Below are positions 1-64,000 of a stretch of 64,000 bases of DNA, one piece after another. Source of the stretch: Armatimonadota bacterium. Its GTDB lineage: Bacteria; Armatimonadota; UBA5829; DTJY01. A program made the translations under genes and the position numbers. Positions within the stretch are counted from its first letter, which is position 1; each line of letters begins with the position of its first letter. The stretch is taken from positions 1 through 64,000 of the forward strand of contig JAGONM010000015.1 of the NCBI GenBank assembly GCA_017993055.1, given 5' to 3'. Under the pieces are notes generated by a model that had not been told where the DNA came from, searched no databases, and worked only from the letters and a program-made list of their open reading frames with translations.

Positions 1-49
1 GGCCGGGATGATCCTTGAGCAGTATGAGCGTCTGAGAGCTGAGCGTTGA
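1..49 (+). CDS. 3' end of an unidentified gene, truncated by the window
   Basis: One plus-strand frame is open from the window edge to a TGA at 47-49 and reads ...AGMILEQYERLRAER. The composition (charged, helical) looks like a normal protein C-terminus, and the next feature is a repeat, as after many genes here. Too little is visible to assign a family; this could also be chance. Confidence 0.35.
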   Translation, partial: AGMILEQYERLRAER

Positions 50-63
50 TAGAGTAACCCGTC

Positions 64-130
64 AGTCCTGAGTGCGCCTCCGGGCGTGTATCGAAGGACG
101 GCCTGGCGCCGCAAGAACGCCCTTCGATAC
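64..130 (-). repeat. Repeat A pair, second arm truncated
   Basis: An A hairpin occupies 64-99 with closing stem GTCCT/AGGAC and a tip of GCC/GGC type around a CGGA-like loop. It is followed by a shortened second arm around 118-130 that keeps the CCCTTCGATAC core. The orientation is opposite to most other copies in the window. It lies upstream of the acetyltransferase gene. Confidence 0.75.
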
Positions 131-188
131 GTGCCGTCATTCACCGGCACACTCGGGGCTCACGGGGTAATGGTAGAGAGAACCTGGT

Positions 189-1373
189 ATGCCCGTTTTC
201 CGCGCGATACGATTGTCCGAGTTCGAGGAGTGCCTCGACCTGTGGGAGAGGGTCTTCTCCCCGGTGCCGAGGAGCCTTTTCGTCCCCTATTTTTACGGCG
301 ACCCATGGTACCGCCGGGCGTACACCCGCGTCTGCGAGGAGGACGGCCGCATCGTGAGCGCGGTGCAGGTCGTCGAGCGGCGGGTCTGCGTCGGGAGCGC
401 CGAGCTCGTGATGGGCGGAATCGGGAACGTCGCCACCGACCCGGGCTACCGCGGGCGGGGCCTGAACACCCGTCTCCTCCGGGACATCATCCGCGTGATG
501 AAGCGGGAGGGCATGGACTTCTCGGTGCTCTTCACCGGCATCTGCGACTTTTATGCCCGTCTGGGGTGGCGCTCGGTGCCGATGAAGACGTTCTCCGGGG
601 CGATCCGGTCCCGCCTTCCCCACGCCGCCTCGGAGTTCACCGTCCGCGAATGCGACTTCGCCCGGGACCTCGACGCCCTGCGGGGCATCCACCGGGCGTT
701 CAGCGGCGGGAGGCCGTTCACGACCGCGCGCACTCCCGGGTACTGGAAGGGCTACGTCCTTCCGAGGTTCGGCCCGCCGGAGGACACCCTGGTGGCGGAC
801 TACAAGGGCTCGGCGGTCGGCTACCTGCTCGGCCGGTCGAACGGAGAGAACTCCTCGATCGGCGAGTTGGGCTGTCTCCCGGGCCGCGAGCGGAGCATCG
901 GGGCGCTGATGCGGGCGAACGCCGCCCGGATGCGCCGCCGGGGCGCGAAGACGATAAACGCGTGCATCCCCGAGGAGCCCGGGGTGCTCTCCGCCTTCCG
1001 GGAAGTCGTGCAGGACTTCAGCGCCGCCGAGACCAGGGGCGGGATGTGCCTGGTGACGAACATGAGGTCGCTCGGCCGGCGGCTCCTGCCCGAGTTGAAC
1101 CTGCGCGCGAGGGAATCCGGCTGCCCGTCCGGCTCGGTCAGCCTCGACACGGAGATGGGCCGGTTGGTCCTGTCCGTGTCAGGGGGGAATGTCTCGCTCG
1201 GCGGGGAGCGGCCGGTCCGCATCCAGATCAGCCAGCCGGACTTCTTCCGCCTGCTCTTCGGCATCGAGGACGGCAAGGAGTTGGCGGCGGGCGCGGCGAA
1301 CGAGACTGCGGAGATCGTGTCGGCGCTCTTCCCGAAGCGGCGCCCGGTCTTCTGGGGCCCGGACCATTTTTGA
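189..1373 (+). CDS. GNAT family N-acetyltransferase, Eis-like
   Basis: Predicted acetyl-CoA-dependent N-acetyltransferase of 394 aa. The acetyl-CoA-binding motif A is visible at residues about 81-100 (VATDPGYRGRGLNTRLL, with the RGRG turn). A second conserved block, FYARLGWRSV, follows at 121-130, as in Eis-type enzymes. The remaining ~260 residues fit the second GNAT-like and C-terminal sterol-carrier-like domains of Eis proteins, which explains the length. The ATG at 189 has only a weak AGAGA upstream. The gene lies 29 bp before a SIS-domain isomerase gene and probably shares its transcript. The substrate (amine, aminoglycoside or amino sugar) cannot be read from the sequence; the amino-sugar neighbour makes an amino-sugar or peptide role possible. 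Confidence 0.8.
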   Translation: MPVFRAIRLSEFEECLDLWERVFSPVPRSLFVPYFYGDPWYRRAYTRVCEEDGRIVSAVQVVERRVCVGSAELVMGGIGNVATDPGYRGRGLNTRLLRDIIRVMKREGMDFSVLFTGICDFYARLGWRSVPMKTFSGAIRSRLPHAASEFTVRECDFARDLDALRGIHRAFSGGRPFTTARTPGYWKGYVLPRFGPPEDTLVADYKGSAVGYLLGRSNGENSSIGELGCLPGRERSIGALMRANAARMRRRGAKTINACIPEEPGVLSAFREVVQDFSAAETRGGMCLVTNMRSLGRRLLPELNLRARESGCPSGSVSLDTEMGRLVLSVSGGNVSLGGERPVRIQISQPDFFRLLFGIEDGKELAAGAANETAEIVSALFPKRRPVFWGPDHF

Positions 1374-1402
1374 GCCACTCGCGCAACACTAAGGAGACGA
1401 CG

Positions 1403-2440
1403 ATGTCATTCATGCTCGACGAGATTCACGAACAGCCGCAGTTGATACAGAAGGTCATTGACGCGGAGCGGGGCAACGTCCGCAAGCTGTGCAAGGCCAT
1501 CCGTGAGCGCGGCGTCAAGATGGCGATCATCACCGCCCGGGGAACCTCGGACAACGCGGCGCTGTTCGGCAAGTACCTGTTCGAGATAGACAACGGCATA
1601 CCGGTGTCTCTCGCGGCCCCGTCGGTCATAACCCTCTACGACGCGAAGTTCGACCTCTCGAACGCACTGGTCATCGGCATCTCCCAGTCCGGCGAGTCCA
1701 CCGACGTGGTGCAGGTCATGCGGCGGGCGAAGGAGATGGGCGCCCTCACCGCGGGCATCACGAACGTGGCAGGCTCGGAACTGACCAAGATCGCGGACCA
1801 CACCCTGCTCTGCCACGCGGGCGAGGAGCGGAGCGTCGCGGCGACCAAGACGTACACCACCACACTCGCGCTGATATACATGATCTCGGACATCCTGGCG
1901 GTCGAGGACGACCTGATCCCGCGGCTCGAGGCGGCGGCGGGGATGATATCGAGGGTCTTCCAGGTGGAGAGCCGCATCGAGGAGATCGCCCAGCGGTACA
2001 GGTACATGGAGGAGTGCAAGGTCGTCGCGCGGGGGATGAACTACGCGACCAGCAAGGAGGCCGCGCTGAAGCTCGCGGAGACCTGCTACGTGTCGGCGGA
2101 GCCGTTCTCGATGGCCGACCTGATGCACGGCCCGATCGCCGTCGTGGACGCGGGCTTCCCGGTGTTCATGTACGCGCCCCAGGGCAAGGGCTTCCCGACG
2201 ATGGTGGAGCTTGCGGAGAAGCTCGTCGGGTGGGAAGTCGAGACGATCGTCTTCTCGAGCGAGGACGAGATCCTGAAGCTGGCGACGATACCGGTGAAGC
2301 TGCCGGTCGCGGTCGAGGAGACGTACAGCCCGCTGGTCTACATCGTGGCGGGCCAGCTCTTCGCGCAGTACCTCTCGGTCGTGAAGGGCCACGACCCCGA
2401 CCGCCCGAGGGGTCTGTGCAAGGTGACGCTGACGATGTAG
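1403..2440 (+). CDS. SIS-domain sugar-phosphate isomerase, GlmS C-terminal-domain type
   Basis: A 345-aa protein with two tandem SIS domains and no glutaminase domain. Sugar-phosphate-binding motifs are visible: SQSGEST at about 94-100, ERSVAATKTYT at about 142-152, KEAALKLAE further on, and HGP in the second domain. The C-terminus (CKVTLTM) resembles that of GlmS. Proteins of this shape include glucosamine-6-phosphate deaminase/isomerases and fructoselysine deglycases; the exact substrate is not determined. The start at 1403 is favoured over longer in-frame options by AAGGAG 8 bp upstream and because homology begins there. The stop codon is followed directly by a D hexamer array. Confidence 0.87.
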   Translation: MSFMLDEIHEQPQLIQKVIDAERGNVRKLCKAIRERGVKMAIITARGTSDNAALFGKYLFEIDNGIPVSLAAPSVITLYDAKFDLSNALVIGISQSGESTDVVQVMRRAKEMGALTAGITNVAGSELTKIADHTLLCHAGEERSVAATKTYTTTLALIYMISDILAVEDDLIPRLEAAAGMISRVFQVESRIEEIAQRYRYMEECKVVARGMNYATSKEAALKLAETCYVSAEPFSMADLMHGPIAVVDAGFPVFMYAPQGKGFPTMVELAEKLVGWEVETIVFSSEDEILKLATIPVKLPVAVEETYSPLVYIVAGQLFAQYLSVVKGHDPDRPRGLCKVTLTM

Positions 2441-2488
2441 CTCGTACTCCCAATCCTACTCGTACTCCTTATCGTACTCGTACTCGAG
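2441..2488 (+). repeat. D hexamer array after the SIS gene
   Basis: Degenerate tandem CTCGTA/CTCCTA hexamers begin immediately after the TAG stop at 2440. Read on the plus strand they are in the CTCGTA orientation, that is, inverted relative to the array that ends the next gene. There is little room for another promoter before the four-helix-bundle start at 2500. Confidence 0.85.
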
Positions 2489-2499
2489 AGGCCGCGGCG

Positions 2500-2904
2500 A
2501 TGGCTACCCGATTCGATCACGAGAAGTTGGATGTGTACCAGGAAGCCATTTCCTTCGTTGCCTGGGCCGACGACATCACTCAGTCCATGACGGGCAAGTG
2601 CTCTGTCAAGGACCAACTCGACCGGGCATCTACGAGCGTTCCGCTCAACATCGCCGAGGGGAATGCGAAGCGATCCATTCGCGACCGGTGTCGCTATCTG
2701 GATACTGCGTGCGGCTCGGCCCTGGAGTGCGCTGCCTGTCTGGATGTCATTGTGGCGAAGGGATTGCTGAGAGCGGACGACGTCGAGTGCGGGAAGGGCA
2801 AGCTGCAGCGGATAGTGTCCATGCTTGTGCGGCTCATCGAGAGCACGGCGAACCGAGTGGGAGAGGAAAGAGCCGAGTACGAGTACGAGTACGAGTACGA
2901 TTAA
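2500..2904 (+). CDS. Four-helix-bundle protein (S23/IVP/Avd-like family)
   Basis: A 134-aa, almost wholly helical protein. The family signature is clear: an N-terminal HEKLDVYQEA block, then DQLDRASTSVPLNIAEGNAK and a helix containing RYLDTACGSALE, as in the 23S rRNA intervening-sequence protein family (TIGR02436), which also includes the Avd subunit of diversity-generating retroelements. The cellular role of free-standing members is unknown. The C-terminus, EYEYEYEYD, is encoded by a D array at 2875-2904, so the repeat supplies the last ten residues and the stop. A D array in the opposite orientation lies just upstream. The Shine-Dalgarno sequence is weak. No reverse transcriptase or rRNA gene is nearby, so a canonical DGR or IVS is excluded within the window. 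Confidence 0.85.
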   Translation: MATRFDHEKLDVYQEAISFVAWADDITQSMTGKCSVKDQLDRASTSVPLNIAEGNAKRSIRDRCRYLDTACGSALECAACLDVIVAKGLLRADDVECGKGKLQRIVSMLVRLIESTANRVGEERAEYEYEYEYD

Positions 2905-3055
2905 GAGTAGGAGCAGGAACAGTAACCTGCATGGGCTGAGCATCGGCCTGCTGAAGAGCGCCGAGCTCCCGGACCTGAACGCCGATGCTTCGCCCGATTC
3001 GAGTACGATTACGAGTACGAGTACGAGTACGATTACGAGTAGGAGTAGGAGACTT
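2875..3055 (+). repeat. D-G-D repeat block between the four-helix-bundle and M20 genes
   Basis: GAGTAC-type hexamers (2875-2917) end the preceding gene. A G hairpin follows (2933-2995). A second hexamer array (2996-3051) then runs in the GAGTAC orientation and finishes as GAGTAGGAGTAGGAG, which places an AGGAG ribosome-binding sequence 5-9 bp before the ATG at 3057. The same D-G-D order recurs upstream of the NlpC/P60 gene. Confidence 0.85.
2933..2995 (+). repeat. G hairpin, divergent copy
   Basis: The outer stem is GGGC/GCCC and the inner stem AGCATCGGC/GCCGATGCT. Compared with the two G copies around the NlpC gene (inner stem AAGCATTTGC/GCAAATGCTT), both sides of the stem have changed together. 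The 3' flank, TTCGCCCGATTCGAG, is shared. Loop sequences differ apart from a short CGGAC-N-TGA stretch. Confidence 0.75.
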
Positions 3056-3056
3056 C

Positions 3057-4184
3057 ATGGCAAACCAGGAACGACTGATCAACGATTTCCTCCGCCTCGC
3101 GGCGGTGAACAGCCCGAGCAGGCACGAGAAGGAACTCGCCGACATCCTCGCGGGCGACCTTCAGGCGCTCGGACTCGAGGTGTCCCGCGACAACGCGGGC
3201 GAGCGGATCGGCGGCGACACCGGCAACGTCTACGGCTTCATGAGAGGGACCCTCCCGGACGCCGTGCCGATCATGCTCAGCGCGCACATGGACACCGTCT
3301 CCCCGACCACCGACGGGTGGGGCTACGAGATCGAGGGCGACACGATCCGCGGGCTCGGCAAGACGATCCTCGGCGCGGACGACAAGGCCGGGATCGCGGC
3401 GATCCTGGAGGGCATCCGCCTCGTTCAGGAGCGGGGAGTCCCCCACGGCGACGTGCAGGTCATGTTCAGCATCAGCGAGGAGACCGGGCTCTACGGCGCG
3501 CGGTACATGGACCCTGCGAAGCTCCGCGCGAGGTGCGCCTTCGTGCTCGACATGGGGAAGCCGGTCGGGTGCGTCACGGTCTCCGCCCCGTCCCACGACA
3601 ACATCCTCGTGAAGGTTCGCGGCAAGGCGGCCCACGCGGGCGCGCGCCCGGAGGACGGCATCAGCGCGGTGGTGGCGGCGAGCAAGGCGATCGCGAAGAT
3701 GAACCTCGGCCGCATTGACCCGGAGACGACCGCCAACATCGGCAGCATCGGCGGCGGCACGGCCCGGAACATCGTCCCCGAGTTCTGCGAGGTGCGGGGC
3801 GAGGCCAGGAGCCGGAACGACGAGAAGCTCGACGCGCAGGTGAAGCACATGACCGAGTGCTTCCGGGAGGCGGCGGCGGAGACGGGCGCGTCGGTCGAGG
3901 TCGAGGTCAACCGCTCATACCACACCTACCGCCTCACGGAGGACGACGAGGTGGTGCGGATCGCCCTGAGGGCGGCGCGGCGGGCGGGCATCGAGCCGAA
4001 ACTCCACGAGACCGGCGGGGGTAGCGACGCGAGCATCTTCAACGCGCAGGGCTTCCCGGCTACGGTGATCGGCGTCGGCTACGAGGGCGCCCACTCGGTG
4101 GACGAGCACATCACGATCCCGGACTGGCTGAAGTGCGCGGACATGGTGGCGGAGCTGGTGAAGGCGGCGGCGGAGCGCCTCTGA
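3057..4184 (+). CDS. M20 family aminopeptidase, peptidase T-like
   Basis: A 375-aa cytoplasmic zinc peptidase. M20 residues are in place: AHMDT at 76-80 (metal His77), ADDKAG at 107-112 (bridging Asp), EETGL at 141-145 (catalytic Glu and metal Glu), and a late GAHSVDEH block holding the last metal ligands. The tripeptidase/PepT-like branch is the best match; the dimerisation domain lies in the middle third. The ATG at 3057 is preferred because the longer frame only translates the D repeat (RVRVRV). The D array upstream provides the Shine-Dalgarno sequence. A matching inverted array begins directly after the stop codon, so the mRNA ends can pair (see findings). Confidence 0.88.
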   Translation: MANQERLINDFLRLAAVNSPSRHEKELADILAGDLQALGLEVSRDNAGERIGGDTGNVYGFMRGTLPDAVPIMLSAHMDTVSPTTDGWGYEIEGDTIRGLGKTILGADDKAGIAAILEGIRLVQERGVPHGDVQVMFSISEETGLYGARYMDPAKLRARCAFVLDMGKPVGCVTVSAPSHDNILVKVRGKAAHAGARPEDGISAVVAASKAIAKMNLGRIDPETTANIGSIGGGTARNIVPEFCEVRGEARSRNDEKLDAQVKHMTECFREAAAETGASVEVEVNRSYHTYRLTEDDEVVRIALRAARRAGIEPKLHETGGGSDASIFNAQGFPATVIGVGYEGAHSVDEHITIPDWLKCADMVAELVKAAAERL

Positions 4185-4330
4185 CTCCTACTCGTACTCG
4201 TAATCGTACTCGGGTTCAAAGTCCAGGGAATGGGACGGATGGGACCGATGGGATTGATGGGACTGCCGCCAATCACTAATCACCCATCAATCATCACTAA
4301 TCACTAATCACCAATCACTAATCACCCGTC
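4185..4330 (+). repeat. D-E-F composite repeat between convergent genes
   Basis: D hexamers in CTCGTA orientation (4185-4212) lead through a GGGTTCAAAGTCCAG linker into a short E segment of GGGACGGAT/GGGACCGAT type (about 4228-4264). An F heptamer array of ATCACTA/ATCACCA units (about 4270-4325) follows. F overlaps the 3' end of the minus-strand MFS gene and supplies its last codons and stop. The order and orientation match 12991-13137. Confidence 0.8.
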
Positions 4331-5705
4331 GCTCGTCGCTGTTCACCGCCTCGCGCAGATGCCCCGGCAGGTTCCGCACCATCTCCCTCGCGCAGCCCGC
4401 GTCCGGCTCCCTGATGCGCCCCGCAACCCACGCCGCCAGCAGGATGAACGGCACCGTCACGTAGAACGTGCACCGGATGTCGGTCGAGACGCCGAGCGCC
4501 TTGAGCCACTCAGGCAGGTGCCCCCCGATCGCCGGGAGCGGGGCCGCCAGGAGAAGAACCACCACCGAGTAGACCGCGAGCTGCACCGACCGCCCCGCGC
4601 TGGGGGTGATCTTGTAGATGAGCGTGTTCAGCGCCACCGATACGCCCGCCACGGCGAACCCCCCGATCAGGTTGACCGGTATCACCACGAGGTAGACCGT
4701 CAGCGGCTTCGTCAGCCCCAGCCAGACCAGCGGGATCGGAGACAGAGCGACCGAGCAGGCGATGAGCACCGGGCGGCAGCCGTATCGGTCCACCATCCTC
4801 CCCCAGAACGGCGACGACAGGAGCATCGTGACGGTCGCCACCCCGCCGAGTATCCCGAAGCCGAGGAACGGCATCTTCAGGTCGCGCAGGATGTACGTCG
4901 CGTAGAACGGCCCGGCGATCGCCTGGAACGACCAGATCACCGCGTAGAGCATCACGACCATCAGCGCCCGATTGGCGAGCGTGTCCCTCACCATGCCCCG
5001 AAAGCTCGGCCGCGTCTCGTGGTGGGTCATCGGCACGTCGGACTGCGGGAGGAACAGCAGGATGTTGACCAGCCCGAAGACCATGCCGAACATGAACAGC
5101 CAGCTGAACCCGGCGAGGCCGAAGTGCTTCGCGCGGTCGAGGAACGTGCCCTCGACGACGGCGAAGACCGCCCCGATGATCCCCGCGTACATTATCGCCC
5201 GCCCGAAGAACGTCCCGCGCTTCTTCGCCGGGATGAGGTCGCCGATCCAGCTCGACCGGGCGTTCCCCGCGACGTAGGCGAACATCGTGTTGACGGTGAT
5301 GACGCCGATCAGCCCGGCGATCTTCAGGTTCGCGGGCATCCCGCGGGTCAGGGACGGCATCATGATGATGACCAGCCAGCCGAGGACGCTGACGAGCGAC
5401 GCGGCGATCGTGAGCCGGCGCCGGCTTATCCCCCGCTCGATCAGCATCGAGGAGAGGAGTTGAACGACGATGGTCAGCATCGGGATCGTGCTCATCAGGC
5501 CGATCTGCACGTCGGTCGCGCCGAGTTGGAGCGCGTAGCCGATGAGGAACATCCCGCCGGTGGACGCGGCGAAGATGGCGCTCAGCATGGACTGGACGTA
5601 CGAGAACTTGATCGCGCGCTCGATCTCGCGGTCGGAGACGGGCGGGTCGGGCTGATCGGGGAGCAGGCTCTCTTCTGTCTGATTCTCGTCGGTTGGGGAA
5701 GTCAT
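4308..5705 (-). CDS. Major facilitator superfamily transporter
   Basis: About 465 aa with twelve predicted membrane helices in two halves and a soluble acidic N-terminus. The loop between helices 2 and 3 (SSMLIERGISRRRL) and a corresponding GRMVDRYGCRPV motif in the second half are typical MFS signatures. The AKKRGTFFGRAIMYAG segment suits a drug or metabolite exporter of the sugar-peptide group, but the substrate is unknown. I use the ATG at 5705; an in-frame TTG at 5732 with AGGA upstream would add nine residues. The last residues (VISDW) and the stop are encoded inside an F heptamer array, so the original C-terminus has probably been altered by the repeat. Confidence 0.85.
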   Translation of the reverse strand: MTSPTDENQTEESLLPDQPDPPVSDREIERAIKFSYVQSMLSAIFAASTGGMFLIGYALQLGATDVQIGLMSTIPMLTIVVQLLSSMLIERGISRRRLTIAASLVSVLGWLVIIMMPSLTRGMPANLKIAGLIGVITVNTMFAYVAGNARSSWIGDLIPAKKRGTFFGRAIMYAGIIGAVFAVVEGTFLDRAKHFGLAGFSWLFMFGMVFGLVNILLFLPQSDVPMTHHETRPSFRGMVRDTLANRALMVVMLYAVIWSFQAIAGPFYATYILRDLKMPFLGFGILGGVATVTMLLSSPFWGRMVDRYGCRPVLIACSVALSPIPLVWLGLTKPLTVYLVVIPVNLIGGFAVAGVSVALNTLIYKITPSAGRSVQLAVYSVVVLLLAAPLPAIGGHLPEWLKALGVSTDIRCTFYVTVPFILLAAWVAGRIREPDAGCAREMVRNLPGHLREAVNSDERRVISDW

Positions 5706-5799
5706 GGTATGAGGATACGCCGCCGGGCGCAATCATCCTGCGTGGCCGGCGAAAAACTTTCGCGCGTTCGCGAACACGTTCGGGACGGAGTTGATGTTC

Positions 5800-5822
5800 G
5801 GGAGGGAGTTGTACTCCCTCCC
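5800..5822 (+). repeat. J hairpin downstream of the toxin gene
   Basis: A perfect 10-bp stem, GGGAGGGAGT with ACTCCCTCCC, around a 3-nt loop, preceded by GATGTTC. It lies 17 bp past the toxin stop and upstream of the MFS gene. It matches the hairpins on the other side of the toxin-antitoxin operon at 6406-6491. It could act as a transcription terminator, but there is no T-tract. Confidence 0.75.
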
Positions 5823-5839
5823 GCGGACCGCTCGGGGAA

Positions 5840-6106
5840 TCAGTCGTATACGGTGCTTCTGTGTCCGACTGCGAGGACGAGCACAACCACCCGGTCGTCC
5901 TCTATGCGGCACACGATGCGGTAGTCTCCGACTCGGTACCTCCAGAAGCCCGCTCTGTCGGCTGTCAGAGGCTTACCGAGGCGGCGAGGGTCTGCGTCGG
6001 TGGCGATGCGTTCGCGCAGGTATTTCAGTATCCTGCGCCTGGCTTCGTGTCCGAGTTTCTCGGCGTCCCTGACAGCCCGCTCGTCCCACTCAACCTTCCA
6101 CGCCAA
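5840..6106 (-). CDS. RelE/ParE-family type II toxin
   Basis: An 88-aa basic protein with the RelE fold pattern: WKVEWDERAVRDAEKL, a helix containing RRRILKYL, then the strands GFWRYRVGDYRIVCRI and DRVVVLVLAVGHR. In this family these form the mRNA-cleaving (or, for ParE, gyrase-targeting) toxin; which activity applies is not decidable here. The start is probably the TTG at 6106, with GGAG about 10 nt upstream inside the antitoxin gene. The reading frames overlap by 17 bp, so translation is likely coupled. The operon is autoregulated to judge from the palindrome upstream of the antitoxin. Confidence 0.9.
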   Translation of the reverse strand: MAWKVEWDERAVRDAEKLGHEARRRILKYLRERIATDADPRRLGKPLTADRAGFWRYRVGDYRIVCRIEDDRVVVLVLAVGHRSTVYD

Positions 6107-6311
6107 GGCGCTGCTCCGCTTCCTCCATCGTCAGCCTGCGGCCGGGCTTCTCCAACCGATCGAGCGCGACGTATGTATCCTCCATGTCCTCGATGTACCT
6201 GAGTATCGCTTCCCTGGCGTAGAAGGTCTTCGTGCGTCCGGTTCGTTTCGCCAGGGACGCGAGGCGGTCGTCAATATCCGCCGGGAGCCTGACTGCGAGC
6301 ATGCTTTTCAT
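6090..6311 (-). CDS. Ribbon-helix-helix antitoxin (RelB/CopG-like)
   Basis: 73 aa. The N-terminal strand MLAVRLPADIDDRLASLAKRTGR followed by TKTFYAREAI is a ribbon-helix-helix DNA-binding domain. The C-terminal half (DTYVALDRLEKPGRRLTMEE) is the usual toxin-binding extension. The ATG at 6311 has GGAGG 11 bp upstream. The gene precedes and overlaps the toxin gene, the standard arrangement. RHH dimers bind palindromic operators, and an 18-bp perfect palindrome lies 18 bp upstream of the start. Confidence 0.9.
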   Translation of the reverse strand: MKSMLAVRLPADIDDRLASLAKRTGRTKTFYAREAILRYIEDMEDTYVALDRLEKPGRRLTMEEAEQRLGVEG

Positions 6312-6329
6312 CGGGGCGGCCCTCCAATC

Positions 6330-6372
6330 TGATATACATGTATATCATACCCCATCCGGCGGAGAAAATCAA
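6330..6372 (-). promoter_or_regulatory. Toxin-antitoxin promoter with overlapping palindromic operator
   Basis: On the minus strand, -35 TTGATT (6372-6367) and -10 TATGAT (6349-6344) are separated by exactly 17 bp. The perfect 18-bp palindrome TGATATACATGTATATCA occupies 6330-6347 and overlaps the -10 element. Binding of the RHH antitoxin here would block transcription. This is inference from position and family behaviour. Confidence 0.75.
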
Positions 6373-6405
6373 CAGGTGAGTTCCACGTTCGGGAGGGAGC
6401 TGATT

Positions 6406-6491
6406 GGAGGGAGTTGTACTCCCTCCCGCAGGGCTCGCCGGGGAGTTCAACTCCCGGCCCGGTGGCGCGGGCAGGAGTGCAACTCCTGCCC
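6406..6491 (+). repeat. Three J hairpins upstream of the toxin-antitoxin operon
   Basis: Three consecutive hairpins: GGAGGGAGT/ACTCCCTCC (6406-6426), GCC-GGGAGTT/AACTCCC-GGC (6437-6458) and GGGCAGGAGT/ACTCCTGCCC (6469-6491). Loops are 1-3 nt. The stems differ but each keeps its pairing around an AGT/ACT core. A further half-copy (CGTTCGGGAGGGAG) lies at 6386-6399. They separate the toxin-antitoxin genes from the 3' end of the aminotransferase gene. Confidence 0.8.
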
Positions 6492-6508
6492 GAACGATGC
6501 CCTGGGGT

Positions 6509-7774
6509 CTACAGTATCCCCTCGAGCATTTCCAGCGCCTCGGCGACCGACTCGTCGAAGGCCGAAACGACCGTCGCGATCTGCTCCTCCGTGATGATGA
6601 GCGGCGGCTCGAAGCGGAGGACCTTCGGGTTGTTGAGCGTGTATGCCGCGATTACCCCCCTGCGCGCCAGCCCGCCGATCACCAGCTCGCCGACGTCCTC
6701 GTGCGTGAACTCGACGCCGATCATCAGCCCCATGCCCCGGACCTCCGCCAGCGCCTTCGGATGCTTCTCGCGGACCGCCTCGAGCTTCGCCTTGAAACCC
6801 GCGCCGAGCTTCGCCGACCGACCGGAGAGGTCGTCGCGCCGTATGACCTCGATCGCCGCCAGCGCCGCCGCGCAGGCGAGCGGGTTGCCCCCGAAGGTGG
6901 AGGTGTGCATCAGCGGGTTCTCCGAGAAGACCGCCTCCCAGACCTCGGGCGTCCCGACGAAAGCGCCGATCGGCATGACTCCCCCGCCGAGCGCCTTCGC
7001 GAGCGTCATGATGTCCGGCTCGACCCCCCAGTGCTCCGACGCGAACAGCTTCCCGGTGCGCCCGAGCCCGGTCTGCACCTCGTCCATGATGAGCAGCGCG
7101 CCCCGCCGAGTGCAGATCTCCCGGAGCCTCGGAAGGTAGTCGTCCGGTGGTATGCGAATCCCGCCCTCGCCCTGGATCGGCTCGACGATGACGGCGGCGG
7201 TGTCGTCGGTGAAGGCGTCCTCGACGGCCCGGGCGTCGCCGAACGGGACGTGCGCGAACCCGGGGATCAGCGGCTCGAAGGGCGACTTGTAGAGTTCGCG
7301 CCCGGTCGCGGAGAGCGAGCCCATGCTCTTCCCGTGAAAGCCGGCGGCCGTCGCGATGAAATGCTTCCTGCCGGTGAACATCCGGGCGGCCTTGAGAGCG
7401 CCCTCCACAGCCTCCGCGCCGCTGTTGCAGAAGAAGCTGAACCGCAGGCGGCCGGGGGTGATCTCCGCGAGCAGTTCGGCGAGATCGGCAAGAGGCTTCC
7501 CGAAGAAGATCTTCGACGAGAGCGGCATCCGGTCGAGCTGGGCGCGGACCGCGGCGACGACCTCCGGGTGGCGGTGCCCGAGGCTGAAGACGCCGTACCC
7601 GCCGAGGCAGTCAATGTACTCGTCCCCGGAGACGCCGGTCACGACGCATCCCTCAGCCGAGGCCTCCACGTCGCCGAAACCCGCGAACCGCATCAGGTTG
7701 GCGAGCATCGGGTTCACGTACTCCTTGTACTTCTCTATCGTCTCTTCGATGATCCTCTCGGCAGTCTCGTCCAT
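6509..7774 (-). CDS. Class III PLP-dependent aminotransferase, putrescine/acetylornithine type
   Basis: A 421-aa fold-type I aminotransferase. Visible motifs: CNSGAEAVEGALK at 116-128 (phosphate and cofactor binding), HGKS at 147-150, DEVQTGLGRTGK at 231-242, and the Schiff-base lysine K260 in TLAKALGGG. Length and N-terminus resemble putrescine aminotransferase (PatA) and related omega-aminotransferases. Acetylornithine, GABA or beta-alanine activity cannot be excluded. The ATG at 7774 has AAGGAGAAGG just upstream; the longer frame only translates an A repeat (FDTLSASLRALRADG) and is rejected. No other polyamine or arginine gene is adjacent. Confidence 0.88.
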   Translation of the reverse strand: MDETAERIIEETIEKYKEYVNPMLANLMRFAGFGDVEASAEGCVVTGVSGDEYIDCLGGYGVFSLGHRHPEVVAAVRAQLDRMPLSSKIFFGKPLADLAELLAEITPGRLRFSFFCNSGAEAVEGALKAARMFTGRKHFIATAAGFHGKSMGSLSATGRELYKSPFEPLIPGFAHVPFGDARAVEDAFTDDTAAVIVEPIQGEGGIRIPPDDYLPRLREICTRRGALLIMDEVQTGLGRTGKLFASEHWGVEPDIMTLAKALGGGVMPIGAFVGTPEVWEAVFSENPLMHTSTFGGNPLACAAALAAIEVIRRDDLSGRSAKLGAGFKAKLEAVREKHPKALAEVRGMGLMIGVEFTHEDVGELVIGGLARRGVIAAYTLNNPKVLRFEPPLIITEEQIATVVSAFDESVAEALEMLEGIL

Positions 7775-7795
7775 TTCCTTCTCCTTGACAGAACC

Positions 7796-7912
7796 GTCAG
7801 CCCTGAGTGCTCGGAGCGAAGCGGAGAGTGTATCGAAGGGCGGCATACCTCCGCCAACCCCTGCACCTGTGCCGCCGTCCTTCGATACACGCCCAGAGGC
7901 GCACTCAGGACT
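7796..7912 (+). repeat. Repeat A inverted pair
   Basis: Left arm at 7796-7842 (closing stem GCCCT/AGGGC) and right arm at 7877-7912 (closing stem GTCCT/AGGAC, tip GCC-CAGA-GGC), separated by the usual spacer (CTCCGCCAACCCCTGCACCT). It lies between the aminotransferase start and the glycosidase stop, both minus strand. Confidence 0.85.
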
Positions 7913-7954
7913 GGACGGGGGGTATGCGCGCTCAGGACCAGCGCTTCCAGTCAG

Positions 7955-9811
7955 TCACTCCTCCACCAGCTCTATATCATCAAACCACGTCGTCCCCGTG
8001 TTGTTCGTGCTAATCAGGTTCACCCGGACGAAGGTCGCGCCCCTCGGGGCCTCAGCGGCGACCGACGCCTTGAACCAGTCCCCGGTGCCCGCGATGTACT
8101 CCGTGCGCTCCTCGCCGATGTAGGTCCACATGTTGCCCGTGTACCAGTAGAGCGCGATCGAGCTTTCGCCCGTCGCGTCCTGGGTCTTCAGCCAGCCGGT
8201 GAGCCTGTACCTCTTGCCCGGCTCGACGGGAATCGGGGAGGCGTCCCACACCGCGCGCTCGCCCGACCCGGAGATCGAGACGCACCCGGAGCCGTTCCGC
8301 CCGAGGCCGCTCGTCTCGAACTTGCCGTCCTTCGCGGTCGAGTCGAACCTGCCGGGGGTCCACCAGCCGGGATTGCTCCCGTGGATGACGTCGAGCGAGC
8401 CGTTGTTGAGAAGGTCCCGCCCCTTGCGCTCGAGGTTCGGGGTCGCGGTCCTGCTGACCGTCCCCAGCAGGGCGGGGTCGGCGTTCGTCACTATCACCGG
8501 GACATCGGCCACCGCGAACCGCCCCTCCTTCACGTCAATCTCGTTGCCCAGGACGTCCTTCGCGTCGAGGCCGCTCTTCTGCCGGAGGGTGACGGCTCTC
8601 CGGCTGCCGTCCATGCTCCAGAGGATGAGCACGCGCTTCCCGTCGGGGATCCCCCTCCCCCTGCCCCCTCCCTCCGGGGGAGGGGGTGTCGAGTCATCGT
8701 TCCGCGCCGCGGCGTGAGGGGGTTTCGGTCGGTTCTCCCCCTCCCCTCGAGGGAGGGGGTTGGGGGGAGGGGGTCCGAAGACGTAGCACGCGACGTCCTT
8801 GCCGACCGACGCGTATCCCTCGAACTCCGCGCACGGGCCGGGGGAGCCGAGGGCCTCGGTCAACATCCTGTAGGCCTCGTAGGAGGGCTTCGGGTCGAAC
8901 GGCTCGTAACTGCGGACGAGGCCCCACTTCTCGCCCCAGTCGTCGAGGCAGAACCACATCAGGTTCTCGACGCCGTTCGCGAGCGCGATCGCGTACGACT
9001 GGACGAGGTAGACCGCCTGGTTCCGATCCTCCCGCTCGTCGCGGCTCGTCCAGCCCATCTCGGTGATCCAGAGCGGCTTCGGCTTGCCGCAGCCCGCTAT
9101 CTGCGACTGGGTCAGGCGGAGTATCTTGTCGAGCCGCTGATAGAGAGGCCCGCCCGCCATCGAGTAGGGGTGTATGGAGATGCCGTCGCAGGAGTCCCAG
9201 CCGCCGTTCTCGTGAATGCCCTCGATGAACCCCAGGTCCGGGCCGCTCGTCGCCGCCGCGAGGACCGTGCAGCCGGGGTCGGCCTTCTTCGCCGCCTCGT
9301 AGGCCTCCCGGAGCATGAGAGTGTAGTCCTTCACGTTCGGCTTCGGCCAGAAGGTCGGGATGTTCGGCTCGTTCCATATCTCCCAAACCTTGAAGGTGTC
9401 CTTGTACCGGCTGACGACCTGGTAGACGTAGTTCGCGTAGGCCTCGCGCTCCTCGGGCGTCGCGGGAGGGGTGTTGTTCGACCAGGCGGACGAGTAGCAG
9501 AGGATGACGCAGGCGTTCATCCCGTTGTCCCTGTAGAACTTCGCGACCTGGTCGGCGAACGTCCAGTCGAACCTGCCCTTCTCCGGCTCCACGACGTTCC
9601 ACCAGAGCTCGAGCCGGTCCCAGTGCATCCCGGCGTCCTTCATGATCTTCGACACGCGCTCCATGTCGGCCCAGATGTTCGGGTTCTTCCGGTTGTGGGC
9701 CATCTTGAGGCCGTTCATCCCGAACGGGCTCGGGTCGTACTTCGGCGCGGATGAGGCTGTGCTGATGATGAGCATCGCTATTCCCGCGAGGCAGGCTATC
9801 CTCGTTGACAT
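7955..9811 (-). CDS. Secreted clan GH-A glycoside hydrolase with C-terminal carbohydrate-binding domain
   Basis: 618 aa. Residues 1-22 are a signal peptide (hydrophobic IACLAGIAMLIISTASSA). The catalytic TIM barrel spans about 25-340: acid/base Glu148 in WEIWNEPN and nucleophile Glu251 in LWITEMGW, as in GH39/GH5-type retaining enzymes; IHPYS at 213-217 is also typical. Residues about 344-388 are a low-complexity Pro/Gly stretch encoded by an H repeat. A beta-sandwich carbohydrate-binding module (GSNPGWWTP ... FVRVNLISTNNTGTTWFDDI) ends the protein. The ATG at 9811 follows GGGAG supplied by an I heptamer array. The substrate is unknown; beta-xyloside or beta-glucan types are plausible. Confidence 0.85.
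   Translation of the reverse strand: MSTRIACLAGIAMLIISTASSAPKYDPSPFGMNGLKMAHNRKNPNIWADMERVSKIMKDAGMHWDRLELWWNVVEPEKGRFDWTFADQVAKFYRDNGMNACVILCYSSAWSNNTPPATPEEREAYANYVYQVVSRYKDTFKVWEIWNEPNIPTFWPKPNVKDYTLMLREAYEAAKKADPGCTVLAAATSGPDLGFIEGIHENGGWDSCDGISIHPYSMAGGPLYQRLDKILRLTQSQIAGCGKPKPLWITEMGWTSRDEREDRNQAVYLVQSYAIALANGVENLMWFCLDDWGEKWGLVRSYEPFDPKPSYEAYRMLTEALGSPGPCAEFEGYASVGKDVACYVFGPPPPNPLPRGEGENRPKPPHAAARNDDSTPPPPEGGGRGRGIPDGKRVLILWSMDGSRRAVTLRQKSGLDAKDVLGNEIDVKEGRFAVADVPVIVTNADPALLGTVSRTATPNLERKGRDLLNNGSLDVIHGSNPGWWTPGRFDSTAKDGKFETSGLGRNGSGCVSISGSGERAVWDASPIPVEPGKRYRLTGWLKTQDATGESSIALYWYTGNMWTYIGEERTEYIAGTGDWFKASVAAEAPRGATFVRVNLISTNNTGTTWFDDIELVEE
8649..8777 (-). repeat. H inverted repeat inside the glycosidase gene
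   Basis: Two ~35-bp CCCTCC-rich arms (about 8649-8683 and 8738-8777) are near reverse complements, separated by ~55 bp. Each contains its own small hairpin (CCTCCGGGGGAGG; CCCCTCGAGGGAGG). In the gene's frame the insert reads through without a stop and falls between the catalytic barrel and the C-terminal domain, giving PPPPNPLPRGEGE and PPPPEGGGRGRG. Confidence 0.8.
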
Positions 9812-9842
9812 TCTGACTCCCGACTCCTGACTCCTGACTTCT
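9812..9842 (+). repeat. I heptamer array between glycosidase and SIS genes
   Basis: Four tandem heptamers of TGACTCC/CGACTCC type. On the minus strand the array reads GTCAGGA-GTCAGGA-GTCGGGA-GTCAGA and ends at the ATG of the glycosidase, so it provides a GGGAG Shine-Dalgarno sequence. It starts at the stop of the upstream SIS gene. Confidence 0.8.
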
Positions 9843-9843
9843 C

Positions 9844-10554
9844 TCACAATCCCTTGATGAGGTGCTGGTACTTCGCGAACACCTTCTTGTTGTGCTCGTC
9901 GCCGCCCTCGACGTTCGCGCTGATGAAGACCGGCGGCTCGATCCCCCGGTCCACCAGGTTCTGCACCGTCTGGGCGATTATCATGTCCACTATCATCGCG
10001 CCGGCGATGGTGGATGTCGCGCATATCCTGCCCGGCACGCCCTCGACCTCGAGGATCGCGTCGCCCGGCACGCCGCAATTGTCTATCACCAGGTCGGCAG
10101 CCTCGAAGAGCCGCTTGCCGGAGGGATGCCGCGCGCTCACCGACCGCGAGTGGGCGAGCGAGGTGACGGCGATCGTCTTGACGCCGCGCTGCCGGCACTC
10201 CAGGGCGGTCTCGATGCCGAGCGCGTTCCGGCCGGAGTTGCTGATTATTACTACGACCGATCCGGGCGGCGGGTTATACCAGTCGAGGAGCTGCTTCGCG
10301 TAGCCCTCGCACCGCTCGGCGCGCCCGAAGCTCTTGTCGTGGATGACGTCCACCGGGGCGAGGCCCCCCGCGCGGTGATATGCCTCGGCCGCGATCATGA
10401 GCGAGTGGCCTCCGCCGAGCAGGTAGAGTATCTTTTCGTCGGCGATGCTGTCCGCCACCATCTCGGCGGCCTTCCGGATGCTTTCCGACTGCGTATCGTT
10501 GATCCTGCCGAGCACCTCGGTGATCTTAGAGTAGAACTCCTGAGCTTTGTTCAT
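9844..10554 (-). CDS. SIS-domain phosphosugar-binding protein (UPF0309-like)
   Basis: A 236-aa single SIS domain. Markers: LYLLGGGHSLMIAAEAYHRAGG at about 43-64, the phosphosugar loop VIISNSGRNALGIE at about 103-116, and AVTSLAHS. UPF0309 proteins resemble N-acetylmuramate-6-phosphate etherase (MurQ) and phosphoheptose isomerase folds; their reaction is not established. The ATG at 10554 follows AAAGGAAC. It is 32 bp upstream of the glycosidase gene in the same direction, so amino-sugar handling after glycan hydrolysis is a reasonable inference. Confidence 0.85.
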   Translation of the reverse strand: MNKAQEFYSKITEVLGRINDTQSESIRKAAEMVADSIADEKILYLLGGGHSLMIAAEAYHRAGGLAPVDVIHDKSFGRAERCEGYAKQLLDWYNPPPGSVVVIISNSGRNALGIETALECRQRGVKTIAVTSLAHSRSVSARHPSGKRLFEAADLVIDNCGVPGDAILEVEGVPGRICATSTIAGAMIVDMIIAQTVQNLVDRGIEPPVFISANVEGGDEHNKKVFAKYQHLIKGL

Positions 10555-10668
10555 GGGGTGTTCCTTTCCGAGCTTGTTCGTCTGAGGTAAGGTTCAGCCG
10601 CGCGCGCCCCGAATCCTTCCGGGCAGCCCCTCCGTGCGCGCTCGATCTCAGCAGGCGGAGTTGCCACC

Positions 10669-10780
10669 GTCCTTCGATACACGCCCGGAGGCGCACTTAG
10701 GACTAGCGGGTTTTCTTCCGGTAACCTATCTCCGTCAGCCCTGAGTGCTCGGAGCGAAGCGGAGAGTGTATCGAAGGGCG
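10669..10780 (+). repeat. Repeat A inverted pair, right arm first
   Basis: Right arm at 10669-10704 (one substitution, CACTTAGGACT), the GCGGGTTTTCTTCCGGTAAC linker, then left arm at 10734-10780. It fills most of the ~290-bp gap between divergent genes and ends about 20 bp before the -35 box of the next promoter. Confidence 0.8.
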
Positions 10781-10799
10781 GCTGAGCCCGCCTTACCTA

Positions 10800-10828
10800 T
10801 TGACAGATCGGCCGATTTGTGACACAAT
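10800..10828 (+). promoter_or_regulatory. Candidate sigma70 promoter for the GHL10 gene
   Basis: TTGACA (10800-10805), a 17-bp spacer, then CACAAT (10823-10828; 4/6 match). The spacer holds a perfect 10-bp palindrome ATCGGCCGAT (10807-10816), a possible operator. The predicted transcript start is ~13 nt before the ATG at 10848, which has GAGAGGAA. Confidence 0.5.
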
Positions 10829-10847
10829 GGTGACAGAGAGGAATACT

Positions 10848-12959
10848 ATGACCACACGACCAATCGTTCCTGTTTTGCTAGTCCTTGCAGCGCTCGTTTT
10901 CTCCCATGCACCGGCGTCCGCCGACCCGCCCGAGTACCGGATGGCGTGGGTATATGGATACGCCAGCGAGTTCGCCAACCCGACGGCGACCAGCACGATG
11001 ATCAACACGCTGGCCGACAACAACTTCAACGTCGTCGTGCCGGAGATACGCATCGTCGCCGGGTGCTACTACGACTCGGACCTCGAGGAGTGGGCCAGCG
11101 ACGTCCAGCCGGGCTATGACCCTCTCGCCGACATGATCGCCAAGTCGCACGCCCGCAACATGGAGTGCTGGGCCTGGATACTCACCTATCGCGTGGCCAT
11201 GACCCCCACTCTCAGCAACTGGGCCACCTACACGAACACCGGCACCAAGAGCACCCAGCTACTCGACCCGGGCTGCCCCGGAACCCAGGACTACGTCTGC
11301 AAGATCGTGAAGGAGATCGTCACCAAGTATCCCGGCCTCGACGGCTTCAACTTCGACTACGTCCGCTATGACGGAAACCAGTACGGCTACAACCCGATCG
11401 CCAAGGAGCGCTTCCGAAGCGAGTACGGCTACTACCCGCCCACATCCACCTCGGACACGAACTGGCCGGTCTGGGCCGCATGGAAGCGCCGACAGGTCAC
11501 CGACCTGGTGAGGAAATGCTACGTCGAGGCCACGAAGATCAACCCGCAGATCAAGATGACCGTGGACACCATAGGCTGGATGGGCTCCGATCCGAACACG
11601 AACTTCGAGGGCACGCGCGCCTACTCCGAGGTGTGCCAGGACCACAAGGGCTGGATGCAGGAAGGCATCGTGGACGTCAACATCCTGATGAACTACAAGC
11701 GCGACTGGTGCACCGCGACCGAGCCTTGCTGGACATACGGCGGCAAGACCTACTGCGGCGGCGATCAGCAGGGCGATCACCGGCTCTGGAGCAACTGGCT
11801 CAAGAGCATGCAGACGTCCACCGGCAGGCACTCGATTGACGGCATCGGCGGGTACATGAACGTCATGTCCGGCATCCTCGCCCAGTGGCAGTACAGCCGC
11901 GCGAACGGCATAGGGCTCGGCGTCTTCCGCTACGGGTTCACCATCGGCCTGGAGGACCCGGCCAACCCCGGGAAGCCGGTCTTTAACTCGGGTACGACCG
12001 TGGTGACTCACGGCAGCGAGACGACGTTCTACAACACCGTCAAGGCCAATATGTTCCAGAATCCCGTCGCCGTCCCCGCCATGCCCTGGAAGGAATCGCC
12101 GACCGCCGGGATCATCTTCGGCACCGTGACCGACGCCGCCCTGAACGACCCGATCTACCAGTCGTGGATCTGCAAGGCGACCGTGACCGTCAGCGGCCCC
12201 GTGACCCGATCCATGCCGACCGACGCCACCGGCACCTACGGGTTCCTGAACCTCCCGCCGGGGACTTACACCGTCACCGCCTCTAAGTCAGGCTACCCGA
12301 GCCGCGCATACACGGCCCAGGTCCTCGTTGCCGGGCAGGTCCTTCGGCGCGACATCGATCTCGGCTTCCTCCCCTGCGTCTCGCCCACCGCGGCGAAGGC
12401 CCTCGGTGACAATACCAAGATCGCGCTCGTCGGCTCGATCGTGAGCGCCTCATTCTCGGATCACTTCTACGTCGAGGCTCCGGACCGCTCGTGCGGCATC
12501 CGGGTGAACATGGCGGGCCACGGGCGCCTGCCGGGAGACGGCGCGGACGTGAACGGCGTCTTGAAGACGAACCTCGACGGCGAGCGGTACATCGAGGCGT
12601 CGGCGGTCTCCCTTGCCGGAAGCGGCGCGATAGATCCGCTGGAGATGATCGGGCGGAGCGTAGGCGGAACTGACGGCGCGGGTCAGCCGGGCGTGGCAGG
12701 CGGCGTGGGCCTGAACAACATCGGACTGCTCGTCTCCACCGTCGGCAAGGTCACCCACGCCGAGAGCGGCTTCTTCTACGTGGACGACGGGAGCGCCCCC
12801 GCGGACGGCTCCGGCTTCGCGGGGATCAGGGTCCTCCCCTTCGGGCTCAGCGTCCCGGCGGAGAACTCCCATGTGGCAGTCACCGGCGCAAGTTCCTGCT
12901 TCAAGAGCGGCACGGACCTCCATCCGCAGATTCGCGCGACGGCGATCACCAGTTACTGA
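10848..12959 (+). CDS. Secreted GHL10-type glycoside hydrolase-like protein with Ig-like and OB-like domains
   Basis: 703 aa. Signal peptide at 1-25 ending APASA. A TIM-barrel domain of the GHL10 type (PF02638, YngK-like) follows at about 28-390: RMAWVYGYASEF, then the characteristic DGFNFDYVRY strand, then MTVDTIGWMGSDP. Next comes a carboxypeptidase-regulatory-like beta-sandwich (GTVTDAALNDP ... TYTVTASKSGY) at about 420-500. The last ~200 residues are beta-rich with repeated GSIVSASFSDHFYVEAPD / GKVTHAESGFFYVDDGS units resembling OB-like domains of extracellular proteins. The ATG at 10848 is chosen over 10800 because the signal peptide starts there. Substrate unknown; a cell-surface glycan is likely. 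Confidence 0.8.
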   Translation: MTTRPIVPVLLVLAALVFSHAPASADPPEYRMAWVYGYASEFANPTATSTMINTLADNNFNVVVPEIRIVAGCYYDSDLEEWASDVQPGYDPLADMIAKSHARNMECWAWILTYRVAMTPTLSNWATYTNTGTKSTQLLDPGCPGTQDYVCKIVKEIVTKYPGLDGFNFDYVRYDGNQYGYNPIAKERFRSEYGYYPPTSTSDTNWPVWAAWKRRQVTDLVRKCYVEATKINPQIKMTVDTIGWMGSDPNTNFEGTRAYSEVCQDHKGWMQEGIVDVNILMNYKRDWCTATEPCWTYGGKTYCGGDQQGDHRLWSNWLKSMQTSTGRHSIDGIGGYMNVMSGILAQWQYSRANGIGLGVFRYGFTIGLEDPANPGKPVFNSGTTVVTHGSETTFYNTVKANMFQNPVAVPAMPWKESPTAGIIFGTVTDAALNDPIYQSWICKATVTVSGPVTRSMPTDATGTYGFLNLPPGTYTVTASKSGYPSRAYTAQVLVAGQVLRRDIDLGFLPCVSPTAAKALGDNTKIALVGSIVSASFSDHFYVEAPDRSCGIRVNMAGHGRLPGDGADVNGVLKTNLDGERYIEASAVSLAGSGAIDPLEMIGRSVGGTDGAGQPGVAGGVGLNNIGLLVSTVGKVTHAESGFFYVDDGSAPADGSGFAGIRVLPFGLSVPAENSHVAVTGASSCFKSGTDLHPQIRATAITSY

Positions 12960-12990
12960 TCGGGGGCGGCGGCGCCCTCCGCCGCTCCTG

Positions 12991-13137
12991 CTCTCAATCC
13001 TACTCGTACTCGTACTCGTACTCGTACTCCAGTTCGCGGAATAGGACGGATATGACCGACGGGACGGATGGGACGCCCACCAATCACCACTCACCAATCA
13101 CCAATCACTAATCACTAATCACCGATCACTGGTCACC
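12991..13137 (+). repeat. D-E-F composite repeat, second copy
   Basis: D hexamers in CTCGTA orientation (12991-13030), an E segment with ATAGGACGGATATGACC (about 13031-13077) and an F array of CCAATCA/CTAATCA heptamers (13078-13131). Order and orientation equal 4185-4330. It begins ~30 bp after the GHL10 stop; a GC-rich stem (GCGGCGG/CCGCCGC) lies between and may be a terminator. Confidence 0.8.
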
Positions 13138-13142
13138 TATCT

Positions 13143-13855
13143 CCGTCAGCCCTGAGTGCTCGGAGCGAAGCGGAGAGTGTATCGAAGGGCGGCCTGGGGC
13201 GTGACGGGTGAAGCCCCCTGCCGTCATGCCGGACTCGATCCGGCATCCATCCGGAGGGTCCTGGATCCTGAATCGAGTTCAGGATGACGACACGTCGTTC
13301 AGGATGACGGGATGTTGCGGGCGACAGACACCGTCAGCCCTGAGTGCTCGGAGCGAAGCGGAGAGCGTATCGAAGGGCGGCCTTGCTCCGCCAACCCCTG
13401 CACCTGTGCCGCCGTCCTTCGATACACGCGCTGGAGCGCGCACTCAGGACTAGCGGGTTTTCTTCCGGTAACTGGTAACTGGTAACTGGTCACCGGCCGC
13501 CCACTCCGTCAGCCCTGAGTGCTCGGAGCGAAGCGGAGAGTGTGTCGAAGGGCGCCCTGGGGCGTGACGGGTGAAGCCCCCTGCCGTCATGCTGAGCCTG
13601 ACTCAGCATCCATCCGGTGGGTCCTGGATCCTGAATCGAGTTCAGGATGACGACACGTCGTTCAGGATGACGGTCGGTTGTTCAGGGTGACGCCGGCCTC
13701 TCGTCCGACACACACCGTCAGCCCCTGCACCTGTGCCGCCGTCCTTCGATACACGTCCCAGAGGACGCACTCAGGACTAGCGGGTTTTCTTCCGGCCACC
13801 CACTCCGTCAGCCCTGAGTGCTCGGAGCGAAGCGGAGAGTGTATCGAAGGGCGGC
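13143..13855 (+). repeat. A-B-A-K-A-B-A repeat block in a gene-free stretch
   Basis: In order: A left arm (13143-13192); a linker with GGGGC/GCCCC hairpin; B hairpins (13219-13320); a full A pair (13326-13452); K heptamers (13460-13497); A left arm (13506-13553); the same linker; B (13582-13690); A right arm (13739-13779); A left arm (13806-13852). Thus an A-linker-B unit of ~180 bp occurs twice as a direct duplication. With the D-E-F block it fills the ~960 bp between the GHL10 and cysK genes; I see no gene there. Confidence 0.8.
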
Positions 13856-13916
13856 CTGCTTGCCGAATGCGCCGAAAGCTGGTAACATCAGGCTATCCAC
13901 ACACCCGAGGGATATC

Positions 13917-14804
13917 ATGCTCACCGACAACATACTCGATCTCATCGGCAACACGCCGCTCTTCCGGCTCAAGGGCGAGAACATATTCGCAAAGGCTGAG
14001 TTTCTCAATCCCGGGGGGAGCATCAAGGACCGGGTCGCGCTTGCGATGCTCGAAGGGGCCGAGCGCGACGGCAAGTTGACGCCCGACTCGATCATCGTCG
14101 AGCCGACATCCGGGAACACCGGGATCGGGATCGCGCTCGTCGGGCGGGTCAAGGGGTACAAGGTCCGCATCGTGATGCCCGAGGGGATGAGCGAGGAACG
14201 GAAGAAGCTGATCCTCGCGCTCGGGGCCGAGCTGATCCTCACGCCGGACTGCGAGAGCATCGGCGGCGCGGTGAAGAGGGTCAACGAGATCGCGGCCTCC
14301 GACCCGCGGGTCTACGTCCCCCAGCAGTTCGAGAACCCCGACAACCCGAGGGTCCACTACACCCAGACGGCGGTCGAGCTCTGGCGTCAGACGGGCGGCG
14401 AGGTGGACTGCTTCGTGGCGGGCGTAGGGAGCGGCGGGACCCTGCAGGGCGTCGGGACGTTCCTCAAGGAGCACAAGCCGGGCGCGCGCATCGTGGCGGT
14501 CGAGCCGAAGAACGTGTCGGCGCTCCTCGGCCATGAGCCGGGCCTGCATCAGATTCAGGGGATCGGCGATGGGTTCATCCCGGCGGTGCTCGACGTGTCG
14601 CTGGTTGACGAGGTGATCGAGGTGACCGACGAGGACGCGATCGAGACGACGCGGCAGCTCGGGCGCGACTTCGGCCTGCTCGTGGGGATTTCGTCCGGCG
14701 CGAACGTCTGGGCGGCGCGTGAACTGGCGAAGCGCATCCCCGGCAACATCGCGACGGTCCTCCCCGACCGTGCCGAGCGGTACTTCAGCACGGCGCTGCT
14801 CTAG
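13917..14804 (+). CDS. cysK: Cysteine synthase (O-acetylserine sulfhydrylase)
   Basis: A 295-aa PLP enzyme that converts O-acetylserine and sulfide to cysteine. NPGGSIKDR at 31-39 carries the Schiff-base Lys37. TSGNTG at 64-69 binds the substrate carboxylate, and GSGGTLQGVG forms the phosphate-binding loop. PEGMSEERK and the late GISSGAN are also conserved. The length is slightly short but complete for CysK; CysM or cystathionine beta-synthase-like use cannot be ruled out. The ATG at 13917 has GAGGGAT at good spacing; earlier codons only translate an A repeat. A palindromic D array begins at the stop. Confidence 0.92.
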   Translation: MLTDNILDLIGNTPLFRLKGENIFAKAEFLNPGGSIKDRVALAMLEGAERDGKLTPDSIIVEPTSGNTGIGIALVGRVKGYKVRIVMPEGMSEERKKLILALGAELILTPDCESIGGAVKRVNEIAASDPRVYVPQQFENPDNPRVHYTQTAVELWRQTGGEVDCFVAGVGSGGTLQGVGTFLKEHKPGARIVAVEPKNVSALLGHEPGLHQIQGIGDGFIPAVLDVSLVDEVIEVTDEDAIETTRQLGRDFGLLVGISSGANVWAARELAKRIPGNIATVLPDRAERYFSTALL

Positions 14805-14887
14805 CCCGTACTCGTAATCGTACTCGTAATCGTACTCGTAATCGTAATCGGGAGCTCCGGAGAGTACGAGTACGAGTAGGAGTACGA
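14805..14887 (+). repeat. Palindromic D array between convergent genes
   Basis: A CTCGTA/ATCGTA half (14808-14850) and a GAGTAC half (14862-14886) meet at a GGGAGCTCC centre and can form a ~25-bp imperfect stem. It lies exactly between the stop codons of cysK (+) and the propeller protein (-), where a bidirectional terminator would sit. Confidence 0.75.
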
Positions 14888-14896
14888 ACGGGACGG

Positions 14897-16285
14897 CTAC
14901 CGGAACCTCACCGAGTACAGGTCCGCGTCCTTCAGCTTCACCCTCAGCTTGACCGGCTTCCCCGCGAGGGATGAGACGTCGCTCCCGCCGTTCCACTTCA
15001 CCACGCGCTCGATCTCGTCGCCGTAGATCGGCGGGCAGTCGTCCATCGCGAACCCCGGTATCGCCTTCCCCGAAGCATCCTGAAGCTCGACGACGACCTC
15101 GCCCGGGCCTGAGGTCGAGTAGTTGATCGCCAGCTCCTTCCCCTCGAAGGTGAGCGGCTTCGTGACGAACTCCCCTCCCCCGTAGCCCGCGCTCACCGAG
15201 ACGAAGCCGTCGGTGCGGACCGTCGTGCGGACCATGTGTGCGCTCGGATGGCGGTAGTGCTGCGAGTAGTAGATCGAGATCTCGCCCGGCGTCAGCTCCA
15301 GTATTCCCCAGGCGGCCATGACGTTGCGGTCGGTCCAGTTCAACTGATCGAGCCCCGGGCGCATGAAGGCTTCCGGCCACCGATGGAAGATGAGGCCGTC
15401 GCGGCCGCTCATGAACACGCCGTCGGAGACGCCCATCTCCTTGTGAGACTCGACCGCCTTGCGCTCGAGCACGAAGCGCTTCGGGAAGCCGACGTAGACG
15501 TGCGGCGCGCGGAAGTACGGGGTGATCGCGTTCGTGTAGAGCTGTTCCGGCGGCGCCCCGGTGTACGTGACCCACTCGCCCTTGCTCCAGTGGACGAAGT
15601 CCTTCGACGAGGCACGCTTGATCTCCCGCGTCCGGTTTCGATAGTCGCGGTAGTAGCAGACGTACTCGCCCCGGTTCGGGTCCCAGAAGGCGAGGTTCTG
15701 AGAGTCGAACTTGCCGTCGGTGATGATCGGCGGGCCTTCCACCTGCTTCCAGCGGTACCCGTCCGGCGACACGAACGCGTTCAGGACGTTGACCCGCTCG
15801 CCGGCGTTCTCGGGGGCGACGGCCTTGTAGATCTCGTCGGGCCTGGCGTTCGGGTTGGGGTCCTTGAACGGGGCGAACGCGTGGCCGCCGGAGACCATCC
15901 AGACGATGTTGTTGTCCTTCGAGCCGCCGAACTCATAGATTCCGAGGTTCGGCCTCGTCCAGTGGACGCCGTCTGCGCTCTCGGCGACACAGCAGACCTC
16001 GACGTGGCTCCCGGGATCGCCGGAGCCTCGGTAGTACATCCGGTACTTCTCGCCGTCGTGGAGGTATGTCACGTAGGCGCTGGTCGGGCCTTCCCAGGGC
16101 GCGTCGAAGCGGAAGACCTCCTCCCTGGTAACGGGGTGATGGAGTTGGAGGCTCGCGCCGTCCATCTTCTCGATGAGATAGTCGTCCCAGAGCGGCTCGA
16201 GCCGCCCGCCGATATCTATCGTGCCCTGCGCGCAGAGCGCGGACGAGACCAGTGCCAGCATGAGAATGATCCTCCAGGTGCGCAT
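14897..16285 (-). CDS. Secreted five-bladed beta-propeller, GH43/GH32-like
   Basis: 462 aa with a signal peptide (IILMLALVSSALCA, cleavage near 19). The body shows the repeating blade pattern of furanosidase-like propellers: YVTYLHDGEKYRMYYRG, SADGVHWTRPNLGIYEFGGS, SPDGYRWKQVEGPP, FWDPNRGEYVCYYRD, KDFVHWSKGEW. The C-terminal ~90 residues form a beta-sandwich (ELAINYSTSGPGEVVVELQD). Such proteins are common in polysaccharide-degrading bacteria but few are characterised, so the substrate is not assigned. The ATG at 16285 has GGAGGA 8 bp upstream. The gene is convergent with cysK. Confidence 0.75.
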   Translation of the reverse strand: MRTWRIILMLALVSSALCAQGTIDIGGRLEPLWDDYLIEKMDGASLQLHHPVTREEVFRFDAPWEGPTSAYVTYLHDGEKYRMYYRGSGDPGSHVEVCCVAESADGVHWTRPNLGIYEFGGSKDNNIVWMVSGGHAFAPFKDPNPNARPDEIYKAVAPENAGERVNVLNAFVSPDGYRWKQVEGPPIITDGKFDSQNLAFWDPNRGEYVCYYRDYRNRTREIKRASSKDFVHWSKGEWVTYTGAPPEQLYTNAITPYFRAPHVYVGFPKRFVLERKAVESHKEMGVSDGVFMSGRDGLIFHRWPEAFMRPGLDQLNWTDRNVMAAWGILELTPGEISIYYSQHYRHPSAHMVRTTVRTDGFVSVSAGYGGGEFVTKPLTFEGKELAINYSTSGPGEVVVELQDASGKAIPGFAMDDCPPIYGDEIERVVKWNGGSDVSSLAGKPVKLRVKLKDADLYSVRFR

Positions 16286-16365
16286 AGGTGCATTCCTCCG
16301 GGGGGATTCTAGCACCCCGGGGGCACGACGGGCAAGTACGCAGGGAAACCCGCCCTCTCCGTCGC

Positions 16366-16446
16366 ACAAGTCCCATAGGTCCCATCAGTCTCATAGGTCC
16401 CATGGGACCCATAGGACGGATAAGACCAATATGACGAATGGGATGA
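16366..16446 (+). repeat. E 9-nt array upstream of the second four-helix-bundle gene
   Basis: Tandem 9-nt units of GTCCCATAG/GTCTCATAG type run to a CCATGGGAC centre and then reappear in inverted form (AGGACGGATAAGACC). The array is thus both periodic and palindromic. It ends ~30 bp before the gene start at 16476. Confidence 0.8.
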
Positions 16447-16475
16447 AGGACACGTCACCCGGAAAGGAGCCTGTC

Positions 16476-17036
16476 ATGCCGGACGGCTTCATCGCGCCGC
16501 ACGGCGGCTATGAGGCCCTGCTCTCCTACCGGAAGGCCCTCCTCGTCTTCGATGCCACCGTTTTCTTCTGCGAACGCTTCATAGACAGGCGCAGCCGCAC
16601 CTTCGACCAGATGGTTCAGGCCGCCCGATCCGGCAAGCAGAACATCGTGGAGGGCAGCGAGGCCGCCGCCGCCTCCAGTTCCACCGAGATCAAGCTCACC
16701 AACGTCGCCCGGGCAAGCCTGCAGGAGCTTCTCGAAGACTACAAGGACTTCCTTCGCCTGAAGAAGCTCCCGATCTGGGAGAAGGACCATCCGCAGGCGA
16801 AGGTCATCCGCGACCTGGCCTACGGGGCGAACGTGACCTACGGGACGTATGAGACGTATGTCGAGCAGGGCTCGCCCGAGGTCGCCGCGAACACCGTCAT
16901 CTGCCTGATCCACCAGGCCAACTACCTCCTCGACCGGCAGATCAGGAGCCTGGAGAAGAAGTTCCTGGAGGAGGGCGGCGTCCGCGAGCGGATGATGCGC
17001 GCCCGCCTCGACCACCGAGGCAAGCAGGGGCGCTAG
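16476..17036 (+). CDS. Four-helix-bundle protein with suffix domain
   Basis: A 186-aa helical protein. The core GYEALLSYRKALLVFDATVFFCERF ... DQMVQAARSGKQNIVEGSEA ... TNVARASLQELLEDYKDFL has the family pattern of S23/IVP-like bundles. The C-terminal extension LIHQANYLLDRQIRSLEKKFLEEGG matches the separate suffix-domain form of this family (TIGR04258-like). The function of such free-standing proteins is not established. The ATG at 16476 has AAAGGAG 6 bp upstream, a strong ribosome-binding site. E arrays lie on both sides, the downstream one starting at the stop codon. No reverse transcriptase is nearby. Confidence 0.82.
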   Translation: MPDGFIAPHGGYEALLSYRKALLVFDATVFFCERFIDRRSRTFDQMVQAARSGKQNIVEGSEAAAASSSTEIKLTNVARASLQELLEDYKDFLRLKKLPIWEKDHPQAKVIRDLAYGANVTYGTYETYVEQGSPEVAANTVICLIHQANYLLDRQIRSLEKKFLEEGGVRERMMRARLDHRGKQGR

Positions 17037-17130
17037 TCCCACGAGTCTCATCAGTCTCATCTGTCTCATCAGTCTCATCGGTCTCATGTGTCCCACAAGT
17101 CCCATGGGACGAATAGGACGGATAAGACCA
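17036..17130 (+). repeat. E 9-nt array downstream of the second four-helix-bundle gene
   Basis: Five clean GTCTCATCN units, then GTCCCACAA and GTCCCATGG, then the inverted half (GACGAATAG, GACGGATAA, GACC). The period of nine is exact. The downstream half matches the array at 16366-16446. Confidence 0.85.
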
Positions 17131-17151
17131 CTTCACCCAAGGCTCGAGGCT

Positions 17152-17286
17152 GTTTGCGCAGGCCCGAATCTCAATGAGGGCCTGCAAACCGGCCTTCCCC
17201 GAGATGCATCTCTGCGGTTGTTCATTCTGAGCGTGGAGGCTTTGCCATTTTGCCAAACCATATGTGGCAGAGCCTTTGGCAAAGCC
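17152..17286 (-). other. Two hairpins after the RepA-like ATPase gene
   Basis: One hairpin pairs GCAGGCCC (17158-17165) with GGGCCTGC (17178-17185), extended outward by GTTTGC/AAAC. The other pairs GGCTTTGCCA (17238-17247) with TGGCAAAGCC (17277-17286) and holds a second stem TGCCA/TGGCA inside. They fill the 253 bp between two convergent genes and may terminate transcription, though neither has a T-tract. No gene is seen here. Confidence 0.5.
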
Positions 17287-17289
17287 TTA

Positions 17290-18834
17290 CTACTCCGGAC
17301 CGAGGCTCGGCTCGGGCAGCCGATAGCTGACGGACAGCCCAGTCCGCATCTTACACAGCTCCCCAGACTCAGCAGCCCCTCGCAGTGCCCGATCGACAGC
17401 ACGCTGGGCAATCCCCTCCACCTTCGCCAGCTCGATCAGGTCCTTCCTGGGGAGAGAGCCGCCCGCATCCGCAAGCGCGCGGAGGACGAAGTCGAGCGCC
17501 GCCTGCGTCCGGTCCGCCTTCGCCGACGACTCCCCGACGTACCGCACCTCAACCGAGTCGCCCTCCGCGTCCGCAACCTCCACCTCGAACGCCGGGACCT
17601 CCCCCTCCTCGCGCGACTTCGCCTGCTCCACCTGCATCCGCCCGGACCGGAGCTTCCTCAGGAACAGGTAGCTGGAGAGCGCCCCGCGGATCGCCGAGCT
17701 TCCCCGGAGCCGCTGGCCCGCGTCGTTCGACACCTGGCTCTGCTTCCGCGCGTGGTGGACGATCAGCAGGGTGCAACCCCGCTCCTTCGCAAGCGCCCCG
17801 AGCCGCCCGAGCAGGCCCGCCATCTCCGTGCTGGAGTTCTCGTCGAGGCCGTGCACCATCGCCAGCGGGTCAATGATCACCAGCCCGGCCCGGGCCTCCT
17901 CGATCCGCCGGCCGAGTTCCGCCAGGCCCGAAGGCTCGTCGAGCCGGATCGCCCCGCAGACCACCGATAGCGGCGCGTCGGACCCATCCGCCCCATCAGT
18001 CTCGTCGGTCTCATCAGTCCCATGGGACGTATGGGACGCGCAGGACGGATATGACAGGGACAGCCCCCGGTGGAGCTTCGTCATCCGCCGGGAGAGCAGG
18101 TTCCGCCCGCTCTCAGTGTCGAGGATCAGCACCCCCGTCGGGCTCGTCGCGAACTGCCCGAGCACCGGCAGATCGAGCGCCACGCACTGCGCGATGTGGT
18201 ACGCGAGCCACGACTTCCCCACCCCCGGGTCGCCCGCGATCATCGTGATCCCATGCCTGGGGACGAGCTGCTCGACCACCCACTCGACCGGCGGGACCTC
18301 CCCGGTCACGATCTCCCGGTAGGAGAGCATCGGCGGGCCGTCCGGCGCGAACCCCTCCGCCAGGCCGAGCGCGAGGCCCCTCGCCTCATCCCGCAGTTCC
18401 CCGATCGGGGAGTCCTCCCTCAGCGCGCGGGCGGAGAGGTCGAACATCCTCAGCATCAACCTCCTCCGCAGGAACGCCCGGTGCAGGCGGTCGGCAAAGT
18501 ACGACAGCCCGGCGGCGCACGGCTCGGACGCGAGCAGGTGGTCCAGGTAGCCGGACTCCTCCTCGTCGAGGAGAGGAGTCCCCCGCTCGACGCGCTCCCT
18601 GATCCAGCGGCAGTCCGGGGCCTTCGCGCCCTGGGAGAACATCACGCGGAGGGCGTCGTAGATGAGGGCGTGGTGCTCCCGGTAGAAGTGGTCGAGCGTG
18701 ATGGTTGACTCGACCCGCGCGAGTTCGGCGGGTTCGATCGGCGTGCATCGGGACATCGCGTAGCATCCGATGAGCCCCTGCTCCGCGCCGATGTCGTGCG
18801 GGAGCGGGCGGTCCTGGGCGTTCGGGCGTTTCAT
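17290..18834 (-). CDS. DnaB N-terminal domain plus RepA-like RecA-fold ATPase
   Basis: 514 aa. Residues ~10-160 match the helical DnaB N-terminal domain (EQGLIGCYAMSRC ... LDHFYREHHALIYDAL). A RecA-like domain of the RepA/AAA_25 class follows: Walker A GDPGVGKS at 201-208, LILDTESG at 237-243, Walker B VIIDPL at 319-324, and IVHHARK at 358-364. A C-terminal winged-helix-like segment ends the protein. Such proteins act as replication helicases or ATPases of plasmids and phages; no primase or origin is visible, so this may be an element remnant. Residues ~261-287 (THETDE-like, acidic) are encoded by an E array. The ATG at 18834 follows AGGAGGAGG. Confidence 0.8.
   Translation of the reverse strand: MKRPNAQDRPLPHDIGAEQGLIGCYAMSRCTPIEPAELARVESTITLDHFYREHHALIYDALRVMFSQGAKAPDCRWIRERVERGTPLLDEEESGYLDHLLASEPCAAGLSYFADRLHRAFLRRRLMLRMFDLSARALREDSPIGELRDEARGLALGLAEGFAPDGPPMLSYREIVTGEVPPVEWVVEQLVPRHGITMIAGDPGVGKSWLAYHIAQCVALDLPVLGQFATSPTGVLILDTESGRNLLSRRMTKLHRGLSLSYPSCASHTSHGTDETDETDGADGSDAPLSVVCGAIRLDEPSGLAELGRRIEEARAGLVIIDPLAMVHGLDENSSTEMAGLLGRLGALAKERGCTLLIVHHARKQSQVSNDAGQRLRGSSAIRGALSSYLFLRKLRSGRMQVEQAKSREEGEVPAFEVEVADAEGDSVEVRYVGESSAKADRTQAALDFVLRALADAGGSLPRKDLIELAKVEGIAQRAVDRALRGAAESGELCKMRTGLSVSYRLPEPSLGPE
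17981..18060 (-). repeat. E array in frame inside the RepA-like ATPase gene
   Basis: The array has the same CTCATCAGTCCCATGGGAC centre and AGGACGGATATGACAGG flank as the intergenic E arrays. Antisense to the array, the gene reads SHGTDETDETDGADGSD without a stop. It sits between the switch-like DTESG block and the Walker B strand. Confidence 0.85.
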
Positions 18835-18955
18835 GGTCGGCCTCCTCCTGGGGGTCGGTCGAACAAATGTTCCCCCATATATGAAGGGCGCGAAAATGCC
18901 CGAAATGAATGAACGGACCGAGAGGATTTCGTGAATTCTTTGGGAGGGGGGCGGG

Positions 18956-19019
18956 TGAGTGATTAGTGATGGGTGATGAGTGATTAGTGATGGGTGATTG
19001 GTGATGGGTGATGAGTGAC
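18956..19019 (+). repeat. F heptamer array
   Basis: Nine heptamers of GTGATTA/GTGATGG/GTGATGA type in tandem. The array is followed by the linker ACGTGCAAGAGCCGCCCC and then repeat B. The same F-linker-B junction occurs inverted at 25742-25860. The ~120 bp before it (18835-18955) hold only the upstream region of the ATPase gene. Confidence 0.85.
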
Positions 19020-19035
19020 GTGCAAGAGCCGCCCC

Positions 19036-19145
19036 GCCGTCATGCTGAGCTTGACTCAGCATCCATCCGGGGCTTGTGGATCCTGAATCGAGTTCAGGAT
19101 GACGGTCGGTCGTTCAGGGTGACGCCGGTACTACATGCGACACAC
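19036..19145 (+). repeat. B repeat block
   Basis: Hairpin TGCTGAG-CTTGA-CTCAGCA, then TCCTGAA-TCGAG-TTCAGGA, then two half-copies (TTCAGGATGAC, TTCAGGGTGAC), ending GGTACTACATGCGACACACACCG before repeat A. This block is nearly identical to those at 25625-25757 (inverted) and 40473-40603. Confidence 0.85.
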
Positions 19146-19147
19146 AC

Positions 19148-20097
19148 CGTCAGCCCTGAGTGCTCGGAGCGAAGCGGAGAGTGTATCGAAGGGCGGCCTT
19201 GCTCCACCAACCTCTGTACCTATGCCACCGTCCTTCGATACACGTCCCGGAGGACGCACTCAGGACTAGCGGGTCTTCTTCCGGCCACCTATCTCCGTCA
19301 GCCCTGAGTGCTCGGAGCGAAGCGAAGAGTGTATCGAAGGGCGGCCTTGCTCCGCCAACCCCTGCACCTGTGCCGTCGTCCTTCGATACACGCGCTGGAG
19401 CGCGCACTCAGGACTAGCGGGTTTTCTTCCGGTAACTGGTAACTGGTCACTGGTCACCCACACCGTCAGCCCTGAGTGCTCGGAGCGAAGCGGAGAGTGT
19501 ATCGAAGGGCGGCCTTGCTCCGCCAACCCCTGCACCTGTGCCATCGTCCTTCGATACACGCGCCGGAGCGCGCACTCAGGACTAGCGGGTTTTCTTCCGG
19601 TAACTGGTTACCGGCCACTGGTCACCCACACCGTCAGCCCTAAGTGCTCGGAGCGAAGCGGAGAGTGTATCGAAGGGCGTTCTTGCCGGTGCCGCCGTCC
19701 TTCGATACACGCGCCGGAGCGCGCACTCAGGACTAGCGGGTTTTCTTCCGGTAACTGATTACCGGTCACTGGTCACCCACTCCGTCAGCCCTGAGTGCTC
19801 GGAGCGAAGCGGAGAGTGTATCGAAGGGCGTTCTTGCCGGTGCCGCCGTCCTTCGATACACGCGCCGGAGCGCGCACTCAGGACTAGCGGGTCTTCTTCC
19901 GGTAACTGGTAACTGGTCACTGGTCACCCACACCGTCAGCCCTGAGTGCTCGGAGCGAAGCGGAGAGTGTATCGAAGGGCGGCCTTGCTCCGCCAACCCC
20001 TGCACCTGTGCCGTCGTCCTTCGATACACGCGCCGGAGCGCGCACTCAGGACTAGCGGGTTTTCTTCCGGTAACTGGTTACCGGTCACTGGTCACCC
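19148..20097 (+). repeat. Tandem array of six repeat A units with K heptamer spacers
   Basis: Six A inverted pairs with left arms at about 19148, 19297, 19463, 19634, 19784 and 19934. Each pair is followed by AGCGGGTTTTCTTCCGG and K heptamers (GGTAACT, GGTCACT). Unit length is 150-170 bp. Units 4 and 5 have lost part of the central spacer. The array ends at the stop of the DUF6785 gene. With the F and B blocks it fills 1.26 kb with no gene. Confidence 0.85.
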
Positions 20098-20098
20098 A

Positions 20099-22075
20099 TC
20101 ACGGCCAGGGGAACGTCGGGGTCGGGGCGCCGGTGAGCGCGCCGATCAGCGCCCAGACGACCGCCATCCCGAACTCCCCCAGGATCATCCCCAGGAACCA
20201 GGGCCGCGCCTTCACGTACAGGCTCATCCCCCCGTAGCGCAGGATCAGCCCCTTCACCAGCCACGCGACGAAGCACGCGAACCAGAACACCGAAGTCGTC
20301 CACGAGATGCAGAGCGCGTAACCCAGCGGGTGGAACGGCCACCAGAAGAACATCGCCCGCATGTACGCCAGGAACGCCGTCACGATCACCCCGACCGCGA
20401 AGAACACCGGCGCCTGCCACGTGAGCGCCGTCGAGCTCGCCATGTGCTGCTGGTACTCGCCGAACGCCCACAGGTTGTTGCCCTGGTAGACATATGTATA
20501 CAGGGTGATGCCGCCCTTCGTGTACGGCAGCCATATCTGGATGAACCCGGCGACCGCCAGCGCCGCCAGGATCGCGATGAGAAACACCGGCAGGAACGCG
20601 CGGCGGCGGACGTTGCTGCCGTCCGATATCTTCAGGCCGTCGAGGAAGCCCGTCAGCAGGAGGCCGCGCTGGTCTCGCAGGAACGCCCCGTCGAAGAAGG
20701 TAAGCATCATCACGTTGCCCGGGCCGAGCGAGTGGACCGGCGCGAACATCCGGTAGAAGTCTATCGGGCGGAAGCTGGTCTCGGTCATCAGCATGCCGGC
20801 CTCCGCGGTGCTCCTCGCCATCACGAGCGCGATCACGAATATGAACACGCCGAACTCGAGCAGGGCGATCCAGAGCGACATCCCGGCCAGGTGGCACCAC
20901 CCCATTATCAGCGCCAGGCTGAGGAACAGCCCCCAGAAGGCGACGCTGTACGGAATCATCTCCTGCTCGTCGTCGGCCTTCTCCATCATGAACGCCGCGC
21001 GCCCGACCTTCCGCAGGTGCGGCAGCGAGATGTAGACCAGGTAGCCCGCCAGGACGCAGTAGGCCCCCGCGGTCTGGTAGCCGATGAAGAGCGGCGTGCC
21101 GTACATCGGCATCACCTGCGGCTCCATGTTGAAAGAGGTCGCCACGACGTCCTGAACGCGCGCCAGTATCGCGAAGAACCATATCGCGAAGAGCACGTCA
21201 GAGGGCAGGAGGAAGAAGAAGCCGATCGCCGCGAAGGAGAGGTACATCGTGGTGAAGTACATGCTGTCCCACGGCGGGTTCACGAGGTACTGGTTGAGGT
21301 TCTGGGCCAGGTTGACCGCCGGGATGTTCGGGTACCAGTTGTGCAGGCCGTTGAAGGCGAATATTGCGGCCGGGAGGGCGACTCCCCCCCAGAAGAGCCT
21401 GTTGCCGAAGAGCGGGCCGCCCGGCTGGTCGTCCCTAACGAGCGCGAGCGGCGGCTGAACGAGCGGGAAGGCGAGCTTCTCGTTGTCCACCCACTGCCGC
21501 CGAAGGATCGTCGCCAGGCACAGGAAGGCGAAGATGACGAGCAGTACGAGCGCGCTCCAGGCGAGGAGCGGCACGACCCACGCGCTCCACGGGATGCCCT
21601 CCCCGGAGCGGAGCCCCTCGAAGAACCTGAGGGCCTCGAACTGCTGTGTGCCGCCGTCCGGGTCGAACGGGACCATCCACTTCTTGATGTTCGGGAAGAA
21701 CAGCTCCTGCCAGCGGTTTGCCGGGTTGGCGAAGTAGTTCGGCGTGACGAGCAGGGGGATGATCTTCTCGATAATGCCGCGCGACGATATCATGGAGGCG
21801 ACGAGCATCATGCAGTAGATCATCATCAGCTCGCCGGCGCTGAGGCCGAGCGCGCGCCTGAGCCTCTGCATGCCCTTGTTCAGGAGGAGCAGGAAGAAGA
21901 ATATGCCGATGACGGCGGGCGGCATCTGGAGGAAGCCGATCTGGATGCTCATGATGACCAGCTCGCCCCAGGATACGACGAAGCACACGACGGCCACCAG
22001 GATGAGGCCGACGATTATCGCGCGGAGGGATATGCCGGTGCGCTCGATGCGGTTGTCGGTGCCGGATACTTCCAT
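20099..22075 (-). CDS. Multi-pass membrane protein of the DUF6785 type
   Basis: 658 aa with about fourteen hydrophobic segments and two large soluble loops (about 110-165 and 475-500). Recognisable stretches are SAGELMMIYCMMLVASMISS, RRQWVDNEKLAFPL and RSTAEAGMLMTETSFRP. The family is known as uncharacterised DUF6785 membrane proteins from uncultured Armatimonadota/Planctomycetota-like genomes, with a distant oligopeptide-transporter appearance. That assignment is from memory and needs a profile search. The ATG at 22075 is taken; no clear Shine-Dalgarno sequence. It is isolated between repeat blocks; function unknown, transport probable. Confidence 0.7.
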   Translation of the reverse strand: MEVSGTDNRIERTGISLRAIIVGLILVAVVCFVVSWGELVIMSIQIGFLQMPPAVIGIFFFLLLLNKGMQRLRRALGLSAGELMMIYCMMLVASMISSRGIIEKIIPLLVTPNYFANPANRWQELFFPNIKKWMVPFDPDGGTQQFEALRFFEGLRSGEGIPWSAWVVPLLAWSALVLLVIFAFLCLATILRRQWVDNEKLAFPLVQPPLALVRDDQPGGPLFGNRLFWGGVALPAAIFAFNGLHNWYPNIPAVNLAQNLNQYLVNPPWDSMYFTTMYLSFAAIGFFFLLPSDVLFAIWFFAILARVQDVVATSFNMEPQVMPMYGTPLFIGYQTAGAYCVLAGYLVYISLPHLRKVGRAAFMMEKADDEQEMIPYSVAFWGLFLSLALIMGWCHLAGMSLWIALLEFGVFIFVIALVMARSTAEAGMLMTETSFRPIDFYRMFAPVHSLGPGNVMMLTFFDGAFLRDQRGLLLTGFLDGLKISDGSNVRRRAFLPVFLIAILAALAVAGFIQIWLPYTKGGITLYTYVYQGNNLWAFGEYQQHMASSTALTWQAPVFFAVGVIVTAFLAYMRAMFFWWPFHPLGYALCISWTTSVFWFACFVAWLVKGLILRYGGMSLYVKARPWFLGMILGEFGMAVVWALIGALTGAPTPTFPWP

Positions 22076-22242
22076 GTCGGCTGCTCGTGAGCGGCGGAGG
22101 GGACCCGCGCCGGGCGTACTTCGGATGCGGCGTCTCCCTGAGTATATCGCCGGGGGCGCGCGTTGTCAACGGATGGGGAGAGTGGGCAAGCTCAGAGGCC
22201 GTTCTCCTCGAGTAGCCCGAAGGGCGTACCGAGAGGCGCGCG

Positions 22243-22762
22243 AGGCCGTCCTTCGATACACGCCCGGAGGCGCACTCAGGACTAGCGGGGCTTCTTCCTG
22301 TAACCTATCACCGTCAGCCCTGAGTGCTCGGAGCGAAGCGGAGAGTGTATCGAAGGGCGCGGGGAAGCAGAACCCCCTCGGCCCGGAGGCCGGTCCCCCT
22401 TGACAAGGGGGACAGCCCGGACGCTCCCCTCCTTATCAAGGAGGGGCCGGGGGAGGTTCCGGGAGGCCGTCCTTCGATACACGCGCCGGAGCGCGCACTC
22501 AGGACTAGCGGGTCTTCTTCCTGCAACCTATCTCCGTCAGCCCTGAGTGCTCGGAGCGAAGCGGAGAGTGTATCGAAGGGCGGCTGGGAAGCAGAACCCC
22601 CTCGGCCCGGAGGCCGGTCCCCCTTGACAAGGGGGACAGCGGAGTCGCTCCCCTCCTTATCAAGGAGGGGCCGGGGGAGGTTCCGGAAGGCCGTCTCCTT
22701 CGATACGCTGCGCTACTCAGGACAGGCTTCGATACACGCCCGGAGGCGCACTCAGGACTGGA
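22243..22762 (+). repeat. Repeat A pairs carrying C elements in their spacers
   Basis: A right arm (22245-22283), A left arm (22312-22360), C block (22363-22462), A right arm (22468-22503), A left arm (22534-22582), C block (22590-22688), a degenerate A fragment (about 22689-22723) and a final right arm (22723-22760). In both C copies the element replaces the normal A spacer. C holds CCCCCTT-GAC-AAGGGGG and CCCCTCCTT-ATC-AAGGAGGGG hairpins. The block fills most of the 786-bp gap; no gene is seen. Confidence 0.8.
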
Positions 22763-22861
22763 CGGTTGCGGCTGCCGGCCACTCGCTCCGAGCCGGCTGT
22801 TGAACGCGAGGCGACTATCTGATATGATGTCCCAGGCCAAATCCGCAGGCGATCGGCAGGG

Positions 22862-23701
22862 ATGGGCGTGTCACCCGAGGGATTCACAGTCTTCAGCCAG
22901 GAACTCCACTACGACGAGAGCATTCGGGCGATCGAATCGTTCGCCGACGCCCCGCGCCGCAAGGAGCTTCATGCCCGCATCTCGGAGGCCCTCCCCTACT
23001 CCTCATACACCACCAGGGACCGCGTCGCGACGAAGATCATCCAGCGGTATTTCGTGAACCCGGACGGCACGTTTCCCGCGGCCGCGTTCCTGAAGATGGT
23101 CTCGGCGCAAAAGAGCGACGAGGTCCGGCGCGACCTTATCTACTGGCGCGCGGCCCGGACCGACCCGTTGATCGAGGCAGTCGCGGGCGAGCTGTTCCAC
23201 GCCTACTTCGTGCTGGGCAAGATCCCGCAGGGGTACGGCGAGCCGGAGTTCCACATGCTGAACACGGCGACTCTCTTCTCGGTGGACTCGGTCATCACGC
23301 GGGACTTCGCCATCGAGTACGCCCGGAGGGTCTGGGGGTTCGACAGCCCCCGGACGATCGCGCTCGCGCTCCGCATCATGCGGCAGGCGGGGATACTCGA
23401 CACGATATCGGTGACCCTGGGGCGCAGGCGGGTGCACGGGTACTACCCTCTGCCGCACATCCCGCGCCCCGAGGTTTTCGCGTACTGCATCTGCGAGGAG
23501 TTCCTGAGCGAGAGCCTGCTGATCTCGACGGACAGGCTCCGGAACTCGGCGTTTGCGAAGGTTTTCCTGCTGAGCGGCCTTCAGATGGACTCGCTGGCGA
23601 AGGCGGCGGAGAAGAAGAGGCTCCTGGCGGCCGACGGGCGGTACTGGCGCCTCGTCCACGGGAGCCTGGGGGAACTGGTGGAGGCGCTGGGCGGGGCGTG
23701 A
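22862..23701 (+). CDS. BrxA/DUF1819-like helical protein (orphan)
   Basis: 279 aa, mostly helical, no signal peptide. The pattern TRDRVATKIIQRYF ... FLKMVSAQKSDEVRRDLIYWRAARTDPLIEAVAGELF ... SPRTIALALRIMRQAGILD resembles BrxA (DUF1819), a small DNA-binding accessory protein of BREX phage-defence systems, but the protein is longer by ~80 residues. The match is by eye and uncertain. None of the other BREX genes (brxB, brxC, pglX, pglZ, brxL) is in the window. The ATG at 22862 has a weak AGGG upstream; a GTG at 22868 is an alternative. An F array begins at the stop codon. It sits alone between repeat blocks. Confidence 0.45.
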   Translation: MGVSPEGFTVFSQELHYDESIRAIESFADAPRRKELHARISEALPYSSYTTRDRVATKIIQRYFVNPDGTFPAAAFLKMVSAQKSDEVRRDLIYWRAARTDPLIEAVAGELFHAYFVLGKIPQGYGEPEFHMLNTATLFSVDSVITRDFAIEYARRVWGFDSPRTIALALRIMRQAGILDTISVTLGRRRVHGYYPLPHIPRPEVFAYCICEEFLSESLLISTDRLRNSAFAKVFLLSGLQMDSLAKAAEKKRLLAADGRYWRLVHGSLGELVEALGGA

Positions 23702-24466
23702 TTGGTGATGAGTGATGAGTGATGGGTGATGAGTGAACACCACACCGTCATGCTGAGCTTGACTCAGCATCCATCCGGAGGGTCCTGGATCCTGAATCGA
23801 GTTCAGGATGACGACACGTCGTTCAGGATGAGGGTCGGTTGTTCAGGGTGACGCCGGCCTTTCGTCTGACACACACCGTCAGCCCCTGCACCTGTGCCGC
23901 CGTCCTTCGATACACGTCCCGGAGGACGCACTCAGGACTAGCGGGTCTTCTTCCGGCCACCTATCTCCCTCAGCCCTGAGTGCTCGGAGCGAAGCGGGGA
24001 GTGTATCGAAGGGCGGCCTTGCTCCACCAACCTCTGTACCTATGCCACCGTCCTTCGATACACGTCCCGGAGGACGCACTCAGGACTAGCGGGTTTTCTT
24101 CCGACCACCTATCTCCGTCAGCCCTGAGTGCTCGTAGCGAAGCGGAGAGTGTATCGAAGGGCGCGGGGAAGCAGAACCCCCTCGGCCCGGAGGCCGGTCC
24201 CCCTTGACAAGGGGGACAGCCCGGAAGCTCTCCTCCTTGCGCAAGAAGCCACACCTGCTCCCCTCCTTGTCAAGGAGGGGCCGGGGGAGGTTCCGGGAGA
24301 GGCCGTCCCATTGCTCGAACCTTGAAACCGAGGAGGTTACTGCAGGGGCCAAGCATTTGCCCTTCGGACTGAGACCCGGCGTCGGACATGACCGCAAATG
24401 CTTCGCCCGATTCGAGGACGATTACGAGTACGAGTAGGAGTACGAGTCGGAGCAGGGGCGGGGGCG
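23702..24466 (+). repeat. Left arm of the mirrored repeat cassette around the NlpC/P60 gene
   Basis: Order left to right: F (23702-23736), B (23747-23870), A right arm and full A pairs (23879-24090), A left arm (24116-24163), C (24164-24305), G hairpin (24345-24408), D hexamers (24413-24455). Every element reappears in reverse order and inverted at 25268-25861. It also contains one extra A pair that the right arm lacks. No gene is seen. Confidence 0.85.
24345..24408 (+). repeat. G hairpin, left copy
   Basis: GGG...CCC outer and AAGCATTTGC/GCAAATGCTT inner stem around a ~30-nt loop containing CTGAGACCCGGCGTCGGACA. Near-identical (inverted) to 25324-25387. Confidence 0.8.
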
Positions 24467-25267
24467 CTACACCCCCGGCATCCTCCGCGCGCCCCAGTAG
24501 TTCGCCTCGTATGGCTCATCCGTCAGGCGGTTTATCCCGACGCCCGCGCCCCCGGATGAGTGAATGAACGTCCCGTCGCCGACCGCCATCCCGACGTGCG
24601 TGATCCGGGCCTTGTCCTCGCCACCCGCGAAGAAGACCAGGTCGCCCGCAACGAGATCGCCCTTCTCGACCGGGACCGCCCTCGGATCGCCCGCCTGGAT
24701 GCCCGCGTCGCGGAGCAGGTGGATGCCGTTCAGCTTGTAGCTGAGCTGCACGAACCCCGAGCAGTCAATGCCGAACGGACTGGAGCCGCCCCAGAGGTAC
24801 GGCACGCCGATGAACCGCCGGCCGGTCTCGACGATCTCCGCGCCGGTCGCGCCGAACGGGAGCATCTGGTCGCCCGCCGGAGTCACGCTCACTTCGTTCG
24901 CCGGCACCCATGCCTCCCGTCCGTCCGGAAGCCGCACGCGCGCAAACTTCCCGTCGGTCCCGAGCGCCTCCATCGCGGCAGTGACGACGAGGATCGTGTG
25001 ATGGCCCGATGACGCGTCGGGCGCCCGGTACGCGTATGAGAAGGCGGGCAGTACCGCCGCTATCCGGGCCGGGCTCCACTCGCCCTCGCGCACCCACCGG
25101 GCCTCGATCCAGCCGTGGTAGCCGTCCCAGGTCCGTATGTAAAGCCAGCCGCCTTCTTCCTTCTCGATCTCGACCGGCTGGCCCATTATCGCCTGGCTCA
25201 CCTGCTCGGAGTTGCGGGTGGTCTCGGCGTACATCGCCGCCACGTTCTTCGTGATCGTTCCGTGCAT
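24467..25267 (-). CDS. NlpC/P60 peptidoglycan endopeptidase with SH3 domains
   Basis: 266 aa. N-terminal bacterial SH3-like domains (about 1-65 and 70-130: EGGWLYIRTWDGYHGWIEARWV, then RVRLPDGREAWVPANEV) precede an NlpC/P60 cysteine peptidase domain. Catalytic Cys169 lies in GIDCSGFVQ, His224 in ITHVGMAVGDG, and a third polar residue near His236 in FIHSSGG. The layout equals gamma-D-glutamyl-L-diamino-acid endopeptidases such as YkfC. No signal peptide is visible, so it may act on murein peptides in the cytoplasm (recycling). The ATG at 25267 follows AGGAGG from the flanking D array. The gene stands at the centre of a mirrored repeat cassette. Confidence 0.88.
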   Translation of the reverse strand: MHGTITKNVAAMYAETTRNSEQVSQAIMGQPVEIEKEEGGWLYIRTWDGYHGWIEARWVREGEWSPARIAAVLPAFSYAYRAPDASSGHHTILVVTAAMEALGTDGKFARVRLPDGREAWVPANEVSVTPAGDQMLPFGATGAEIVETGRRFIGVPYLWGGSSPFGIDCSGFVQLSYKLNGIHLLRDAGIQAGDPRAVPVEKGDLVAGDLVFFAGGEDKARITHVGMAVGDGTFIHSSGGAGVGINRLTDEPYEANYWGARRMPGV

Positions 25268-25861
25268 TCTTTCCTCCTGCTCCTACTCCTACTCGTAATC
25301 GTACTCGTACTCGTACTCCAATCGGGCGAAGCATTTGCGCTCATGTCCGACGCCGGGTCTCAGTCCGAAGGGCAAATGCTTGGCCCCTACAGTAACCTGC
25401 TCCTACTCGGGTTCAGAGTCCAGCGAATGGGACGGCCTCCCGGAACCTCCCCCAGCCCCTCCTTGACAAGGAGGGGAGCAGGTGTGGCTTCTTGCTCAAG
25501 GAGAGAGCTTCCGGGCTGTCCCCCTTGTCAAGGGGGACCGGCCTCCGGGCCGAGGGGGTTCTGCTTCCCCGCGCCCTTCGATACACTCTCCGCTTCGCTC
25601 CGAGCACTCAGGGCTGACGGTGTGTGTCGCATGTAGTACCGGCGTCACCCTGAACGACCGACCGTCATCCTGAACGACGTGTCGTCATCCTGAACTCGAT
25701 TCAGGATCCAGGACCACCCCGGATGGATGCTGAGTCAAGCTCAGCATGACGGCGGGGCGGCTCTTGCACGTCACTCATCACCCATCACTAATCACTCATC
25801 ACCCATCACCAATCACTCATCACCCATCACTAATAACTCATCACCCTTCACCTGCCTGATG
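25268..25861 (+). repeat. Right arm of the mirrored repeat cassette around the NlpC/P60 gene
   Basis: Order left to right: D (25275-25318), G (25324-25387), short D and E linker (25398-25434, GGGTTCAGAGTCCAG), C (25437-25575), A left arm inverted (25573-25620), B inverted (25625-25757), linker, F inverted (25770-25858). It abuts the korC stop codon. No gene is seen. Confidence 0.85.
25324..25387 (-). repeat. G hairpin, right copy
   Basis: Inverted copy of 24345-24408 with the same AAGCATTTGC/GCAAATGCTT stem; a single loop difference (GAGCGC instead of GACCGC) is evident. Confidence 0.8.
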
Positions 25862-26401
25862 TCAACTCAGGGCAAGCTCCGCTCCTCTGCGAAGCGCCTT
25901 CTCGTTGATCGGGATGAGCTTGTGCCGGTGGGGCGGGAGCACCTCCGGGAGGGCCGCGACGAGCGAGTCCATCGAGACGATGCCCGTTGACCGGACGTAC
26001 GCCCCGAGCATGATCATGTTCGCCGCCCGGGAGTTTCCCATCTCCTCCGCGGCGGCATTGGCGGGGACTTCGAGGGCGTGCAGGTCGTCCCGGGCGGTGC
26101 CGGGGTCTATCAGCGAGCTGTTGATCATCACCTTGCCGCCGGGCTTCACGTTCGGCTGGAACTTGTCGTAGAGGAACTGGTGCATGCCGATCAGCGTGTC
26201 CGGGTTCGACGAGATCGGCGACCCGATCTCCTCGGTCGAGATGATGACCGTGCAGTCGGCCGTCCCGCCGCGAGCTTCCGGCCCGTAGGAGGGGAACCAG
26301 ACGACGTGCTTCCCCTCGGACATCGCGGCGTGGGCGAGGAGCTGGCCCATTATCATTATCCCCTGGCCGCCGGTCCCGGCCATGATTATCTCTTCGTGCA
26401 T
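25862..26401 (-). CDS. korC: 2-oxoacid:ferredoxin oxidoreductase, gamma subunit
   Basis: A 179-aa gamma-domain subunit of the pyruvate/2-oxoglutarate:ferredoxin oxidoreductase superfamily, which contacts the CoA/TPP catalytic core. Typical signature: IIMAGTGGQGIMIMGQLLA at 7-25, then WFPSYGPEARGGTADC and ISSNPDTLIGM. The ATG at 26401 follows AAAGAGGTG; a GTG three codons earlier is less likely. Last gene of a korD-korA-korB-korC operon with small gaps. The oxoacid (2-oxoglutarate or branched-chain) is not decidable from this subunit. Confidence 0.9.
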   Translation of the reverse strand: MHEEIIMAGTGGQGIMIMGQLLAHAAMSEGKHVVWFPSYGPEARGGTADCTVIISTEEIGSPISSNPDTLIGMHQFLYDKFQPNVKPGGKVMINSSLIDPGTARDDLHALEVPANAAAEEMGNSRAANMIMLGAYVRSTGIVSMDSLVAALPEVLPPHRHKLIPINEKALRRGAELALS

Positions 26402-26426
26402 GGTTCCCACCTCTTTGTCGGACGGG

Positions 26427-27170
26427 TCAGACGGCGTCCACGTCTTTGTACACCCCTAGCGGGTAGTACGGGGCCATCACCTCGTCCACGTGCTTCATCG
26501 AGTCGAGCGGCGTCATGCCCCACTGGGTCGGGCAGGTGGAGAGCACCTCGACGAGCGAGAACCCCTTGCCCTGGAGCTGCATGGTGAAGGCGGTCTTGAT
26601 CGCCTTCTTCGTGGTCATCACGCCCTTGGGGCTCGTCGCGGCGGTTCGGGCGAGATATGCCACGCCGTCGAGCGACGACAGAAGCTCGCAGACCCTGATC
26701 GGGTTGCCCGCGGTCGCGACGCTGCGCCCGCCGGGGGTGGTGGTCGTCTCCTGGCCGGGCATGGTGGTCGGGGCCATCTGGCCGCCGGTCATGCCGTAAG
26801 TCGTGTTGTTGACGAAGATTACGCTGATGTTTTCGCCGCGCGCGGCGGCATGGACGATCTCCGCCGTGCCTATCGCGGCCAGGTCGCCGTCGCCCTGGTA
26901 TGTGAACACCACCCGGTCGGGGAGCGCCCGTTTCACGCCGGTGGCGACGGCGGGGGCCCTCCCGTGCGACGCCTCGATCGAGTCGCAGGACATGTACTCG
27001 TACATGAAGACCGAGCATCCCACGGGGCAGATGCATATCGTGCGCTCGAGGAGTTCCAGCTCGTCTATCACCTCGGCGACCAGGCGGTGCAGGATGCCGT
27101 GGGTGCATCCGGAGCAGTACGCCATGCCGACGTCCGCAAGCGCCTCGGGGCGGCTAAATACCTGCTGCAT
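26427..27170 (-). CDS. korB: 2-oxoacid:ferredoxin oxidoreductase, beta (TPP-binding) subunit
   Basis: 247 aa. It carries the thiamine-diphosphate and metal-binding motif [14 protein letters not shown] followed by [19 protein letters not shown] near residue 18 and CICPVGCS near 47 hold conserved cysteines. It binds TPP and probably an iron-sulfur cluster and performs the decarboxylation half-reaction with KorA. The ATG at 27170 has GGAGGTG 7 bp upstream. It overlaps the 3' end of korA by 17 bp, which suggests translational coupling. Confidence 0.92.
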
Positions 27171-28359
27171 CTGATCCACCTCCGGCCTCGGCGGCGGCGC
27201 CGAGGGTATTCGAAACCGGGGAGTCGGTCGCCGACGGGCACACCGTGCCGTTCCCGTCAACCAGCCTTCCGTCCACCACGGCCTGGCCGAACCCCGGGAA
27301 GAGGGGCCGGCTGAGAACCGCCTCGGCCTTTTCCAGGACCTCCAGGGGGCTCATCACCGTTCCGCCCAGCCTTCCGTGGAAGTCCACGCTCGCCGCGCCG
27401 TTGACCGCCAGCCGCACGTCCTCGACCATCTGGCCCGCGCTCAGCTCCGCGACGAGGAACTGCTTGCCGGCGAGGGCGAGCCGCGAAATCTGGTTCGTCG
27501 GGAACGGGAACAGCGAGATCGGGCGGAACAGCCCGACCTTGAGCCCCTTCTTCCTGGCGAGGCTCATCGTGGTGCGGCATATCCGGGCGGTGCTGCCGTA
27601 TGCCACCAGCACGAGGTCGGCGTCGTCCGTCTCGTACTCCTCCCACCGGACTTCGTCCCGGCAGGCGGCGGCGTATTTCGCCTGTATCTGAAGGTTGATC
27701 TCCTCGAGGTCCTCGGGCACGATGTAGAGCGAGGTGACGGCGTTCCTCGCGCGGCCCTTCGCGCCGGTGGTCGCCCACGGCTTGTCGGGGATGTTGACCT
27801 CCACGCTGTCCGGGATGTCTATCGGCTCGAGCATCTGGCCGACGATGGCGTCGGAGAGGATCATCGCGGGGTTGCGGTACTTGTCCGCGAGGTCGAAGGC
27901 GAGGACCGCGTGGTGGAACATCTCCGGCACGGACCAGGGCGCGAGCGTGAGAAGCTTGTAGTCGCCGTGCCCGCCGCCCTTCACCGCCTGGAAGTAGTCG
28001 GCCTGGGCGGGAGCGATGTTCCCGAGGCCCGGGCCGCCCCGCTGGACGTTGGCTATCACGCAGGGAAGCTGGGCGCCGGCGATGTACGAGAGTCCCTCCT
28101 GCTTGAGGCTGACCCCCGGGCTGGACGACGACGTCATCGCGCGTATTCCGGCGCAGGCCGCGCCGTAGACCATGTTGATCGCCGCGATCTCGCTCTCGGC
28201 CTGGATGAACACCCCGCCGGCCTCGGGCATGTAGCGCGACATGTACTCCGGGACCTCGTTCTGCGGGGTGATGGGGTACCCGAAGAAGGCTCGGCACTGA
28301 GCGGCTATCGCGCCCTTCACGACGGCCTCGTTGCCTTTCATCAATACTCGCTTGGACAT
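27154..28359 (-). CDS. korA: 2-oxoacid:ferredoxin oxidoreductase, alpha subunit
   Basis: 401 aa. The pyrimidine-binding domain starts [33 protein letters not shown], diagnostic for KorA/VorB/Por[21 protein letters not shown] and QRGGPGLGN follow, then domain II with [12 protein letters not shown]. The last ~40 residues are a low-complexity extension not needed by the family. It pairs with KorB to form the catalytic core; the complex transfers electrons to ferredoxin. Annotators often call this arrangement VorB (branched-chain oxoacids); I cannot separate the two by eye. Confidence 0.9.
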
Positions 28360-28360
28360 G

Positions 28361-28564
28361 CTACTTGTACACCTCGATCGCGACGTCGGGACACATCATC
28401 GCGCAGACGGTGCACCCCGTGCACTCCTCGGACTCCTCGAACTCGGCGGGGTGCTGTCCCTTGCTGTTGAACTCCTCGGAGAGGCGGATGAGATTCCGCG
28501 GACAGAAGGAGACGCAGAGTTCGCAGCCCTTGCACCGCTCCCTGTTTATCAGAATGTTGCCCAA
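28361..28564 (-). CDS. korD: 4Fe-4S ferredoxin-type delta subunit of 2-oxoacid oxidoreductase
   Basis: 67 aa with two four-cysteine motifs, CKGCELCVSFCP (11-22) and CTGCTVCAMMCP (48-59), binding two [4Fe-4S] clusters. It relays electrons from the KorAB core to ferredoxin. First gene of the operon; its stop lies 1 bp from the korA start. The 28-bp gap to the preceding gene on this strand contains AAAGGAG 8 bp before its ATG. Confidence 0.92.
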   Translation of the reverse strand: MGNILINRERCKGCELCVSFCPRNLIRLSEEFNSKGQHPAEFEESEECTGCTVCAMMCPDVAIEVYK

Positions 28565-28592
28565 CGCTCGAACTCCTTTCGGCCCGGGCGGC

Positions 28593-30938
28593 TCAGTTCA
28601 CGCGCATCGGACGGTTGCCGAGATCGGCGCAGGCCGCCCTCACCGCGACGATGTCCGTGATGCGCCTGTCGCGGCCGGGGAGGACTATGTCCCTGAAAAC
28701 CCTGCCCCCGGAATCGGCCGCCCTGTAGGCGAACTGCGTGCTCGTGCCGCCGTCGAGCATGAACGCCCTCGAGATCGTCAGCTCGACGGGATACCCGTCG
28801 CGCCGCCCGAGCATCGCCCGCATGGAGCCGGCCAGCCCTCCGCCGGACGAGAGAAACTCCGCCATCATCGCCCAGGTGCACGACGTGGCGCTGACCAGGA
28901 AGAAATGCCTTCGTCCGCCGCCCGCGTCGTCCGAGAACGCTATCGCGCTCCTCTGCATCGGGAGGTCAACCGAGAGCGACGAGCCCGGCACTATCGGCGG
29001 CCACCACGACGGGGCGCTCATGTTCGCGCCGTCCTTCACGAGCAGGCCCAGCGGCCCGCGCCCGTAGGGATACGCCTCCCTGACCGACTTCGGCGCGTGA
29101 TAGACGTCGGGGACGGTCCGCTCGAGCCAGTGTGAGTAGACCGGGGCCTGCTCCACCTCCGCGCTCGCGAATCCGCCGCCGGACGGGTCCATGCTGAACG
29201 CCCAGAGGCCGGCCCTGGGGCTCGGTATGCAGTACCGCCAGCCCGAACCGGCGCCGAGGTCCCCGACCGGCTCCATCAGCGGCAGGCCGATGAGCCCGCC
29301 GTTCACCGCCGCCCGAATCTCCCCGGGGCGGGCGCCGAACCACTCGGGCGCCGCTTCCTTCGTCCCGCGCCTGACGAGAAACACTTTTCGGGGGTCGTCC
29401 CTGACCCAGCGTTTTGCGGCCCCCTCCATACCTGAGTTCGCCTTCCCCACCGGTTTTCCTTCCCGCGAGACGCGGTCCGCCCACCCCACGTCGAGGGTGC
29501 GCTTCAGGATGTTCTCGACGGCCTCCGAGCGGCACCACGCCACGTAGAACTGCCCCGTCTTGAAGCCCTCGATCCTGTACCTCGGGGCCAGCACGGTCAG
29601 CGGAAGGGCCAACCTGCCGACCTGCCCGCGGTAGCGGTAGCCGTGATCGTCGCGGAAGTCGAGTACGAACCGGTACATCCCGTCGGCCGGCATGAACTCC
29701 TTCGGCACGCGCACGAGCACCGAGTGCCGGATCCCGCGCCTGTCCGCGTCGAGGCCGTCGTGAGCGCCCCGGTGTTCCCGGCAGATCAGGTCGGCGACGT
29801 TCCACCGGTAGACCTGCTGGAGCCGCGGGCTCAGCAGGCGGACGTGCCCCTCGATCGGGTTGACGTCCGCCGCGTCCGACAGGCGGTACGGCACGTAGTA
29901 CTCGAAGAAATCATCGTCCGACCGGCCGGGGGTGCCGTTGTTCCGCTCGCCCGCGAACTCGGCCTCGTACAGGTACTGCCCGTCGCTCGTCCGGGCGCGC
30001 TCGACGGAAAGCAGGGGCCGGGGACGGCCGTTCTGGGCTTCGCCGCTCCGAAGGGACGCGGAGTCGCCGTCGCTCTGCTGAGATGCCTCTACCTCAAATG
30101 AGTATACGCCGGGACGCACGTAGGAGTTGCGGCCGTCCTTGCCGTCCCACTGGAAAGTCCACGTCATGGAGGTCGCCTTCGAATCGAGGCGGACCACGTT
30201 GGCGGTCATCACCCGAATCGGGTCGCCCGAGCCGCCCTGCTCGGTCTCGGTCGGGTATATGCTGAGCTTGAGCATGACCGGGCCGCCGCGCAGGTCGTCG
30301 TCCCTGAGATTGACGGAGATCGGCCTGGTGCGCCCCTGCTCGCCGAGCCAGACGATATACGACTTCGGATCGCTCGACGCGACCGATAGGTTCAGGACTG
30401 AGAAGCGCTGCTCGACGGCGCAGCTTTTCGTCCCGCCGTCGTCCTCCAGCTCGAAGTCGCCTTCCGCGCGGACGACGAACCTGCCGTTGCGCGCCGGGAG
30501 GGTGTCCCACTCCCAGGTGTAGACCTTCACGCCGACGCCGGACTCCTCGACGCGCTCCTTCTCGGGATTCGACGGCCTGCCGTTCACGAACTCGGTCCAG
30601 TCGCCCGGCCAGGTGGGGTTGTCCTCGCCGATCCGCACGTTCAGATGGGTGAGCCTGGACTTCCGGGTTCGCACGCGGAGGGTGACGCGGATCTTGCCTC
30701 CGACCGATTCGCCGCTCGACGGGCTCACTATGGTCAGGCCGCAGACCACGTCGGGCTCGGGGGGCCGTTCCTGCTTCGTGACGGCGCCGGACCCGTCGGA
30801 GGGGGCCTTCTCGGGGACGGCGGGCCGATTCCCGCGCAGAGCGGCCGTCATGGCGACCAGGCCGAGCGCGAACAGGACCACGCCCAGGAGAAGGACGAAC
30901 CGCGCGGAGACCCGTCTGGAGCGAGGCAGTCTCATCAT
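28593..30938 (-). CDS. Large membrane-anchored or secreted protein with phosphodiester-glycosidase-like C-terminus
   Basis: 781 aa. One hydrophobic segment near residues 10-33 (ARFVLLLGVVLFALGLVAMTAAL) acts as signal or anchor. The middle is beta-rich with FlgD-like Ig features (KATSMTWTFQWDGKDGRNSYVRPGVYSFEVEA). The last ~200 residues show AAVNGGLIG, AIAFSDDAGGGRRHFFLV and FMLDGGTSTQFAYR, which resemble the NAGPA/DUF2233 phosphodiester glycosidase fold. The assignment is tentative. The start overlaps the recN stop (ATGATGA, 4 bp), indicating coupling. Confidence 0.6.
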   Translation of the reverse strand: MMRLPRSRRVSARFVLLLGVVLFALGLVAMTAALRGNRPAVPEKAPSDGSGAVTKQERPPEPDVVCGLTIVSPSSGESVGGKIRVTLRVRTRKSRLTHLNVRIGEDNPTWPGDWTEFVNGRPSNPEKERVEESGVGVKVYTWEWDTLPARNGRFVVRAEGDFELEDDGGTKSCAVEQRFSVLNLSVASSDPKSYIVWLGEQGRTRPISVNLRDDDLRGGPVMLKLSIYPTETEQGGSGDPIRVMTANVVRLDSKATSMTWTFQWDGKDGRNSYVRPGVYSFEVEASQQSDGDSASLRSGEAQNGRPRPLLSVERARTSDGQYLYEAEFAGERNNGTPGRSDDDFFEYYVPYRLSDAADVNPIEGHVRLLSPRLQQVYRWNVADLICREHRGAHDGLDADRRGIRHSVLVRVPKEFMPADGMYRFVLDFRDDHGYRYRGQVGRLALPLTVLAPRYRIEGFKTGQFYVAWCRSEAVENILKRTLDVGWADRVSREGKPVGKANSGMEGAAKRWVRDDPRKVFLVRRGTKEAAPEWFGARPGEIRAAVNGGLIGLPLMEPVGDLGAGSGWRYCIPSPRAGLWAFSMDPSGGGFASAEVEQAPVYSHWLERTVPDVYHAPKSVREAYPYGRGPLGLLVKDGANMSAPSWWPPIVPGSSLSVDLPMQRSAIAFSDDAGGGRRHFFLVSATSCTWAMMAEFLSSGGGLAGSMRAMLGRRDGYPVELTISRAFMLDGGTSTQFAYRAADSGGRVFRDIVLPGRDRRITDIVAVRAACADLGNRPMRVN

Positions 30939-32623
30939 GGCCTGCGACCGCCCCTGCCCGAGAGCATCTCGCGCGCGTGCCGCACCGCCGTGTCCGAGGG
31001 GTCCGCGCCGCCGAGCATCCGGGAAAGCTCCTCCACGCGCTCCTCGTCGTCGAGGCGGCGGACCCGAACGACCGTCCGCCCGTCCTCGAGCCGCTTCTCG
31101 ATGCGGAAGTGGTCCGCCGGTCGGCTGGCTATCTGGGGCAGGTGAGTTATGCAGAGCACCTGGCAACTCGCCGCGAGCGCCTGGAGCTTCTCGCCGATCA
31201 CGTCCGCCGTGCGCCCGCCGATGCCGACGTCAATCTCGTCGAAAATGAGAGTCGGCAGCCTGTCCGCCGACGCGATCACGGACTTGACGGCGAGCATGAT
31301 GCGCGACATCTCTCCCCCGGACGCGATCTTCGCGAGCGGCTTGACGGGCTCGCCGGGGTTCGCCGAGATCAGGAACTCCACGTCGTCAACCCCGGCCGCG
31401 TCGAGGGGCTTTTCCGCCTGGGAGACCTCGAAGAGAGCGTTTGGCATGCTGAGCATCTCCAGCTCGCCGACGATGCGCGAGGCGAAATCCGCGCCGCCCC
31501 TGCGCCGGATCTCGGACAGCGCCCGGGCATGCGACCCGGCCTCGAGACTCGCTCGCTCGATCTCCCCCGTCAGTTCCTCGGTGCGCTCCTCGCCGTGCGC
31601 CAGGGCGTCGAGCTTCCGCTCTACCTCCACGCCGTATGCCTCGATCTCCTCGACGGTCTCCCCGTACTTGCGCTTGAGGGCCCGCAGAACGTCGAGCCGC
31701 TCCTCGATCGCCTCGAGCCGCTCCGGGCTGAACTCGACCGCATCCCGGTAGGCGCGAAGCTCCCGGGAGGCATCCTCGACCTGGTAGAGCGCCGATTGGA
31801 GTACCTCGGCGGTCGGCTGAAGCAGGGGATCGAGGTCGGCCAGATCGTGCAGGGCCGCGACGGCATCGCTGAGCTTGTCGAGCGCGCAGATATCCTGGGC
31901 GCGGTCGCCGATCGCCTCGAAAGCGGCGGACGCGGCGGCATGAAGTCTCTCGGCGTTCGCGAGGCGGGTCCTGTCCGCGAGCAGTTCCTCCTCCTCGCCC
32001 GGCCTCAGGTTCGCGCCCCGGATCTCCTCGAGCTGGAACTGGTAGAGGTCAATGTTGTGTGCCCGCTCGCGCCGGTCGGTCTCGAGCCGGCTCAACTCCG
32101 CCTGAAGGGCCCTCAGCCGGGCGTATGCTTCCGCCACCAGGCGCCGCTCGGCCTGCGCGGGCTCGCCGCACCACTCGTCGAGCGTGTCGAGGTGCCGTTC
32201 CGGGCGGAGCAGGGACTGGTGGTCGTGCTGGCCGTGGATGTCAACGGCGCGGTCGGTGATCTCCTTGAGGAGCGAGACCGTCGCGGGGCGGCCGTTGATG
32301 CGGCACTGGGACTTTCCGCCGCGCGTCAGCTCGCGGCTGACGATGACGCGGCCGTCCTCAGGGGCAAACCCCGCCTCCCTCATGGACGAGAGCCCCCCGG
32401 GATCGAGGCCGGAGACGTCGAGGACCGCCTCGACGGTGGCCCGCTCGCACCCGCTGCGGATGGCGTCGGCGTCGGCCCGCTCGCCGAGCGCGATGTTGAT
32501 TGCGTCAACGATGATGGACTTGCCGGAGCCGGTCTCGCCGGTGAGGATGTTGAGGCCGGGGCCGAACTCCAGCTCGAGGCTGTCTATCACCGCGAAGTCT
32601 TTGATGAAAAGCTGCTGGATCAT
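30935..32623 (-). CDS. recN: DNA repair protein RecN
   Basis: 562-aa SMC-like ATPase of double-strand-break repair. Walker A is TGETGSGKS at about 29-37; the ABC signature LAKIASGGEMSRIMLAVK and Walker B LPTLIFDEIDVGIGGRTADV are near the C-terminus; coiled-coil arms lie between. Length and motifs are complete. The QHDHQSLL element after the first head segment is typical of RecN. It is followed by the overlapping phosphodiester-glycosidase-like gene; NAD kinase lies ~200 bp upstream across a repeat A pair. Confidence 0.95.
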   Translation of the reverse strand: MIQQLFIKDFAVIDSLELEFGPGLNILTGETGSGKSIIVDAINIALGERADADAIRSGCERATVEAVLDVSGLDPGGLSSMREAGFAPEDGRVIVSRELTRGGKSQCRINGRPATVSLLKEITDRAVDIHGQHDHQSLLRPERHLDTLDEWCGEPAQAERRLVAEAYARLRALQAELSRLETDRRERAHNIDLYQFQLEEIRGANLRPGEEEELLADRTRLANAERLHAAASAAFEAIGDRAQDICALDKLSDAVAALHDLADLDPLLQPTAEVLQSALYQVEDASRELRAYRDAVEFSPERLEAIEERLDVLRALKRKYGETVEEIEAYGVEVERKLDALAHGEERTEELTGEIERASLEAGSHARALSEIRRRGGADFASRIVGELEMLSMPNALFEVSQAEKPLDAAGVDDVEFLISANPGEPVKPLAKIASGGEMSRIMLAVKSVIASADRLPTLIFDEIDVGIGGRTADVIGEKLQALAASCQVLCITHLPQIASRPADHFRIEKRLEDGRTVVRVRRLDDEERVEELSRMLGGADPSDTAVRHAREMLSGRGGRRP

Positions 32624-32677
32624 GGCATGGAAACCCGAGGATGGAGAAGAGAGGAGGGATGAGCGACAGAGCCGTCA

Positions 32678-32790
32678 GTCCTGAGTGCGCCTCCGGGCGC
32701 GTATCGAAGGACGGTCGGGCCTGCACTGCATTGGGCGCTCCGCAGGCCGCCCTTCGATACATCCGCCGGAGCGGACACTCAGGGCTGTCG
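32678..32790 (-). repeat. Repeat A inverted pair with altered tip
   Basis: One arm at about 32680-32717 (GTCCT/AGGAC closing, GCC tip) and a second at 32750-32788 whose tip is TCCG-CCGGAG-CGGA, a stem not used by other copies but still paired. It lies between recN and the NAD kinase gene. Confidence 0.8.
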
Positions 32791-32821
32791 GGTTTCCCTC
32801 TCCCCCGTCATTCCTCTATCC

Positions 32822-33694
32822 TCACACCTCACAGTCGAACCGCCCGCCCCAGCGGAGCCTGCTCTGGAGCTTGTCGAAGAACGTCATGCCGCCGACCTCG
32901 ATGAGCCGCGCCTTGTGCTCGGACTCCCCGACGAGGACCTCGTCGCCCTCCTCCAACCGGACCCCGACCTGGCCGTCCACCGTGAGCATGACGACTTCCT
33001 CGATGTCGCCGCCGATCACTACCTTGACGATCTCGCGGCTAGGCACCAGGAGCGGCCGCACGTTGAGCGTGTGCGGGCAGATCGGGGTGATGATCGTGAC
33101 GCTCAGCTCGGGCGCCACCAACGGCCCCCCGGCTGAGAGCGAGTAGGCGGTCGAGCCGGTAGGCGTCGCGACGATCAGCCCGTCGGCCTGGTAGGTGGTG
33201 ATGTACTTGTCCGAGACGTAGGCCTGCAGGCGGAGCATGCGGGCGAGCGGGCCCTTGTGGATCACCGCGTCATTCAGCGCGGCGGCGGAGGCGATCTCCT
33301 TCCCCCCTCGGCTGACCGAGGCCCGGAGCATCATACGCTCCTCGACCTCGCATCGGCCTTCCAAAACGGCGTCCACGGCGGACTGCGCGTCCCCCGGCAG
33401 AACGTCGGTCATGAAGCCGAACTCGCCGAACCGCACGCCGAGCATCGGGACCCCGGCGGGAGCCATGATCCGCCCGGCGCGCAGGAGAGTCCCGTCGCCG
33501 CCGAGCACGAGCGCGAAGTCCGCCGACGAGAGTTCCCTGGGAGTGGCCGCAAGCTCGGGGAAGCCGCACTCCCCGGCGGCGTCCGACTCGATGATGACGG
33601 AGGCGCCCCTGCCCTGCAGGTGCGGCGCGAGGCTGCGGGCAAGCTCGACCGCCGCCTGCTTGGTCGTATTCAGTATGATTGCGATGGTCTTCAT
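32822..33694 (-). CDS. nadK: NAD kinase
   Basis: A 290-aa enzyme that makes NADP from NAD and ATP. The family motifs are plain: LVLGGDGTLLRAG at about 66-78, GVRFGEFGFMTD after it, NDAVIHKG, and YQADGLIVATPTGSTAYSLSAGGP. The ATG at 33694 is used; an in-frame TTG nine codons upstream has no better ribosome-binding site. Same direction as recN, a linkage common in bacteria. Confidence 0.95.
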   Translation of the reverse strand: MKTIAIILNTTKQAAVELARSLAPHLQGRGASVIIESDAAGECGFPELAATPRELSSADFALVLGGDGTLLRAGRIMAPAGVPMLGVRFGEFGFMTDVLPGDAQSAVDAVLEGRCEVEERMMLRASVSRGGKEIASAAALNDAVIHKGPLARMLRLQAYVSDKYITTYQADGLIVATPTGSTAYSLSAGGPLVAPELSVTIITPICPHTLNVRPLLVPSREIVKVVIGGDIEEVVMLTVDGQVGVRLEEGDEVLVGESEHKARLIEVGGMTFFDKLQSRLRWGGRFDCEV

Positions 33695-33748
33695 GGTCTC
33701 TTGCGTCACGGTGGGAATCAAGTGATTATAGCAGATGCGGGCGCGCCT

Positions 33749-35662
33749 CTACAAACCGACGGACAGCGCCAACTCGCCGAGCTGCTGGCCGTTGCCCGCG
33801 AACTTGATGTACAGCGGACCCCCGGCCCAGGCGCTCACGTCCACCTCGTGCCGGCTCCGGTTGCTCTTGCCGGAGAGGACAGTCTTCCACGCGACCCGAT
33901 CCGACGACGCGAGCACCTGCCACTCGTTCGCCTCGTGGGCCCCGACGTCCAGCTCCAGGTAGGCGCTCTTCGCCTTCGACAGGTCGAGCTTGTAGGTCCA
34001 CGTGCCGCTGAAACGCACGCTCGGCGCGCCCCCGCTGCCCTCGTTCTCGACGAGATAGCGGCTCTCGACGGTGCTGTTCGCCAGGAACTCGATCACCGGG
34101 CCGTCGGATACGCGCACGGGTATCCGCATCCACGGAAGCTGTTCCGACTGAACCGTCCCCTGGACCAGCAGTTCGGCCGTGCCCGCCTCGAAGTCGGCCG
34201 GGAGCAGGAACTTCACCGTGACGTCCCCGACTTCCCCGCCGGCGAGATAGACGGGCCGGCAGGAACCCTCGCGGCCGTTGATGCGCGCCTCGAGCCGCAC
34301 GAACGCGCCCCGTCCGGAGTCGTTGTGCGCCTTGAACGTCAGAACCTGGTGCACGCCCCGGATCAAGTAGAGCCGCGAGGTGCCCTCCGGGGGAGCTATC
34401 CCCAGCCACACGTCGCGCTTCGACCTGTCGTCGTAATCCGGGCGGGACATCGGCGTGGGATCTTGGACTTCATCGGCGCTCAGCACGAACACCGGGTCCG
34501 GGCCGACCTCGACGGCGCCGCCCTCGATCTGCACCGGGCCGCCGAGCCGCTTCGCCTCGACCCAGCGCTTCCCGGCGGGCAGTTCGAGCGGCGCCTTCTC
34601 CTTGCCGGGATGCCACGCCGCTAGGAGCAGCTTGCCGTCCTTCCCGCGGAACCTGTGACAGCGGAGCGCCTGATGCTCGATCGGGCCGAGGTACTGAGAA
34701 CCCTCCAGCATGCCGGTCACGAACCGGTACGCCTCGAACGCGGGCTTGCGCGCGCCGTCAGGGCGGATGAGGCCGTATCCCGGGCCGCCCCAGTCCTTGA
34801 CCGAGAACCAGAAAACCTTGGTGACGTCTATGTCCGAGAGGCTCAGGCCGGCGATCATCGCCTGCTGGAGGAGACGCGCCTGGACGTCCTCCGTGATGCC
34901 CGCGTCGCCGGTGGACCAGCCGAGTTCGGTCAGCCAGACCTCCTTGTACCGCTCCCGGTAGTTCACCATCAGATCGCGCAGGTTTCGGAGCTGGAGTGAG
35001 AACCACTCGTCGTTGAACGTATCGCCCCACTGGTAGGGGTGGACCGCCATGACGTCGAAGAAGGGGCCGCCGCCGTACTGGTAGACGCGCTCCAGGAAGG
35101 GGAGGTTGACCCCGGCGAGCCCCCCGAAGACGACCTTGCACTCGGGGTCGGCCTTCTTCGCGGCGACGTACGCGCCCTTCAGGAGGTCGCAGTACTGCTC
35201 GATGGTGCCGGTCCAGAAGCCGATGTCCGGCTCGTTCCAGACCTCCCAGTACTTGACCTTGCCCTTGTAGCGGGAGACGACGGTGTGGACGAAGTTCGTC
35301 CAGTCCTTCAGGTCTCGTGGAGGCGCGCTGTTCTCTCCGTTCGGGCCGGAGGAGGCCCACTTGGGGGTGTAGCCGAGGATGACGAGCAGTTCGACGCCCT
35401 CATCCTTCGTCCAGCCGTTGACTTCGGCATCGGCGCTCTTCCAGTCGTAGACGCCGCGCTCCTTCTCGACCGCGCCCCAGTCGAGGGCGGAGCACCCTGC
35501 CCCGCACCGGACCCACTTGACGCCGGCGTCCCTGATCCCCGGCCACGAGCAGATGACCCCGAAGGGGGAGTCGCGGTTGCGGACGACATCGGCGGAAAGG
35601 GGCTGAAGAAGACTCAGAAGAAGAGCGGGAATGAACCAACGCGTCCCACAGACAGACTTCAT
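33749..35662 (-). CDS. Secreted clan GH-A glycoside hydrolase, GH39-like
   Basis: 637 aa with signal peptide (FIPALLLSLLQPLSA). The TIM barrel at about 30-330 has acid/base Glu in YWEVWNEPDIGFW and nucleophile Glu in VWLTELGWSTGD, plus AVHPYQWG. Beta-sandwich domains follow, with a final carbohydrate-binding-like unit (ANEWQVLASSDRVAWKTVLSG). It is a paralogue in architecture of the enzyme at 7955-9811 but has no H insert. The ATG overlaps the stop of the EVE-like gene by 4 bp. The substrate is unknown. Confidence 0.83.
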   Translation of the reverse strand: MKSVCGTRWFIPALLLSLLQPLSADVVRNRDSPFGVICSWPGIRDAGVKWVRCGAGCSALDWGAVEKERGVYDWKSADAEVNGWTKDEGVELLVILGYTPKWASSGPNGENSAPPRDLKDWTNFVHTVVSRYKGKVKYWEVWNEPDIGFWTGTIEQYCDLLKGAYVAAKKADPECKVVFGGLAGVNLPFLERVYQYGGGPFFDVMAVHPYQWGDTFNDEWFSLQLRNLRDLMVNYRERYKEVWLTELGWSTGDAGITEDVQARLLQQAMIAGLSLSDIDVTKVFWFSVKDWGGPGYGLIRPDGARKPAFEAYRFVTGMLEGSQYLGPIEHQALRCHRFRGKDGKLLLAAWHPGKEKAPLELPAGKRWVEAKRLGGPVQIEGGAVEVGPDPVFVLSADEVQDPTPMSRPDYDDRSKRDVWLGIAPPEGTSRLYLIRGVHQVLTFKAHNDSGRGAFVRLEARINGREGSCRPVYLAGGEVGDVTVKFLLPADFEAGTAELLVQGTVQSEQLPWMRIPVRVSDGPVIEFLANSTVESRYLVENEGSGGAPSVRFSGTWTYKLDLSKAKSAYLELDVGAHEANEWQVLASSDRVAWKTVLSGKSNRSRHEVDVSAWAGGPLYIKFAGNGQQLGELALSVGL

Positions 35663-36918
35663 AGCTCATCTGCCTCGCATGACTCCGATATCTCGGTCAG
35701 AAACTCGGGTTTTAGATGCCGTACTACAGTCGCGATCTCACTGGCCGAGGCCCGTAACGATGAGAAGGAGAGGAATCTGCACATCTGCGCGAGCGGCGGT
35801 CTCAGCCTTGAGAATGTCGGGCGATTCACCTCAGTGATGACCTTGTCCCTCCGTTCCTCGGGTGCCACCAGGTAGAGTGGAATATTCAGGTTCGGTTGCA
35901 TGGCAACGAGATCAGACATGCGCAGAAGACCAGAGTATATTGACGTAGTACTCTCGATCTCGAAGGCGGCCACGATAGCGTTGCCATGCAACCATAGCAC
36001 GTCAATGTGCTCAATAGTCTTGTTCGTCGCTTCGTCGAACTGAAGCGGAAGCTCTTTCTTGATGCGGGGAAGGTCGGCGAACTTGCGTCCATTGACCTGT
36101 CGCCCTCTGTCATTGCGGGCAACCCATACGTCCAAGCCCATGTCGTTTCCGAGCTTTAGCAGAAGCCACTGGATCTCGCCATGTTCTCTGGGCTCTCTAG
36201 CCGCGTGCTCCTCTACCCCCGACTCACCATCCGGCACCGTCACCGGGCCAATCGCTGCTTTGAGAGTCTTTGGCCGTCTGGTGAGCTTGGCGGGATCCAC
36301 GGGACGCAAGACCGGGTTACGGACGGCATCCTCAACCGCTCTCAATACAGCCTCACCATCTTGGCGGTTCCACTTGCAGGGAGAGCCTCTGAAGCGACCA
36401 GTCCACGAGCTAGGTGCCTTCATGTTTTGAAAGAAGCTGAGACGATCACTCAAATGATGTACCGGCACGGCTGTATCCGGGGTCAACGCAGCTACTACCT
36501 TGACCTTGAGCCTGCACGGGAAATCTTCATCAGCCCATATCGGAGTCGTATCTTCGAACACCGGAGACAGTACTTCCAGCACTCCGACAAATCTCGATAC
36601 CCCCGTCAGGTAGCACAGAAGGTAATCCCCCGGCTTGATTTTCTCGGCATGCACCTTTCGGGACGCACGGAATCCGCTCACAGCGGCCCCGGCATCCTGG
36701 AACTGCTGCCATGTCACGCCCGTGAACAGGTCAAGCCAGTAGTCGCGCTTATCCATGCCTTGCACCAACTCCTTGTACTCACTCGATGGACAAAGGGGGA
36801 CGTGCACCCAACCGTAATCCCAGATTCCCGGGCCCGGCAATAGACACGCCTCGTTTGCCAGAGTGTTCAACACCTGAGAGGACCTTTCCTGCTCGGTCGT
36901 CCGGGTGGGACCGGTCAT
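35659..36918 (-). CDS. EVE-domain protein fused to a nuclease-like domain
   Basis: About 419 aa (ATG 36918) or 438 aa (GTG 36975). Residues ~35-195 read like an EVE/PUA-type domain: IWDYGWVHV, KIKPGDYLLCYLTGVSRFVGVLEVLSP, then SFFQNMKAPSSWTGRFRGSPCKW. EVE domains bind modified bases in DNA or RNA. The C-terminal ~180 residues (EIQWLLLKLGNDMGLDVWVARND ... IDVLWLHGNAIVAAFEIESTTSIYSG) look like a PD-(D/E)XK-type fold with a D...EIE pattern. The combination suggests a modification-dependent restriction enzyme, an inference. It is AT-richer than its neighbours by eye. It is divergent from the MFS gene. Confidence 0.6.
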   Translation of the reverse strand: MTGPTRTTEQERSSQVLNTLANEACLLPGPGIWDYGWVHVPLCPSSEYKELVQGMDKRDYWLDLFTGVTWQQFQDAGAAVSGFRASRKVHAEKIKPGDYLLCYLTGVSRFVGVLEVLSPVFEDTTPIWADEDFPCRLKVKVVAALTPDTAVPVHHLSDRLSFFQNMKAPSSWTGRFRGSPCKWNRQDGEAVLRAVEDAVRNPVLRPVDPAKLTRRPKTLKAAIGPVTVPDGESGVEEHAAREPREHGEIQWLLLKLGNDMGLDVWVARNDRGRQVNGRKFADLPRIKKELPLQFDEATNKTIEHIDVLWLHGNAIVAAFEIESTTSIYSGLLRMSDLVAMQPNLNIPLYLVAPEERRDKVITEVNRPTFSRLRPPLAQMCRFLSFSSLRASASEIATVVRHLKPEFLTEISESCEADEL

Positions 36919-36968
36919 CGCGATCCGCGCTCTGCTCTGCCTCCGCCTCAGTCCGGGGAGAACCGCGC

Positions 36969-36997
36969 TTGACACAGCATTGCTCGTGTGTCATTCT
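36969..36997 (+). promoter_or_regulatory. Weak candidate promoter for the MFS gene
   Basis: TTGACA (36969-36974), 17-bp spacer, CATTCT (36992-36997; 3/6). It lies in the 121-bp divergent gap and supports a downstream start at 37040 instead of upstream in-frame codons. Confidence 0.3.
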
Positions 36998-37039
36998 TTA
37001 GGCGGATCGCCGCACCGCAATCAGCAGGGAACAAGGCAG

Positions 37040-38239
37040 TTGTTCGATGCATTCCGCTACCGAAACTACAGGCTATACTGGACGGGAATCGTCCTGTCCG
37101 CGATCGGCAGTTGGGTGCAGAACACCGCGCAGGGGTGGCTGGTATACGACCTGACCCATTCGTCGCTGATGCTCGGCACGGTGGGATTCCTCGGGGCGCT
37201 CCCGGTGACGCTCCTGACCCTGCTCGCCGGGGTGCTGGCCGACAGGGTTGACCGGCGGCGGCTGCTCTTCCTCACGCAGACGGTGCTGATGGCGTCGGCC
37301 TTCATGATGGGCCTGCTGACGTCTTACGGGGTGATAGCCGTCTGGCACGTGATGGTGCTGGCGACGATGTCGGGGTTCGCGTCGGCGTTCGACATGCCGG
37401 TGCGCCAGTCGGTGGTCCCGACGCTGGTCGGCAAGCGCCACATCATGAACGCGATCGCGCTGAACTCGACGGCGTTCAACAGCGCGAGGATAGTCGGCCC
37501 GGCGCTGGCGGGGATCCTGGTGCCGGCGATCGGGCTGGGCAAGTGCTTCTATTTCAACTCGGCAAGCTACCTGGCGATGATCGCGGCCGTCGCGCTGATA
37601 CGGATCGAGAGTTTTCGGAAGCCGGACGACGAGCAGGGGATCTGGGCGGACTTCCGCGGGGGACTGAGCTACGTCCGGCACAACAAGACCGTGCGGACGC
37701 TTGTGTGCCTGGCGGCGGTGCCGAGCCTCTTCGCGATGCCTTACGCGATGCTGATGCCGGTCTTCGCGGAGGACATACTGGGCGTGGGCATCAGGGGCCT
37801 CGGCCTGCTGATGTCGTCGGTGGGGGTCGGCGGGCTGACGGCCGCGCTCACCCTGGCGATGCTGAGCAAGTCCGAGCGCAAGGGGCTGATACTCACCACG
37901 GCGACCCTGCTGCTGCCGGTGATGCTGGTGCTCTTCGCGAACTCGCGCCATTTCGCGCTGTCGCAGGTCTTCCTGGTGGGCCTCGGGTTCAGCAACCTGA
38001 TGTACCTGGCGAGCACGAACTCCCTGATACAGACCGTCGTGCCGGACGAGCTGCGCGGGCGCGTCGTGAGCGCGTACATGTTCGCGTTCGTGGGGATGGG
38101 GCCGATCGGACAGCTCATGATGGGCGCGGTGGCCCAGGCGGTCGGCGCGCCGGCGGCGTTGACGGCGGGCGGGATCGTGTGCGCGGCGAGCGCGGCGGGG
38201 GTGCTGTTGTTCCAGCCGGGGATCAGGCGGCTGACTTAG
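37040..38239 (+). CDS. MFS exporter, EntS-like
   Basis: About 399 aa with eleven to twelve membrane helices. The start FDAFRYRNYRLYWTGIVLSAIGSWVQNTAQGWLVY is the conserved first segment of the EntS/MFS_3 exporters. LADRVDRRRLLFLTQ (loop 2-3) and MPYAMLMPVFAEDILGVG are further marks. Substrates in the family include siderophores and drugs; unknown here. The TTG at 37040 (AAGG and CAGGGA upstream) is my choice; upstream in-frame codons run into the likely promoter. Confidence 0.82.
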   Translation: MFDAFRYRNYRLYWTGIVLSAIGSWVQNTAQGWLVYDLTHSSLMLGTVGFLGALPVTLLTLLAGVLADRVDRRRLLFLTQTVLMASAFMMGLLTSYGVIAVWHVMVLATMSGFASAFDMPVRQSVVPTLVGKRHIMNAIALNSTAFNSARIVGPALAGILVPAIGLGKCFYFNSASYLAMIAAVALIRIESFRKPDDEQGIWADFRGGLSYVRHNKTVRTLVCLAAVPSLFAMPYAMLMPVFAEDILGVGIRGLGLLMSSVGVGGLTAALTLAMLSKSERKGLILTTATLLLPVMLVLFANSRHFALSQVFLVGLGFSNLMYLASTNSLIQTVVPDELRGRVVSAYMFAFVGMGPIGQLMMGAVAQAVGAPAALTAGGIVCAASAAGVLLFQPGIRRLT

Positions 38240-38271
38240 GCGGCTGCGCGGCGGATAGCGGAGGTGTTTCA

Positions 38272-39342
38272 TTGAAGAGACTGATACTGGTCGTGCTCGC
38301 GCTGGCGGCTCAAGGCGCCTGGTCCGCGCAATCCACGCCCCCGACGGGGTGGAGCGCGGACGGATCGCGGATAATCGTGGCGGGGAACCTCTCGGACGGC
38401 AAGGGGATATACATCCTCGACTCCGAGGGGCGGAAGCACGAGTACATCCCGTTCGAGCACGAGGTCCTGGCGGTCAAGTGGCCGAACGTGGACGGGCCGA
38501 TGTGCCTGCTGGCGCGCCACCCGGACGGGCGATACTACCTGTGGTCCGCGAACTCGACCGGGATCATAGACAGGGTGTCCGAGCGCAGCGTGTACGTCGG
38601 CCGACTGCCGAGCGCGGGCCTGTTCGACTGCTCGCCGGACGGGCGCTACGTCGTCTTCGCTTCCGGGACTGGAGCGGAGATTGACCTCTGGAGGGCGGAC
38701 ACCGAGCGGACGCCCGACAAGCAGCTCACGAACTCCGGGGGAAGGGATTTCGGCCCCGCGTGGTCTCCGGACGGCAGGCGGATAGCGTTCTCCAGCGAGA
38801 GGGGCGGCACCGCCGGAATATGGGTGATGCCGGCGGGCGGCGGACCGGCCAAACGGCTGGTGGACGGGCCCGGGCAGGAACTCGATCCGTCATGGTCGCC
38901 GAAGGGAAACGACCTCCTCTACCTGGTGAAGGGCAAGGGCGAGGGCATCTACGCGTGCTCGGCATCCGGCGGGAGCAGCAGGCCGATAGCGGTCGGGGGG
39001 CGCGATTATGCCGCGCCTGTCTGGTCTCACACGGGCAAGTGGATATCCTTCGTCTACGGCAGCAACCCCGCGAACCTCTTCTGCACGCCGGCCGACAAAG
39101 CGAAGGGCTACGGCCCCTACTACCAGACCAGTTTCGACCGATCGGCCGGCCTGAAGGTGGAGACCCGCGCGTCCGCATGGTCCCCGTCTCGCGACCAGCT
39201 CGTGTTCGCGACATACGAGACGGGCAAGATGACCGTCAGGCTGGCGAACATATCTCCCGGTTACGGGGCCGTGCCGAGGGACATATACATGGATCCGGGG
39301 ATCTTCGGCGCGGGGAAGATCAACACCGGCACCGACCGCTGA
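38272..39342 (+). CDS. Secreted TolB-like beta-propeller protein
   Basis: 356 aa. Signal peptide KRLILVVLALAAQGAWSA. WD40-like/PD40 blades are repeated: PPTGWSADGSRIIVAG, LFDCSPDGRYVVFAS, GPAWSPDGRRIAFSS, DPSWSPKGNDLLYLV, APVWSHTGKWISFVYG and SAWSPSRDQLVFATYE, giving six blades. No catalytic domain follows, so it is probably a periplasmic binding or scaffold protein. The start is TTG at 38272 with GGAGGTG 5 bp upstream, a case where an ATG-only search would miss the gene start. It begins 32 bp after the MFS gene. Confidence 0.8.
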   Translation: MKRLILVVLALAAQGAWSAQSTPPTGWSADGSRIIVAGNLSDGKGIYILDSEGRKHEYIPFEHEVLAVKWPNVDGPMCLLARHPDGRYYLWSANSTGIIDRVSERSVYVGRLPSAGLFDCSPDGRYVVFASGTGAEIDLWRADTERTPDKQLTNSGGRDFGPAWSPDGRRIAFSSERGGTAGIWVMPAGGGPAKRLVDGPGQELDPSWSPKGNDLLYLVKGKGEGIYACSASGGSSRPIAVGGRDYAAPVWSHTGKWISFVYGSNPANLFCTPADKAKGYGPYYQTSFDRSAGLKVETRASAWSPSRDQLVFATYETGKMTVRLANISPGYGAVPRDIYMDPGIFGAGKINTGTDR

Positions 39343-39357
39343 TCGAAGGAGCGACGC

Positions 39358-40437
39358 ATGTCTCAACACGGGGTGGCCCCCTACGACCGCATCGTCCGGG
39401 ATTTCCGACAGCTCGACTCCGCGGAGACGCTCCGCACCACCTGGGACGTCGAGCGCCTGATCCTCATGCAGTCCGTGCAGGGGCACGCGCACGAGGGACA
39501 CGGGGTGTTCTACGGCGTCAGGTACTCGAACACGACGATGGACGACATCTCGAGGGCGCTCCGGCTCGACCCCGTCGCGATCCGCGAGGACCGGCAGCGC
39601 CTGATTGACGGCATCGGGCAGTACGCGGACAGGGTGCTCGCCGGGGAGGAGCGCCCCCCGCTCGAGGACGATGAAGGGCTCCCGCTGCTCAATACGGCCT
39701 CGCTGAGGGGCCTGGACGTCTCGGGCATGGAGGTCCTGCGCGGGCTGTATGCCGGTGGGCTCCGCGACGACACGGAGGTCCGATTCGCGGCCGAGGAGCG
39801 CTACGGCATCACCATCGGAGGCGGCAAGTGCTGCCTGGTGGACACGCGCGTCATGCATCAGCTCGAGCTGAACGGCGACATACTGGCCCACGGCGCGCAC
39901 GAGGACATGATCCAGTACTACCGCGACGTGGGGCTGATCGTGGCGGACGAGGGGCCGGACGGCGAGGGCGTCGAGTACATGTACATCCGGCACAGGCGCG
40001 GGCGCGGCGCATCCGACGACACGGCGATCGTCGCCGCGGGGATGCTCTGGGGGATCGGGACGGCGGTCGGCGTCTTCCTGGCGGACGCGATAGACACGCT
40101 GGAGAAGCACGTCCCCGTTTTCAGCGACCAGGACGGCGGACTCGCGCGGAAGATCCGGGCGGGCTGCGGCGACATCTGCGTCCCGGACGCGGACGTGAGG
40201 CACCTCGCGTACCTGTCGGCCGTCCCGGAGAAGGCCCCTATAGAGGTCCCCGACAGCTCGCTCCGCCGGATGCTCGTCGTGGACCGCGGGCACGACATCA
40301 ACGCGCTGGAGAGCCACTTCCTATTCGTGCAGGGCAGGCGTTACCCGCCGACCCGGATCGGGCACGAGGAAGTGCCGAACAAGGCTTTCTACGAGTACGT
40401 GGCCGCCCGACTGCGCAAGTCGCCGGGACCGCTCTAG
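39358..40437 (+). CDS. Unrecognised cytoplasmic protein
   Basis: 359 aa, no signal peptide or membrane segment, charged and mixed alpha/beta. I do not recognise the family. Notable stretches: GHGVFYGVRYSNTTMDDI, ITIGGGKCCLVDTRVMHQLELNGDI, VEYMYIRHRRGRGASDDTAIVAAGMLWGIGTAVG, and DRGHDINALESHFLFVQGRRYPP near the end. A NurA-type nuclease was considered because of the size, but its Asp-containing N-terminal motif is not evident. The start ATG 39358 has AAGGAGCGACGC and lies 15 bp after the TolB-like gene, so the genes are probably co-transcribed. Confidence 0.7.
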   Translation: MSQHGVAPYDRIVRDFRQLDSAETLRTTWDVERLILMQSVQGHAHEGHGVFYGVRYSNTTMDDISRALRLDPVAIREDRQRLIDGIGQYADRVLAGEERPPLEDDEGLPLLNTASLRGLDVSGMEVLRGLYAGGLRDDTEVRFAAEERYGITIGGGKCCLVDTRVMHQLELNGDILAHGAHEDMIQYYRDVGLIVADEGPDGEGVEYMYIRHRRGRGASDDTAIVAAGMLWGIGTAVGVFLADAIDTLEKHVPVFSDQDGGLARKIRAGCGDICVPDADVRHLAYLSAVPEKAPIEVPDSSLRRMLVVDRGHDINALESHFLFVQGRRYPPTRIGHEEVPNKAFYEYVAARLRKSPGPL

Positions 40438-40472
40438 GCGCGGGGAGCACATGCCGGATGCCGCCAACCTGC

Positions 40473-40653
40473 CGTCATGCTGAGCTTGACTCAGCATCCA
40501 CCCGGGGGGTCCTGGATCCTGAATCGAGTTCAGGATGACCACACGTCGTTCAGGATGACGGGCGGTCGTTCAGGATGACGCCGGTACTACATGCGACACA
40601 CACCGTCAGCCCTGAGTGCTCGGAGCGAAGCGGAGAGTGTATCGAAGGGCGGC
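40473..40653 (+). repeat. B-A repeat block
   Basis: B hairpins (TGCTGAG-CTTGA-CTCAGCA and TCCTGAA-TCGAG-TTCAGGA), half-copies, the GGTACTACATGCGACACACACCG junction, and a single A left arm (40604-40652). Lies between convergent stop codons; no right arm follows. Confidence 0.85.
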
Positions 40654-40676
40654 CTGCGCGGGGAACGGCCCTCCCG

Positions 40677-42401
40677 CTAGGGGGACGAAGCGCAGACCCC
40701 GCACCTCGCGCATCGGCCGACGTCGCACGGGGGAGTGGGCTCGCCGAGCACTGCCAGTTCGTACTCGCGCCGGAGGTAGTCCTTCCGCACGCCGAGGTCC
40801 ATGTGGTCCCAGGGCAGAACCTCGCTCACATCCCTCGCACGAGTCGCGTAGAAGGAAGGGTCCACCCCGCCCCGCCGGAACGCCGTCCGCCAGTTGACTC
40901 CCTCGCGCGCGGCGGCAAGCAGGGCCTCCCTCAGCCGGCGGTCTCCCCGCGCGAGTACCCCCTGCGCGACGGAGTCCCGGGCGCTCTCCCCGACTACCTC
41001 GACCGACTTGACCCCGCCGAGCGAGCAGCGGATGACCGACAGCTTACCGGAGAGCGATTTCTCGCCGTCCATCGCGGCCCACTGGAAGGGCGTCCACGGC
41101 TTCGGGACGAAACAGCTTGCCGAGACGGTCACCCTCTCCCAGGCGCGCCCGCCGGCAACTCGGACGGTCAGGTCGGCGATTCCACGGATATCCTCCGGAG
41201 CCTCGGTCGGCAGGCCGACCATGTAGTAGAGCTTCAGCCTGCGGAAACCGGCGTCCCAGGCGACGTCGGCGGCGCGCAGAACGTCGTCGTCAGACATGAC
41301 CTTGTTCAGCACCCGGCGCAGGCGCTCCGACCCCGCTTCCGGGGCGATCGTGAGGGTCTCCTGGCCGCCGCGCCGGAGGGTCTCGGCGATCTCCGGGGTG
41401 AGCGCGTCGGCGCGCATGGACGATATCGAGAACTCGCGGCCCCGGTCGGTAAGAGCCGCGCACACGGGGAGCGAGGACGGGTGGTCGAAGACCGAGGCGC
41501 TGACCAATCCGACGCGCGCCCGACCCAGGGCGTCCTCCGAGGATCTGACGGCGGCGATCACGCTCTCGGCCGACCGGGCGCGAGGGGGCAGGAACGCATA
41601 TCCGGCCGCGCAGAACCTGCATTGGCGCCCGCATCCCCTGGCAAGCTCGGTGAGGATCATGCCGGAGAACTCGGTGTCCGGGGTCAGGATCGCCGTCGTC
41701 GAAGCGAACTCGTCGAGGCGGCGCACCCACCTGCGCCTGACCCGCCCCGGCGCGCCGTCGAGCGCCTCCATGCCGGAGAGAGCGCCGTCCTCCCGGTAGA
41801 GCGGCCGGTACAGGCTCGGCACATAGACCCCTTCGATCGAACTGAGAAGGCGGAGGAGCGCCCGGCGGTCGCGGAACGGGGCGTCGGTCAGCGCACGCAC
41901 GATCCCCGGGAGGGCTTCCTCCGCTTCGCCGATGAGGAAGGCGTCAACGAACGGCGCGAGCGGCTCGGGGTTGAACGTGACCGCCGGGCCTCCCGCGATC
42001 ACCAGCGGCTGGTCGGGACCGCGATCCGCGGCGACTTCATCCATGCGTGACAGGGAGAGCGTTCGCAGTAGGTTCGGGTAGTCCATCTCAAACGAGACGG
42101 AGAAGGCGACGACGTCGAAGTCCCGGACGGGAGTCAGGGTCTCCATGGACAGCAGGGACTCGCCCGTGCGGCGCAGGTCCTCGAGGGTCTCGGGATCGGG
42201 GAGGAACACCCTCTCGCAGGAGGCGCCTTCCGTGTCGTTCAGAATGCGGTAGACGGCGTGAAACCCGAGGCTCGACATGCCGACGCGGTAGGTGTTCGGG
42301 AATGCCAGCGCGAAGCGGAGGCCGCCGGCGCGGGGGGTGCGGCTCGCGCCGGTCTCCCTCGAAAGCTGATCTCGAATCCCGCGGATGAGTCGGCTGGACA
42401 T
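40677..42401 (-). CDS. B12-binding-type radical SAM protein
   Basis: 574 aa. Residues ~25-170 resemble a cobalamin-binding-like N-terminal domain (FALAFPNTYRVGMSSLGFHAVYRILN ... LVIAGGPAVTFNPEPLAPFVDAFLIGEAEEAL). The radical SAM cluster motif CGRQCRFCAAG (CxxxCxxC) follows near 260. The C-terminus has four cysteines, CDVGRCARCGVC, possibly a second metal site. This architecture fits the uncharacterised fused-radical-SAM family (TIGR03960-like). In many bacteria members precede ribosome or RNA genes, but here it follows the dcw operon on the same strand after a hairpin. The ATG at 42401 lacks a clear Shine-Dalgarno sequence. Confidence 0.82.
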   Translation of the reverse strand: MSSRLIRGIRDQLSRETGASRTPRAGGLRFALAFPNTYRVGMSSLGFHAVYRILNDTEGASCERVFLPDPETLEDLRRTGESLLSMETLTPVRDFDVVAFSVSFEMDYPNLLRTLSLSRMDEVAADRGPDQPLVIAGGPAVTFNPEPLAPFVDAFLIGEAEEALPGIVRALTDAPFRDRRALLRLLSSIEGVYVPSLYRPLYREDGALSGMEALDGAPGRVRRRWVRRLDEFASTTAILTPDTEFSGMILTELARGCGRQCRFCAAGYAFLPPRARSAESVIAAVRSSEDALGRARVGLVSASVFDHPSSLPVCAALTDRGREFSISSMRADALTPEIAETLRRGGQETLTIAPEAGSERLRRVLNKVMSDDDVLRAADVAWDAGFRRLKLYYMVGLPTEAPEDIRGIADLTVRVAGGRAWERVTVSASCFVPKPWTPFQWAAMDGEKSLSGKLSVIRCSLGGVKSVEVVGESARDSVAQGVLARGDRRLREALLAAAREGVNWRTAFRRGGVDPSFYATRARDVSEVLPWDHMDLGVRKDYLRREYELAVLGEPTPPCDVGRCARCGVCASSP

Positions 42402-42442
42402 GGTCTGATGCGGGGAGCGCCGGCGCACCTGCAAAAGGCGCG

Positions 42443-42484
42443 AACAAGCCGACCCGACCGCCAGGGCGGAGGGATCGGCTTGCT
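42443..42484 (-). terminator. Hairpin terminator at the end of the dcw operon
   Basis: CAAGCCGA (42445-42452) pairs with TCGGCTTG (42475-42482), and CCC/GGG and CCGCC/GGCGG continue the stem to a 3-nt loop. It lies 28 bp after the ftsZ stop. On the minus strand the stem is followed by TTCGCGCC, so the U-tract is poor; termination may be partial. Confidence 0.6.
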
Positions 42485-42511
42485 CACATGGTTCGTCGGC
42501 AGATCGAGATA

Positions 42512-43549
42512 CTATCTGCGGCGAAGGAACGCCGGTATGTCGAGTTCGTCGGCGTTGGCCGATACGGGCACGCTCTCCCGGGACCCCATGCGGTCGTTCT
42601 TCACGGGCCTGGTCGCGTCGAAGCCGGTGGCCAGTACGGTGACCTGAACGGCCCCGTCCATCCGGTCGCTTATGACCGTGCCGAAGATGATGTTCGCGTC
42701 GCGCTCGTCGCTCGCCTTGAAGATCACGTCGGCGGACTCGTAGACCTCGGAGAGGGTCAGGTCCGACCCGCCCGTGATGTTGAGGAGCACGCCGCGCGCG
42801 CCGTCAATGCTGGTTTCGAGCAGCGGGCTCGATATGGCCGACTGGGCGGCCTCGATGGCGCGGTTCTCGCCCGTCGCGTAGCCGATGCCCATGAGAGCGG
42901 CGCCGGCATCCGACATGACGGTCTTCACGTCGGCGAAGTCAACGTTGATCATGCCGGGAACGGTGATGATGTCCGAGACGCCCTGGACGCCCTGCCGGAG
43001 GACGTCGTCGGCCATGCGGAAGGCTTCCAGGAGGGTGGCCTTCTTCTCGGTGATGCCGAGCATCTTGTCGTTCGGGATGACGATGATGGTGTCTACCTTG
43101 TCGCGGAGGCTCTCGACGCCCTCCTCCGCCACGCGGGACCGGCGCGGTCCCTCGAAGGCAAACGGCTTGGTCACGACACCGACTGTGAGCGCGCTCATCT
43201 CCCTCGCGATCTCAGCGATCACCGGGGCCGCCCCGGTGCCGGTGCCCCCGCCCATGCCCGCGGTCACGAAGACCATGTCCGCGCCTTCCAGCGTCTTCTT
43301 GATCTCCTGCTTGCTCTCCTCGGCCGCCATGCGCCCGATTTCGGGATCTCCTCCGCAGCCCAGGCCCTTGCAGATGCCCTCGCCCAACTGGAGATGCAGC
43401 TCCGCCGCAGACATGTCAAGCACCTGAGCATCCGTGTTCATAGCCAGGAAGTTGACACCGGAGACGCCGCACTCGATCATGCGGTTGACGGCATTCGTCC
43501 CGCCTCCACCAACGCCTACTACCTTGATCTTCGCGTACTGATCAGCCAT
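42512..43549 (-). CDS. ftsZ: Cell division protein FtsZ
   Basis: A 345-aa tubulin-like GTPase forming the Z ring. [33 protein letters not shown] (GTP-binding G-box), [18 protein letters not shown] and the T7 loop [11 protein letters not shown] are present. The C-terminal peptide [10 protein letters not shown], the docking site for FtsA and other partners, is intact. The linker is short, so the protein is at the short end for FtsZ. ATG 43549 has AAAGGGGGG upstream. Last gene of the dcw operon, 29 bp after ftsA. Confidence 0.97.
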
Positions 43550-43578
43550 TCTATGCCCCCCCTTTGTTTATTGAAAAC

Positions 43579-44817
43579 CTAGTCCCCACCGATTCCGGCG
43601 AGTAAATCCCGAAGCCGTCTCCATACGCGAGGAAGAACGGCCTCGCCCTCACTGTCGCGAGCATTCCCGCGCTCGTGCCTGGCCCAGAACTCGACCAGGC
43701 CCACGGCCGTCGCGCACGCCGGGCTGCTCACCGACTCCACCAGTCCCGTAACACCAGTAGGCGACCCGACCCTGGCCGCCATGCCGACAGCCTGTTCCAC
43801 AAGCTCCGGCAGTCCTCTGAGCAGTGACCCGCCTCCCGTCAGCACAATGCCGGCGGGCACCCTGTCGGCGCATCCTGCCTTCTCTACATGCTCTCGGACC
43901 ATCTGCAGCAGCTCGACCATGCGAGGTTCGATGATCTCGGCCAGCACCTTCCGGGGAAGCTGCCTGGGCCTCTCGCCGCTCAGACTGACGAACTCAAACG
44001 GTTCGTTTTGGTCCTCGCACAGAGTATGAGCTGAGCCGAAGTTCACCTTCAGCCGCTCGGCCTCTTCGATCGAAGTCCTCAGACCTATCGCTATGTCGCG
44101 GGTGACATGGCTGCCACCCACCGGCACAACTCCGGAATAGTATATACTACCTCCGACGTAAATGGCAACATCGCTCGTGCCGCCCCCGATATCCACCAGG
44201 ACCACGCCGAGTTCGGTCTCCGCAGGGGACAGCACGCTCTCGGAGGTGGCGATCGGCTCGAGCACCGTGCCGTCCACTTCGCAGCCCGCCTGGCGGACGC
44301 ACTTCATGACGTTCTGGATGAAACTGGTCATCCCGGTCACGATGTGCGTCTCGACCTCGAGCCGGTTGCCGTGCATGCCGACGGGCGCGTGCACCCCGTC
44401 CTGGCCGTCCACCGAGTACCAGCGGGGGATCGCGTGGACGATTTCCCGGTCGGCCGGCAGGACGATGATCTTCGCGGTATCGAGCAGCCGCTCGACGTCG
44501 CCGTCGGTGATCTCGCGCGTCGAGTGCGTGATGGCTATGACGCTCCGGCTGTTCAGGCAGGCGATGTGCTCGCCGGTGACGCCGACGACGACGGAACGGA
44601 CTTCCTCGCCGGCCATTCTCTGAGCCTTGTCAACCGCGCTGCGGACGGCATCCGTCGTGGACTCGAGGTCAATCACCACGCCTTTTTTCAGGCCGTCGCA
44701 CGGACTGATGCCGACGCCGATCACCTCGGGCGCAGACCCGGGCGAAGCCTCCGCGATCACCGCGCAGATCTTGGTGGTGCCGATATCGAGTCCGGTTATC
44801 AGGCGACTATCCGACAA
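43579..44817 (-). CDS. ftsA: Cell division protein FtsA
   Basis: A 412-aa actin-like ATPase that tethers FtsZ to the membrane. GLDIGTTKICAVIAE (phosphate 1), VLVDIGGGTSDVAIYVGGSIYYSG (phosphate 2) and GIVLTGGGSLLRGLPELVE (adenosine motif) are clear. The C-terminal RVWRRLRDLLAGIGGD is a plausible amphipathic membrane helix. The start is a TTG at 44817 with GGGGTGG close upstream; there is no better in-frame ATG. Confidence 0.95.
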   Translation of the reverse strand: MSDSRLITGLDIGTTKICAVIAEASPGSAPEVIGVGISPCDGLKKGVVIDLESTTDAVRSAVDKAQRMAGEEVRSVVVGVTGEHIACLNSRSVIAITHSTREITDGDVERLLDTAKIIVLPADREIVHAIPRWYSVDGQDGVHAPVGMHGNRLEVETHIVTGMTSFIQNVMKCVRQAGCEVDGTVLEPIATSESVLSPAETELGVVLVDIGGGTSDVAIYVGGSIYYSGVVPVGGSHVTRDIAIGLRTSIEEAERLKVNFGSAHTLCEDQNEPFEFVSLSGERPRQLPRKVLAEIIEPRMVELLQMVREHVEKAGCADRVPAGIVLTGGGSLLRGLPELVEQAVGMAARVGSPTGVTGLVESVSSPACATAVGLVEFWARHERGNARDSEGEAVLPRVWRRLRDLLAGIGGD

Positions 44818-44851
44818 AATCCACCCCGCACCGCCGATCAGCCGGCGCCGT

Positions 44852-45211
44852 CTAGGATTCCCTCTTTGAAAGCGCGATCTTCGTCAGCCACTGCCGCCTG
44901 ATGAGCGACAGGTTCAGGAACAGCCGCCCGCCGAGCACCACGACGGCCGCAAGGAACAGGTCTACGCCGATCTGATCGCCGAGGTACGCGAGCAACCCCG
45001 CCAGCAGGGCGTTGACGACGAAGCCGGACAGGAATATGTCGGCCTCGAACTTCTCCTCGATCCCGGCCCTGATGCCGCCTGAGACGGCGTCGAGACCGGC
45101 CAGCGCCGCGAGAGAGAGATAGCTCGCGATGTTCGGCGGCACCGACACGTTCATGAAGTATATCGCAAAGAATCCTATCAGGGCGCCCGCCAGGGGCAGC
45201 AGCAGAATCAC
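44852..45211 (-). CDS. sbp: Small basic membrane protein Sbp (DUF1290)
   Basis: 119 aa with three hydrophobic helices (ILLLPLAGALIGFFAIYFM; IASYLSLAALAGLDAVSGGIRAG; VVNALLAGLLAYLGDQIGVDLFLAAVVVLGGRLFLN). The pattern AGLDAVSGGIRAG...F...IFLSGFVVNALLA is diagnostic for the small basic family that accompanies DUF881 in dcw clusters of Gram-positive-related lineages. The start is the GTG at 45211, which overlaps the DUF881 stop by 4 bp (GTGA). Function unknown; a division or cell-envelope role is inferred from position. Confidence 0.9.
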   Translation of the reverse strand: MILLLPLAGALIGFFAIYFMNVSVPPNIASYLSLAALAGLDAVSGGIRAGIEEKFEADIFLSGFVVNALLAGLLAYLGDQIGVDLFLAAVVVLGGRLFLNLSLIRRQWLTKIALSKRES

Positions 45212-45981
45212 TTTTTGACCTCGACCTCCGGCTCGACAGGCTGGGCGTATTTGAACCTGGTGCTGCCGGAATAGGCCGGCACGACCAGTTCCTTTTTCCT
45301 GTATATCCTGACCATGTCCGACAGGTCGTCCACCCGCCACTGGTCCAGGATTCCGCCGCGCATCTTGAGGCCGCTCTCCAGATCGTCGGGCGGACCTATC
45401 GCCGTGATCGCGAACGGGGGCGCCATCGGGGCCCCATTGACCTGGATAGTGGGCCCGACGCATCGGATCGAGGTGGTCGCCACTATGCGCTGGTCGTTGA
45501 CCGAGACGGCTTCCGCGCCGCTAGCGAGCAGCTCGTTCACGAAGTCCCGGATGTCGTAATCGTGTATGTTGTAGTCGTCCACGAACTCCGGGCCCGCATC
45601 GGCGGGGGGCCGCTTCTTGCTGTCCTGCAGGATGACCTGCACGCCCTCGCCCCTCGCCTCCAGCAGTCCGGCCTGGAACTTAGCGGTGCGCAGTTCGTCG
45701 CGCAGAAGGCCGCTCTGGGACCCGCCTTCGCCGAGGGCGTTCTCGTACTGGGTGATCTTGCCGCGGAGGTCTTCGATCTCGCGCTGAAGGGTCTGGTTGC
45801 GCTCCCGCTCGTTCGCCCACGACTGCGCCAGTATCGGCAGGCGGGTGCTGGGGATGCCCGACCCGGTCCTGATGGTCTGCTGGGTCTTCAGCGCCGCCGC
45901 GAGCAGCATGCCGAGCACGAGGCTGAGCATCGTGACATGCCATAACCATGAGCTTTTCTTGAGGCCGAAAGGCGCTATCAT
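45208..45981 (-). CDS. DUF881 family membrane protein (YlxW/YlxX-like)
   Basis: 257 aa. One membrane helix at ~13-31 (WHVTMLSLVLGMLLAAAL), a predicted coiled coil at ~52-90 (NERERNQTLQREIEDLRGKITQYENAL), then the DUF881 domain (GVQVILQDSKK, DYDIRDFVNELLASGAEAVSVNDQRI, PPFAITAIGPPDDLESGL). It accompanies Sbp in the typical ftsQ-DUF881-sbp-ftsA order. The biochemical role is not known. The 144-bp gap upstream to ftsQ is the largest inside the operon after the promoter region and contains a TTGACA but no matching -10. Confidence 0.9.
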   Translation of the reverse strand: MIAPFGLKKSSWLWHVTMLSLVLGMLLAAALKTQQTIRTGSGIPSTRLPILAQSWANERERNQTLQREIEDLRGKITQYENALGEGGSQSGLLRDELRTAKFQAGLLEARGEGVQVILQDSKKRPPADAGPEFVDDYNIHDYDIRDFVNELLASGAEAVSVNDQRIVATTSIRCVGPTIQVNGAPMAPPFAITAIGPPDDLESGLKMRGGILDQWRVDDLSDMVRIYRKKELVVPAYSGSTRFKYAQPVEPEVEVKK

Positions 45982-46125
45982 TACTGGACCAATCCCCGGT
46001 GGAGAACCGCGTCCGCCCCGCAGCCCGTCGGCTGAGGCCCGGTGAGTTGCGGCGGCGCGGAATCAAGAGAACCCGAATCGGGCCGCGCCGACGGCTCGAG
46101 TCGAGTCGTTGTCAACGGACCGCCT

Positions 46126-46914
46126 TCAGGACGGCGCGGAGCCCGAACTCCTGAGCTTGAGCGCGGGCGCTTCCGGGCAGGTCACGTCCACGTACTCGAG
46201 ATTGGGGACGAGTTTGATCGTCTGCCCGGCTTTCTCGAGCTTGTCCTCGATCTGGCGCGGCTGCCCCAACTTGATCAGAAGCCCATCCCCCACATTTAAG
46301 CACAAATCATTGTTGCGGTCAACGGTTATTTTGCGGACGCGCATATCGCCCTGCCTGCGCGCCAATTGCAGGCAATTGACGGCTGTCTTGAACGCCGGTA
46401 TCACGACCGGTTTGCCCGGAACTATCGGGCAAGGCGCCTCGCAGGAGACCACGGGCAGTTTCGGGTCCGGCCGCGCGACCTTGCGGAACGGGATGCCCCG
46501 GGCGTCCACCTCGTAAGCCCCTTCGGAAGTCTGCAGAACCAGGTACGCCCGCCGCTCCGTGATGCGGACGATCAGGATATCCGGCACCCGGCGGCTGACC
46601 GTGGCTTTCTCGACGATCGGGCTGGCCCGGAGGCGGCGAACTATCGTGTCCGTCTTGAAGAGCAGTATGTTGCTCTTCTCGGGCACCTTCGTGCAGTCGG
46701 CGACGAACGCCGCGGGCAGGACGCGGTTACCGTAGACGCGGACGTCGCTTATCTCGAAGACCGGCAATTTGAGGAGCGCGAGCGCCGCCTCTGCCGCCAG
46801 GAAGACGAGCAGGACGGAGAAGATGAGCCTGCGAAGGGTGACGAGCCGCCGCCTGCGCCGCCTCGGACGGGCCGGGGACCGCTCCGACATGGTTGTCCGT
46901 CTGCGAGAGGTCAT
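46126..46914 (-). CDS. ftsQ: Cell division protein FtsQ/DivIB
   Basis: 262 aa. A very basic cytoplasmic tail (RPRRRRRRLVTLRRL) leads into one membrane helix at ~29-47. A POTRA domain follows (LPVFEISDVRVYGNRVLPAAFVADCTKVPEKSNILLFKT) and then the beta domain (SPIVEKATVSRRVPDILIVRITERRAYLVLQ). These are the FtsQ/DivIB hallmarks. The ATG at 46914 overlaps the ddl stop by 4 bp; a second ATG eight codons in is possible. Confidence 0.92.
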   Translation of the reverse strand: MTSRRRTTMSERSPARPRRRRRRLVTLRRLIFSVLLVFLAAEAALALLKLPVFEISDVRVYGNRVLPAAFVADCTKVPEKSNILLFKTDTIVRRLRASPIVEKATVSRRVPDILIVRITERRAYLVLQTSEGAYEVDARGIPFRKVARPDPKLPVVSCEAPCPIVPGKPVVIPAFKTAVNCLQLARRQGDMRVRKITVDRNNDLCLNVGDGLLIKLGQPRQIEDKLEKAGQTIKLVPNLEYVDVTCPEAPALKLRSSGSAPS

Positions 46915-47930
46915 GGCTTCTCCAGCGCATACCCGACAAGCCTGTCGAGAAGATCGGGGAACTCGATGCCGGCGGCCTGCGCGGCCTTCGGGAGCAGGCT
47001 CGTGGGCGTCATTCCGGGTATCGTGTTCACTTCGAGCATGCAGACGGCCGCGTCGGTCACGATCATATCGGCCCGGGACATGCCCCGGCAGCCGAGCATC
47101 AGGTGGGCGCGGCGAGCGTAGTCCTGCGCCAGCTCGTACTTGCCCGCCGGGATTCGCGCCGGCACGATCTTCTCCGTGGCGCCCGGGGTGTACTTGGCGT
47201 CATAGTCGTAGAAACCGCTCGCGGGCACTATCTCGACGAGCGGGAGGACCTCGGGTTCATCGTTGCCGAGAACGCCGGCGGTGATCTCGACGCCCCGGAC
47301 CAACTGCTCGATCAGGATGTCGCGGTCGTATTCGGCGGCGAGCCGGACCGCGTGAATGAGCTCGCCGCGGTCGCGGGCGATCTCCATGCCGATCGTCGAG
47401 CCCTGCTCGTTCGGCTTCACTATCAGGGGGTAGCCGATCTCGCCTTCGCATCTGTCGGCGACCGCATCCAGGTCGTCGTTTCGCCTGGCGGCGACCGCCC
47501 TGGGCACGGGGATGCCTTCCACCTCGAATACCTTCCGCGCCATGATCTTGTTCATGGCCAGCGCGCTCGCCAGGACCCCGGAGCCGACATAGGGCAGACC
47601 GAGCAGTTCGAGCAGGCCCTGCACCGTGCCGTCCTCGCCGAACCTGCCGTGGAGCGCGATGAAGACCACGTCCGGCGCTCGTCGGCCGTTGCGGGTGACG
47701 ATGCTGTCGAGCGCAACCAGCTCGACGATCCTCTCATCACCGGAGCCTTGCGCGGGCAGGGCGAGAGTCGCCGGCCCGAGGGACTCGGCGCCGATGCGGG
47801 CGCTGTCCACGGGATACGCGTCGTACCTAGCCGGATCGAGCCCGGCGAGAATCGCCTTGCCGGTCACCAGCGATATGTCCCGTTCCTCGGACTTGCCGCC
47901 CATGATCACGGCGACGTTGAGCTTGTCCAT
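46911..47930 (-). CDS. ddl: D-alanine--D-alanine ligase
   Basis: 339-aa ATP-grasp enzyme. Motifs: VAVIMGGKSEERDISLVTG at the N-terminus, FIALHGRFGEDGTVQGLLELLGLPYVGSGVLASALAMNK, YPLIVKPNEQGSTIGM, and C-terminal MLEVNTIPGMT with metal ligands. The start ATG 47930 forms TGATG with the murB stop. Two GTG codons just upstream are alternatives. Confidence 0.95.
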   Translation of the reverse strand: MDKLNVAVIMGGKSEERDISLVTGKAILAGLDPARYDAYPVDSARIGAESLGPATLALPAQGSGDERIVELVALDSIVTRNGRRAPDVVFIALHGRFGEDGTVQGLLELLGLPYVGSGVLASALAMNKIMARKVFEVEGIPVPRAVAARRNDDLDAVADRCEGEIGYPLIVKPNEQGSTIGMEIARDRGELIHAVRLAAEYDRDILIEQLVRGVEITAGVLGNDEPEVLPLVEIVPASGFYDYDAKYTPGATEKIVPARIPAGKYELAQDYARRAHLMLGCRGMSRADMIVTDAAVCMLEVNTIPGMTPTSLLPKAAQAAGIEFPDLLDRLVGYALEKP

Positions 47931-48838
47931 CACCACTCTCCGATTATCCGAACCTCCGGCTGCAGCTCCACTTCGAACCGCTCCCGGACGATGTCCTGCA
48001 CTTTGATCATCAGCGCGCGGATGTCGGCCGCGCTCGCATCACCCACGTTGAAGAAGAAGTTCGCGTGAATCGCGGAGACCTCGGCCCCGCCGACCCGCAG
48101 GCCCTTCCCTCCAGCCTCTTCTATCATCTCTCCGGCGTATCCTCCCGGCGGATTCCTGAAGGTGGAGCCGGCGGTGCCGACCGCGCCCGGCTGGAGCTTT
48201 CGGCACGCGAGCAGTTCCTCGCACCGGCACCGGATGTCTTCCGCGGAGCCTTCGCAGAGACCGAAGACGGCCTCGGTGACGATCAGGCCCATCTCGTTCA
48301 GCCTGCTCTCCCGGTACCCTAGCCCGAGGTCGTCCGCCTCGACCCTCACCCGGTTTCCGGCCTGATCAACGGCCCGCACGAACCGGAGCGAGTTGGAGAC
48401 GTAGCCGTAGCGCGTGCCCGCATTCATGAAGACCGCGCCGCCGACGGTTCCCGGAACGCCGGTGAGCCCCTCCAGGCCCGCCAGTCCCCGGGCGGTCGCG
48501 GCCTCGACCAGCGCGGGGAGCCTCGCCGCCGCGCCGGCGGTCACCACTGCGCCCTCGACGGAGATTCGGTCGAACCCGCGTCCGAGCTTGACCACCAGGC
48601 CTCGAACGCCCTTGTCCGAGACCAGAAGGTTGTACCCTCCGCCGATCAGCGTCAGCGGGATGCCGCCGGCGCGCGCCCACTCGACGAGCGCGCAGAGGCC
48701 GTCCTCGTCTTCAGGCAGGGCGAGCAGGTCGGCGGGTCCGCCGACGCGGAACGACGTGTAGGGCTTGAGCGGCTCATCGAACAGCACCCTGCCCTTGATG
48801 CGCGGAACGTCTTTGCCCTGATACCGCGGCGGGCTCAC
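47930..48838 (-). CDS. murB: UDP-N-acetylenolpyruvoylglucosamine reductase
   Basis: 302-aa FAD enzyme that completes UDP-MurNAc synthesis. YTSFRVGGPADLLALP, GGGYNLLVSDKGVRG, GLTGVPGTVGGAVFMNAG (FAD binding), GYRESRL, and the catalytic serine in AGSTFRNP are visible; the final Glu lies in VELQPEVRIIG. Type II MurB by length. The GTG start at 48838 overlaps the murC stop (GTGA). Confidence 0.95.
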   Translation of the reverse strand: MSPPRYQGKDVPRIKGRVLFDEPLKPYTSFRVGGPADLLALPEDEDGLCALVEWARAGGIPLTLIGGGYNLLVSDKGVRGLVVKLGRGFDRISVEGAVVTAGAAARLPALVEAATARGLAGLEGLTGVPGTVGGAVFMNAGTRYGYVSNSLRFVRAVDQAGNRVRVEADDLGLGYRESRLNEMGLIVTEAVFGLCEGSAEDIRCRCEELLACRKLQPGAVGTAGSTFRNPPGGYAGEMIEEAGGKGLRVGGAEVSAIHANFFFNVGDASAADIRALMIKVQDIVRERFEVELQPEVRIIGEW

Positions 48839-50229
48839 GGCGCCGCCTCGCGCTCGGCCAGGCGAACCACGAGTTCCTCGCCGACCGGCCTGATGTCGCC
48901 CGCGCCCATGACTATGACGAGGTCGCCTTCGCGCAGATTCGGAAGCAGCGACTCGGCGACGTCGGCCTTGTCGGGAACGAAAGAGACTTCCCTGCCGGGA
49001 TGCCGCCGCCTGATCGAGTCCGCGATGAGGGAAGAACTGACCCCGGGGATCGGCTTCTCCCGGGCGAGATAGATCTCGGTGAGCACGACGGAGTCGGCGA
49101 GGCTCAGGCTCTCGGCGAACTCCCCGACGAAGGCCTGGGTGCGGGTGTACTGGTGCGGCTGAAAGACCGCGACGACCCTGCGGCCGAACGTCCGGGCGGC
49201 CTCCATCGTGGCGCGGACCTCGGTCGGGTGGTGCGCGTAGTCGTCCACGACGGTGATCCCGGCGGCTTCCCCGAGAACCTCGAACCGCCGCTCGGCGCCT
49301 CTGAACTCCGCGAGGGCGGCCAGCATCGTGTCGAAAGGAAGCCCAAGCTCACGCCCGACGGCGAGCGCCGCGAGCGCGTTCTGGATGTTGTGCCTGCCGG
49401 GAGTGTTGAGCGCAAGGCGGCCGACGTTCATGCCGGCGCACACCACCGCGCACGAAGGCCGGGGCGAGTTCCAGTCGGCGTCGTCGGCGCGGAGAAACGC
49501 CTCGGGGCTCAGCCCGTAGGTGACCGCGCGGCCGCCCACGGACGGCAGAAGCTCGCGGACGCACGGATCGTCAACGCACAGCACGGCGCATCCCGCCGGC
49601 TCCACCTGGGAGAGGAACTGCCTGAACGCCGCCATGACGCCGTCCAGCGATCCGTAGAACTCGAGGTGATCGGCCTCGATGTTTGTCACTACGGCGATCG
49701 TGGGGCGAAGCTGAAGGAACGAGCTGAAGGCCTCGCAGGCCTCGGTCAGAAAGACGTCGCTCTCCCCCACCCTGGCATTCCCGCCGAGACGGTCGAAATC
49801 GCCGCCCACCAGAACCGTGGGGTCCATGCCCCCCGCGATCAGAACGTCGGCCACCATGGAGGTGGTGGTAGTCTTGCCGTGCGTCCCGGCGACCGCTATG
49901 CCGCGAGTGCCCTCCATCAGCATTCCGAGGAGTTCGGCCCGGCCGATGACGGGCAGCCCCTTCTCCCGCGCGGCGACCAGCTCGGGGTTGTCCGGGGGAA
50001 TCGCGGCCGTCGCCACGACGACCTCCGCGCCGCCGACGTTCGCCGCATCGTGTCCCTCGAACACACGCACGCCGCGGTCCTCCAGGCGGTCGGTGACGGG
50101 CGACTTCCTGATGTCCGAGCCGGAAACGCGGCCGCCCCTCTCGGCGAGGACGGCGGCCAACCCGCTCATGGACACGCCGCCGATCCCGATCATGTGTATG
50201 CGTTTGCTGGTCAGTGCATCATTCAGCAT
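48835..50229 (-). CDS. murC: UDP-N-acetylmuramate--L-alanine ligase
   Basis: A 464-aa Mur ligase that adds L-Ala to UDP-MurNAc. Rossmann start HMIGIGGVSMSGLAAVL, ATP loop GTHGKTTTTSMVAD at about 115-128, TNIEADHLEFY, HNIQNALAALAVG, DYAHHPTEV and FQPHQYTRT are all family-specific. Located between murG and murB. 37 bp follow the murG stop. Confidence 0.96.
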   Translation of the reverse strand: MLNDALTSKRIHMIGIGGVSMSGLAAVLAERGGRVSGSDIRKSPVTDRLEDRGVRVFEGHDAANVGGAEVVVATAAIPPDNPELVAAREKGLPVIGRAELLGMLMEGTRGIAVAGTHGKTTTTSMVADVLIAGGMDPTVLVGGDFDRLGGNARVGESDVFLTEACEAFSSFLQLRPTIAVVTNIEADHLEFYGSLDGVMAAFRQFLSQVEPAGCAVLCVDDPCVRELLPSVGGRAVTYGLSPEAFLRADDADWNSPRPSCAVVCAGMNVGRLALNTPGRHNIQNALAALAVGRELGLPFDTMLAALAEFRGAERRFEVLGEAAGITVVDDYAHHPTEVRATMEAARTFGRRVVAVFQPHQYTRTQAFVGEFAESLSLADSVVLTEIYLAREKPIPGVSSSLIADSIRRRHPGREVSFVPDKADVAESLLPNLREGDLVIVMGAGDIRPVGEELVVRLAEREAAP

Positions 50230-50266
50230 TGGATGCCGCAGCCCCGCCCCTGACAGGCGGGTCCCT

Positions 50267-51364
50267 TCATTTCGCGGTTATCAGTTCCACGGCGACCCGG
50301 ACGACCTCGCGCGCCGCGTCGGGCCTTCCGAGTTTCCTCGAGGCTTCGGCCATCTCCGCAAGCTCATCCGGCGAGTTCAGGAACCGTTCGACGCAGTCGG
50401 CGAGCGCGTCGCCCGTGAGGTCCGAATCCTCGATGACTAGGGCGCCGCCCCGATCGGCGACGTAGTGCGCGTTGCGGCGCTGTTCGTCGGTGATGGCGAA
50501 CGGGTACGGAACGAAGACCGCCGGCAGACCGACGATCGTCACCTCGCATACGGTTGACGCCCCCGACCGGCACACCACCATGTCCGCGGCGGCATAGGCG
50601 GCCGCCATGTCGTCCACATAGGAGTGGAGGTGGTAGCCGCTCCATTCGGCGGCCTTCTTGACGTTCAGCGCCTCGTGAAAGTTCTTCGTGCCGGCCTGAT
50701 GAAACACCTGTATCGGCAGTTTCCTGAGCCGGGGCAGAGCGTCCGCGACCGCCCGGTTCAGGCTCCTGGCGCCCTGGCTGCCGCCGAAAACCAGCAGAGT
50801 GAAGCGGTCCGGGTTCAGCCTGAGCCGCTCGCGCGCCGACGCCCTGTCCGGCCTGTCGAGAATCTCGGGGCGGACGGGCAGCCCGGTGACGACCGACTTC
50901 CCCTCGGGGAAATGCGCGGCGGCCTGATCGAAGGACACGCATATCCTGGAGACGAACCGCGCGAGCATCGAGTTGGTGCGGCCCGGCACGACGTTCTGCT
51001 CGTGGATCAGGGTCTTGCCGCGCCTCATCGCCTGCGCCATCACGACGGCGGCGGCGACATATCCCCCGGTGCCGATCACAAGGTCGGGCTTGAACCTGCG
51101 CAGGGCAGCCGACGCCTCGAGGAAACCTCTGGCGAGAGAGGCGGCCGTCAGGAACGTCCCGAACGAGAGGGCGCGGCCCATCTTGCGGCTCGTGAGGCCG
51201 ACGAAACGGATGCCGGCCTTCTCCGCCATGTCCTGCTCCATGCCCCCCCGGCTCCCGATGTACAACAGCTCGCACGCGGGGGATTCGGCGCGGATCGCGC
51301 GTCCGATGCTAACCGCGGGATAGGCGTGGCCGCCGGTTCCTCCGCCGGTAAGAACTATCTTCAT
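50267..51364 (-). CDS. murG: Lipid II synthase MurG (GlcNAc transferase)
   Basis: 365-aa GT28 glycosyltransferase that adds GlcNAc to lipid I at the inner membrane face. TGGGTGGHAYPAVSIG (G-loop 1), GTGGYVAAAVVMAQAM (G-loop 2) and FGGSQGARSLNRA (G-loop 3), plus DMVVCRSGASTVCEVT for UDP-GlcNAc. The ATG at 51364 lies inside ftsW, so the first 56 bp overlap that gene. Confidence 0.96.
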   Translation of the reverse strand: MKIVLTGGGTGGHAYPAVSIGRAIRAESPACELLYIGSRGGMEQDMAEKAGIRFVGLTSRKMGRALSFGTFLTAASLARGFLEASAALRRFKPDLVIGTGGYVAAAVVMAQAMRRGKTLIHEQNVVPGRTNSMLARFVSRICVSFDQAAAHFPEGKSVVTGLPVRPEILDRPDRASARERLRLNPDRFTLLVFGGSQGARSLNRAVADALPRLRKLPIQVFHQAGTKNFHEALNVKKAAEWSGYHLHSYVDDMAAAYAAADMVVCRSGASTVCEVTIVGLPAVFVPYPFAITDEQRRNAHYVADRGGALVIEDSDLTGDALADCVERFLNSPDELAEMAEASRKLGRPDAAREVVRVAVELITAK

Positions 51365-52478
51365 CGTCTACACCATTCGGGAACTGGGATATTCCAAGCA
51401 GTATGCCGACGCACATGAGGTTCAGCACGAGCGACGACCCGCCGTAGCTGATGAAAGGCAGAGGCACCCCGGTGGCGGGCGCAAGAGACGTCACGACATA
51501 CATATTTAACAGCGCCTGACCCGCGATGAGCCCGGTGATACCTACCGCCAGGAACTTCCCGAACTTGTCCTTCGTCCGGCGCGCAATCCGGAATCCCCGC
51601 ACGGCGAACAGCATGAAGAGGCCGGCCACGATAAGCGTCCCGAGCAGTCCGGCTTCCTCTCCGAGCACGGCGAAGATGAAATCGGTGTGCTCTGCCGGGA
51701 GGTAGAATACCTTCTCGCGTCCGTCGCAGAAGCCGAGGCCGATCGGACCGCCCGAACCGATGGCGATCAGCGACCGGCAGACCTGATAGCCGCTCCCGTG
51801 ATAGAACGCGAACGGGTTGAACCAGGCCTCTACCCTCTCCCAGCGATAGGGCTCCTTTATGATGAGGGCGACGCCCGCAACGAAGCCGGCGGTCAGTATC
51901 GCCGCCAGGTGTCTGGGCCTGGCTCCCGCCACGTAGATCAGCACCAGGGCCGTCGCGCAAGTCACTATGGCCGTACCCATGTCAGGCTCCAGCATTATCA
52001 GGACCGCGATGACACAGAGCGGCAGGAGAGCGGGCGCGATCCCCGACCAGAGATCCCGTATGTCGTACTTCCGGCTGGTGAGGAGCGTCGCCAGATAGAG
52101 CGCGAGGGCAAGCTTGGCAAACTCCGCCGGCTGGAAGCTGACCGGCCCGACGACGATCCATCGGCGCGCTCCGTTTGCCATGTGGCCGATGCTCGGTATC
52201 AGCACGGCGACCAGCCCGACGAACGAGATGATGAGCAGTCCCGACGCGAAGGGTTTCAGCCGCCAGAAGCGAACCCTCTGCATGACGAACATCGCCAGCA
52301 GGCCGACAGCCGCGAAAAGGGCCTGCCGCTTCACATAGTAGTAGCTGTCGCCGCCGGTGAACTGCGCCTGGCCCGCCCGGGCGTAGCTGGCGTCCATGAC
52401 CATGACTACCCCGATAGACAGAAGCGCCACGGTGATGACGAAGAGCCAGATGTCGGGCGCGCGATTCTTCCGTTCCAC
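51309..52478 (-). CDS. ftsW: SEDS peptidoglycan glycosyltransferase FtsW
   Basis: 389-aa, ten-helix membrane protein. SEDS markers: GARRWIVVGPVSFQPAEFAKLALALYLA, MLEPDMGTAIV, AEHTDFIFAVLGEEAGLLG and TGVPLPFISYGGSSL near the end. It polymerises lipid II at the septum with FtsI. The GTG start at 52478 follows GGGAG. The basic C-terminal tail (SSYRRRNRRPRLSRG) is encoded within the 5' end of murG. Confidence 0.95.
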   Translation of the reverse strand: MERKNRAPDIWLFVITVALLSIGVVMVMDASYARAGQAQFTGGDSYYYVKRQALFAAVGLLAMFVMQRVRFWRLKPFASGLLIISFVGLVAVLIPSIGHMANGARRWIVVGPVSFQPAEFAKLALALYLATLLTSRKYDIRDLWSGIAPALLPLCVIAVLIMLEPDMGTAIVTCATALVLIYVAGARPRHLAAILTAGFVAGVALIIKEPYRWERVEAWFNPFAFYHGSGYQVCRSLIAIGSGGPIGLGFCDGREKVFYLPAEHTDFIFAVLGEEAGLLGTLIVAGLFMLFAVRGFRIARRTKDKFGKFLAVGITGLIAGQALLNMYVVTSLAPATGVPLPFISYGGSSLVLNLMCVGILLGISQFPNGVDDEDSSYRRRNRRPRLSRG

Positions 52479-52481
52479 GTT

Positions 52482-53885
52482 CTACACTCCCACTCGCTCG
52501 AGCAGAGAGGCCACGACCTCTTTGAAAACCTGCCCGCGGTGCTCGAAGTCATTGAACATATCGAAACTCGCGCATCCCGGGGACAGTACTATCGAGTCGC
52601 CCGGCTCCGCGTGTTCCCACGCCTGCTGGACCGCCTCCTGCATGGACTCGGCGCGGCTGAGGCGCTCGAATCCCGCGTCGCGCGCGGCCTTCTCGATCAG
52701 GGCGGCGTCCTTGCCGATCAGCACCACGTGCCGGGCGTAGGTGACGAATGCTTCGCCCAGCGGCCCGTAGTCCGCGCCCTTGTCCTTGCCGCCCGCTATC
52801 ACGACGGCCGGCCTGCCGATCGCCTCCAGCGACCTGACGGCGGCCCGGACGTTGGTGCACATCGAGTTGTTGAGAAACTCGACGCCCCGAAGCACGGCAA
52901 CCGGCTCCAGCCTGTGCTCCGGCGGCAGGATGGAGTCCACCGCTTCCTGGACGGCGTGGCGGCTCGCGCCGAAAGCGACGGCCGCCGCCGACGCCGCGAG
53001 GACGTTCTCCAGGTTGTGCTTTCCTCGAAGTTTCATGTTGGCGGTATCGCACACGAAAGACTCACCCTCGGCGGTGCGGATCCAGACCTCGGTCCCCCGG
53101 GCGAATGTACCCATGCCGACTTCGCGGGAGCCGCTGAAGAGCATCACGCGGCTCTTGATTCCCGGCGCGAACTGCATGACGACCGGGTCGTCGGCATTGA
53201 GAACCGCGTAGTCGGCCTTCTGCTGGAACTTGAACAGGCGAGCCTTGGTCGCGGCGTAAGTCCTTATGTCGGGATGGCGGTCGAGGTGATCCTCGGTCAC
53301 GTTCAGAAGAACGGCGACCCTCGGGCGGAAGGAGGTCACCCACTCGAGCTGGAACGAGCTGATCTCGGCGACGATGACGTCGGAGGCGGACGCCCTGAAG
53401 GCGGCGCGCACCAGCGGGAGCCGGGTCTCGCCGGCGACGATGTTTCCCGCCACGTAGGTGTGCCTGCCGTCGGCCTTCATTATCTCGCCGATGAGCGCGG
53501 TGGTCGTGGTCTTGCCGTTGGTGCCGGTGATGGCGATGATCGGCGCGGGCGAGATGCGGTATGCCAGCTCGATCTCAGAGAGCACGGGGACCCCGTGATG
53601 CTTGGCGGTGATCAGGCCGGGGCAGGTTTCCGGCACGCCGGGACTGGTGATGACGACTTCGGCCGTGGAGATGCCCTCGTATGCTTCCGCCCCGACTTGC
53701 GCCCTGATGCCGAGTTCGTGCGCCGTCTTCATCGCGTCCCCGAGCGCTCCGGCGTCCTTCATATCGTGCATGGTAACGTGAGCGCCGAGGGCGGCGAGCA
53801 CCTCGGCCGCGGCAAGCCCCGAGCGGGCCATTCCGATGATGTGCGTCCTCTTTCCGTAGAAATCCGTCTGTTTTTCTAGCGCCAT
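52482..53885 (-). CDS. murD: UDP-N-acetylmuramoylalanine--D-glutamate ligase
   Basis: 467-aa Mur ligase for D-Glu. HIIGMARSGLAAAEVLAALG, SPGVPETCPGL, ATP loop ITGTNGKTTTTALIG, ISSFQLEWV, LNVTEDHLDRH, KHNLENVLAAS and FLNNSMCTNVRAAVRSLE are as expected. The ATG at 53885 overlaps mraY by 10 bp. The longer open frame upstream is a shadow of mraY. 3 bp before ftsW. Confidence 0.95.
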   Translation of the reverse strand: MALEKQTDFYGKRTHIIGMARSGLAAAEVLAALGAHVTMHDMKDAGALGDAMKTAHELGIRAQVGAEAYEGISTAEVVITSPGVPETCPGLITAKHHGVPVLSEIELAYRISPAPIIAITGTNGKTTTTALIGEIMKADGRHTYVAGNIVAGETRLPLVRAAFRASASDVIVAEISSFQLEWVTSFRPRVAVLLNVTEDHLDRHPDIRTYAATKARLFKFQQKADYAVLNADDPVVMQFAPGIKSRVMLFSGSREVGMGTFARGTEVWIRTAEGESFVCDTANMKLRGKHNLENVLAASAAAVAFGASRHAVQEAVDSILPPEHRLEPVAVLRGVEFLNNSMCTNVRAAVRSLEAIGRPAVVIAGGKDKGADYGPLGEAFVTYARHVVLIGKDAALIEKAARDAGFERLSRAESMQEAVQQAWEHAEPGDSIVLSPGCASFDMFNDFEHRGQVFKEVVASLLERVGV

Positions 53886-54850
53886 AGGTTGAGCACCCCC
53901 ACATAGTATAGCACGATCACCGCGAGCAGTCCCGCGACGATCCAGAACCTGACGACGATCTTCTGCTCCGCCCAGCCGGCCTTCTCGAAGTGATGATGAA
54001 TCGGCGTCATGAGGAAGATGCGCTTGCCGGTGAGCTTGAACGAAGCGACCTGGAGCATCACCGAGACGCCCTCGACGACGAACACCAGCGCGAGCACCAG
54101 GTAGATCAGTTCCATCTTCGCCACGACGGCGACGCCCGAAGTCGCCGCTCCGAGGGCGAGCGAGCCGGTGTCGCCCATGAACACCTTCGCCGGGTTCGTG
54201 TTGTACCAGAGGAAGCCCAGGCACCCTCCGGCTATCGCCCACGAGAATGCCGCGAGGTCAACCGTGCCGGGAAGACATCCGAGTATCGCGCCGAGGGCGA
54301 GACAGAGAATCAGCGACATGCCGCCCACCAGGCCGTCCAGACCGTCCGCGAGGTTGAAGGCGTTCGACACCCACACCACGGCCAGGACCGCGAGAGGATA
54401 GTACGACCACCCCAGGTCCCAGAATGACTCCCTCCCAAGATGTAGTACGGTGGTGCCGCTTGTGCGGTTAGCGTAGACCCACCACATGAACAGGCCGGCG
54501 ATGACAAACTGGCCGAGCAGCTTCTGCCTGGCCTTGAGGCCGAGGGACTTGCCCCGAACGGCGATAAGGAAGTCGTCGAGGAACCCGAGGAGCAGCATCC
54601 CGAGCGTAAGCAGGATCACCGCGGTCAGCTCGCCGTTGCCGGCCCGGACCGACGCGAGTCCGGCCGCCGCGCCGACGAGAATGATGAACCCGCCCATCGT
54701 GGGCGTCCCCTGCTTGGCGCGGTGGCGTTCCGGCACGTCTTCGCTTATGGTCTGGCGGACCTTCAGCCCGGCCAGCAGGCGTATGATCGCGGGCCCGAGG
54801 ATCAGCGACGCGGCCGAACCGACCAGGAATGCGATTGCGGCTTTATTCAT
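53876..54850 (-). CDS. mraY: Phospho-N-acetylmuramoyl-pentapeptide-transferase
   Basis: 324-aa, ten-helix enzyme forming lipid I on undecaprenyl phosphate. Signatures: KQGTPTMGGFIIL, LGFLDDFL (Asp pair), NAFNLADGLDGL, FMGDTGSLALGA and the loop TPIHHHFEKAGW. Start ATG at 54850, inside the 3' end of murF (8-bp overlap). Confidence 0.96.
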   Translation of the reverse strand: MNKAAIAFLVGSAASLILGPAIIRLLAGLKVRQTISEDVPERHRAKQGTPTMGGFIILVGAAAGLASVRAGNGELTAVILLTLGMLLLGFLDDFLIAVRGKSLGLKARQKLLGQFVIAGLFMWWVYANRTSGTTVLHLGRESFWDLGWSYYPLAVLAVVWVSNAFNLADGLDGLVGGMSLILCLALGAILGCLPGTVDLAAFSWAIAGGCLGFLWYNTNPAKVFMGDTGSLALGAATSGVAVVAKMELIYLVLALVFVVEGVSVMLQVASFKLTGKRIFLMTPIHHHFEKAGWAEQKIVVRFWIVAGLLAVIVLYYVGVLNLWR

Positions 54851-56228
54851 CGAGCAGCGCCCTCACAATCTGTTCCATCTTCATCGCCCGGGATCCCTTC
54901 ACGAGGACGGCGTCGCCCTTCCTGACCAGCGAACCTATCTGAGACGCCGCCGCCGAGCTGTCCGGGTACCATGCCGCCTCGGCGTCGGGAAGCCCGGCAT
55001 CCTTCGCCCCGGCGGCTATCTCCGCCGCGAGCGGGCCGACAGCCACCAGACTCACCACGCCGCTTCGGACCGCGGCGGCGCCGACGTCCCAGTGGGCTTT
55101 GGGGGCGTAGTCGCCGAGCTCCAGCATGTCGCCCAGCACCGCTATCGTGCGCTTGTAGCCGACCAGAGCCTGAAGCGTCTTGAGTGCCGCGATCATCGAG
55201 GAGGGGCTGGCGTTGTACGAATCGTTCAGCACGGTGAATCCGCGCCGCGACCTGGTCAACTCCATGCGCATCGAAGGCTGGGTGTAGCTCTCCAGCCCGT
55301 CCTTGATGGTCTCAAGCTCCACGCCCATCCCGACAGCCACCGCCGCGGCGGCGATCGCGTTGTAGACGTTGTAATAGCCGACGACGGGCAGGGAGACCCC
55401 TATCTCCCCCGCCTCCGCGCGGATGACGCACTCGCATCGGCCGTCGGACGCCTGAAGTATCCGGGAAGCGCACACGTCGGCATCGTCGCACGAACCGAAA
55501 CTGAGGACCCGCCCGCCGAAGCGCTCGGTCATCAGGTTGAAGTATCCGTCCTCGGCGTTCAGCACCGCAAGCCCGTCCGGCGGGAGCTCCTGAAGCAGTT
55601 CCGCCTTGGCGTCGGCGATCGCTCCCTGAGAGCCGAGCCTCTCGATGTGGGAGAGGCCGACGTTCGTGATCAGGCCGACCTCCGGGCGGGCGATCTGGGC
55701 CAGGCGGCGGATCTCGCCGATGCCGCGCATCGCCATTTCGAGCACGACGACCTCGTGGCCGCGGTCGAGCTGGAACAGCGTCTGCGGCACGCCGATCTCG
55801 TTGTTGAAGTTCATCTCGTTCTTGAGCACCGACCACTTGCGCTGGAGGATCGCGCCGAGCATCTCCTTGGTAGTGGTCTTGCCGACACTGCCGGTGACAC
55901 CGACGACCCGCACGTCGAACCTGGATCGGTAGAAGGCGGCAAGGTCGCCGAGCGCCCAGAGTGGGTCCTCGACCAGGATGACCGGCGCCCGGACATCCGC
56001 GGGGATCGCGGATTCGTCGGAGACGACCAGCGCGCCTGCCCCGGCCTCGAGCGCGCGGGAGACGTACAGGTGCCCGTCGGCGTTCTCGCCAACGAGCGCG
56101 AAGAAGACGTCCCCGGGAGCGAGGGTTCGCGTGTCCGTGCTGACGCCGGTGATCTCCGCGTCGGCATTTCCTCGGACCAGGCGGCCTTGCACGGCCTTCA
56201 CGACTTCCGCCAGAGTCAGTTTCTCCAA
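54843..56228 (-). CDS. murF: UDP-MurNAc-tripeptide--D-alanyl-D-alanine ligase
   Basis: About 461 aa. TLAEVVKAVQGRL, GVSTDTRTLAPGDVFFAL, ATP loop VTGSVGKTTTKEML, NFNNEIGVPQTL, NVGLSHIERLGS, NDSYNASPSSMIAALKTL and GDMLELGDYAPKAH identify MurF. I place the start at TTG 56228, 7 bp after the murE stop, because homology begins there and no ATG/GTG is available nearby. Its ribosome-binding site is poor, so reinitiation after murE is likely. Start confidence is lower than function confidence. Confidence 0.93.
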   Translation of the reverse strand: MEKLTLAEVVKAVQGRLVRGNADAEITGVSTDTRTLAPGDVFFALVGENADGHLYVSRALEAGAGALVVSDESAIPADVRAPVILVEDPLWALGDLAAFYRSRFDVRVVGVTGSVGKTTTKEMLGAILQRKWSVLKNEMNFNNEIGVPQTLFQLDRGHEVVVLEMAMRGIGEIRRLAQIARPEVGLITNVGLSHIERLGSQGAIADAKAELLQELPPDGLAVLNAEDGYFNLMTERFGGRVLSFGSCDDADVCASRILQASDGRCECVIRAEAGEIGVSLPVVGYYNVYNAIAAAAVAVGMGVELETIKDGLESYTQPSMRMELTRSRRGFTVLNDSYNASPSSMIAALKTLQALVGYKRTIAVLGDMLELGDYAPKAHWDVGAAAVRSGVVSLVAVGPLAAEIAAGAKDAGLPDAEAAWYPDSSAAASQIGSLVRKGDAVLVKGSRAMKMEQIVRALLDE

Positions 56229-56235
56229 GTCCCCG

Positions 56236-57711
56236 TCAAGCTTTCTTCTCGAGCAGTTCCCGGACCACTTCCCGATCGTCGAAGTGGATCGTCTCGTCCC
56301 TGAATATCTGATACGTTTCGTGGCCCTTGCCCGCAATGATGACGACGTCTCCCGCGGAGGCCGCGGCCAGCGCCCGACCGATCGCCTCGCGCCGATCAGG
56401 CACGACCTCCGCAGGCGCCGAAGCCCGCTCCATCCCCGCAAGAACTTCATCTATGATCGCCATCGGTTCCTCGGACCGCGGGTTGTCGGAGGTGACGACG
56501 CACATATCGGCGAGTTCCGAAGCGATCCGCCCCATGATCGGCCGCTTCGCTCGGTCCCTGTCACCTCCGCAGCCGAAAACGACGATCAGCCTGCCGTCTG
56601 CGATCTCCCTTGCGGCGCGTAGCACGTTCTCCAGGCCGTCAGGCGTGTGCGCGTAGTCAACGATCACGGCGAAGTCCTGCCCGCAGTCCACCGACTCGAA
56701 CCGGCCGGCGACCGCCGGAACGGCCTCCAGGCCCTCCCTGATATCGTCGAGGCCGAGCCCCAGAACGACGCCGACCCCGACGGCGGCAAGGGAGTTGTAG
56801 ACGTTGAAGAGACCTCCGAGACGCATCCGGACATCGCACTCCCCCAGGGAACACGACGCGCGGAACTCGACCCCGCGGGGAGTCGCATGAATCCCGGAGG
56901 CCCGAACGTCGGCGCCGCCTCGGACCCCGTACGTCAGCGACGTGCCGCGCGCCGCCTCGATCACCCTCGGGCCGTAGGGATCATCGGCGTTCACGACGGC
57001 GACGAACGGCTTGTCGGAGGCCTTCGGGTAATCGCGGAAGAACCGGAGTTTGGTCTCGAAGTACTCGTCGAGCGACTTGTGGAAATCGAGATGATCCTGG
57101 GTGAGGTTCGTGAAGACGCCGACGTCGAACTCGCAGCCGACGGTACGGCGCATGTAGACGGCGTGGGAGGAGACTTCCATCGCGGCGGCCTCGATGCCCC
57201 GCTCGACCATCTTCGAGAGGATCGCCTGCAGGTCAACCGATTCCGGCGTGGTCCTGTCCAGATCCACGGACGAGCCGTCAATACTGGCTCCGAGGGTGCC
57301 GATGACTCCCGCCCTGCGCCCGGCACGGCGGAGCATGCTCTCGACGAGGTAGGTCGTAGTCGTCTTGCCGTTGGTGCCGGTGATGCCGACCAGCTTCAAC
57401 CGCCGGGACGGATGCCCGTAGAACTCCGCCGCGAGAGCCGAGAGCGCGTCGCGCGCGTCGGCGACGGAGAGAACGGGAATGCTCGTGCCCGCGGGAACTC
57501 GCGCCGGGGAGTCCACGATCAGCGCCGAGGCGCCCGACTCCACCGCCTGGCCGATGAACTCGTGGCCGTCGAATCTGCCGCCCCTGATGCAAACAAACAA
57601 CGCGCCGGGGAGGACGCGTCGGGAGTCGTAGGCTATCGAGCTTATCTCGGGGTCGGCCGCCGCGGGAGAGGGGACCGGCGACAGCGACTGAACAAGTCGG
57701 CTGAGCAACAT
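56236..57711 (-). CDS. murE: UDP-MurNAc-tripeptide synthetase MurE
   Basis: 491-aa Mur ligase adding the third residue. ISSIAYDSRRVLPGALFVCI, ATP loop GITGTNGKTTTTYLVE, TTPESVDLQAIL, NLTQDHLDFH, DYAHTPDGLENVL and the sequence TSDNPRSEEP; the last matches the DNPR motif of meso-diaminopimelate-adding enzymes, so mDAP cross-linked peptidoglycan is predicted. Start ATG at 57711. Confidence 0.95.
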   Translation of the reverse strand: MLLSRLVQSLSPVPSPAAADPEISSIAYDSRRVLPGALFVCIRGGRFDGHEFIGQAVESGASALIVDSPARVPAGTSIPVLSVADARDALSALAAEFYGHPSRRLKLVGITGTNGKTTTTYLVESMLRRAGRRAGVIGTLGASIDGSSVDLDRTTPESVDLQAILSKMVERGIEAAAMEVSSHAVYMRRTVGCEFDVGVFTNLTQDHLDFHKSLDEYFETKLRFFRDYPKASDKPFVAVVNADDPYGPRVIEAARGTSLTYGVRGGADVRASGIHATPRGVEFRASCSLGECDVRMRLGGLFNVYNSLAAVGVGVVLGLGLDDIREGLEAVPAVAGRFESVDCGQDFAVIVDYAHTPDGLENVLRAAREIADGRLIVVFGCGGDRDRAKRPIMGRIASELADMCVVTSDNPRSEEPMAIIDEVLAGMERASAPAEVVPDRREAIGRALAAASAGDVVIIAGKGHETYQIFRDETIHFDDREVVRELLEKKA

Positions 57712-57804
57712 CGTTGAAACTCCGCACCGCCGACACGGGACGCGCGGCGGAACTCCTTCGACAAAGTATCATGCGCGCGGGAGGCGGTAGGGAGCGCCCG
57801 CGGA

Positions 57805-59619
57805 TCACCCCCCGAGATTCGGTCGGCGCGGCTCGTTCTGCCCTTCTCCGGCACGCACCGAGGTTGCGCCGCCGCCCTGCCTGCCGGCGACCGAGGCGCC
57901 ATGCTCGACGGCGTCCGGCGCGACCTTCATGTGCCACATCGCCATTCTGCCGATCTCCTTGAACACCGGGGCCGCGCAGACGGCGCCCCAGTGGATGCCC
58001 TTCGGCTCGTCCACCTCGACGAGGATGACGGCGCGCGGGTTGCTGGTCGGCAGGAAACCGACGAACGACGCGACGAACTTGTCCGGGCTGTATCTGCCGT
58101 TGACGACTTTCTGGGCGCTGCCGGTCTTGCCTCCGGTCTGGTAGCCGTCCACCACGGCGGGCTTTCCGGTCCCTCCGCCGCACACGCCGTGCAGCATCTC
58201 ACCGACCTTGCGCGCCACGTCGGCCGAGATCACGCGCCTCACGACCTCCGGCTTGTACTCCCGGAACACCTTGCCGTCCGGGGCGATGATCTTGCTGACG
58301 ACGTAGGGACGCATCATCACCCCGTCGTTGGCGACGGTGGAGTAGGCGTTGGCGAGTTGGAGGGGACTGACGACGATCCCCTGGCCGAAACCGATGTTGG
58401 CGAGCCGCACGTCCTCCCAGTTGGCCCATCCGCCGGGGTAGCCCGTCGTCTCGCCGAGCATGCCGGTGCCCGGCTTATCGAAGAAGCCGAACTTCTTCTC
58501 GTACTCCCAGAGCTTCTCCTTACCGACGCGGAAGGCGATGCCGGCGGCCGCCATGTTGCAGGAGTGCATCAGCATTTTGGAGACAGTACAGCGGCCGTGG
58601 CCGTGCATGAAAGGCGGATGGAGAGAGCAGCGGACCGTGCGGTTGCCGACGCGCATGCTGCCGGAACAGCCGAAGGTGTCGTCGCAGTCAATCGCCTGTG
58701 AATCGAGCGCGGCGCAGGCGGTGATCGTCTTGAGAGTCGAACCCGGTTCGTACAGATCGGTGACGGCGCGGTTGCGGCGATCGCCTGCCTTCGACTGCGC
58801 GACCTTGTTCGGATCGAAAGTCGGCATGTTGGCAAGCGCGAGGATGGCGCCCGTGCGCGGCTCGATCAGCACCGCCGACGCGCCCGCGGCCGAGTAACGA
58901 TTGTAGGACTTGCTGAGTTCGGTTTCGAGCGAGTGCTGGAGCGTGGAGTCTACCGTGAGCACGAGGCTCATGCCGTCACGCGGCTCCACGCGCTCTCTGC
59001 GGGTGCCGGGGATGACCAGGCCTCGGGCGTCCACTTCCGCGACGACGTATCCGTCCTCGCCCGTGAGCAACTTATCGAATACCAGCTCGAGCCCTTCCTG
59101 GCCCTCGCCGTCAATATTCGTAAAGCCGATGATGTGCGAGGCCAGTTGGCCTCCCGGATACATGCGGGACATGATGGGCTTGGCGTGGACACCGTATATC
59201 TCGGCATCGTCTATCTTCCTGCCCACCTCGCTTCCGACCTTTCGCTCGAGAAAGACGAAATTCTTGTTGACGCTGATCCGCTCGAGCACCCTGGACCTGG
59301 GCCACCCGAGAATCTTCGCCAGCTTGTCGGCGGCGGCATTCCTGTCCTTGATCTGTGGGGGCCAGACCTCGATGTCGTAGAACCGGATGGTGATCGCCAG
59401 TGGGTTGCCGTTACAGTCGAGGATCGCTCCCCGGCGCGCCGGAAGAATGATCTTGCGGAGGCGGTAACGCTCGGCCATCCACCGGTAGTGGTCTGCCTGG
59501 ATGACCTGCAGCTGGAAAAACCTGGCGCCCAGTACCACGTACATGAGCGCCAGTAAGCACAAGACCCCATTTGTGCGCCTGCGGATAAGCTTGCCGTCGG
59601 GTGCGCGACGAACTCTCAT
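57805..59619 (-). CDS. ftsI: Septal transpeptidase FtsI (PBP3-like)
   Basis: 604-aa class B penicillin-binding protein. One membrane helix (~18-36), a pedestal with PARRGAILDCNGNPLAI, then the transpeptidase domain: active-site Ser294 in EPGSTLKTI (SxxK), SCN at 353-355, and KTGSAQK near 470. The C-terminal ~30 residues are low-complexity and Gly/Arg rich. No PASTA domains. The ATG at 59619 follows CAGGACG; an in-frame GTG at 59652 is an alternative. A 93-bp gap separates it from murE. Confidence 0.94.
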   Translation of the reverse strand: MRVRRAPDGKLIRRRTNGVLCLLALMYVVLGARFFQLQVIQADHYRWMAERYRLRKIILPARRGAILDCNGNPLAITIRFYDIEVWPPQIKDRNAAADKLAKILGWPRSRVLERISVNKNFVFLERKVGSEVGRKIDDAEIYGVHAKPIMSRMYPGGQLASHIIGFTNIDGEGQEGLELVFDKLLTGEDGYVVAEVDARGLVIPGTRRERVEPRDGMSLVLTVDSTLQHSLETELSKSYNRYSAAGASAVLIEPRTGAILALANMPTFDPNKVAQSKAGDRRNRAVTDLYEPGSTLKTITACAALDSQAIDCDDTFGCSGSMRVGNRTVRCSLHPPFMHGHGRCTVSKMLMHSCNMAAAGIAFRVGKEKLWEYEKKFGFFDKPGTGMLGETTGYPGGWANWEDVRLANIGFGQGIVVSPLQLANAYSTVANDGVMMRPYVVSKIIAPDGKVFREYKPEVVRRVISADVARKVGEMLHGVCGGGTGKPAVVDGYQTGGKTGSAQKVVNGRYSPDKFVASFVGFLPTSNPRAVILVEVDEPKGIHWGAVCAAPVFKEIGRMAMWHMKVAPDAVEHGASVAGRQGGGATSVRAGEGQNEPRRPNLGG

Positions 59620-59701
59620 TGGTCCCGTCCTGATGTTCGTTGATCGGATCACATATTGCCGGGGAGCGCACCCGCTCCCCGCGCAACTTCGTAGAAGTCC
59701 G

Positions 59702-60085
59702 CTATTCCTGAGCGTTCTGCGCCAGGCTCGGCTGTACGTCCTGTTCCAGGTACACCATCCGGTCTCCGACGCTCATGCCGTTCTGGACCGCGAAGGCCGC
59801 GACTCTCTCCGGCTGGCGGAGGCCGGTCAGACCTACCTCGAGCCGCTCGTTCTCCACGTTCAGATCCCTGAGCTGAGCGAGGAGTTCGGCCTTGCGGTAG
59901 CCGTCCCGGGTGAACCTGGCGTATGCCCCGACATACATCGTGGCGCCGAAACAGATGACCGACGCCACCAGGAGGACGCGGACCATCTTGTTGCAGAAGA
60001 ACCTGCCAAGCAGGCCGGGCTTCCCCTTCCCGGACGCCCTGGACGACGAAGTCTTCCTTGTCTCTCGCTTCTTCTGTGCCGACAT
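59702..60085 (-). CDS. ftsL: FtsL-like division protein
   Basis: 127 aa. A basic N-terminus (KKRETRKTSSSRASGKGK), one membrane helix (~36-55, MVRVLLVASVICFGATMYVG) and a short heptad-repeat coiled coil (AELLAQLRDLNVENERLEVGLTGL). Topology, size and place between rsmH and ftsI identify FtsL, though sequence conservation in this family is low. Residues RVAAFAVQNGMS are typical. The ATG at 60085 has AGGGGA upstream. Confidence 0.82.
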   Translation of the reverse strand: MSAQKKRETRKTSSSRASGKGKPGLLGRFFCNKMVRVLLVASVICFGATMYVGAYARFTRDGYRKAELLAQLRDLNVENERLEVGLTGLRQPERVAAFAVQNGMSVGDRMVYLEQDVQPSLAQNAQE

Positions 60086-60133
60086 TTCCCCTACCACCCT
60101 CTTGCCCTGAAGCCTTTGCGGCTTCGATGAATT

Positions 60134-61105
60134 CTAGACCGACCTGCCGGACTCCGTCCCGGGCAGGTCCTGCACCTTCCGCGCGGCTCTGAGCTTTGCG
60201 CTTCTCGCTCGCGGATTTGCGGCAACTTCGTCCGGCGACGCCGTGACCGGCCGCTTTGTAAGTACTTCGAGGACCCTTGTGGTCCCGCACGCACATACCG
60301 GGAGTCCCGGTGGGCAGACGCATCTGCCCGCAAATCTCAAGAAAGTGTCCTTGACAATCCTGTCTTCCAGGGAGTGCCAGGACAGCACTACCAGCCGCCC
60401 GCCCGGCGACATCAGCGCCACCGCGGCCTCGAGACCGGATCGAAGCGAATCCAGCTCGCGGTTCACGGCGACCCTGAGGGCCATGAACGTGCGCGTAGCG
60501 GGATGGATATCCTTCGGCCTCGCCGCTGAAGGCATCGCGGCCAGGATGACGCCCACCAGCTCGCCGGTGGTCTCGATCGCCTGCCGCGCGCGCCTGTCAA
60601 CTATGAACCGCGCGATCCGCTTCGCCCAGCGCTCCTCGCCGTAGTCTCTGATGATCTCGGCGAGATGCTTCTCGGAATACGAGTTCACGACCTCGCGGGC
60701 GGTCAAGCGCTGCGCGCGGTCCATCCGCATGTCGAGAGGGGCGTCGTGCTGAAAACTGAATCCCCTCTCGGCCGAATCGAGCTGATGCGACGACGCGCCG
60801 ACGTCGAGAACCAGGCCGTTGATTTCTTTGATATCAAGGTTCTGAGCGATTGCTGCCGCGTCCGCAAAATCGCCCCGTACGAGTGTGACGCTGTCGGAAA
60901 ACCCTGCCAGCCGCTCGGATGCCGCAGCCAGCGCTTCACCATCGCGGTCTATCCCGATCAGGCGGCCGCCCGGCATGATGCGGCTTGCGATCTCGAATGC
61001 GTGTCCCGCGCCGCCGACCGTTCCGTCTACGACGGTCTGCCCGGTCTGCGGGTCCAGGTAGTGCAGTACTTCCGCGACCATGACCGGAACGTGGAACCGC
61101 TGCAT
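60134..61105 (-). CDS. rsmH: 16S rRNA (cytosine-1402-N4)-methyltransferase
   Basis: 323-aa SAM-dependent methyltransferase (formerly MraW). HVPVMVAEVLHYLDPQTGQTVVDGTVGGAGHA, GIDRDGEAL, LDVGASSHQLDSAERGFSFQHDAPLDMRMD, YGEERWAKRIARFI, ATRTFMALRVAVNREL and VVLSWHSLEDRIVKDTF are family motifs. Located 14 bp after mraZ, as in most dcw clusters. Confidence 0.96.
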   Translation of the reverse strand: MQRFHVPVMVAEVLHYLDPQTGQTVVDGTVGGAGHAFEIASRIMPGGRLIGIDRDGEALAAASERLAGFSDSVTLVRGDFADAAAIAQNLDIKEINGLVLDVGASSHQLDSAERGFSFQHDAPLDMRMDRAQRLTAREVVNSYSEKHLAEIIRDYGEERWAKRIARFIVDRRARQAIETTGELVGVILAAMPSAARPKDIHPATRTFMALRVAVNRELDSLRSGLEAAVALMSPGGRLVVLSWHSLEDRIVKDTFLRFAGRCVCPPGLPVCACGTTRVLEVLTKRPVTASPDEVAANPRARSAKLRAARKVQDLPGTESGRSV

Positions 61106-61119
61106 ATCAACCCGCCGTT

Positions 61120-61548
61120 CTAAGCGATGCCGACCTCTCTCGTGGACTCAGTGATGACCTCGTCGGTCATGGTGGCGGAGTATTCCTCCCAGTTCTGCTT
61201 GCTCCAGATCTCCACCCTGTTGATGGTGCCGACGATGACCACTTCCTTGTCAATGCCAACGAGTTCCCTGAGCGCCGGTGGTATGGCAACCCTGCCTTGC
61301 GCATCGGTGGTGACTTCGAAGGCGAAGCCCGAGAAGTATCTCTGGAGCCTGAGGTTTTCCTTGCTGGCGATCTCCATGCGGGTGAGGCGTGCCTCGATTT
61401 CCTTGAACTCGTCCTCCCTGAAGATCCAGAGGCAGGGGTCTACGCCCCTCGTGATGACGAAGTTCATGCCCAGCTCGAGCCGGAACTTCTGAGGGACTAT
61501 GACGCGAAACTTGTCGTCGAGCGTGTGGATGTAGTGTCCGCGAAACAT
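61120..61548 (-). CDS. mraZ: Transcriptional regulator MraZ
   Basis: 142 aa with two AbrB/SpoVT-like swapped-hairpin domains: FRGHYIHTLDDKFRVIVPQKFR at the start, and TTDAQGRVAIPPALRELVGIDKEVVIVGTINRVEIWSK in the second. The DxxGR/DxKFR repeats are its DNA-binding signatures. It autoregulates dcw operons through direct repeats in the leader; three such repeats lie here just upstream. ATG 61548. Confidence 0.95.
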   Translation of the reverse strand: MFRGHYIHTLDDKFRVIVPQKFRLELGMNFVITRGVDPCLWIFREDEFKEIEARLTRMEIASKENLRLQRYFSGFAFEVTTDAQGRVAIPPALRELVGIDKEVVIVGTINRVEIWSKQNWEEYSATMTDEVITESTREVGIA

Positions 61549-61569
61549 GTCAGGCCCCTGGAATTCTCC

Positions 61570-61595
61570 CCCACCCGGTCACCAGCGTCTTACCA
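61570..61595 (-). promoter_or_regulatory. Predicted MraZ operator
   Basis: On the minus strand TGGT (61595-61592), TGGT (61584-61581) and TGGG (61573-61570) repeat at an exact 11-bp spacing between the promoter and mraZ. Known MraZ sites are direct TGGG-like repeats at one helical turn. Position just after the -10 fits repression. Confidence 0.65.
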
Positions 61596-61604
61596 CCAAG
61601 CCCC

Positions 61605-61633
61605 ATTTTAGTACCCGAGACACGGCATGTCAA
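61605..61633 (-). promoter_or_regulatory. dcw operon promoter
   Basis: TTGACA (61633-61628), 17-bp spacer, TAAAAT (61610-61605): full -35 consensus and 5/6 of the -10 consensus. Predicted start near 61598, giving a ~50-nt leader to mraZ that carries the MraZ repeats. Confidence 0.85.
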
Positions 61634-61685
61634 GCGTTTTTTTGGGATGCGATCAAAAAACGTGGAAAAGTTTCGGGGCGCATGG

Positions 61686-61733
61686 AAAAGGGGCCGGACG
61701 AGAGATTTCGCGACACATCTCCCACCCGGCCCC
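61686..61733 (-). terminator. Intrinsic terminator after the GH20 gene
   Basis: The stem GGGGCCGG-N-GGGAGAT pairs with ATCTCTCGTCCGGCCCC, about 16 bp with one mismatch, loop ~10 nt. On the minus strand it is followed by TTTT. It insulates the dcw promoter from read-through of the hexosaminidase gene. Confidence 0.8.
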
Positions 61734-61763
61734 TCATCTCAGGGGTTCGGACACGCTTCGACT

Positions 61764-64000
61764 CTACCGGATCAGTCCCGTCAGGGCGAACAGGACCGGG
61801 GCGCACTCCGTGCCTGCGGCGGACAGGTGAACGGAATCGATGGGCTTGTCCGGCATAGGGTTGCGCCAATCCACGACGCGGAGCACGATCCTGTCCCCTC
61901 CCGAGGTACGGCCCATCCACGCTGTCCGCGCCGACGGAGTCGCCGACGAGTCGTTCCACGCAACGATGTTCTCGCCGTAGACGAGATCCACGACCATCGC
62001 TTCGACATTTGAGTAGCGCACCATGATCCGGCCGATATGCTGGCCCTTCTCCGCGGCGAAGGCACCGGCAAGCAGGAAGGAGAGCGAGTCCGCCTTCCGG
62101 CCGATGGGCACTCGAATCGAATCAGGCCACGCGCCGGCGGGATTCATGTCGCCGGAGAGCATGACCGCGCCCTGGGGAATGTCGAACTCGATGCCGAGCA
62201 GGCGCTGACGACCGGTATTGACGGCGCGCAGATCGTGCTCCGGGCCGTATCCGAGCCAGGCGTCGTCGGTCTCGCCGCCCAGCGCCGCAGTCACGTAGGG
62301 CGACAGGTCAATGCTGAATCCATCGCGAGCGGCGTGGTCCGCCGGGTCTTGATTCCAGAGCCTGGTGAACTGATCGGCTGGAGTGTACGGCAGATCCTCG
62401 AGCCCGCGCCCGCCGGGACCCCATGCGAACTCGGCCGCCAGGATGTAGGCGTGGAACTGCTGGAACTGCTCGCCGAGGGTCTTCTCGCTGATGTGATAGC
62501 CCGCCCAGAGGGTCTGCATCAGTCCGAGCGCACCGTCCTTCTGGGCCGAGGCGCCGAAGTCCACGATGTTCTGCGGGACGTACCATGTCGAGGCGATGAC
62601 GTCGTGGCCGAGATCCTGATACAGCCGCACGCTCGGGAAGTCGTCGGCCGCGCAGTAGTGCCAGTCGGTAACGATGACGTCCTTCGGCATTCCCTCGCGG
62701 ATCCCTTTGGCGATCTCGGGGGTGGCCGCCCACCCCGCGTCGGGGGTCTCGGTCTTGTGCAGACCCATGTCGCCCCAGAGCATCACGCGGATGCCCTTCC
62801 GGGCAAAGTACTCGTGGAGCTTCGCGACGTCCTCGTTGAAGAGCTGCTGGACCGTCTTCTGCTTGCAGAGGTCGTCGTGAGGGAAGCTCCCCTTCATCGT
62901 CACTTCATCGTGGCCGATGTGGAACCACTTGGGCCGGAACAGCTCGACCGCCTCATCGTATATCCTGAAGATGTATTCATAGCTCTTCGGGTTGCTCGGG
63001 CAGTAGCCGTAGGCATGCTCCGGGTCCTCGGCGATGTCGAGGTTGGAGTTGTTCTTGAACATCCACTCGGAGTGGCCGAGCGACTGGACGAGAGGCGCGA
63101 CCTCCATGTGGTGGAGCCGAGCGTAGTCAACGATCGCCTTGAGGTCCTTCTTGTCGGTGCTCCAGTCGAGCCAGATCCCGGGATCGCTCTCCCACTTCGT
63201 GTAATCCGCCTGGATCAGCAGGAAGTTGAGCTTGTTTCGAGCGAAGATTCGCCGGATCAGTTTCTGGAGGAACGGCTTCGACTCGTTTCCGATGAAGACG
63301 TGAGCGCCCCGGACCTTCATGCTCGGCCAGTCTGAGACGACCGCGCCCGTGACGGCCGCGCCTTCGACCGTCGGTTTCAGAAGCTGGATGAGCGTCTGCA
63401 CCCCGTAGAACGTGCCGCGTACGTCGCGACCGGCCACCAGCACGAACGGCTTGGACGCCTTGAGGGCGTAGCCCTCCTCCTGCGCCGGCGCTTCGAGGCC
63501 GACGTCCCTGCACAGCCTGTCGAGCAGCGAGTTGCGGCCCGGCTCACCGACGGCAATGAATCCCCTGCCGGCGGCTGTCTGACCGGCGGACACGACCCTC
63601 AGCTCGATCCCGTATACCTCGCGGAGTTCCTCGTTCAGGCTCTCCGCGGCGAAACGATCGGCGTCGGTCGGCTCGTCGGGCAGCACGATGAGCGTTTCCG
63701 GGGTGACGGCGAAGTCGCCGCCGGTGAGGTCCATTGACTTCGGCTGGGGGACGACCCTGATCATCTCGTCCATCGGGAGCTTCGCATCCTTCACATCGCT
63801 GATCCGCACCGACTCGGGCCGGATCTCGGGTGCGGGCTTCACGTCTTCGCGCGGCGAGAACTTGAGCCTGGCGGTGACGCGGTGGTCTCCCTGCGATATC
63901 GGCCGGGCGGGCACGCCGATGCCGCACCAGAAGATCGGGGCTTCCCTGGCCCACGGCTGGTGATCGCGGCGGGCGTCGAAGATCACGAGGTCACTGCTGT
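61764..64000 (-). CDS. Family 20 beta-N-acetylhexosaminidase-like protein, 5' end outside the window
   Basis: At least 745 aa; the frame stays open to the window edge and upstream codons look like protein (SSDLVIFDARRD), so the true start is probably beyond 64000. A GH20 N-terminal domain (MIRVVPQPKSMDLTGGDFAV ... RDVRGTFYGVQTLIQLLK) precedes the catalytic barrel (GAHVFIGNES ... VAPLVQSLGHSEWM ... FHIGHDEVTMKG). The Asp-Glu pair in HDEV is the substrate-assisted catalytic motif. Beta-sandwich modules flank the barrel on both sides. It likely releases GlcNAc or GalNAc from glycans, fitting the amino-sugar enzymes at the other end. Followed by an intrinsic terminator. Confidence 0.85.
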   Translation of the reverse strand, partial: SSDLVIFDARRDHQPWAREAPIFWCGIGVPARPISQGDHRVTARLKFSPREDVKPAPEIRPESVRISDVKDAKLPMDEMIRVVPQPKSMDLTGGDFAVTPETLIVLPDEPTDADRFAAESLNEELREVYGIELRVVSAGQTAAGRGFIAVGEPGRNSLLDRLCRDVGLEAPAQEEGYALKASKPFVLVAGRDVRGTFYGVQTLIQLLKPTVEGAAVTGAVVSDWPSMKVRGAHVFIGNESKPFLQKLIRRIFARNKLNFLLIQADYTKWESDPGIWLDWSTDKKDLKAIVDYARLHHMEVAPLVQSLGHSEWMFKNNSNLDIAEDPEHAYGYCPSNPKSYEYIFRIYDEAVELFRPKWFHIGHDEVTMKGSFPHDDLCKQKTVQQLFNEDVAKLHEYFARKGIRVMLWGDMGLHKTETPDAGWAATPEIAKGIREGMPKDVIVTDWHYCAADDFPSVRLYQDLGHDVIASTWYVPQNIVDFGASAQKDGALGLMQTLWAGYHISEKTLGEQFQQFHAYILAAEFAWGPGGRGLEDLPYTPADQFTRLWNQDPADHAARDGFSIDLSPYVTAALGGETDDAWLGYGPEHDLRAVNTGRQRLLGIEFDIPQGAVMLSGDMNPAGAWPDSIRVPIGRKADSLSFLLAGAFAAEKGQHIGRIMVRYSNVEAMVVDLVYGENIVAWNDSSATPSARTAWMGRTSGGDRIVLRVVDWRNPMPDKPIDSVHLSAAGTECAPVLFALTGLIR

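What the first reader, a model, noticed from the sequence alone, without database searches (positions are those of the whole stretch)
2996..4216. Complementary D arrays at both ends of the pepT-like mRNA that include the ribosome-binding site
Before the ATG (3025-3051) the array reads GAGTAC units ending in AGGAGTAGGAG. Directly after the stop (4185-4211) the sequence is its reverse complement at 26 of 27 positions. The NlpC gene has the same arrangement. A 5'-3' panhandle would hide the Shine-Dalgarno sequence or protect the mRNA ends. In the cases seen, arrays before starts read GAGTAC and arrays after stops (SIS, pepT, GHL10, cysK, propeller, NlpC) read CTCGTA relative to the gene.
Basis: partly seen in the sequence, partly recalled or inferred. 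Interest (0 to 1): 0.75.

Follow-up and report, generated by a model that had tools for sequence, protein, structure and literature searches.

The report
Repeat arms of S23-gene hairpin elements
The mirrored six-letter repeats around this peptidase gene are most likely outward-pointing arms of small hairpin elements that, in this genome and many others, surround a little four-helix protein gene, and copies next to start codons also supply the ribosome-binding site.

Summary
In detail: the array before the pepT-like start matches the reverse complement of the array after its stop at 26 of 27 positions. The polarity is genome-wide: in 27 of 31 intergenic arrays the GAGTAC-sense 3' end is the end nearer a gene, start or stop. 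A pepT panhandle is not supported: 58 of 378 arm pairs match as well, and start and stop arrays do not share genes beyond chance over the sampled stretches (P=0.12).

The same arrays flank, inverted, a four-helix-bundle S23/IVP gene (PF05635) at 2500-2904. This is general: 44 of 55 PF05635 loci have inverted short-tandem-repeat arms against 1 of 600 control windows, with a unit that differs between loci. In two other genomes the unit recurs elsewhere in that genome but hardly in nine others. One mini-element interrupts a coding gene relative to homologues. Best reading: arms of IVS-like, REPIN-like hairpin elements, some co-opted as ribosome-binding sites. Mobility through the 4HB protein is inferred, not shown.

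The parts
1403..2440 (+). SIS-domain gene; its stop abuts the left arm (0 nt)
   Evidence: PF01380
2441..2486 (-). left D arm of the 4HB element (GAGTAC sense on the minus strand)
2500..2904 (+). four-helix-bundle S23/IVP-like gene (PF05635, E 3.9e-21; PDB 2gsc match E 1.1e-9); its C-terminus and stop are encoded by the right arm
2874..2918 (+). right D arm of the 4HB element
2926..2999 (.). approximate extent of a dispersed palindrome P (GAGCATCGGC...GCCGATGCTTCGCCCGATT) lying between two D arrays
   Evidence: a 10-mer of its right end precedes 8 of 43 D arrays; edges judged by eye
3000..3051 (+). D array whose 3' end (AGGAG) is the ribosome-binding site of the pepT-like gene
3057..4184 (+). 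pepT-like M20-family peptidase gene
   Evidence: PF01546, PF07687
4184..4212 (-). D array directly after the pepT stop, reading GAGTAC toward the gene on the minus strand
4230..4263 (-). nonamer (GTCCCATMS) array
4269..4327 (+). heptamer (MATCACY) array running into the stop of the next gene 4308-5705(-)
12985..13030 (-). D array after the stop of the 703-aa gene, followed by N (13044-13075) and H (13078-13141) arrays in the same order as after pepT
14807..14850 (-). left arm of a two-armed D hairpin between two stops
14862..14887 (+). right arm of the same D hairpin (11-nt spacer)
16431..17036 (+). gene with a weak PF05635 match (22.1-23.6 bits, below the 33.8 cut-off) and nonamer arrays on both sides; inverted-arm evidence weak
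24413..24456 (+). D array after the stop of the NlpC/P60 gene (24467-25267, minus strand)
25274..25319 (-). D array before the start of the NlpC/P60 gene, carrying its SD

Best explanation
The D arrays are arms of small inverted-repeat (hairpin) elements made of short tandem repeats. The full form carries a PF05635 four-helix-bundle (S23/IVP) gene between its two arms; short forms (two arms around a short spacer) and single arms are scattered through the genome. Because the two arms are inverted, each reads outward toward the flanking gene, so arrays before a start read GAGTAC and arrays after a stop read CTCGTA. SHOWN by sequence: the arm-4HB-arm anatomy as a strong trend over 55 loci; a genome-specific unit shared by 4HB arms and scattered arrays; arms abutting stop codons; one insertion in a coding gene relative to homologues; an SD-like motif at most start-proximal D arrays. 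INFERRED: the elements move as hairpin units, possibly helped by the 4HB protein acting like the related DGR accessory protein Avd; in RNA the stem sets the 4HB message apart from its host operon, as the RNase III-cut stem of 23S IVS elements does; orientation near starts was further selected because D units supply an AGGAG. The pepT 5'/3' complementarity is then a by-product of two separate arms next to the same gene.
For: (1) Window: 4HB gene 2500-2904 bracketed by D arms in -/+ order. The second strong 4HB gene of the genome (contig C10) is bracketed by heptamer H arms, and H is itself dispersed (42+38 hits, reversed control 3+2). (2) 55 PF05635 loci with at least 250 nt on both sides, of 60 examined: best inverted alignment between flanks scores >=15 in 44 against 1 of 600 random windows; inverted shared 8-mers >=6 in 39 and >=10 in 31, against about 5% and 0.5% of 3000 random and 577 same-locus windows; direct repeats >=6 in only 2. 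Units differ between loci, period mostly 6-10. (3) Arms agree in register better than shifted (mean identity 0.87 vs 0.72 in 44 loci; unit-order permutation, Fisher P=0.0015 over 42 loci). (4) Unit TTCGACT: 16+24 hits in its own genome G043, 0-2 in nine others, many as -/+ pairs with differing spacers; unit CGCTAAA: 17+7 in G144, 0 in nine others. (5) A G043 mini-element adds about 27 in-frame residues (query 177-203) that homologues lack; many homologues match 1-175 and 206-480 as separate pieces. (6) Outer arm ends lie at stop codons (45 stop sides, median 0 nt, 40 within 15 nt; 38 start sides, median 19.5 nt) and 31 of 41 elements are co-directional with both neighbours. (7) Of 18 plasmid loci fetched from 25 records (16 cyanobacterial, 1 Gemmatirosa, 1 Azospirillum), 17 have an inverted alignment scoring >=14.5 against 0 of 720 base-shuffled flanks. 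(8) Opposite-strand D pairs are -/+ in 5 of 5 here and in 51 of 57 in Planctomycetota/Verrucomicrobiota loci.
Against: No movement was observed and no target-site duplication established; only one insertion was compared with homologues, and two of these (L334, L335) have other extra residues nearby. 11 of 55 PF05635 loci fall below the arm threshold. Single D arms are the majority in this genome (24 of 31) and still point to the nearest gene 20:4, which two-armed geometry alone does not explain. In the relative G003 the polarity is weaker (25:12), and of its 13 PF05635 genes none of the 8 shown has D-type arms; the other 5 were not examined. None of the 116 D-pattern loci scanned from other genomes holds a PF05635 gene in the fetched stretch, so D arrays occur there without a nearby 4HB gene. 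PF05635 proteins have no known catalytic activity (recalled). The register test is only modestly significant. The arms were picked as the best alignment, which favours in-register identity.
Confidence: 0.7

Rival explanations
1. One reading: the 5' and 3' arrays of one mRNA pair as a panhandle that hides the SD or protects the ends.
For: 26/27 complementarity; 27 arm-arm pairs in the predicted MFE of the pepT transcript, 37 for NlpC. Within the window both start-arrayed genes also have a stop array (P=0.013).
Against: Only 2 of 14 start-arrayed genes have a stop array (expected 0.63 among 268 genes, P=0.12). Arms of different genes match as well or better (58 of 378 pairs at 26/27 or more). 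The polarity also holds for single arrays. Transcript ends unknown.
Confidence: 0.08
2. Translation-only selection: arrays are expanded Shine-Dalgarno sequences at starts, and arrays after stops survive only in the orientation that does not create an SD.
For: SD-like motif at 4-12 nt in 12 of 14 start-proximal arrays (background AGGAG/GGAGG 110 of 250 genes); many start-side arrays end 0-6 nt from the start. Probably contributes to orientation and retention in this genome.
Against: Several stop-side arrays carry the same gene-proximal GAGTAG/GAGCAGGAG variants although these are antisense there. Heptamer H arrays, with no SD, mostly read toward the nearest gene too. It does not predict inverted arms around 4HB genes with unrelated units.
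Confidence: 0.17
3. [quoted passage not shown]
For: Some D pairs form long hairpins between genes (14800-14895 folds at -44 kcal/mol). MacGregor 2015 (PMC4679880; abstract and passages seen) reports TAACTGA repeats mostly toward start codons, and one set directly after a stop in reverse orientation.
Against: Most D arrays here are single arms with no opposite arm within 250 nt on the 5' side (24 of 31). Genome-specific units shared with 4HB arms are not expected of a regulator site.
Confidence: 0.15

Closest known systems
23S rRNA intervening sequences (IVS) with S23p ORF
   Same: S23/PF05635 ORF enclosed by terminal inverted repeats forming a stem (28-bp stem in Coxiella; PMC4990558, abstract and passages).
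   Different: Here the element sits between protein genes, the arms are tandem repeats of mostly 6-10 nt whose unit differs per locus, and arm-only copies are scattered in the genome.
REPINs and RAYTs
   Same: Inverted doublets forming hairpins, dispersed extragenically, each family tied to one single-copy gene with the same repeats beside it (PMC3116915, abstract and passages).
   Different: The partner gene is a four-helix-bundle protein, not a tyrosine transposase; the arms are short tandem repeats. RAYT presence in this genome was not tested.
STRR heptanucleotide repeats of cyanobacteria and TAACTGA repeats of Beggiatoaceae
   Same: Short tandem repeats, intergenic, in Beggiatoaceae mostly reading toward start codons (PMC4679880, passages).
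   Different: No partner gene was named in the passages I read; here such repeats are arms of PF05635 elements, including on cyanobacterial plasmids. STRR background beyond search listings is recalled.
Avd, accessory protein of diversity-generating retroelements
   Same: PF05635 resembles Avd; structural homology of 4DWL and 2GSC is stated in PMC10053308 (passages).
   Different: No reverse transcriptase or template/variable repeats were looked for here.

Membership tests
23S rRNA IVS element | encodes an S23/PF05635 protein | tested here: met
   window 2500-2904, E 3.9e-21; PDB 2gsc E 1.1e-9
23S rRNA IVS element | terminal inverted repeats forming a stem | tested here: met
   D arms 2441-2486 and 2874-2918; predicted pairing
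23S rRNA IVS element | located within a 23S rRNA gene | tested here: not met
   lies between a SIS gene and the pepT-like gene
23S rRNA IVS element | excised from RNA by RNase III | not testable with these tools
   needs RNA experiments
REPIN-like non-autonomous element | inverted doublets dispersed in the genome | tested here: met
   5 of 5 opposite-strand D pairs are -/+, though single arms are commoner (24 of 31); G043 mini-elements
REPIN-like non-autonomous element | association with a RAYT (tyrosine transposase) gene | not tested
   no search for such a transposase was run; the associated gene found is PF05635
MITE / transposon | target-site duplication at insertion | tested here: inconclusive
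   one coding-gene insertion seen; no duplication obvious by eye, not tested formally
DGR accessory protein Avd | co-occurs with DGR reverse transcriptase and TR/VR | not tested
   only the family resemblance is reported in PMC10053308
mRNA panhandle regulating pepT | arrays co-occur on the same gene beyond chance | tested here: inconclusive
   2 of 14 against 0.63 expected, P=0.12 over the fetched stretches; P=0.013 inside the window

The most novel reading that the evidence does not exclude
S23/IVP four-helix-bundle genes belong to a widespread class of bacterial selfish elements whose ends are inverted short tandem repeats with a unit private to each element. Each such gene seeds its own family of hairpin mini-elements, so many unexplained 6-9-nt tandem repeats in bacteria (STRRs, TAACTGA-type) are their arms. 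Spread may go through an RNA hairpin and a host reverse transcriptase helped by the Avd-like 4HB protein, inserting next to stop codons mostly in the sense direction.
Probability: 0.4. Interest if true: 0.9.

Novelty: new variant of a known kind. Interest (0 to 1): 0.72.

Why it matters
It would give a common origin to three old loose ends: what S23/IVP proteins outside rRNA are for, where intergenic 6-9-nt tandem repeats of cyanobacteria and other bacteria come from, and why such repeats point toward genes. It makes a simple prediction for any genome: find the PF05635 gene, read its arms, and the same unit should mark its scattered copies. It also shows how such repeats can become ribosome-binding sites.

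Tried and rejected
Panhandle as the general function: set aside for lack of genome-wide co-occurrence and of pair-specific complementarity. A start/stop code as such: replaced by 'arms point outward', because Planctomycetota/Verrucomicrobiota copies show no START/STOP bias. Rho-utilisation by C-rich stop-side arrays: considered only, dropped because H arrays after stops are not C-rich in the gene sense. End-healing (telomerase-like) outward addition: considered, not tested. The dispersed palindrome P as the core of the D element: its 10-mer precedes only 8 of 43 arrays, left open. 4HB genes near D arrays in other genomes: none in the 116 pattern loci. tblastn of the window 4HB protein on plasmids: no match; the L231 protein gave 25 records, of which I fetched 18. 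Viral contigs gave 8 loci, partly near-copies of each other, not counted in the totals; 4 of the 8 (L341-L344) show no arms.

Literature: nine searches listed no paper linking PF05635/S23/four-helix-bundle genes with short tandem repeats; the library holds only open-licence PMC papers, and beyond the papers named here I saw listings only. PMC5524665 was checked by passages and is unrelated.

Full report
Observation. The array before the pepT-like gene (3000-3051) and the one after its stop (4184-4212) are as described, 26 of 27 positions complementary over 3025-3051 and 4185-4211. The gene is an M20-family peptidase. The same holds for the NlpC/P60 gene at 24467-25267. The repeat is far above chance: 97 hits of an 18-base pattern in the genome against 1 for the reversed control.

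Genome-wide tally. I fetched stretches around the hits, called genes with a simple codon-score caller and placed every array. Of 31 intergenic arrays, 27 have the GAGTAC-sense 3' end nearer to a gene than the other end, and 26 lie within 25 nt of that gene (14 starts, 12 stops); only 6 have the other end that close. So arrays read toward the gene they abut. The gene-proximal units GAGTAG and GAGCAGGAG occur at many starts and at several stops alike. At starts they supply the SD: 12 of 14 have an SD-like motif at 4-12 nt; the caller's own SD bonus inflates this somewhat.

Panhandle test. Arms of this family resemble each other so much that 58 of 378 pairs reach 26/27. Only two genes carry both arrays (expected 0.63 among 268 genes, P=0.12; in the window alone P=0.013). 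RNA folding allows the pairing, but that follows from the sequence and says nothing on function.

What the arrays are. Opposite-strand pairs of arrays within 400 nt come in the order CTCGTA then GAGTAC in 5 of 5 cases here and 51 of 57 in Planctomycetota/Verrucomicrobiota loci. The widest such pair in the window brackets a small gene, 2500-2904, a PF05635 four-helix-bundle S23/IVP protein, whose C-terminus is written in the right arm. The genome's other strong PF05635 gene is bracketed in the same way by the heptamer family H, which is also dispersed.

Generality. I examined 60 PF05635 loci; 55 had at least 250 nt on both sides. The best inverted alignment between the flanks scores 15 or more in 44, against 1 of 600 random windows. 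Inverted sharing of 8-mers is 6 or more in 39 and 10 or more in 31, against about 5% and 0.5% of control windows; direct sharing of 6 or more in 2. The arms are short tandem repeats, period mostly 6-10, each locus with its own unit; arms agree in register. Outer ends abut stop codons (median 0 nt; 40 of 45 stop sides within 15 nt), leave about 20 nt before starts, and 31 of 41 elements lie co-directionally between two genes. Of 18 plasmid loci fetched from 25 records (16 cyanobacterial, one Gemmatirosa, one Azospirillum), 17 have an inverted alignment scoring 14.5 or more, against 0 of 720 base-shuffled flanks; 16 of 18 share 6 or more inverted 8-mers, against 33 of 720.

Dispersal. The unit of one 4HB element (G043) has 40 hits in that genome and 0-2 in each of nine others; it appears mainly as short arm-spacer-arm units with differing spacers. 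A second unit (G144) has 24 hits there and none in nine others. One G043 unit lies in frame in a coding gene. Homologues in other genomes match either side and lack the segment. Of nine homologue loci put into the alignment, two (L334, L335) have different extra residues nearby, and two (L330, L332) came out unaligned in my script because their match lies on the other strand; the other five lack the segment.

Against. Single arms dominate in this genome (24 of 31) and still point 20:4 to the nearest gene. In the relative G003 polarity is weaker (25:12), and no D-armed 4HB gene was found among the 8 of its 13 examined. No 4HB gene lies in the fetched stretches of the 116 D-pattern loci from other genomes. 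Mobility and the role of the protein are inferred.

Conclusion. The finding is real but is one view of something else: arms of hairpin elements related in content to 23S IVS elements and in behaviour to REPINs. The pepT pair is most likely two separate arms that happen to flank one gene; the start-side one has become its ribosome-binding site.

Noticed in passing
window 2926-2999; also before arrays at 24413 and 25274: A dispersed palindrome (TAGGGGC.AAGCATT...AATGCTTCGCCCGATT type) stands between or before D arrays; its right-end 10-mer TGCTTCGCCC precedes 8 of 43 arrays.
   Followed up: partly
window 4184-4327 and 12985-13141: Two places repeat the same order of repeat families from the gene outward: D hexamer, N nonamer, H heptamer, with H on the opposite strand.
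   Followed up: partly
window 19147-20098 and 22242-22706: Long tandem repeats of 148-224 bp (CCGTCAGCCCTGAGTGCTCGGAGCGAAGC...).
   Followed up: no
L347, L358, L353 (cyanobacterial plasmids): Four-helix-bundle genes with inverted repeat arms sit inside CRISPR operons: cas6-4HB-cas4 twice (Anabaena sp. 90, Pseudanabaena galeata) and cas10-4HB-cmr3 once (Picosynechococcus sp. PCC 7003).
   Followed up: no
L345 (Nostoc edaphicum plasmid pNe_5): A four-helix-bundle gene lies antisense between the two ribonucleotide reductase subunit genes.
   Followed up: no
L065, L067, L114, L151 and other JACRIP loci: A Planctomycetota MAG has many D hairpins with a short core, often of the palindromic type AATGCCCTGGGCGTT, and no PF05635 gene in the fetched stretches.
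   Followed up: partly
G003 loci L180-L219: A relative in the same family carries a GAGTAA/GAGTAC version of the array, more often before starts than stops.
   Followed up: partly

What the first reader, a model, noticed from the sequence alone, without database searches (positions are those of the whole stretch)
23702..25861. NlpC/P60 gene at the centre of a 2.2-kb mirrored, nested repeat cassette
The gene at 24467-25267 is flanked by six repeat families in mirror order: F-B-A-C-G-D on the left, D-G-C-A-B-F inverted on the right. G (~64 bp) differs at very few positions between arms, and C and B are close as well. Such order on both sides is unlikely by independent insertion. It suggests a unit that was duplicated by inversion, or a mobile cassette whose ends are assembled from hairpins.
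Basis: seen in the sequence. Interest (0 to 1): 0.82.

Follow-up and report, generated by a model that had tools for sequence, protein, structure and literature searches.

The report
Flipped gene between mirrored hairpin repeats
In an Armatimonadota bacterium one ordinary cell-wall enzyme gene has been turned around in place, and an inverted copy of the hairpin-rich DNA beside it now lies on its other side; this is a clean example of a known type of small rearrangement, not a mobile cassette.

Summary
The mirror is real. Both spacers around the NlpC/P60 gene (24467-25267, minus) are filled by inverted arms. It has two layers. The inner block (half of A, then C, G, D; 24115-24456 against 25276-25620) is a true inverted duplication, 92% identical over 349 columns, with a 30-bp loop and a spacer found nowhere else in the genome searches. 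The outer F and B blocks match other places in the contig better than each other. The order F-B-A-C-G recurs in many spacers of this genome, and 7 of 18 neighbouring composites lie opposite, so mirror order alone means little. In all four family relatives (three other genera) NlpC converges on porG, 30 to 1400 bp apart; here it lies on porG's strand, and in G003 the flanking genes are otherwise collinear. Best explanation: a single-gene inversion accompanied by inverted duplication of the adjacent REP/REPIN-type array, followed by turnover of the outer modules. The mobile-cassette reading is not supported: the gene is native and syntenic, and no transposase lies in the unit. Whether the segment still flips by homologous recombination is open.

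The parts
22862..23701 (+). left neighbour: 279-aa gene, weak Pfam BrxA match (20.9 bits, below the cut-off of 23)
   Evidence: ortholog next to NlpC in G003, elsewhere in G002 and G004; no PADLOC match
23702..23736 (+). F: 7-mer array (TGATGAG/TGATGGG), left arm
23746..23857 (+). B1-B2-B3, left arm: REPIN-like pair of CGTC-ended palindromes; subtype of window 13564-13729 (93%)
23899..24163 (+). two A units (Aa-Ab, period 148 bp), left arm
24115..24456 (+). inner block, left copy (Ab-C-G-H-D1-D2): inverted duplicate of 25276-25620, 92% identity
   Evidence: unique loop, H and D1
24166..24299 (+). C+G hairpin element (TTGACAAGG palindromes) with a unique 30-bp loop
24336..24412 (+). D1: AAGCATTTGC...GCAAATGCTT palindrome
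24413..24456 (+). D2: 6-mer array (GAGTAC/GAGTAG), copy of the NlpC 5' leader now placed 3' of the gene
24467..25267 (-). NlpC/P60 endopeptidase with N-terminal SH3 domain, inverted relative to all four family relatives
25276..25620 (-). inner block, right copy (D2-D1-H-G-C-Ab inverted); D2 with AGGAGG is the gene's 5' leader, as in G003
25639..25751 (-). B3-B2-B1, right arm; subtype of window 40468-40651 (97%) and 18956-19195
25771..25852 (-). F array, right arm, ending about 10 bp before the porG stop codon
25862..26410 (-). right neighbour: porG (2-oxoacid:ferredoxin oxidoreductase gamma subunit), followed by porB and porA

Best explanation
A lineage-specific inversion of one gene, accompanied by inverted duplication of the intergenic repeat block that lay next to the gene's start. 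Before the event the order was BrxA-like gene > REP array ending in a 6-mer leader > NlpC start...stop > < porG stop, with a short convergent spacer. The hairpin-rich array is a likely place for fork stalling and template switching or staggered breakage. The segment carrying NlpC was turned round, and the inner array (half A-C-G-H-D1-D2) was left or copied on both sides. The outer F-B modules were then replaced or added by the ongoing turnover of these arrays (ectopic conversion or insertion). Shown: the inverted orientation, the inverted duplication and its uniqueness, the mosaic outer blocks, the short spacers and leader in relatives. Inferred: that inversion and duplication were one event, the replication or repair mechanism, and the order of steps.
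For: porG and NlpC are convergent in G001, G002, G003 and G004 (spacers of 1400, 30, 94 and 30 bp) but co-directional here; in G003 the whole BrxA-NlpC-porG-porB-porA-recN stretch is otherwise collinear. The NlpC tree puts the window's gene inside the family clade between G003 and G002/G004, so the inversion is derived. The inner block is duplicated inverted and is unique. The 6-mer leader lies before the NlpC start in G003 in the same orientation and shares ACGAGTA(A/G)GAGTAGGAGCA(A/G)(G)AG with the right arm; the left arm holds a copy of this leader behind the stop codon. About 10 bp remain between the arm and each of the NlpC and porG stop codons, in line with a break inside a 30-bp convergent spacer as in G002. 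The arm elements are absent from G001, G002 and G004. All other composites between 7.8 and 24.5 kb of the window lie on +; only the right arm is inverted.
Against: No genome of the same genus is held, so the one-armed intermediate was not seen. G003 has an F array beside its leader, but in the opposite orientation and without B, A, C, G or D1. The outer F-B blocks are not each other's closest relatives, so duplication of the whole arm needs a later overwrite. G001's NlpC lies on a long branch and may not be an ortholog. Inversion by ordinary recombination between two arms that already existed gives the same final map.
Confidence: 0.66

Rival explanations
1. Arms first, flip later: an inverted copy of the array formed on the porG side, and homologous recombination between the two inverted arms then flipped, and perhaps still flips, the 0.8-kb gene segment. 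The arms act as a reversible inversion site that moves NlpC between two transcriptional contexts.
For: Inverted repeats of 342 bp with exact runs of 97, 51 and 48 bp flank about 820 bp; the gene is flipped; the gene carries its own leader and RBS with it, so it would stay translatable in both orientations.
Against: The arms have diverged (17 mismatches and 11 gap positions in the inner block; different outer subtypes), so they are not being homogenised quickly. No recombinase was found among the eight proteins of 16-28 kb scanned. No population data.
Confidence: 0.22
2. Mobile cassette: hairpin ends carry the gene from place to place (composite-transposon-like).
For: Hairpin elements on both sides; REP-type repeats are thought to be moved by RAYT transposases, and the genome has two Y1 transposases.
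Against: The gene is syntenic with porG throughout the family; the complete arm occurs nowhere else; no transposase in the unit; the outer ends of the two arms are different subtypes.
Confidence: 0.03
3. Coincidence of canonical arrays: two independent F-B-A-C-G composites, each in the usual order, happen to lie in opposite orientation on the two sides of a gene.
For: The order recurs (B>A 19 to 9, A>C 15 to 0, C>G 19 to 8) and 7 of 18 neighbouring composites are opposite. The outer F-B blocks fit this.
Against: Cannot explain the uniquely shared 30-bp loop, H and D1-D2.
Confidence: 0.05
4. Assembly artefact: short reads mis-joined at the inverted repeat.
For: The genome is a draft of 82 contigs with 100-N gaps in repeat arrays elsewhere; orientation of a segment between inverted repeats is a classic short-read error.
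Against: No N in the cassette; arms differ every 97 bp or less, so reads of 150 bp with pairs can phase them; the arms carry different subtypes and indels rather than exact copies.
Confidence: 0.04

Closest known systems
[quoted passage not shown] Furuta et al. 2011 in Helicobacter pylori, as cited in PMC8963470 and PMC4671568; the original is not held)
   Same: an inversion whose two breakpoints carry inverted copies of a segment that was single before
   Different: here the inverted segment is one gene and the duplicated segment is an intergenic array of palindromic repeats; outer parts since overwritten; one-armed ancestor not seen
Staggered-break inversion with flanking inverted duplications (Drosophila; e.g. 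PMC3355041, PMC7584159, listed and not read in full)
   Same: the same end product
   Different: eukaryotic chromosomes, kb to Mb inversions
REP/REPIN elements, GTAG- and CGTC-tagged palindromes (PMC3116915, PMC3733652)
   Same: intergenic palindromes in inverted pairs; B begins and ends with CGTC next to a short palindrome; Y1 transposases in the genome
   Different: several families chained in a fixed order; cognate transposase not shown; Armatimonadota not mentioned in PMC3733652
Invertons / phase-variable invertible segments (e.g. PMC11892184)
   Same: a segment between inverted repeats, found in inverted state
   Different: long imperfect arms instead of short recombinase sites, no recombinase beside it, no evidence of both orientations

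Membership tests
DNA duplication associated with inversion | segment inverted relative to relatives with collinear flanks | tested here: met
   convergent in 4 of 4 family relatives, co-directional here; flanks collinear in G003
DNA duplication associated with inversion | inverted copies of one segment at the two breakpoints | tested here: met
   24115-24456 and 25276-25620, 92%; uniquely shared features
DNA duplication associated with inversion | single copy of that segment at one breakpoint in the uninverted relative | tested here: inconclusive
   G003 has only the D2 leader (and an F array in the other orientation) on the expected side
REPIN (REP doublet) | two REP palindromes in inverted orientation able to form a long hairpin | tested here: met
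   B z=-4.0, A z=-4.3, C-G z=-2.3, D1 z=-2.2 as single-stranded DNA
REPIN (REP doublet) | dispersed intergenic copies in the genome | tested here: met
   for B, A and C-G; D1 has only a few distant copies
REPIN (REP doublet) | cognate RAYT transposase flanked by the same REP | tested here: inconclusive
   two Y1 transposases; a weak D1-like copy lies 28 bp from one (E=0.06)
Composite transposon / mobile cassette | transposase, and copies or cargo at other sites | tested here: not met
   no second complete arm, gene syntenic in the family, no transposase in the unit
Inverton | both orientations in the population | not testable with these tools
   one assembly, no reads, no congener
Inverton | site-specific recombinase nearby | tested here: inconclusive
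   none among eight proteins of 16-28 kb; the rest of the genome was not scanned for recombinases

The most novel reading that the evidence does not exclude
The hairpin arrays act as a standing inversion site: recombination between the mirrored arms flips a single cell-wall endopeptidase gene between the transcriptional contexts of the BrxA-like gene and the por operon, while the gene's purine-rich leader travels with it, giving a reversible context switch without a dedicated recombinase.
Probability: 0.1. Interest if true: 0.6.

Novelty: new member of a known kind. Interest (0 to 1): 0.36.

Why it matters
It shows, at near-base resolution and at the scale of one gene, how palindromic repeat arrays can go with inversion plus inverted duplication and so change operon neighbours; and it shows that mirror order of repeat families can arise simply because such arrays are built in a fixed order. 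Both points help in reading repeat-rich spacers of poorly studied phyla. It would matter more if the segment were shown to flip today.

Tried and rejected
Composite transposon or cargo cassette: rejected on synteny and on the absence of other complete arms. Simple 239-bp deletion linking the arms through the 10-bp direct repeat at 23876 and 24115: considered, dropped because the right arm's F-B and B-A junctions are of the 19.0/40.5-kb type. Full-arm duplication in a single event without later change: rejected for the same reason. A second test case, the gene at L041:15836-18403 between mirrored A elements: its homologs in four relatives lie without the neighbours within 1.5 kb, so no orientation test was possible. 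Class-level outgroups (L033-L035) lack porG beside NlpC. The original DDAI paper is not held.

Full report
Observation. The gene at 24467-25267 (minus) encodes an NlpC/P60 endopeptidase with an N-terminal SH3 domain. The spacers on both sides are filled with repeats that form inverted pairs: 24115-24232/25503-25620 (118 nt, 99%), 24233-24299/25437-25503 (67 nt, 97%), 24330-24456/25276-25402 (127 nt, 92%), 23781-23885/25611-25715 (105 nt, 91%) and F arrays outside. A global alignment of the arms shows the same, with an extra 0.2 kb (additional A units) on the left. The mirror is real.

What the elements are. B, A, C-G and D1 fold as hairpins made of two inverted palindromes (z from -2.2 to -4.3, strong for B and A). 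F and D2 are arrays of 7-mers and 6-mers. B, A and C-G occur at dozens of intergenic places in this Armatimonadota genome (the phylum follows from the named relatives). They are of the REP/REPIN kind; B carries the CGTC ends described for one of the two large REP superfamilies (PMC3733652). G001, G002 and G004 have no match to the arm; G003 has only F- and D2-type arrays; some genomes of the same class have B-like elements at about 70-90%.

Order is a rule here, so mirror order is weak evidence. In the stretches examined the elements follow one another in a preferred direction: B>A 19 times against 9, A>C 15 against 0, C>G 19 against 8, F>B 4 against 0; neighbouring composites are in the same orientation 11 times and opposite 7 times (the seven include this pair). 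Two composites on either side of a gene will thus often look mirrored. This sample was taken from repeat-rich stretches and is not the whole genome.

Which part is truly duplicated. The inner block Ab-C-G-H-D1-D2 (24115-24456 and 25276-25620) is 92% identical over 349 columns, and the next best matches in the stretches examined cover only its Ab-C-G part. The G loop of about 30 bp and the H spacer occur at these two places only, and D1 at high identity only here. By contrast the right outer block is closest to 40468-40651 (97%) and 18956-19195 (87%, sharing the F-CGTGCAAGAGCC-B spacer), and the left outer block to 13564-13729 (93%); left against right is 86%. The outer modules were therefore placed or overwritten independently.

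The gene is inverted. In G003 the order BrxA-like, NlpC, porG, porB, porA, recN matches the window, but NlpC converges on porG; the same convergent pair stands in G002 and G004 (30-bp spacer) and in G001 (1.4 kb apart, another gene between). In the window NlpC is on porG's strand. The NlpC tree nests the window's gene between G003 and G002/G004 (clade 98/99; inner fork 82/83), so the window state is derived. G003 also shows what lay at the start side: a 6-mer leader with the same core as the window's right arm, and in the same orientation. In the window this leader sits at the gene's start (right arm) and, as a copy, behind its stop (left arm). Ten bases remain between arm and NlpC stop and about ten between arm and porG stop, which suggests a break inside a short convergent spacer.

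Mechanism. The simplest account is inversion of the NlpC segment with the adjacent array kept or copied on both sides, as in DNA duplication associated with inversion in bacteria (cited in PMC8963470 and PMC4671568) or staggered-break inversions in Drosophila. Long hairpins are plausible sites of fork stalling, strand switching and breakage. This step is inference. The alternative, arms first and then homologous recombination between them, gives the same map and is not excluded. Exact runs of up to 97 bp could support such recombination, but the divergence of the arms argues against frequent exchange.

Artefact. The genome is a draft with 100-N gaps in repeat arrays elsewhere, but there is no N in the cassette, and differences at intervals of at most 97 bp let ordinary paired reads phase the arms. 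An artefact is unlikely, not excluded.

Verdict. A true and tidy structure, ordinary in kind: a single-gene inversion with inverted duplication of a REP-type array. The mobile-cassette reading is not supported. Active flipping is possible and untested.

Noticed in passing
window 18956-20098 and 22242-22706: Tandem arrays of A units (148-168 bp period) and of A-C-G units (224 bp period): composites grow by tandem duplication as well as by chaining.
   Followed up: partly
window 7794-24456: All F-B-A-C-G composites between 7.8 and 24.5 kb lie on the + strand, while other contigs are mixed; a link with replication direction was not tested.
   Followed up: no
L051:5049-5149 (G000:C30:39049-39148): A weak D1-like element lies about 28 bp from a Y1 (RAYT-like) transposase fragment, a possible cognate pair.
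   Followed up: no
L039:4662-8187 (G000:C26, beside genes that look like recF, dciA and rnpA): Two genes with low GC3 sit between a recF-like and a dciA-like gene, flanked by mirrored B-A-C-G composites (about 80% identity).
   Followed up: no
window 2440-3051, 4176-4212, 12987-13029, 14796-14887, 25276-25319: Purine-rich GAGTA 6-mer arrays recur; the one before NlpC (also in G003) supplies the ribosome-binding region. Whether such arrays often serve as leaders was not tested.
   Followed up: partly
L038:13219-13318, L039:1178-1277, L044:1574-1673: Runs of exactly 100 N inside repeat arrays, probably scaffold gaps.
   Followed up: no
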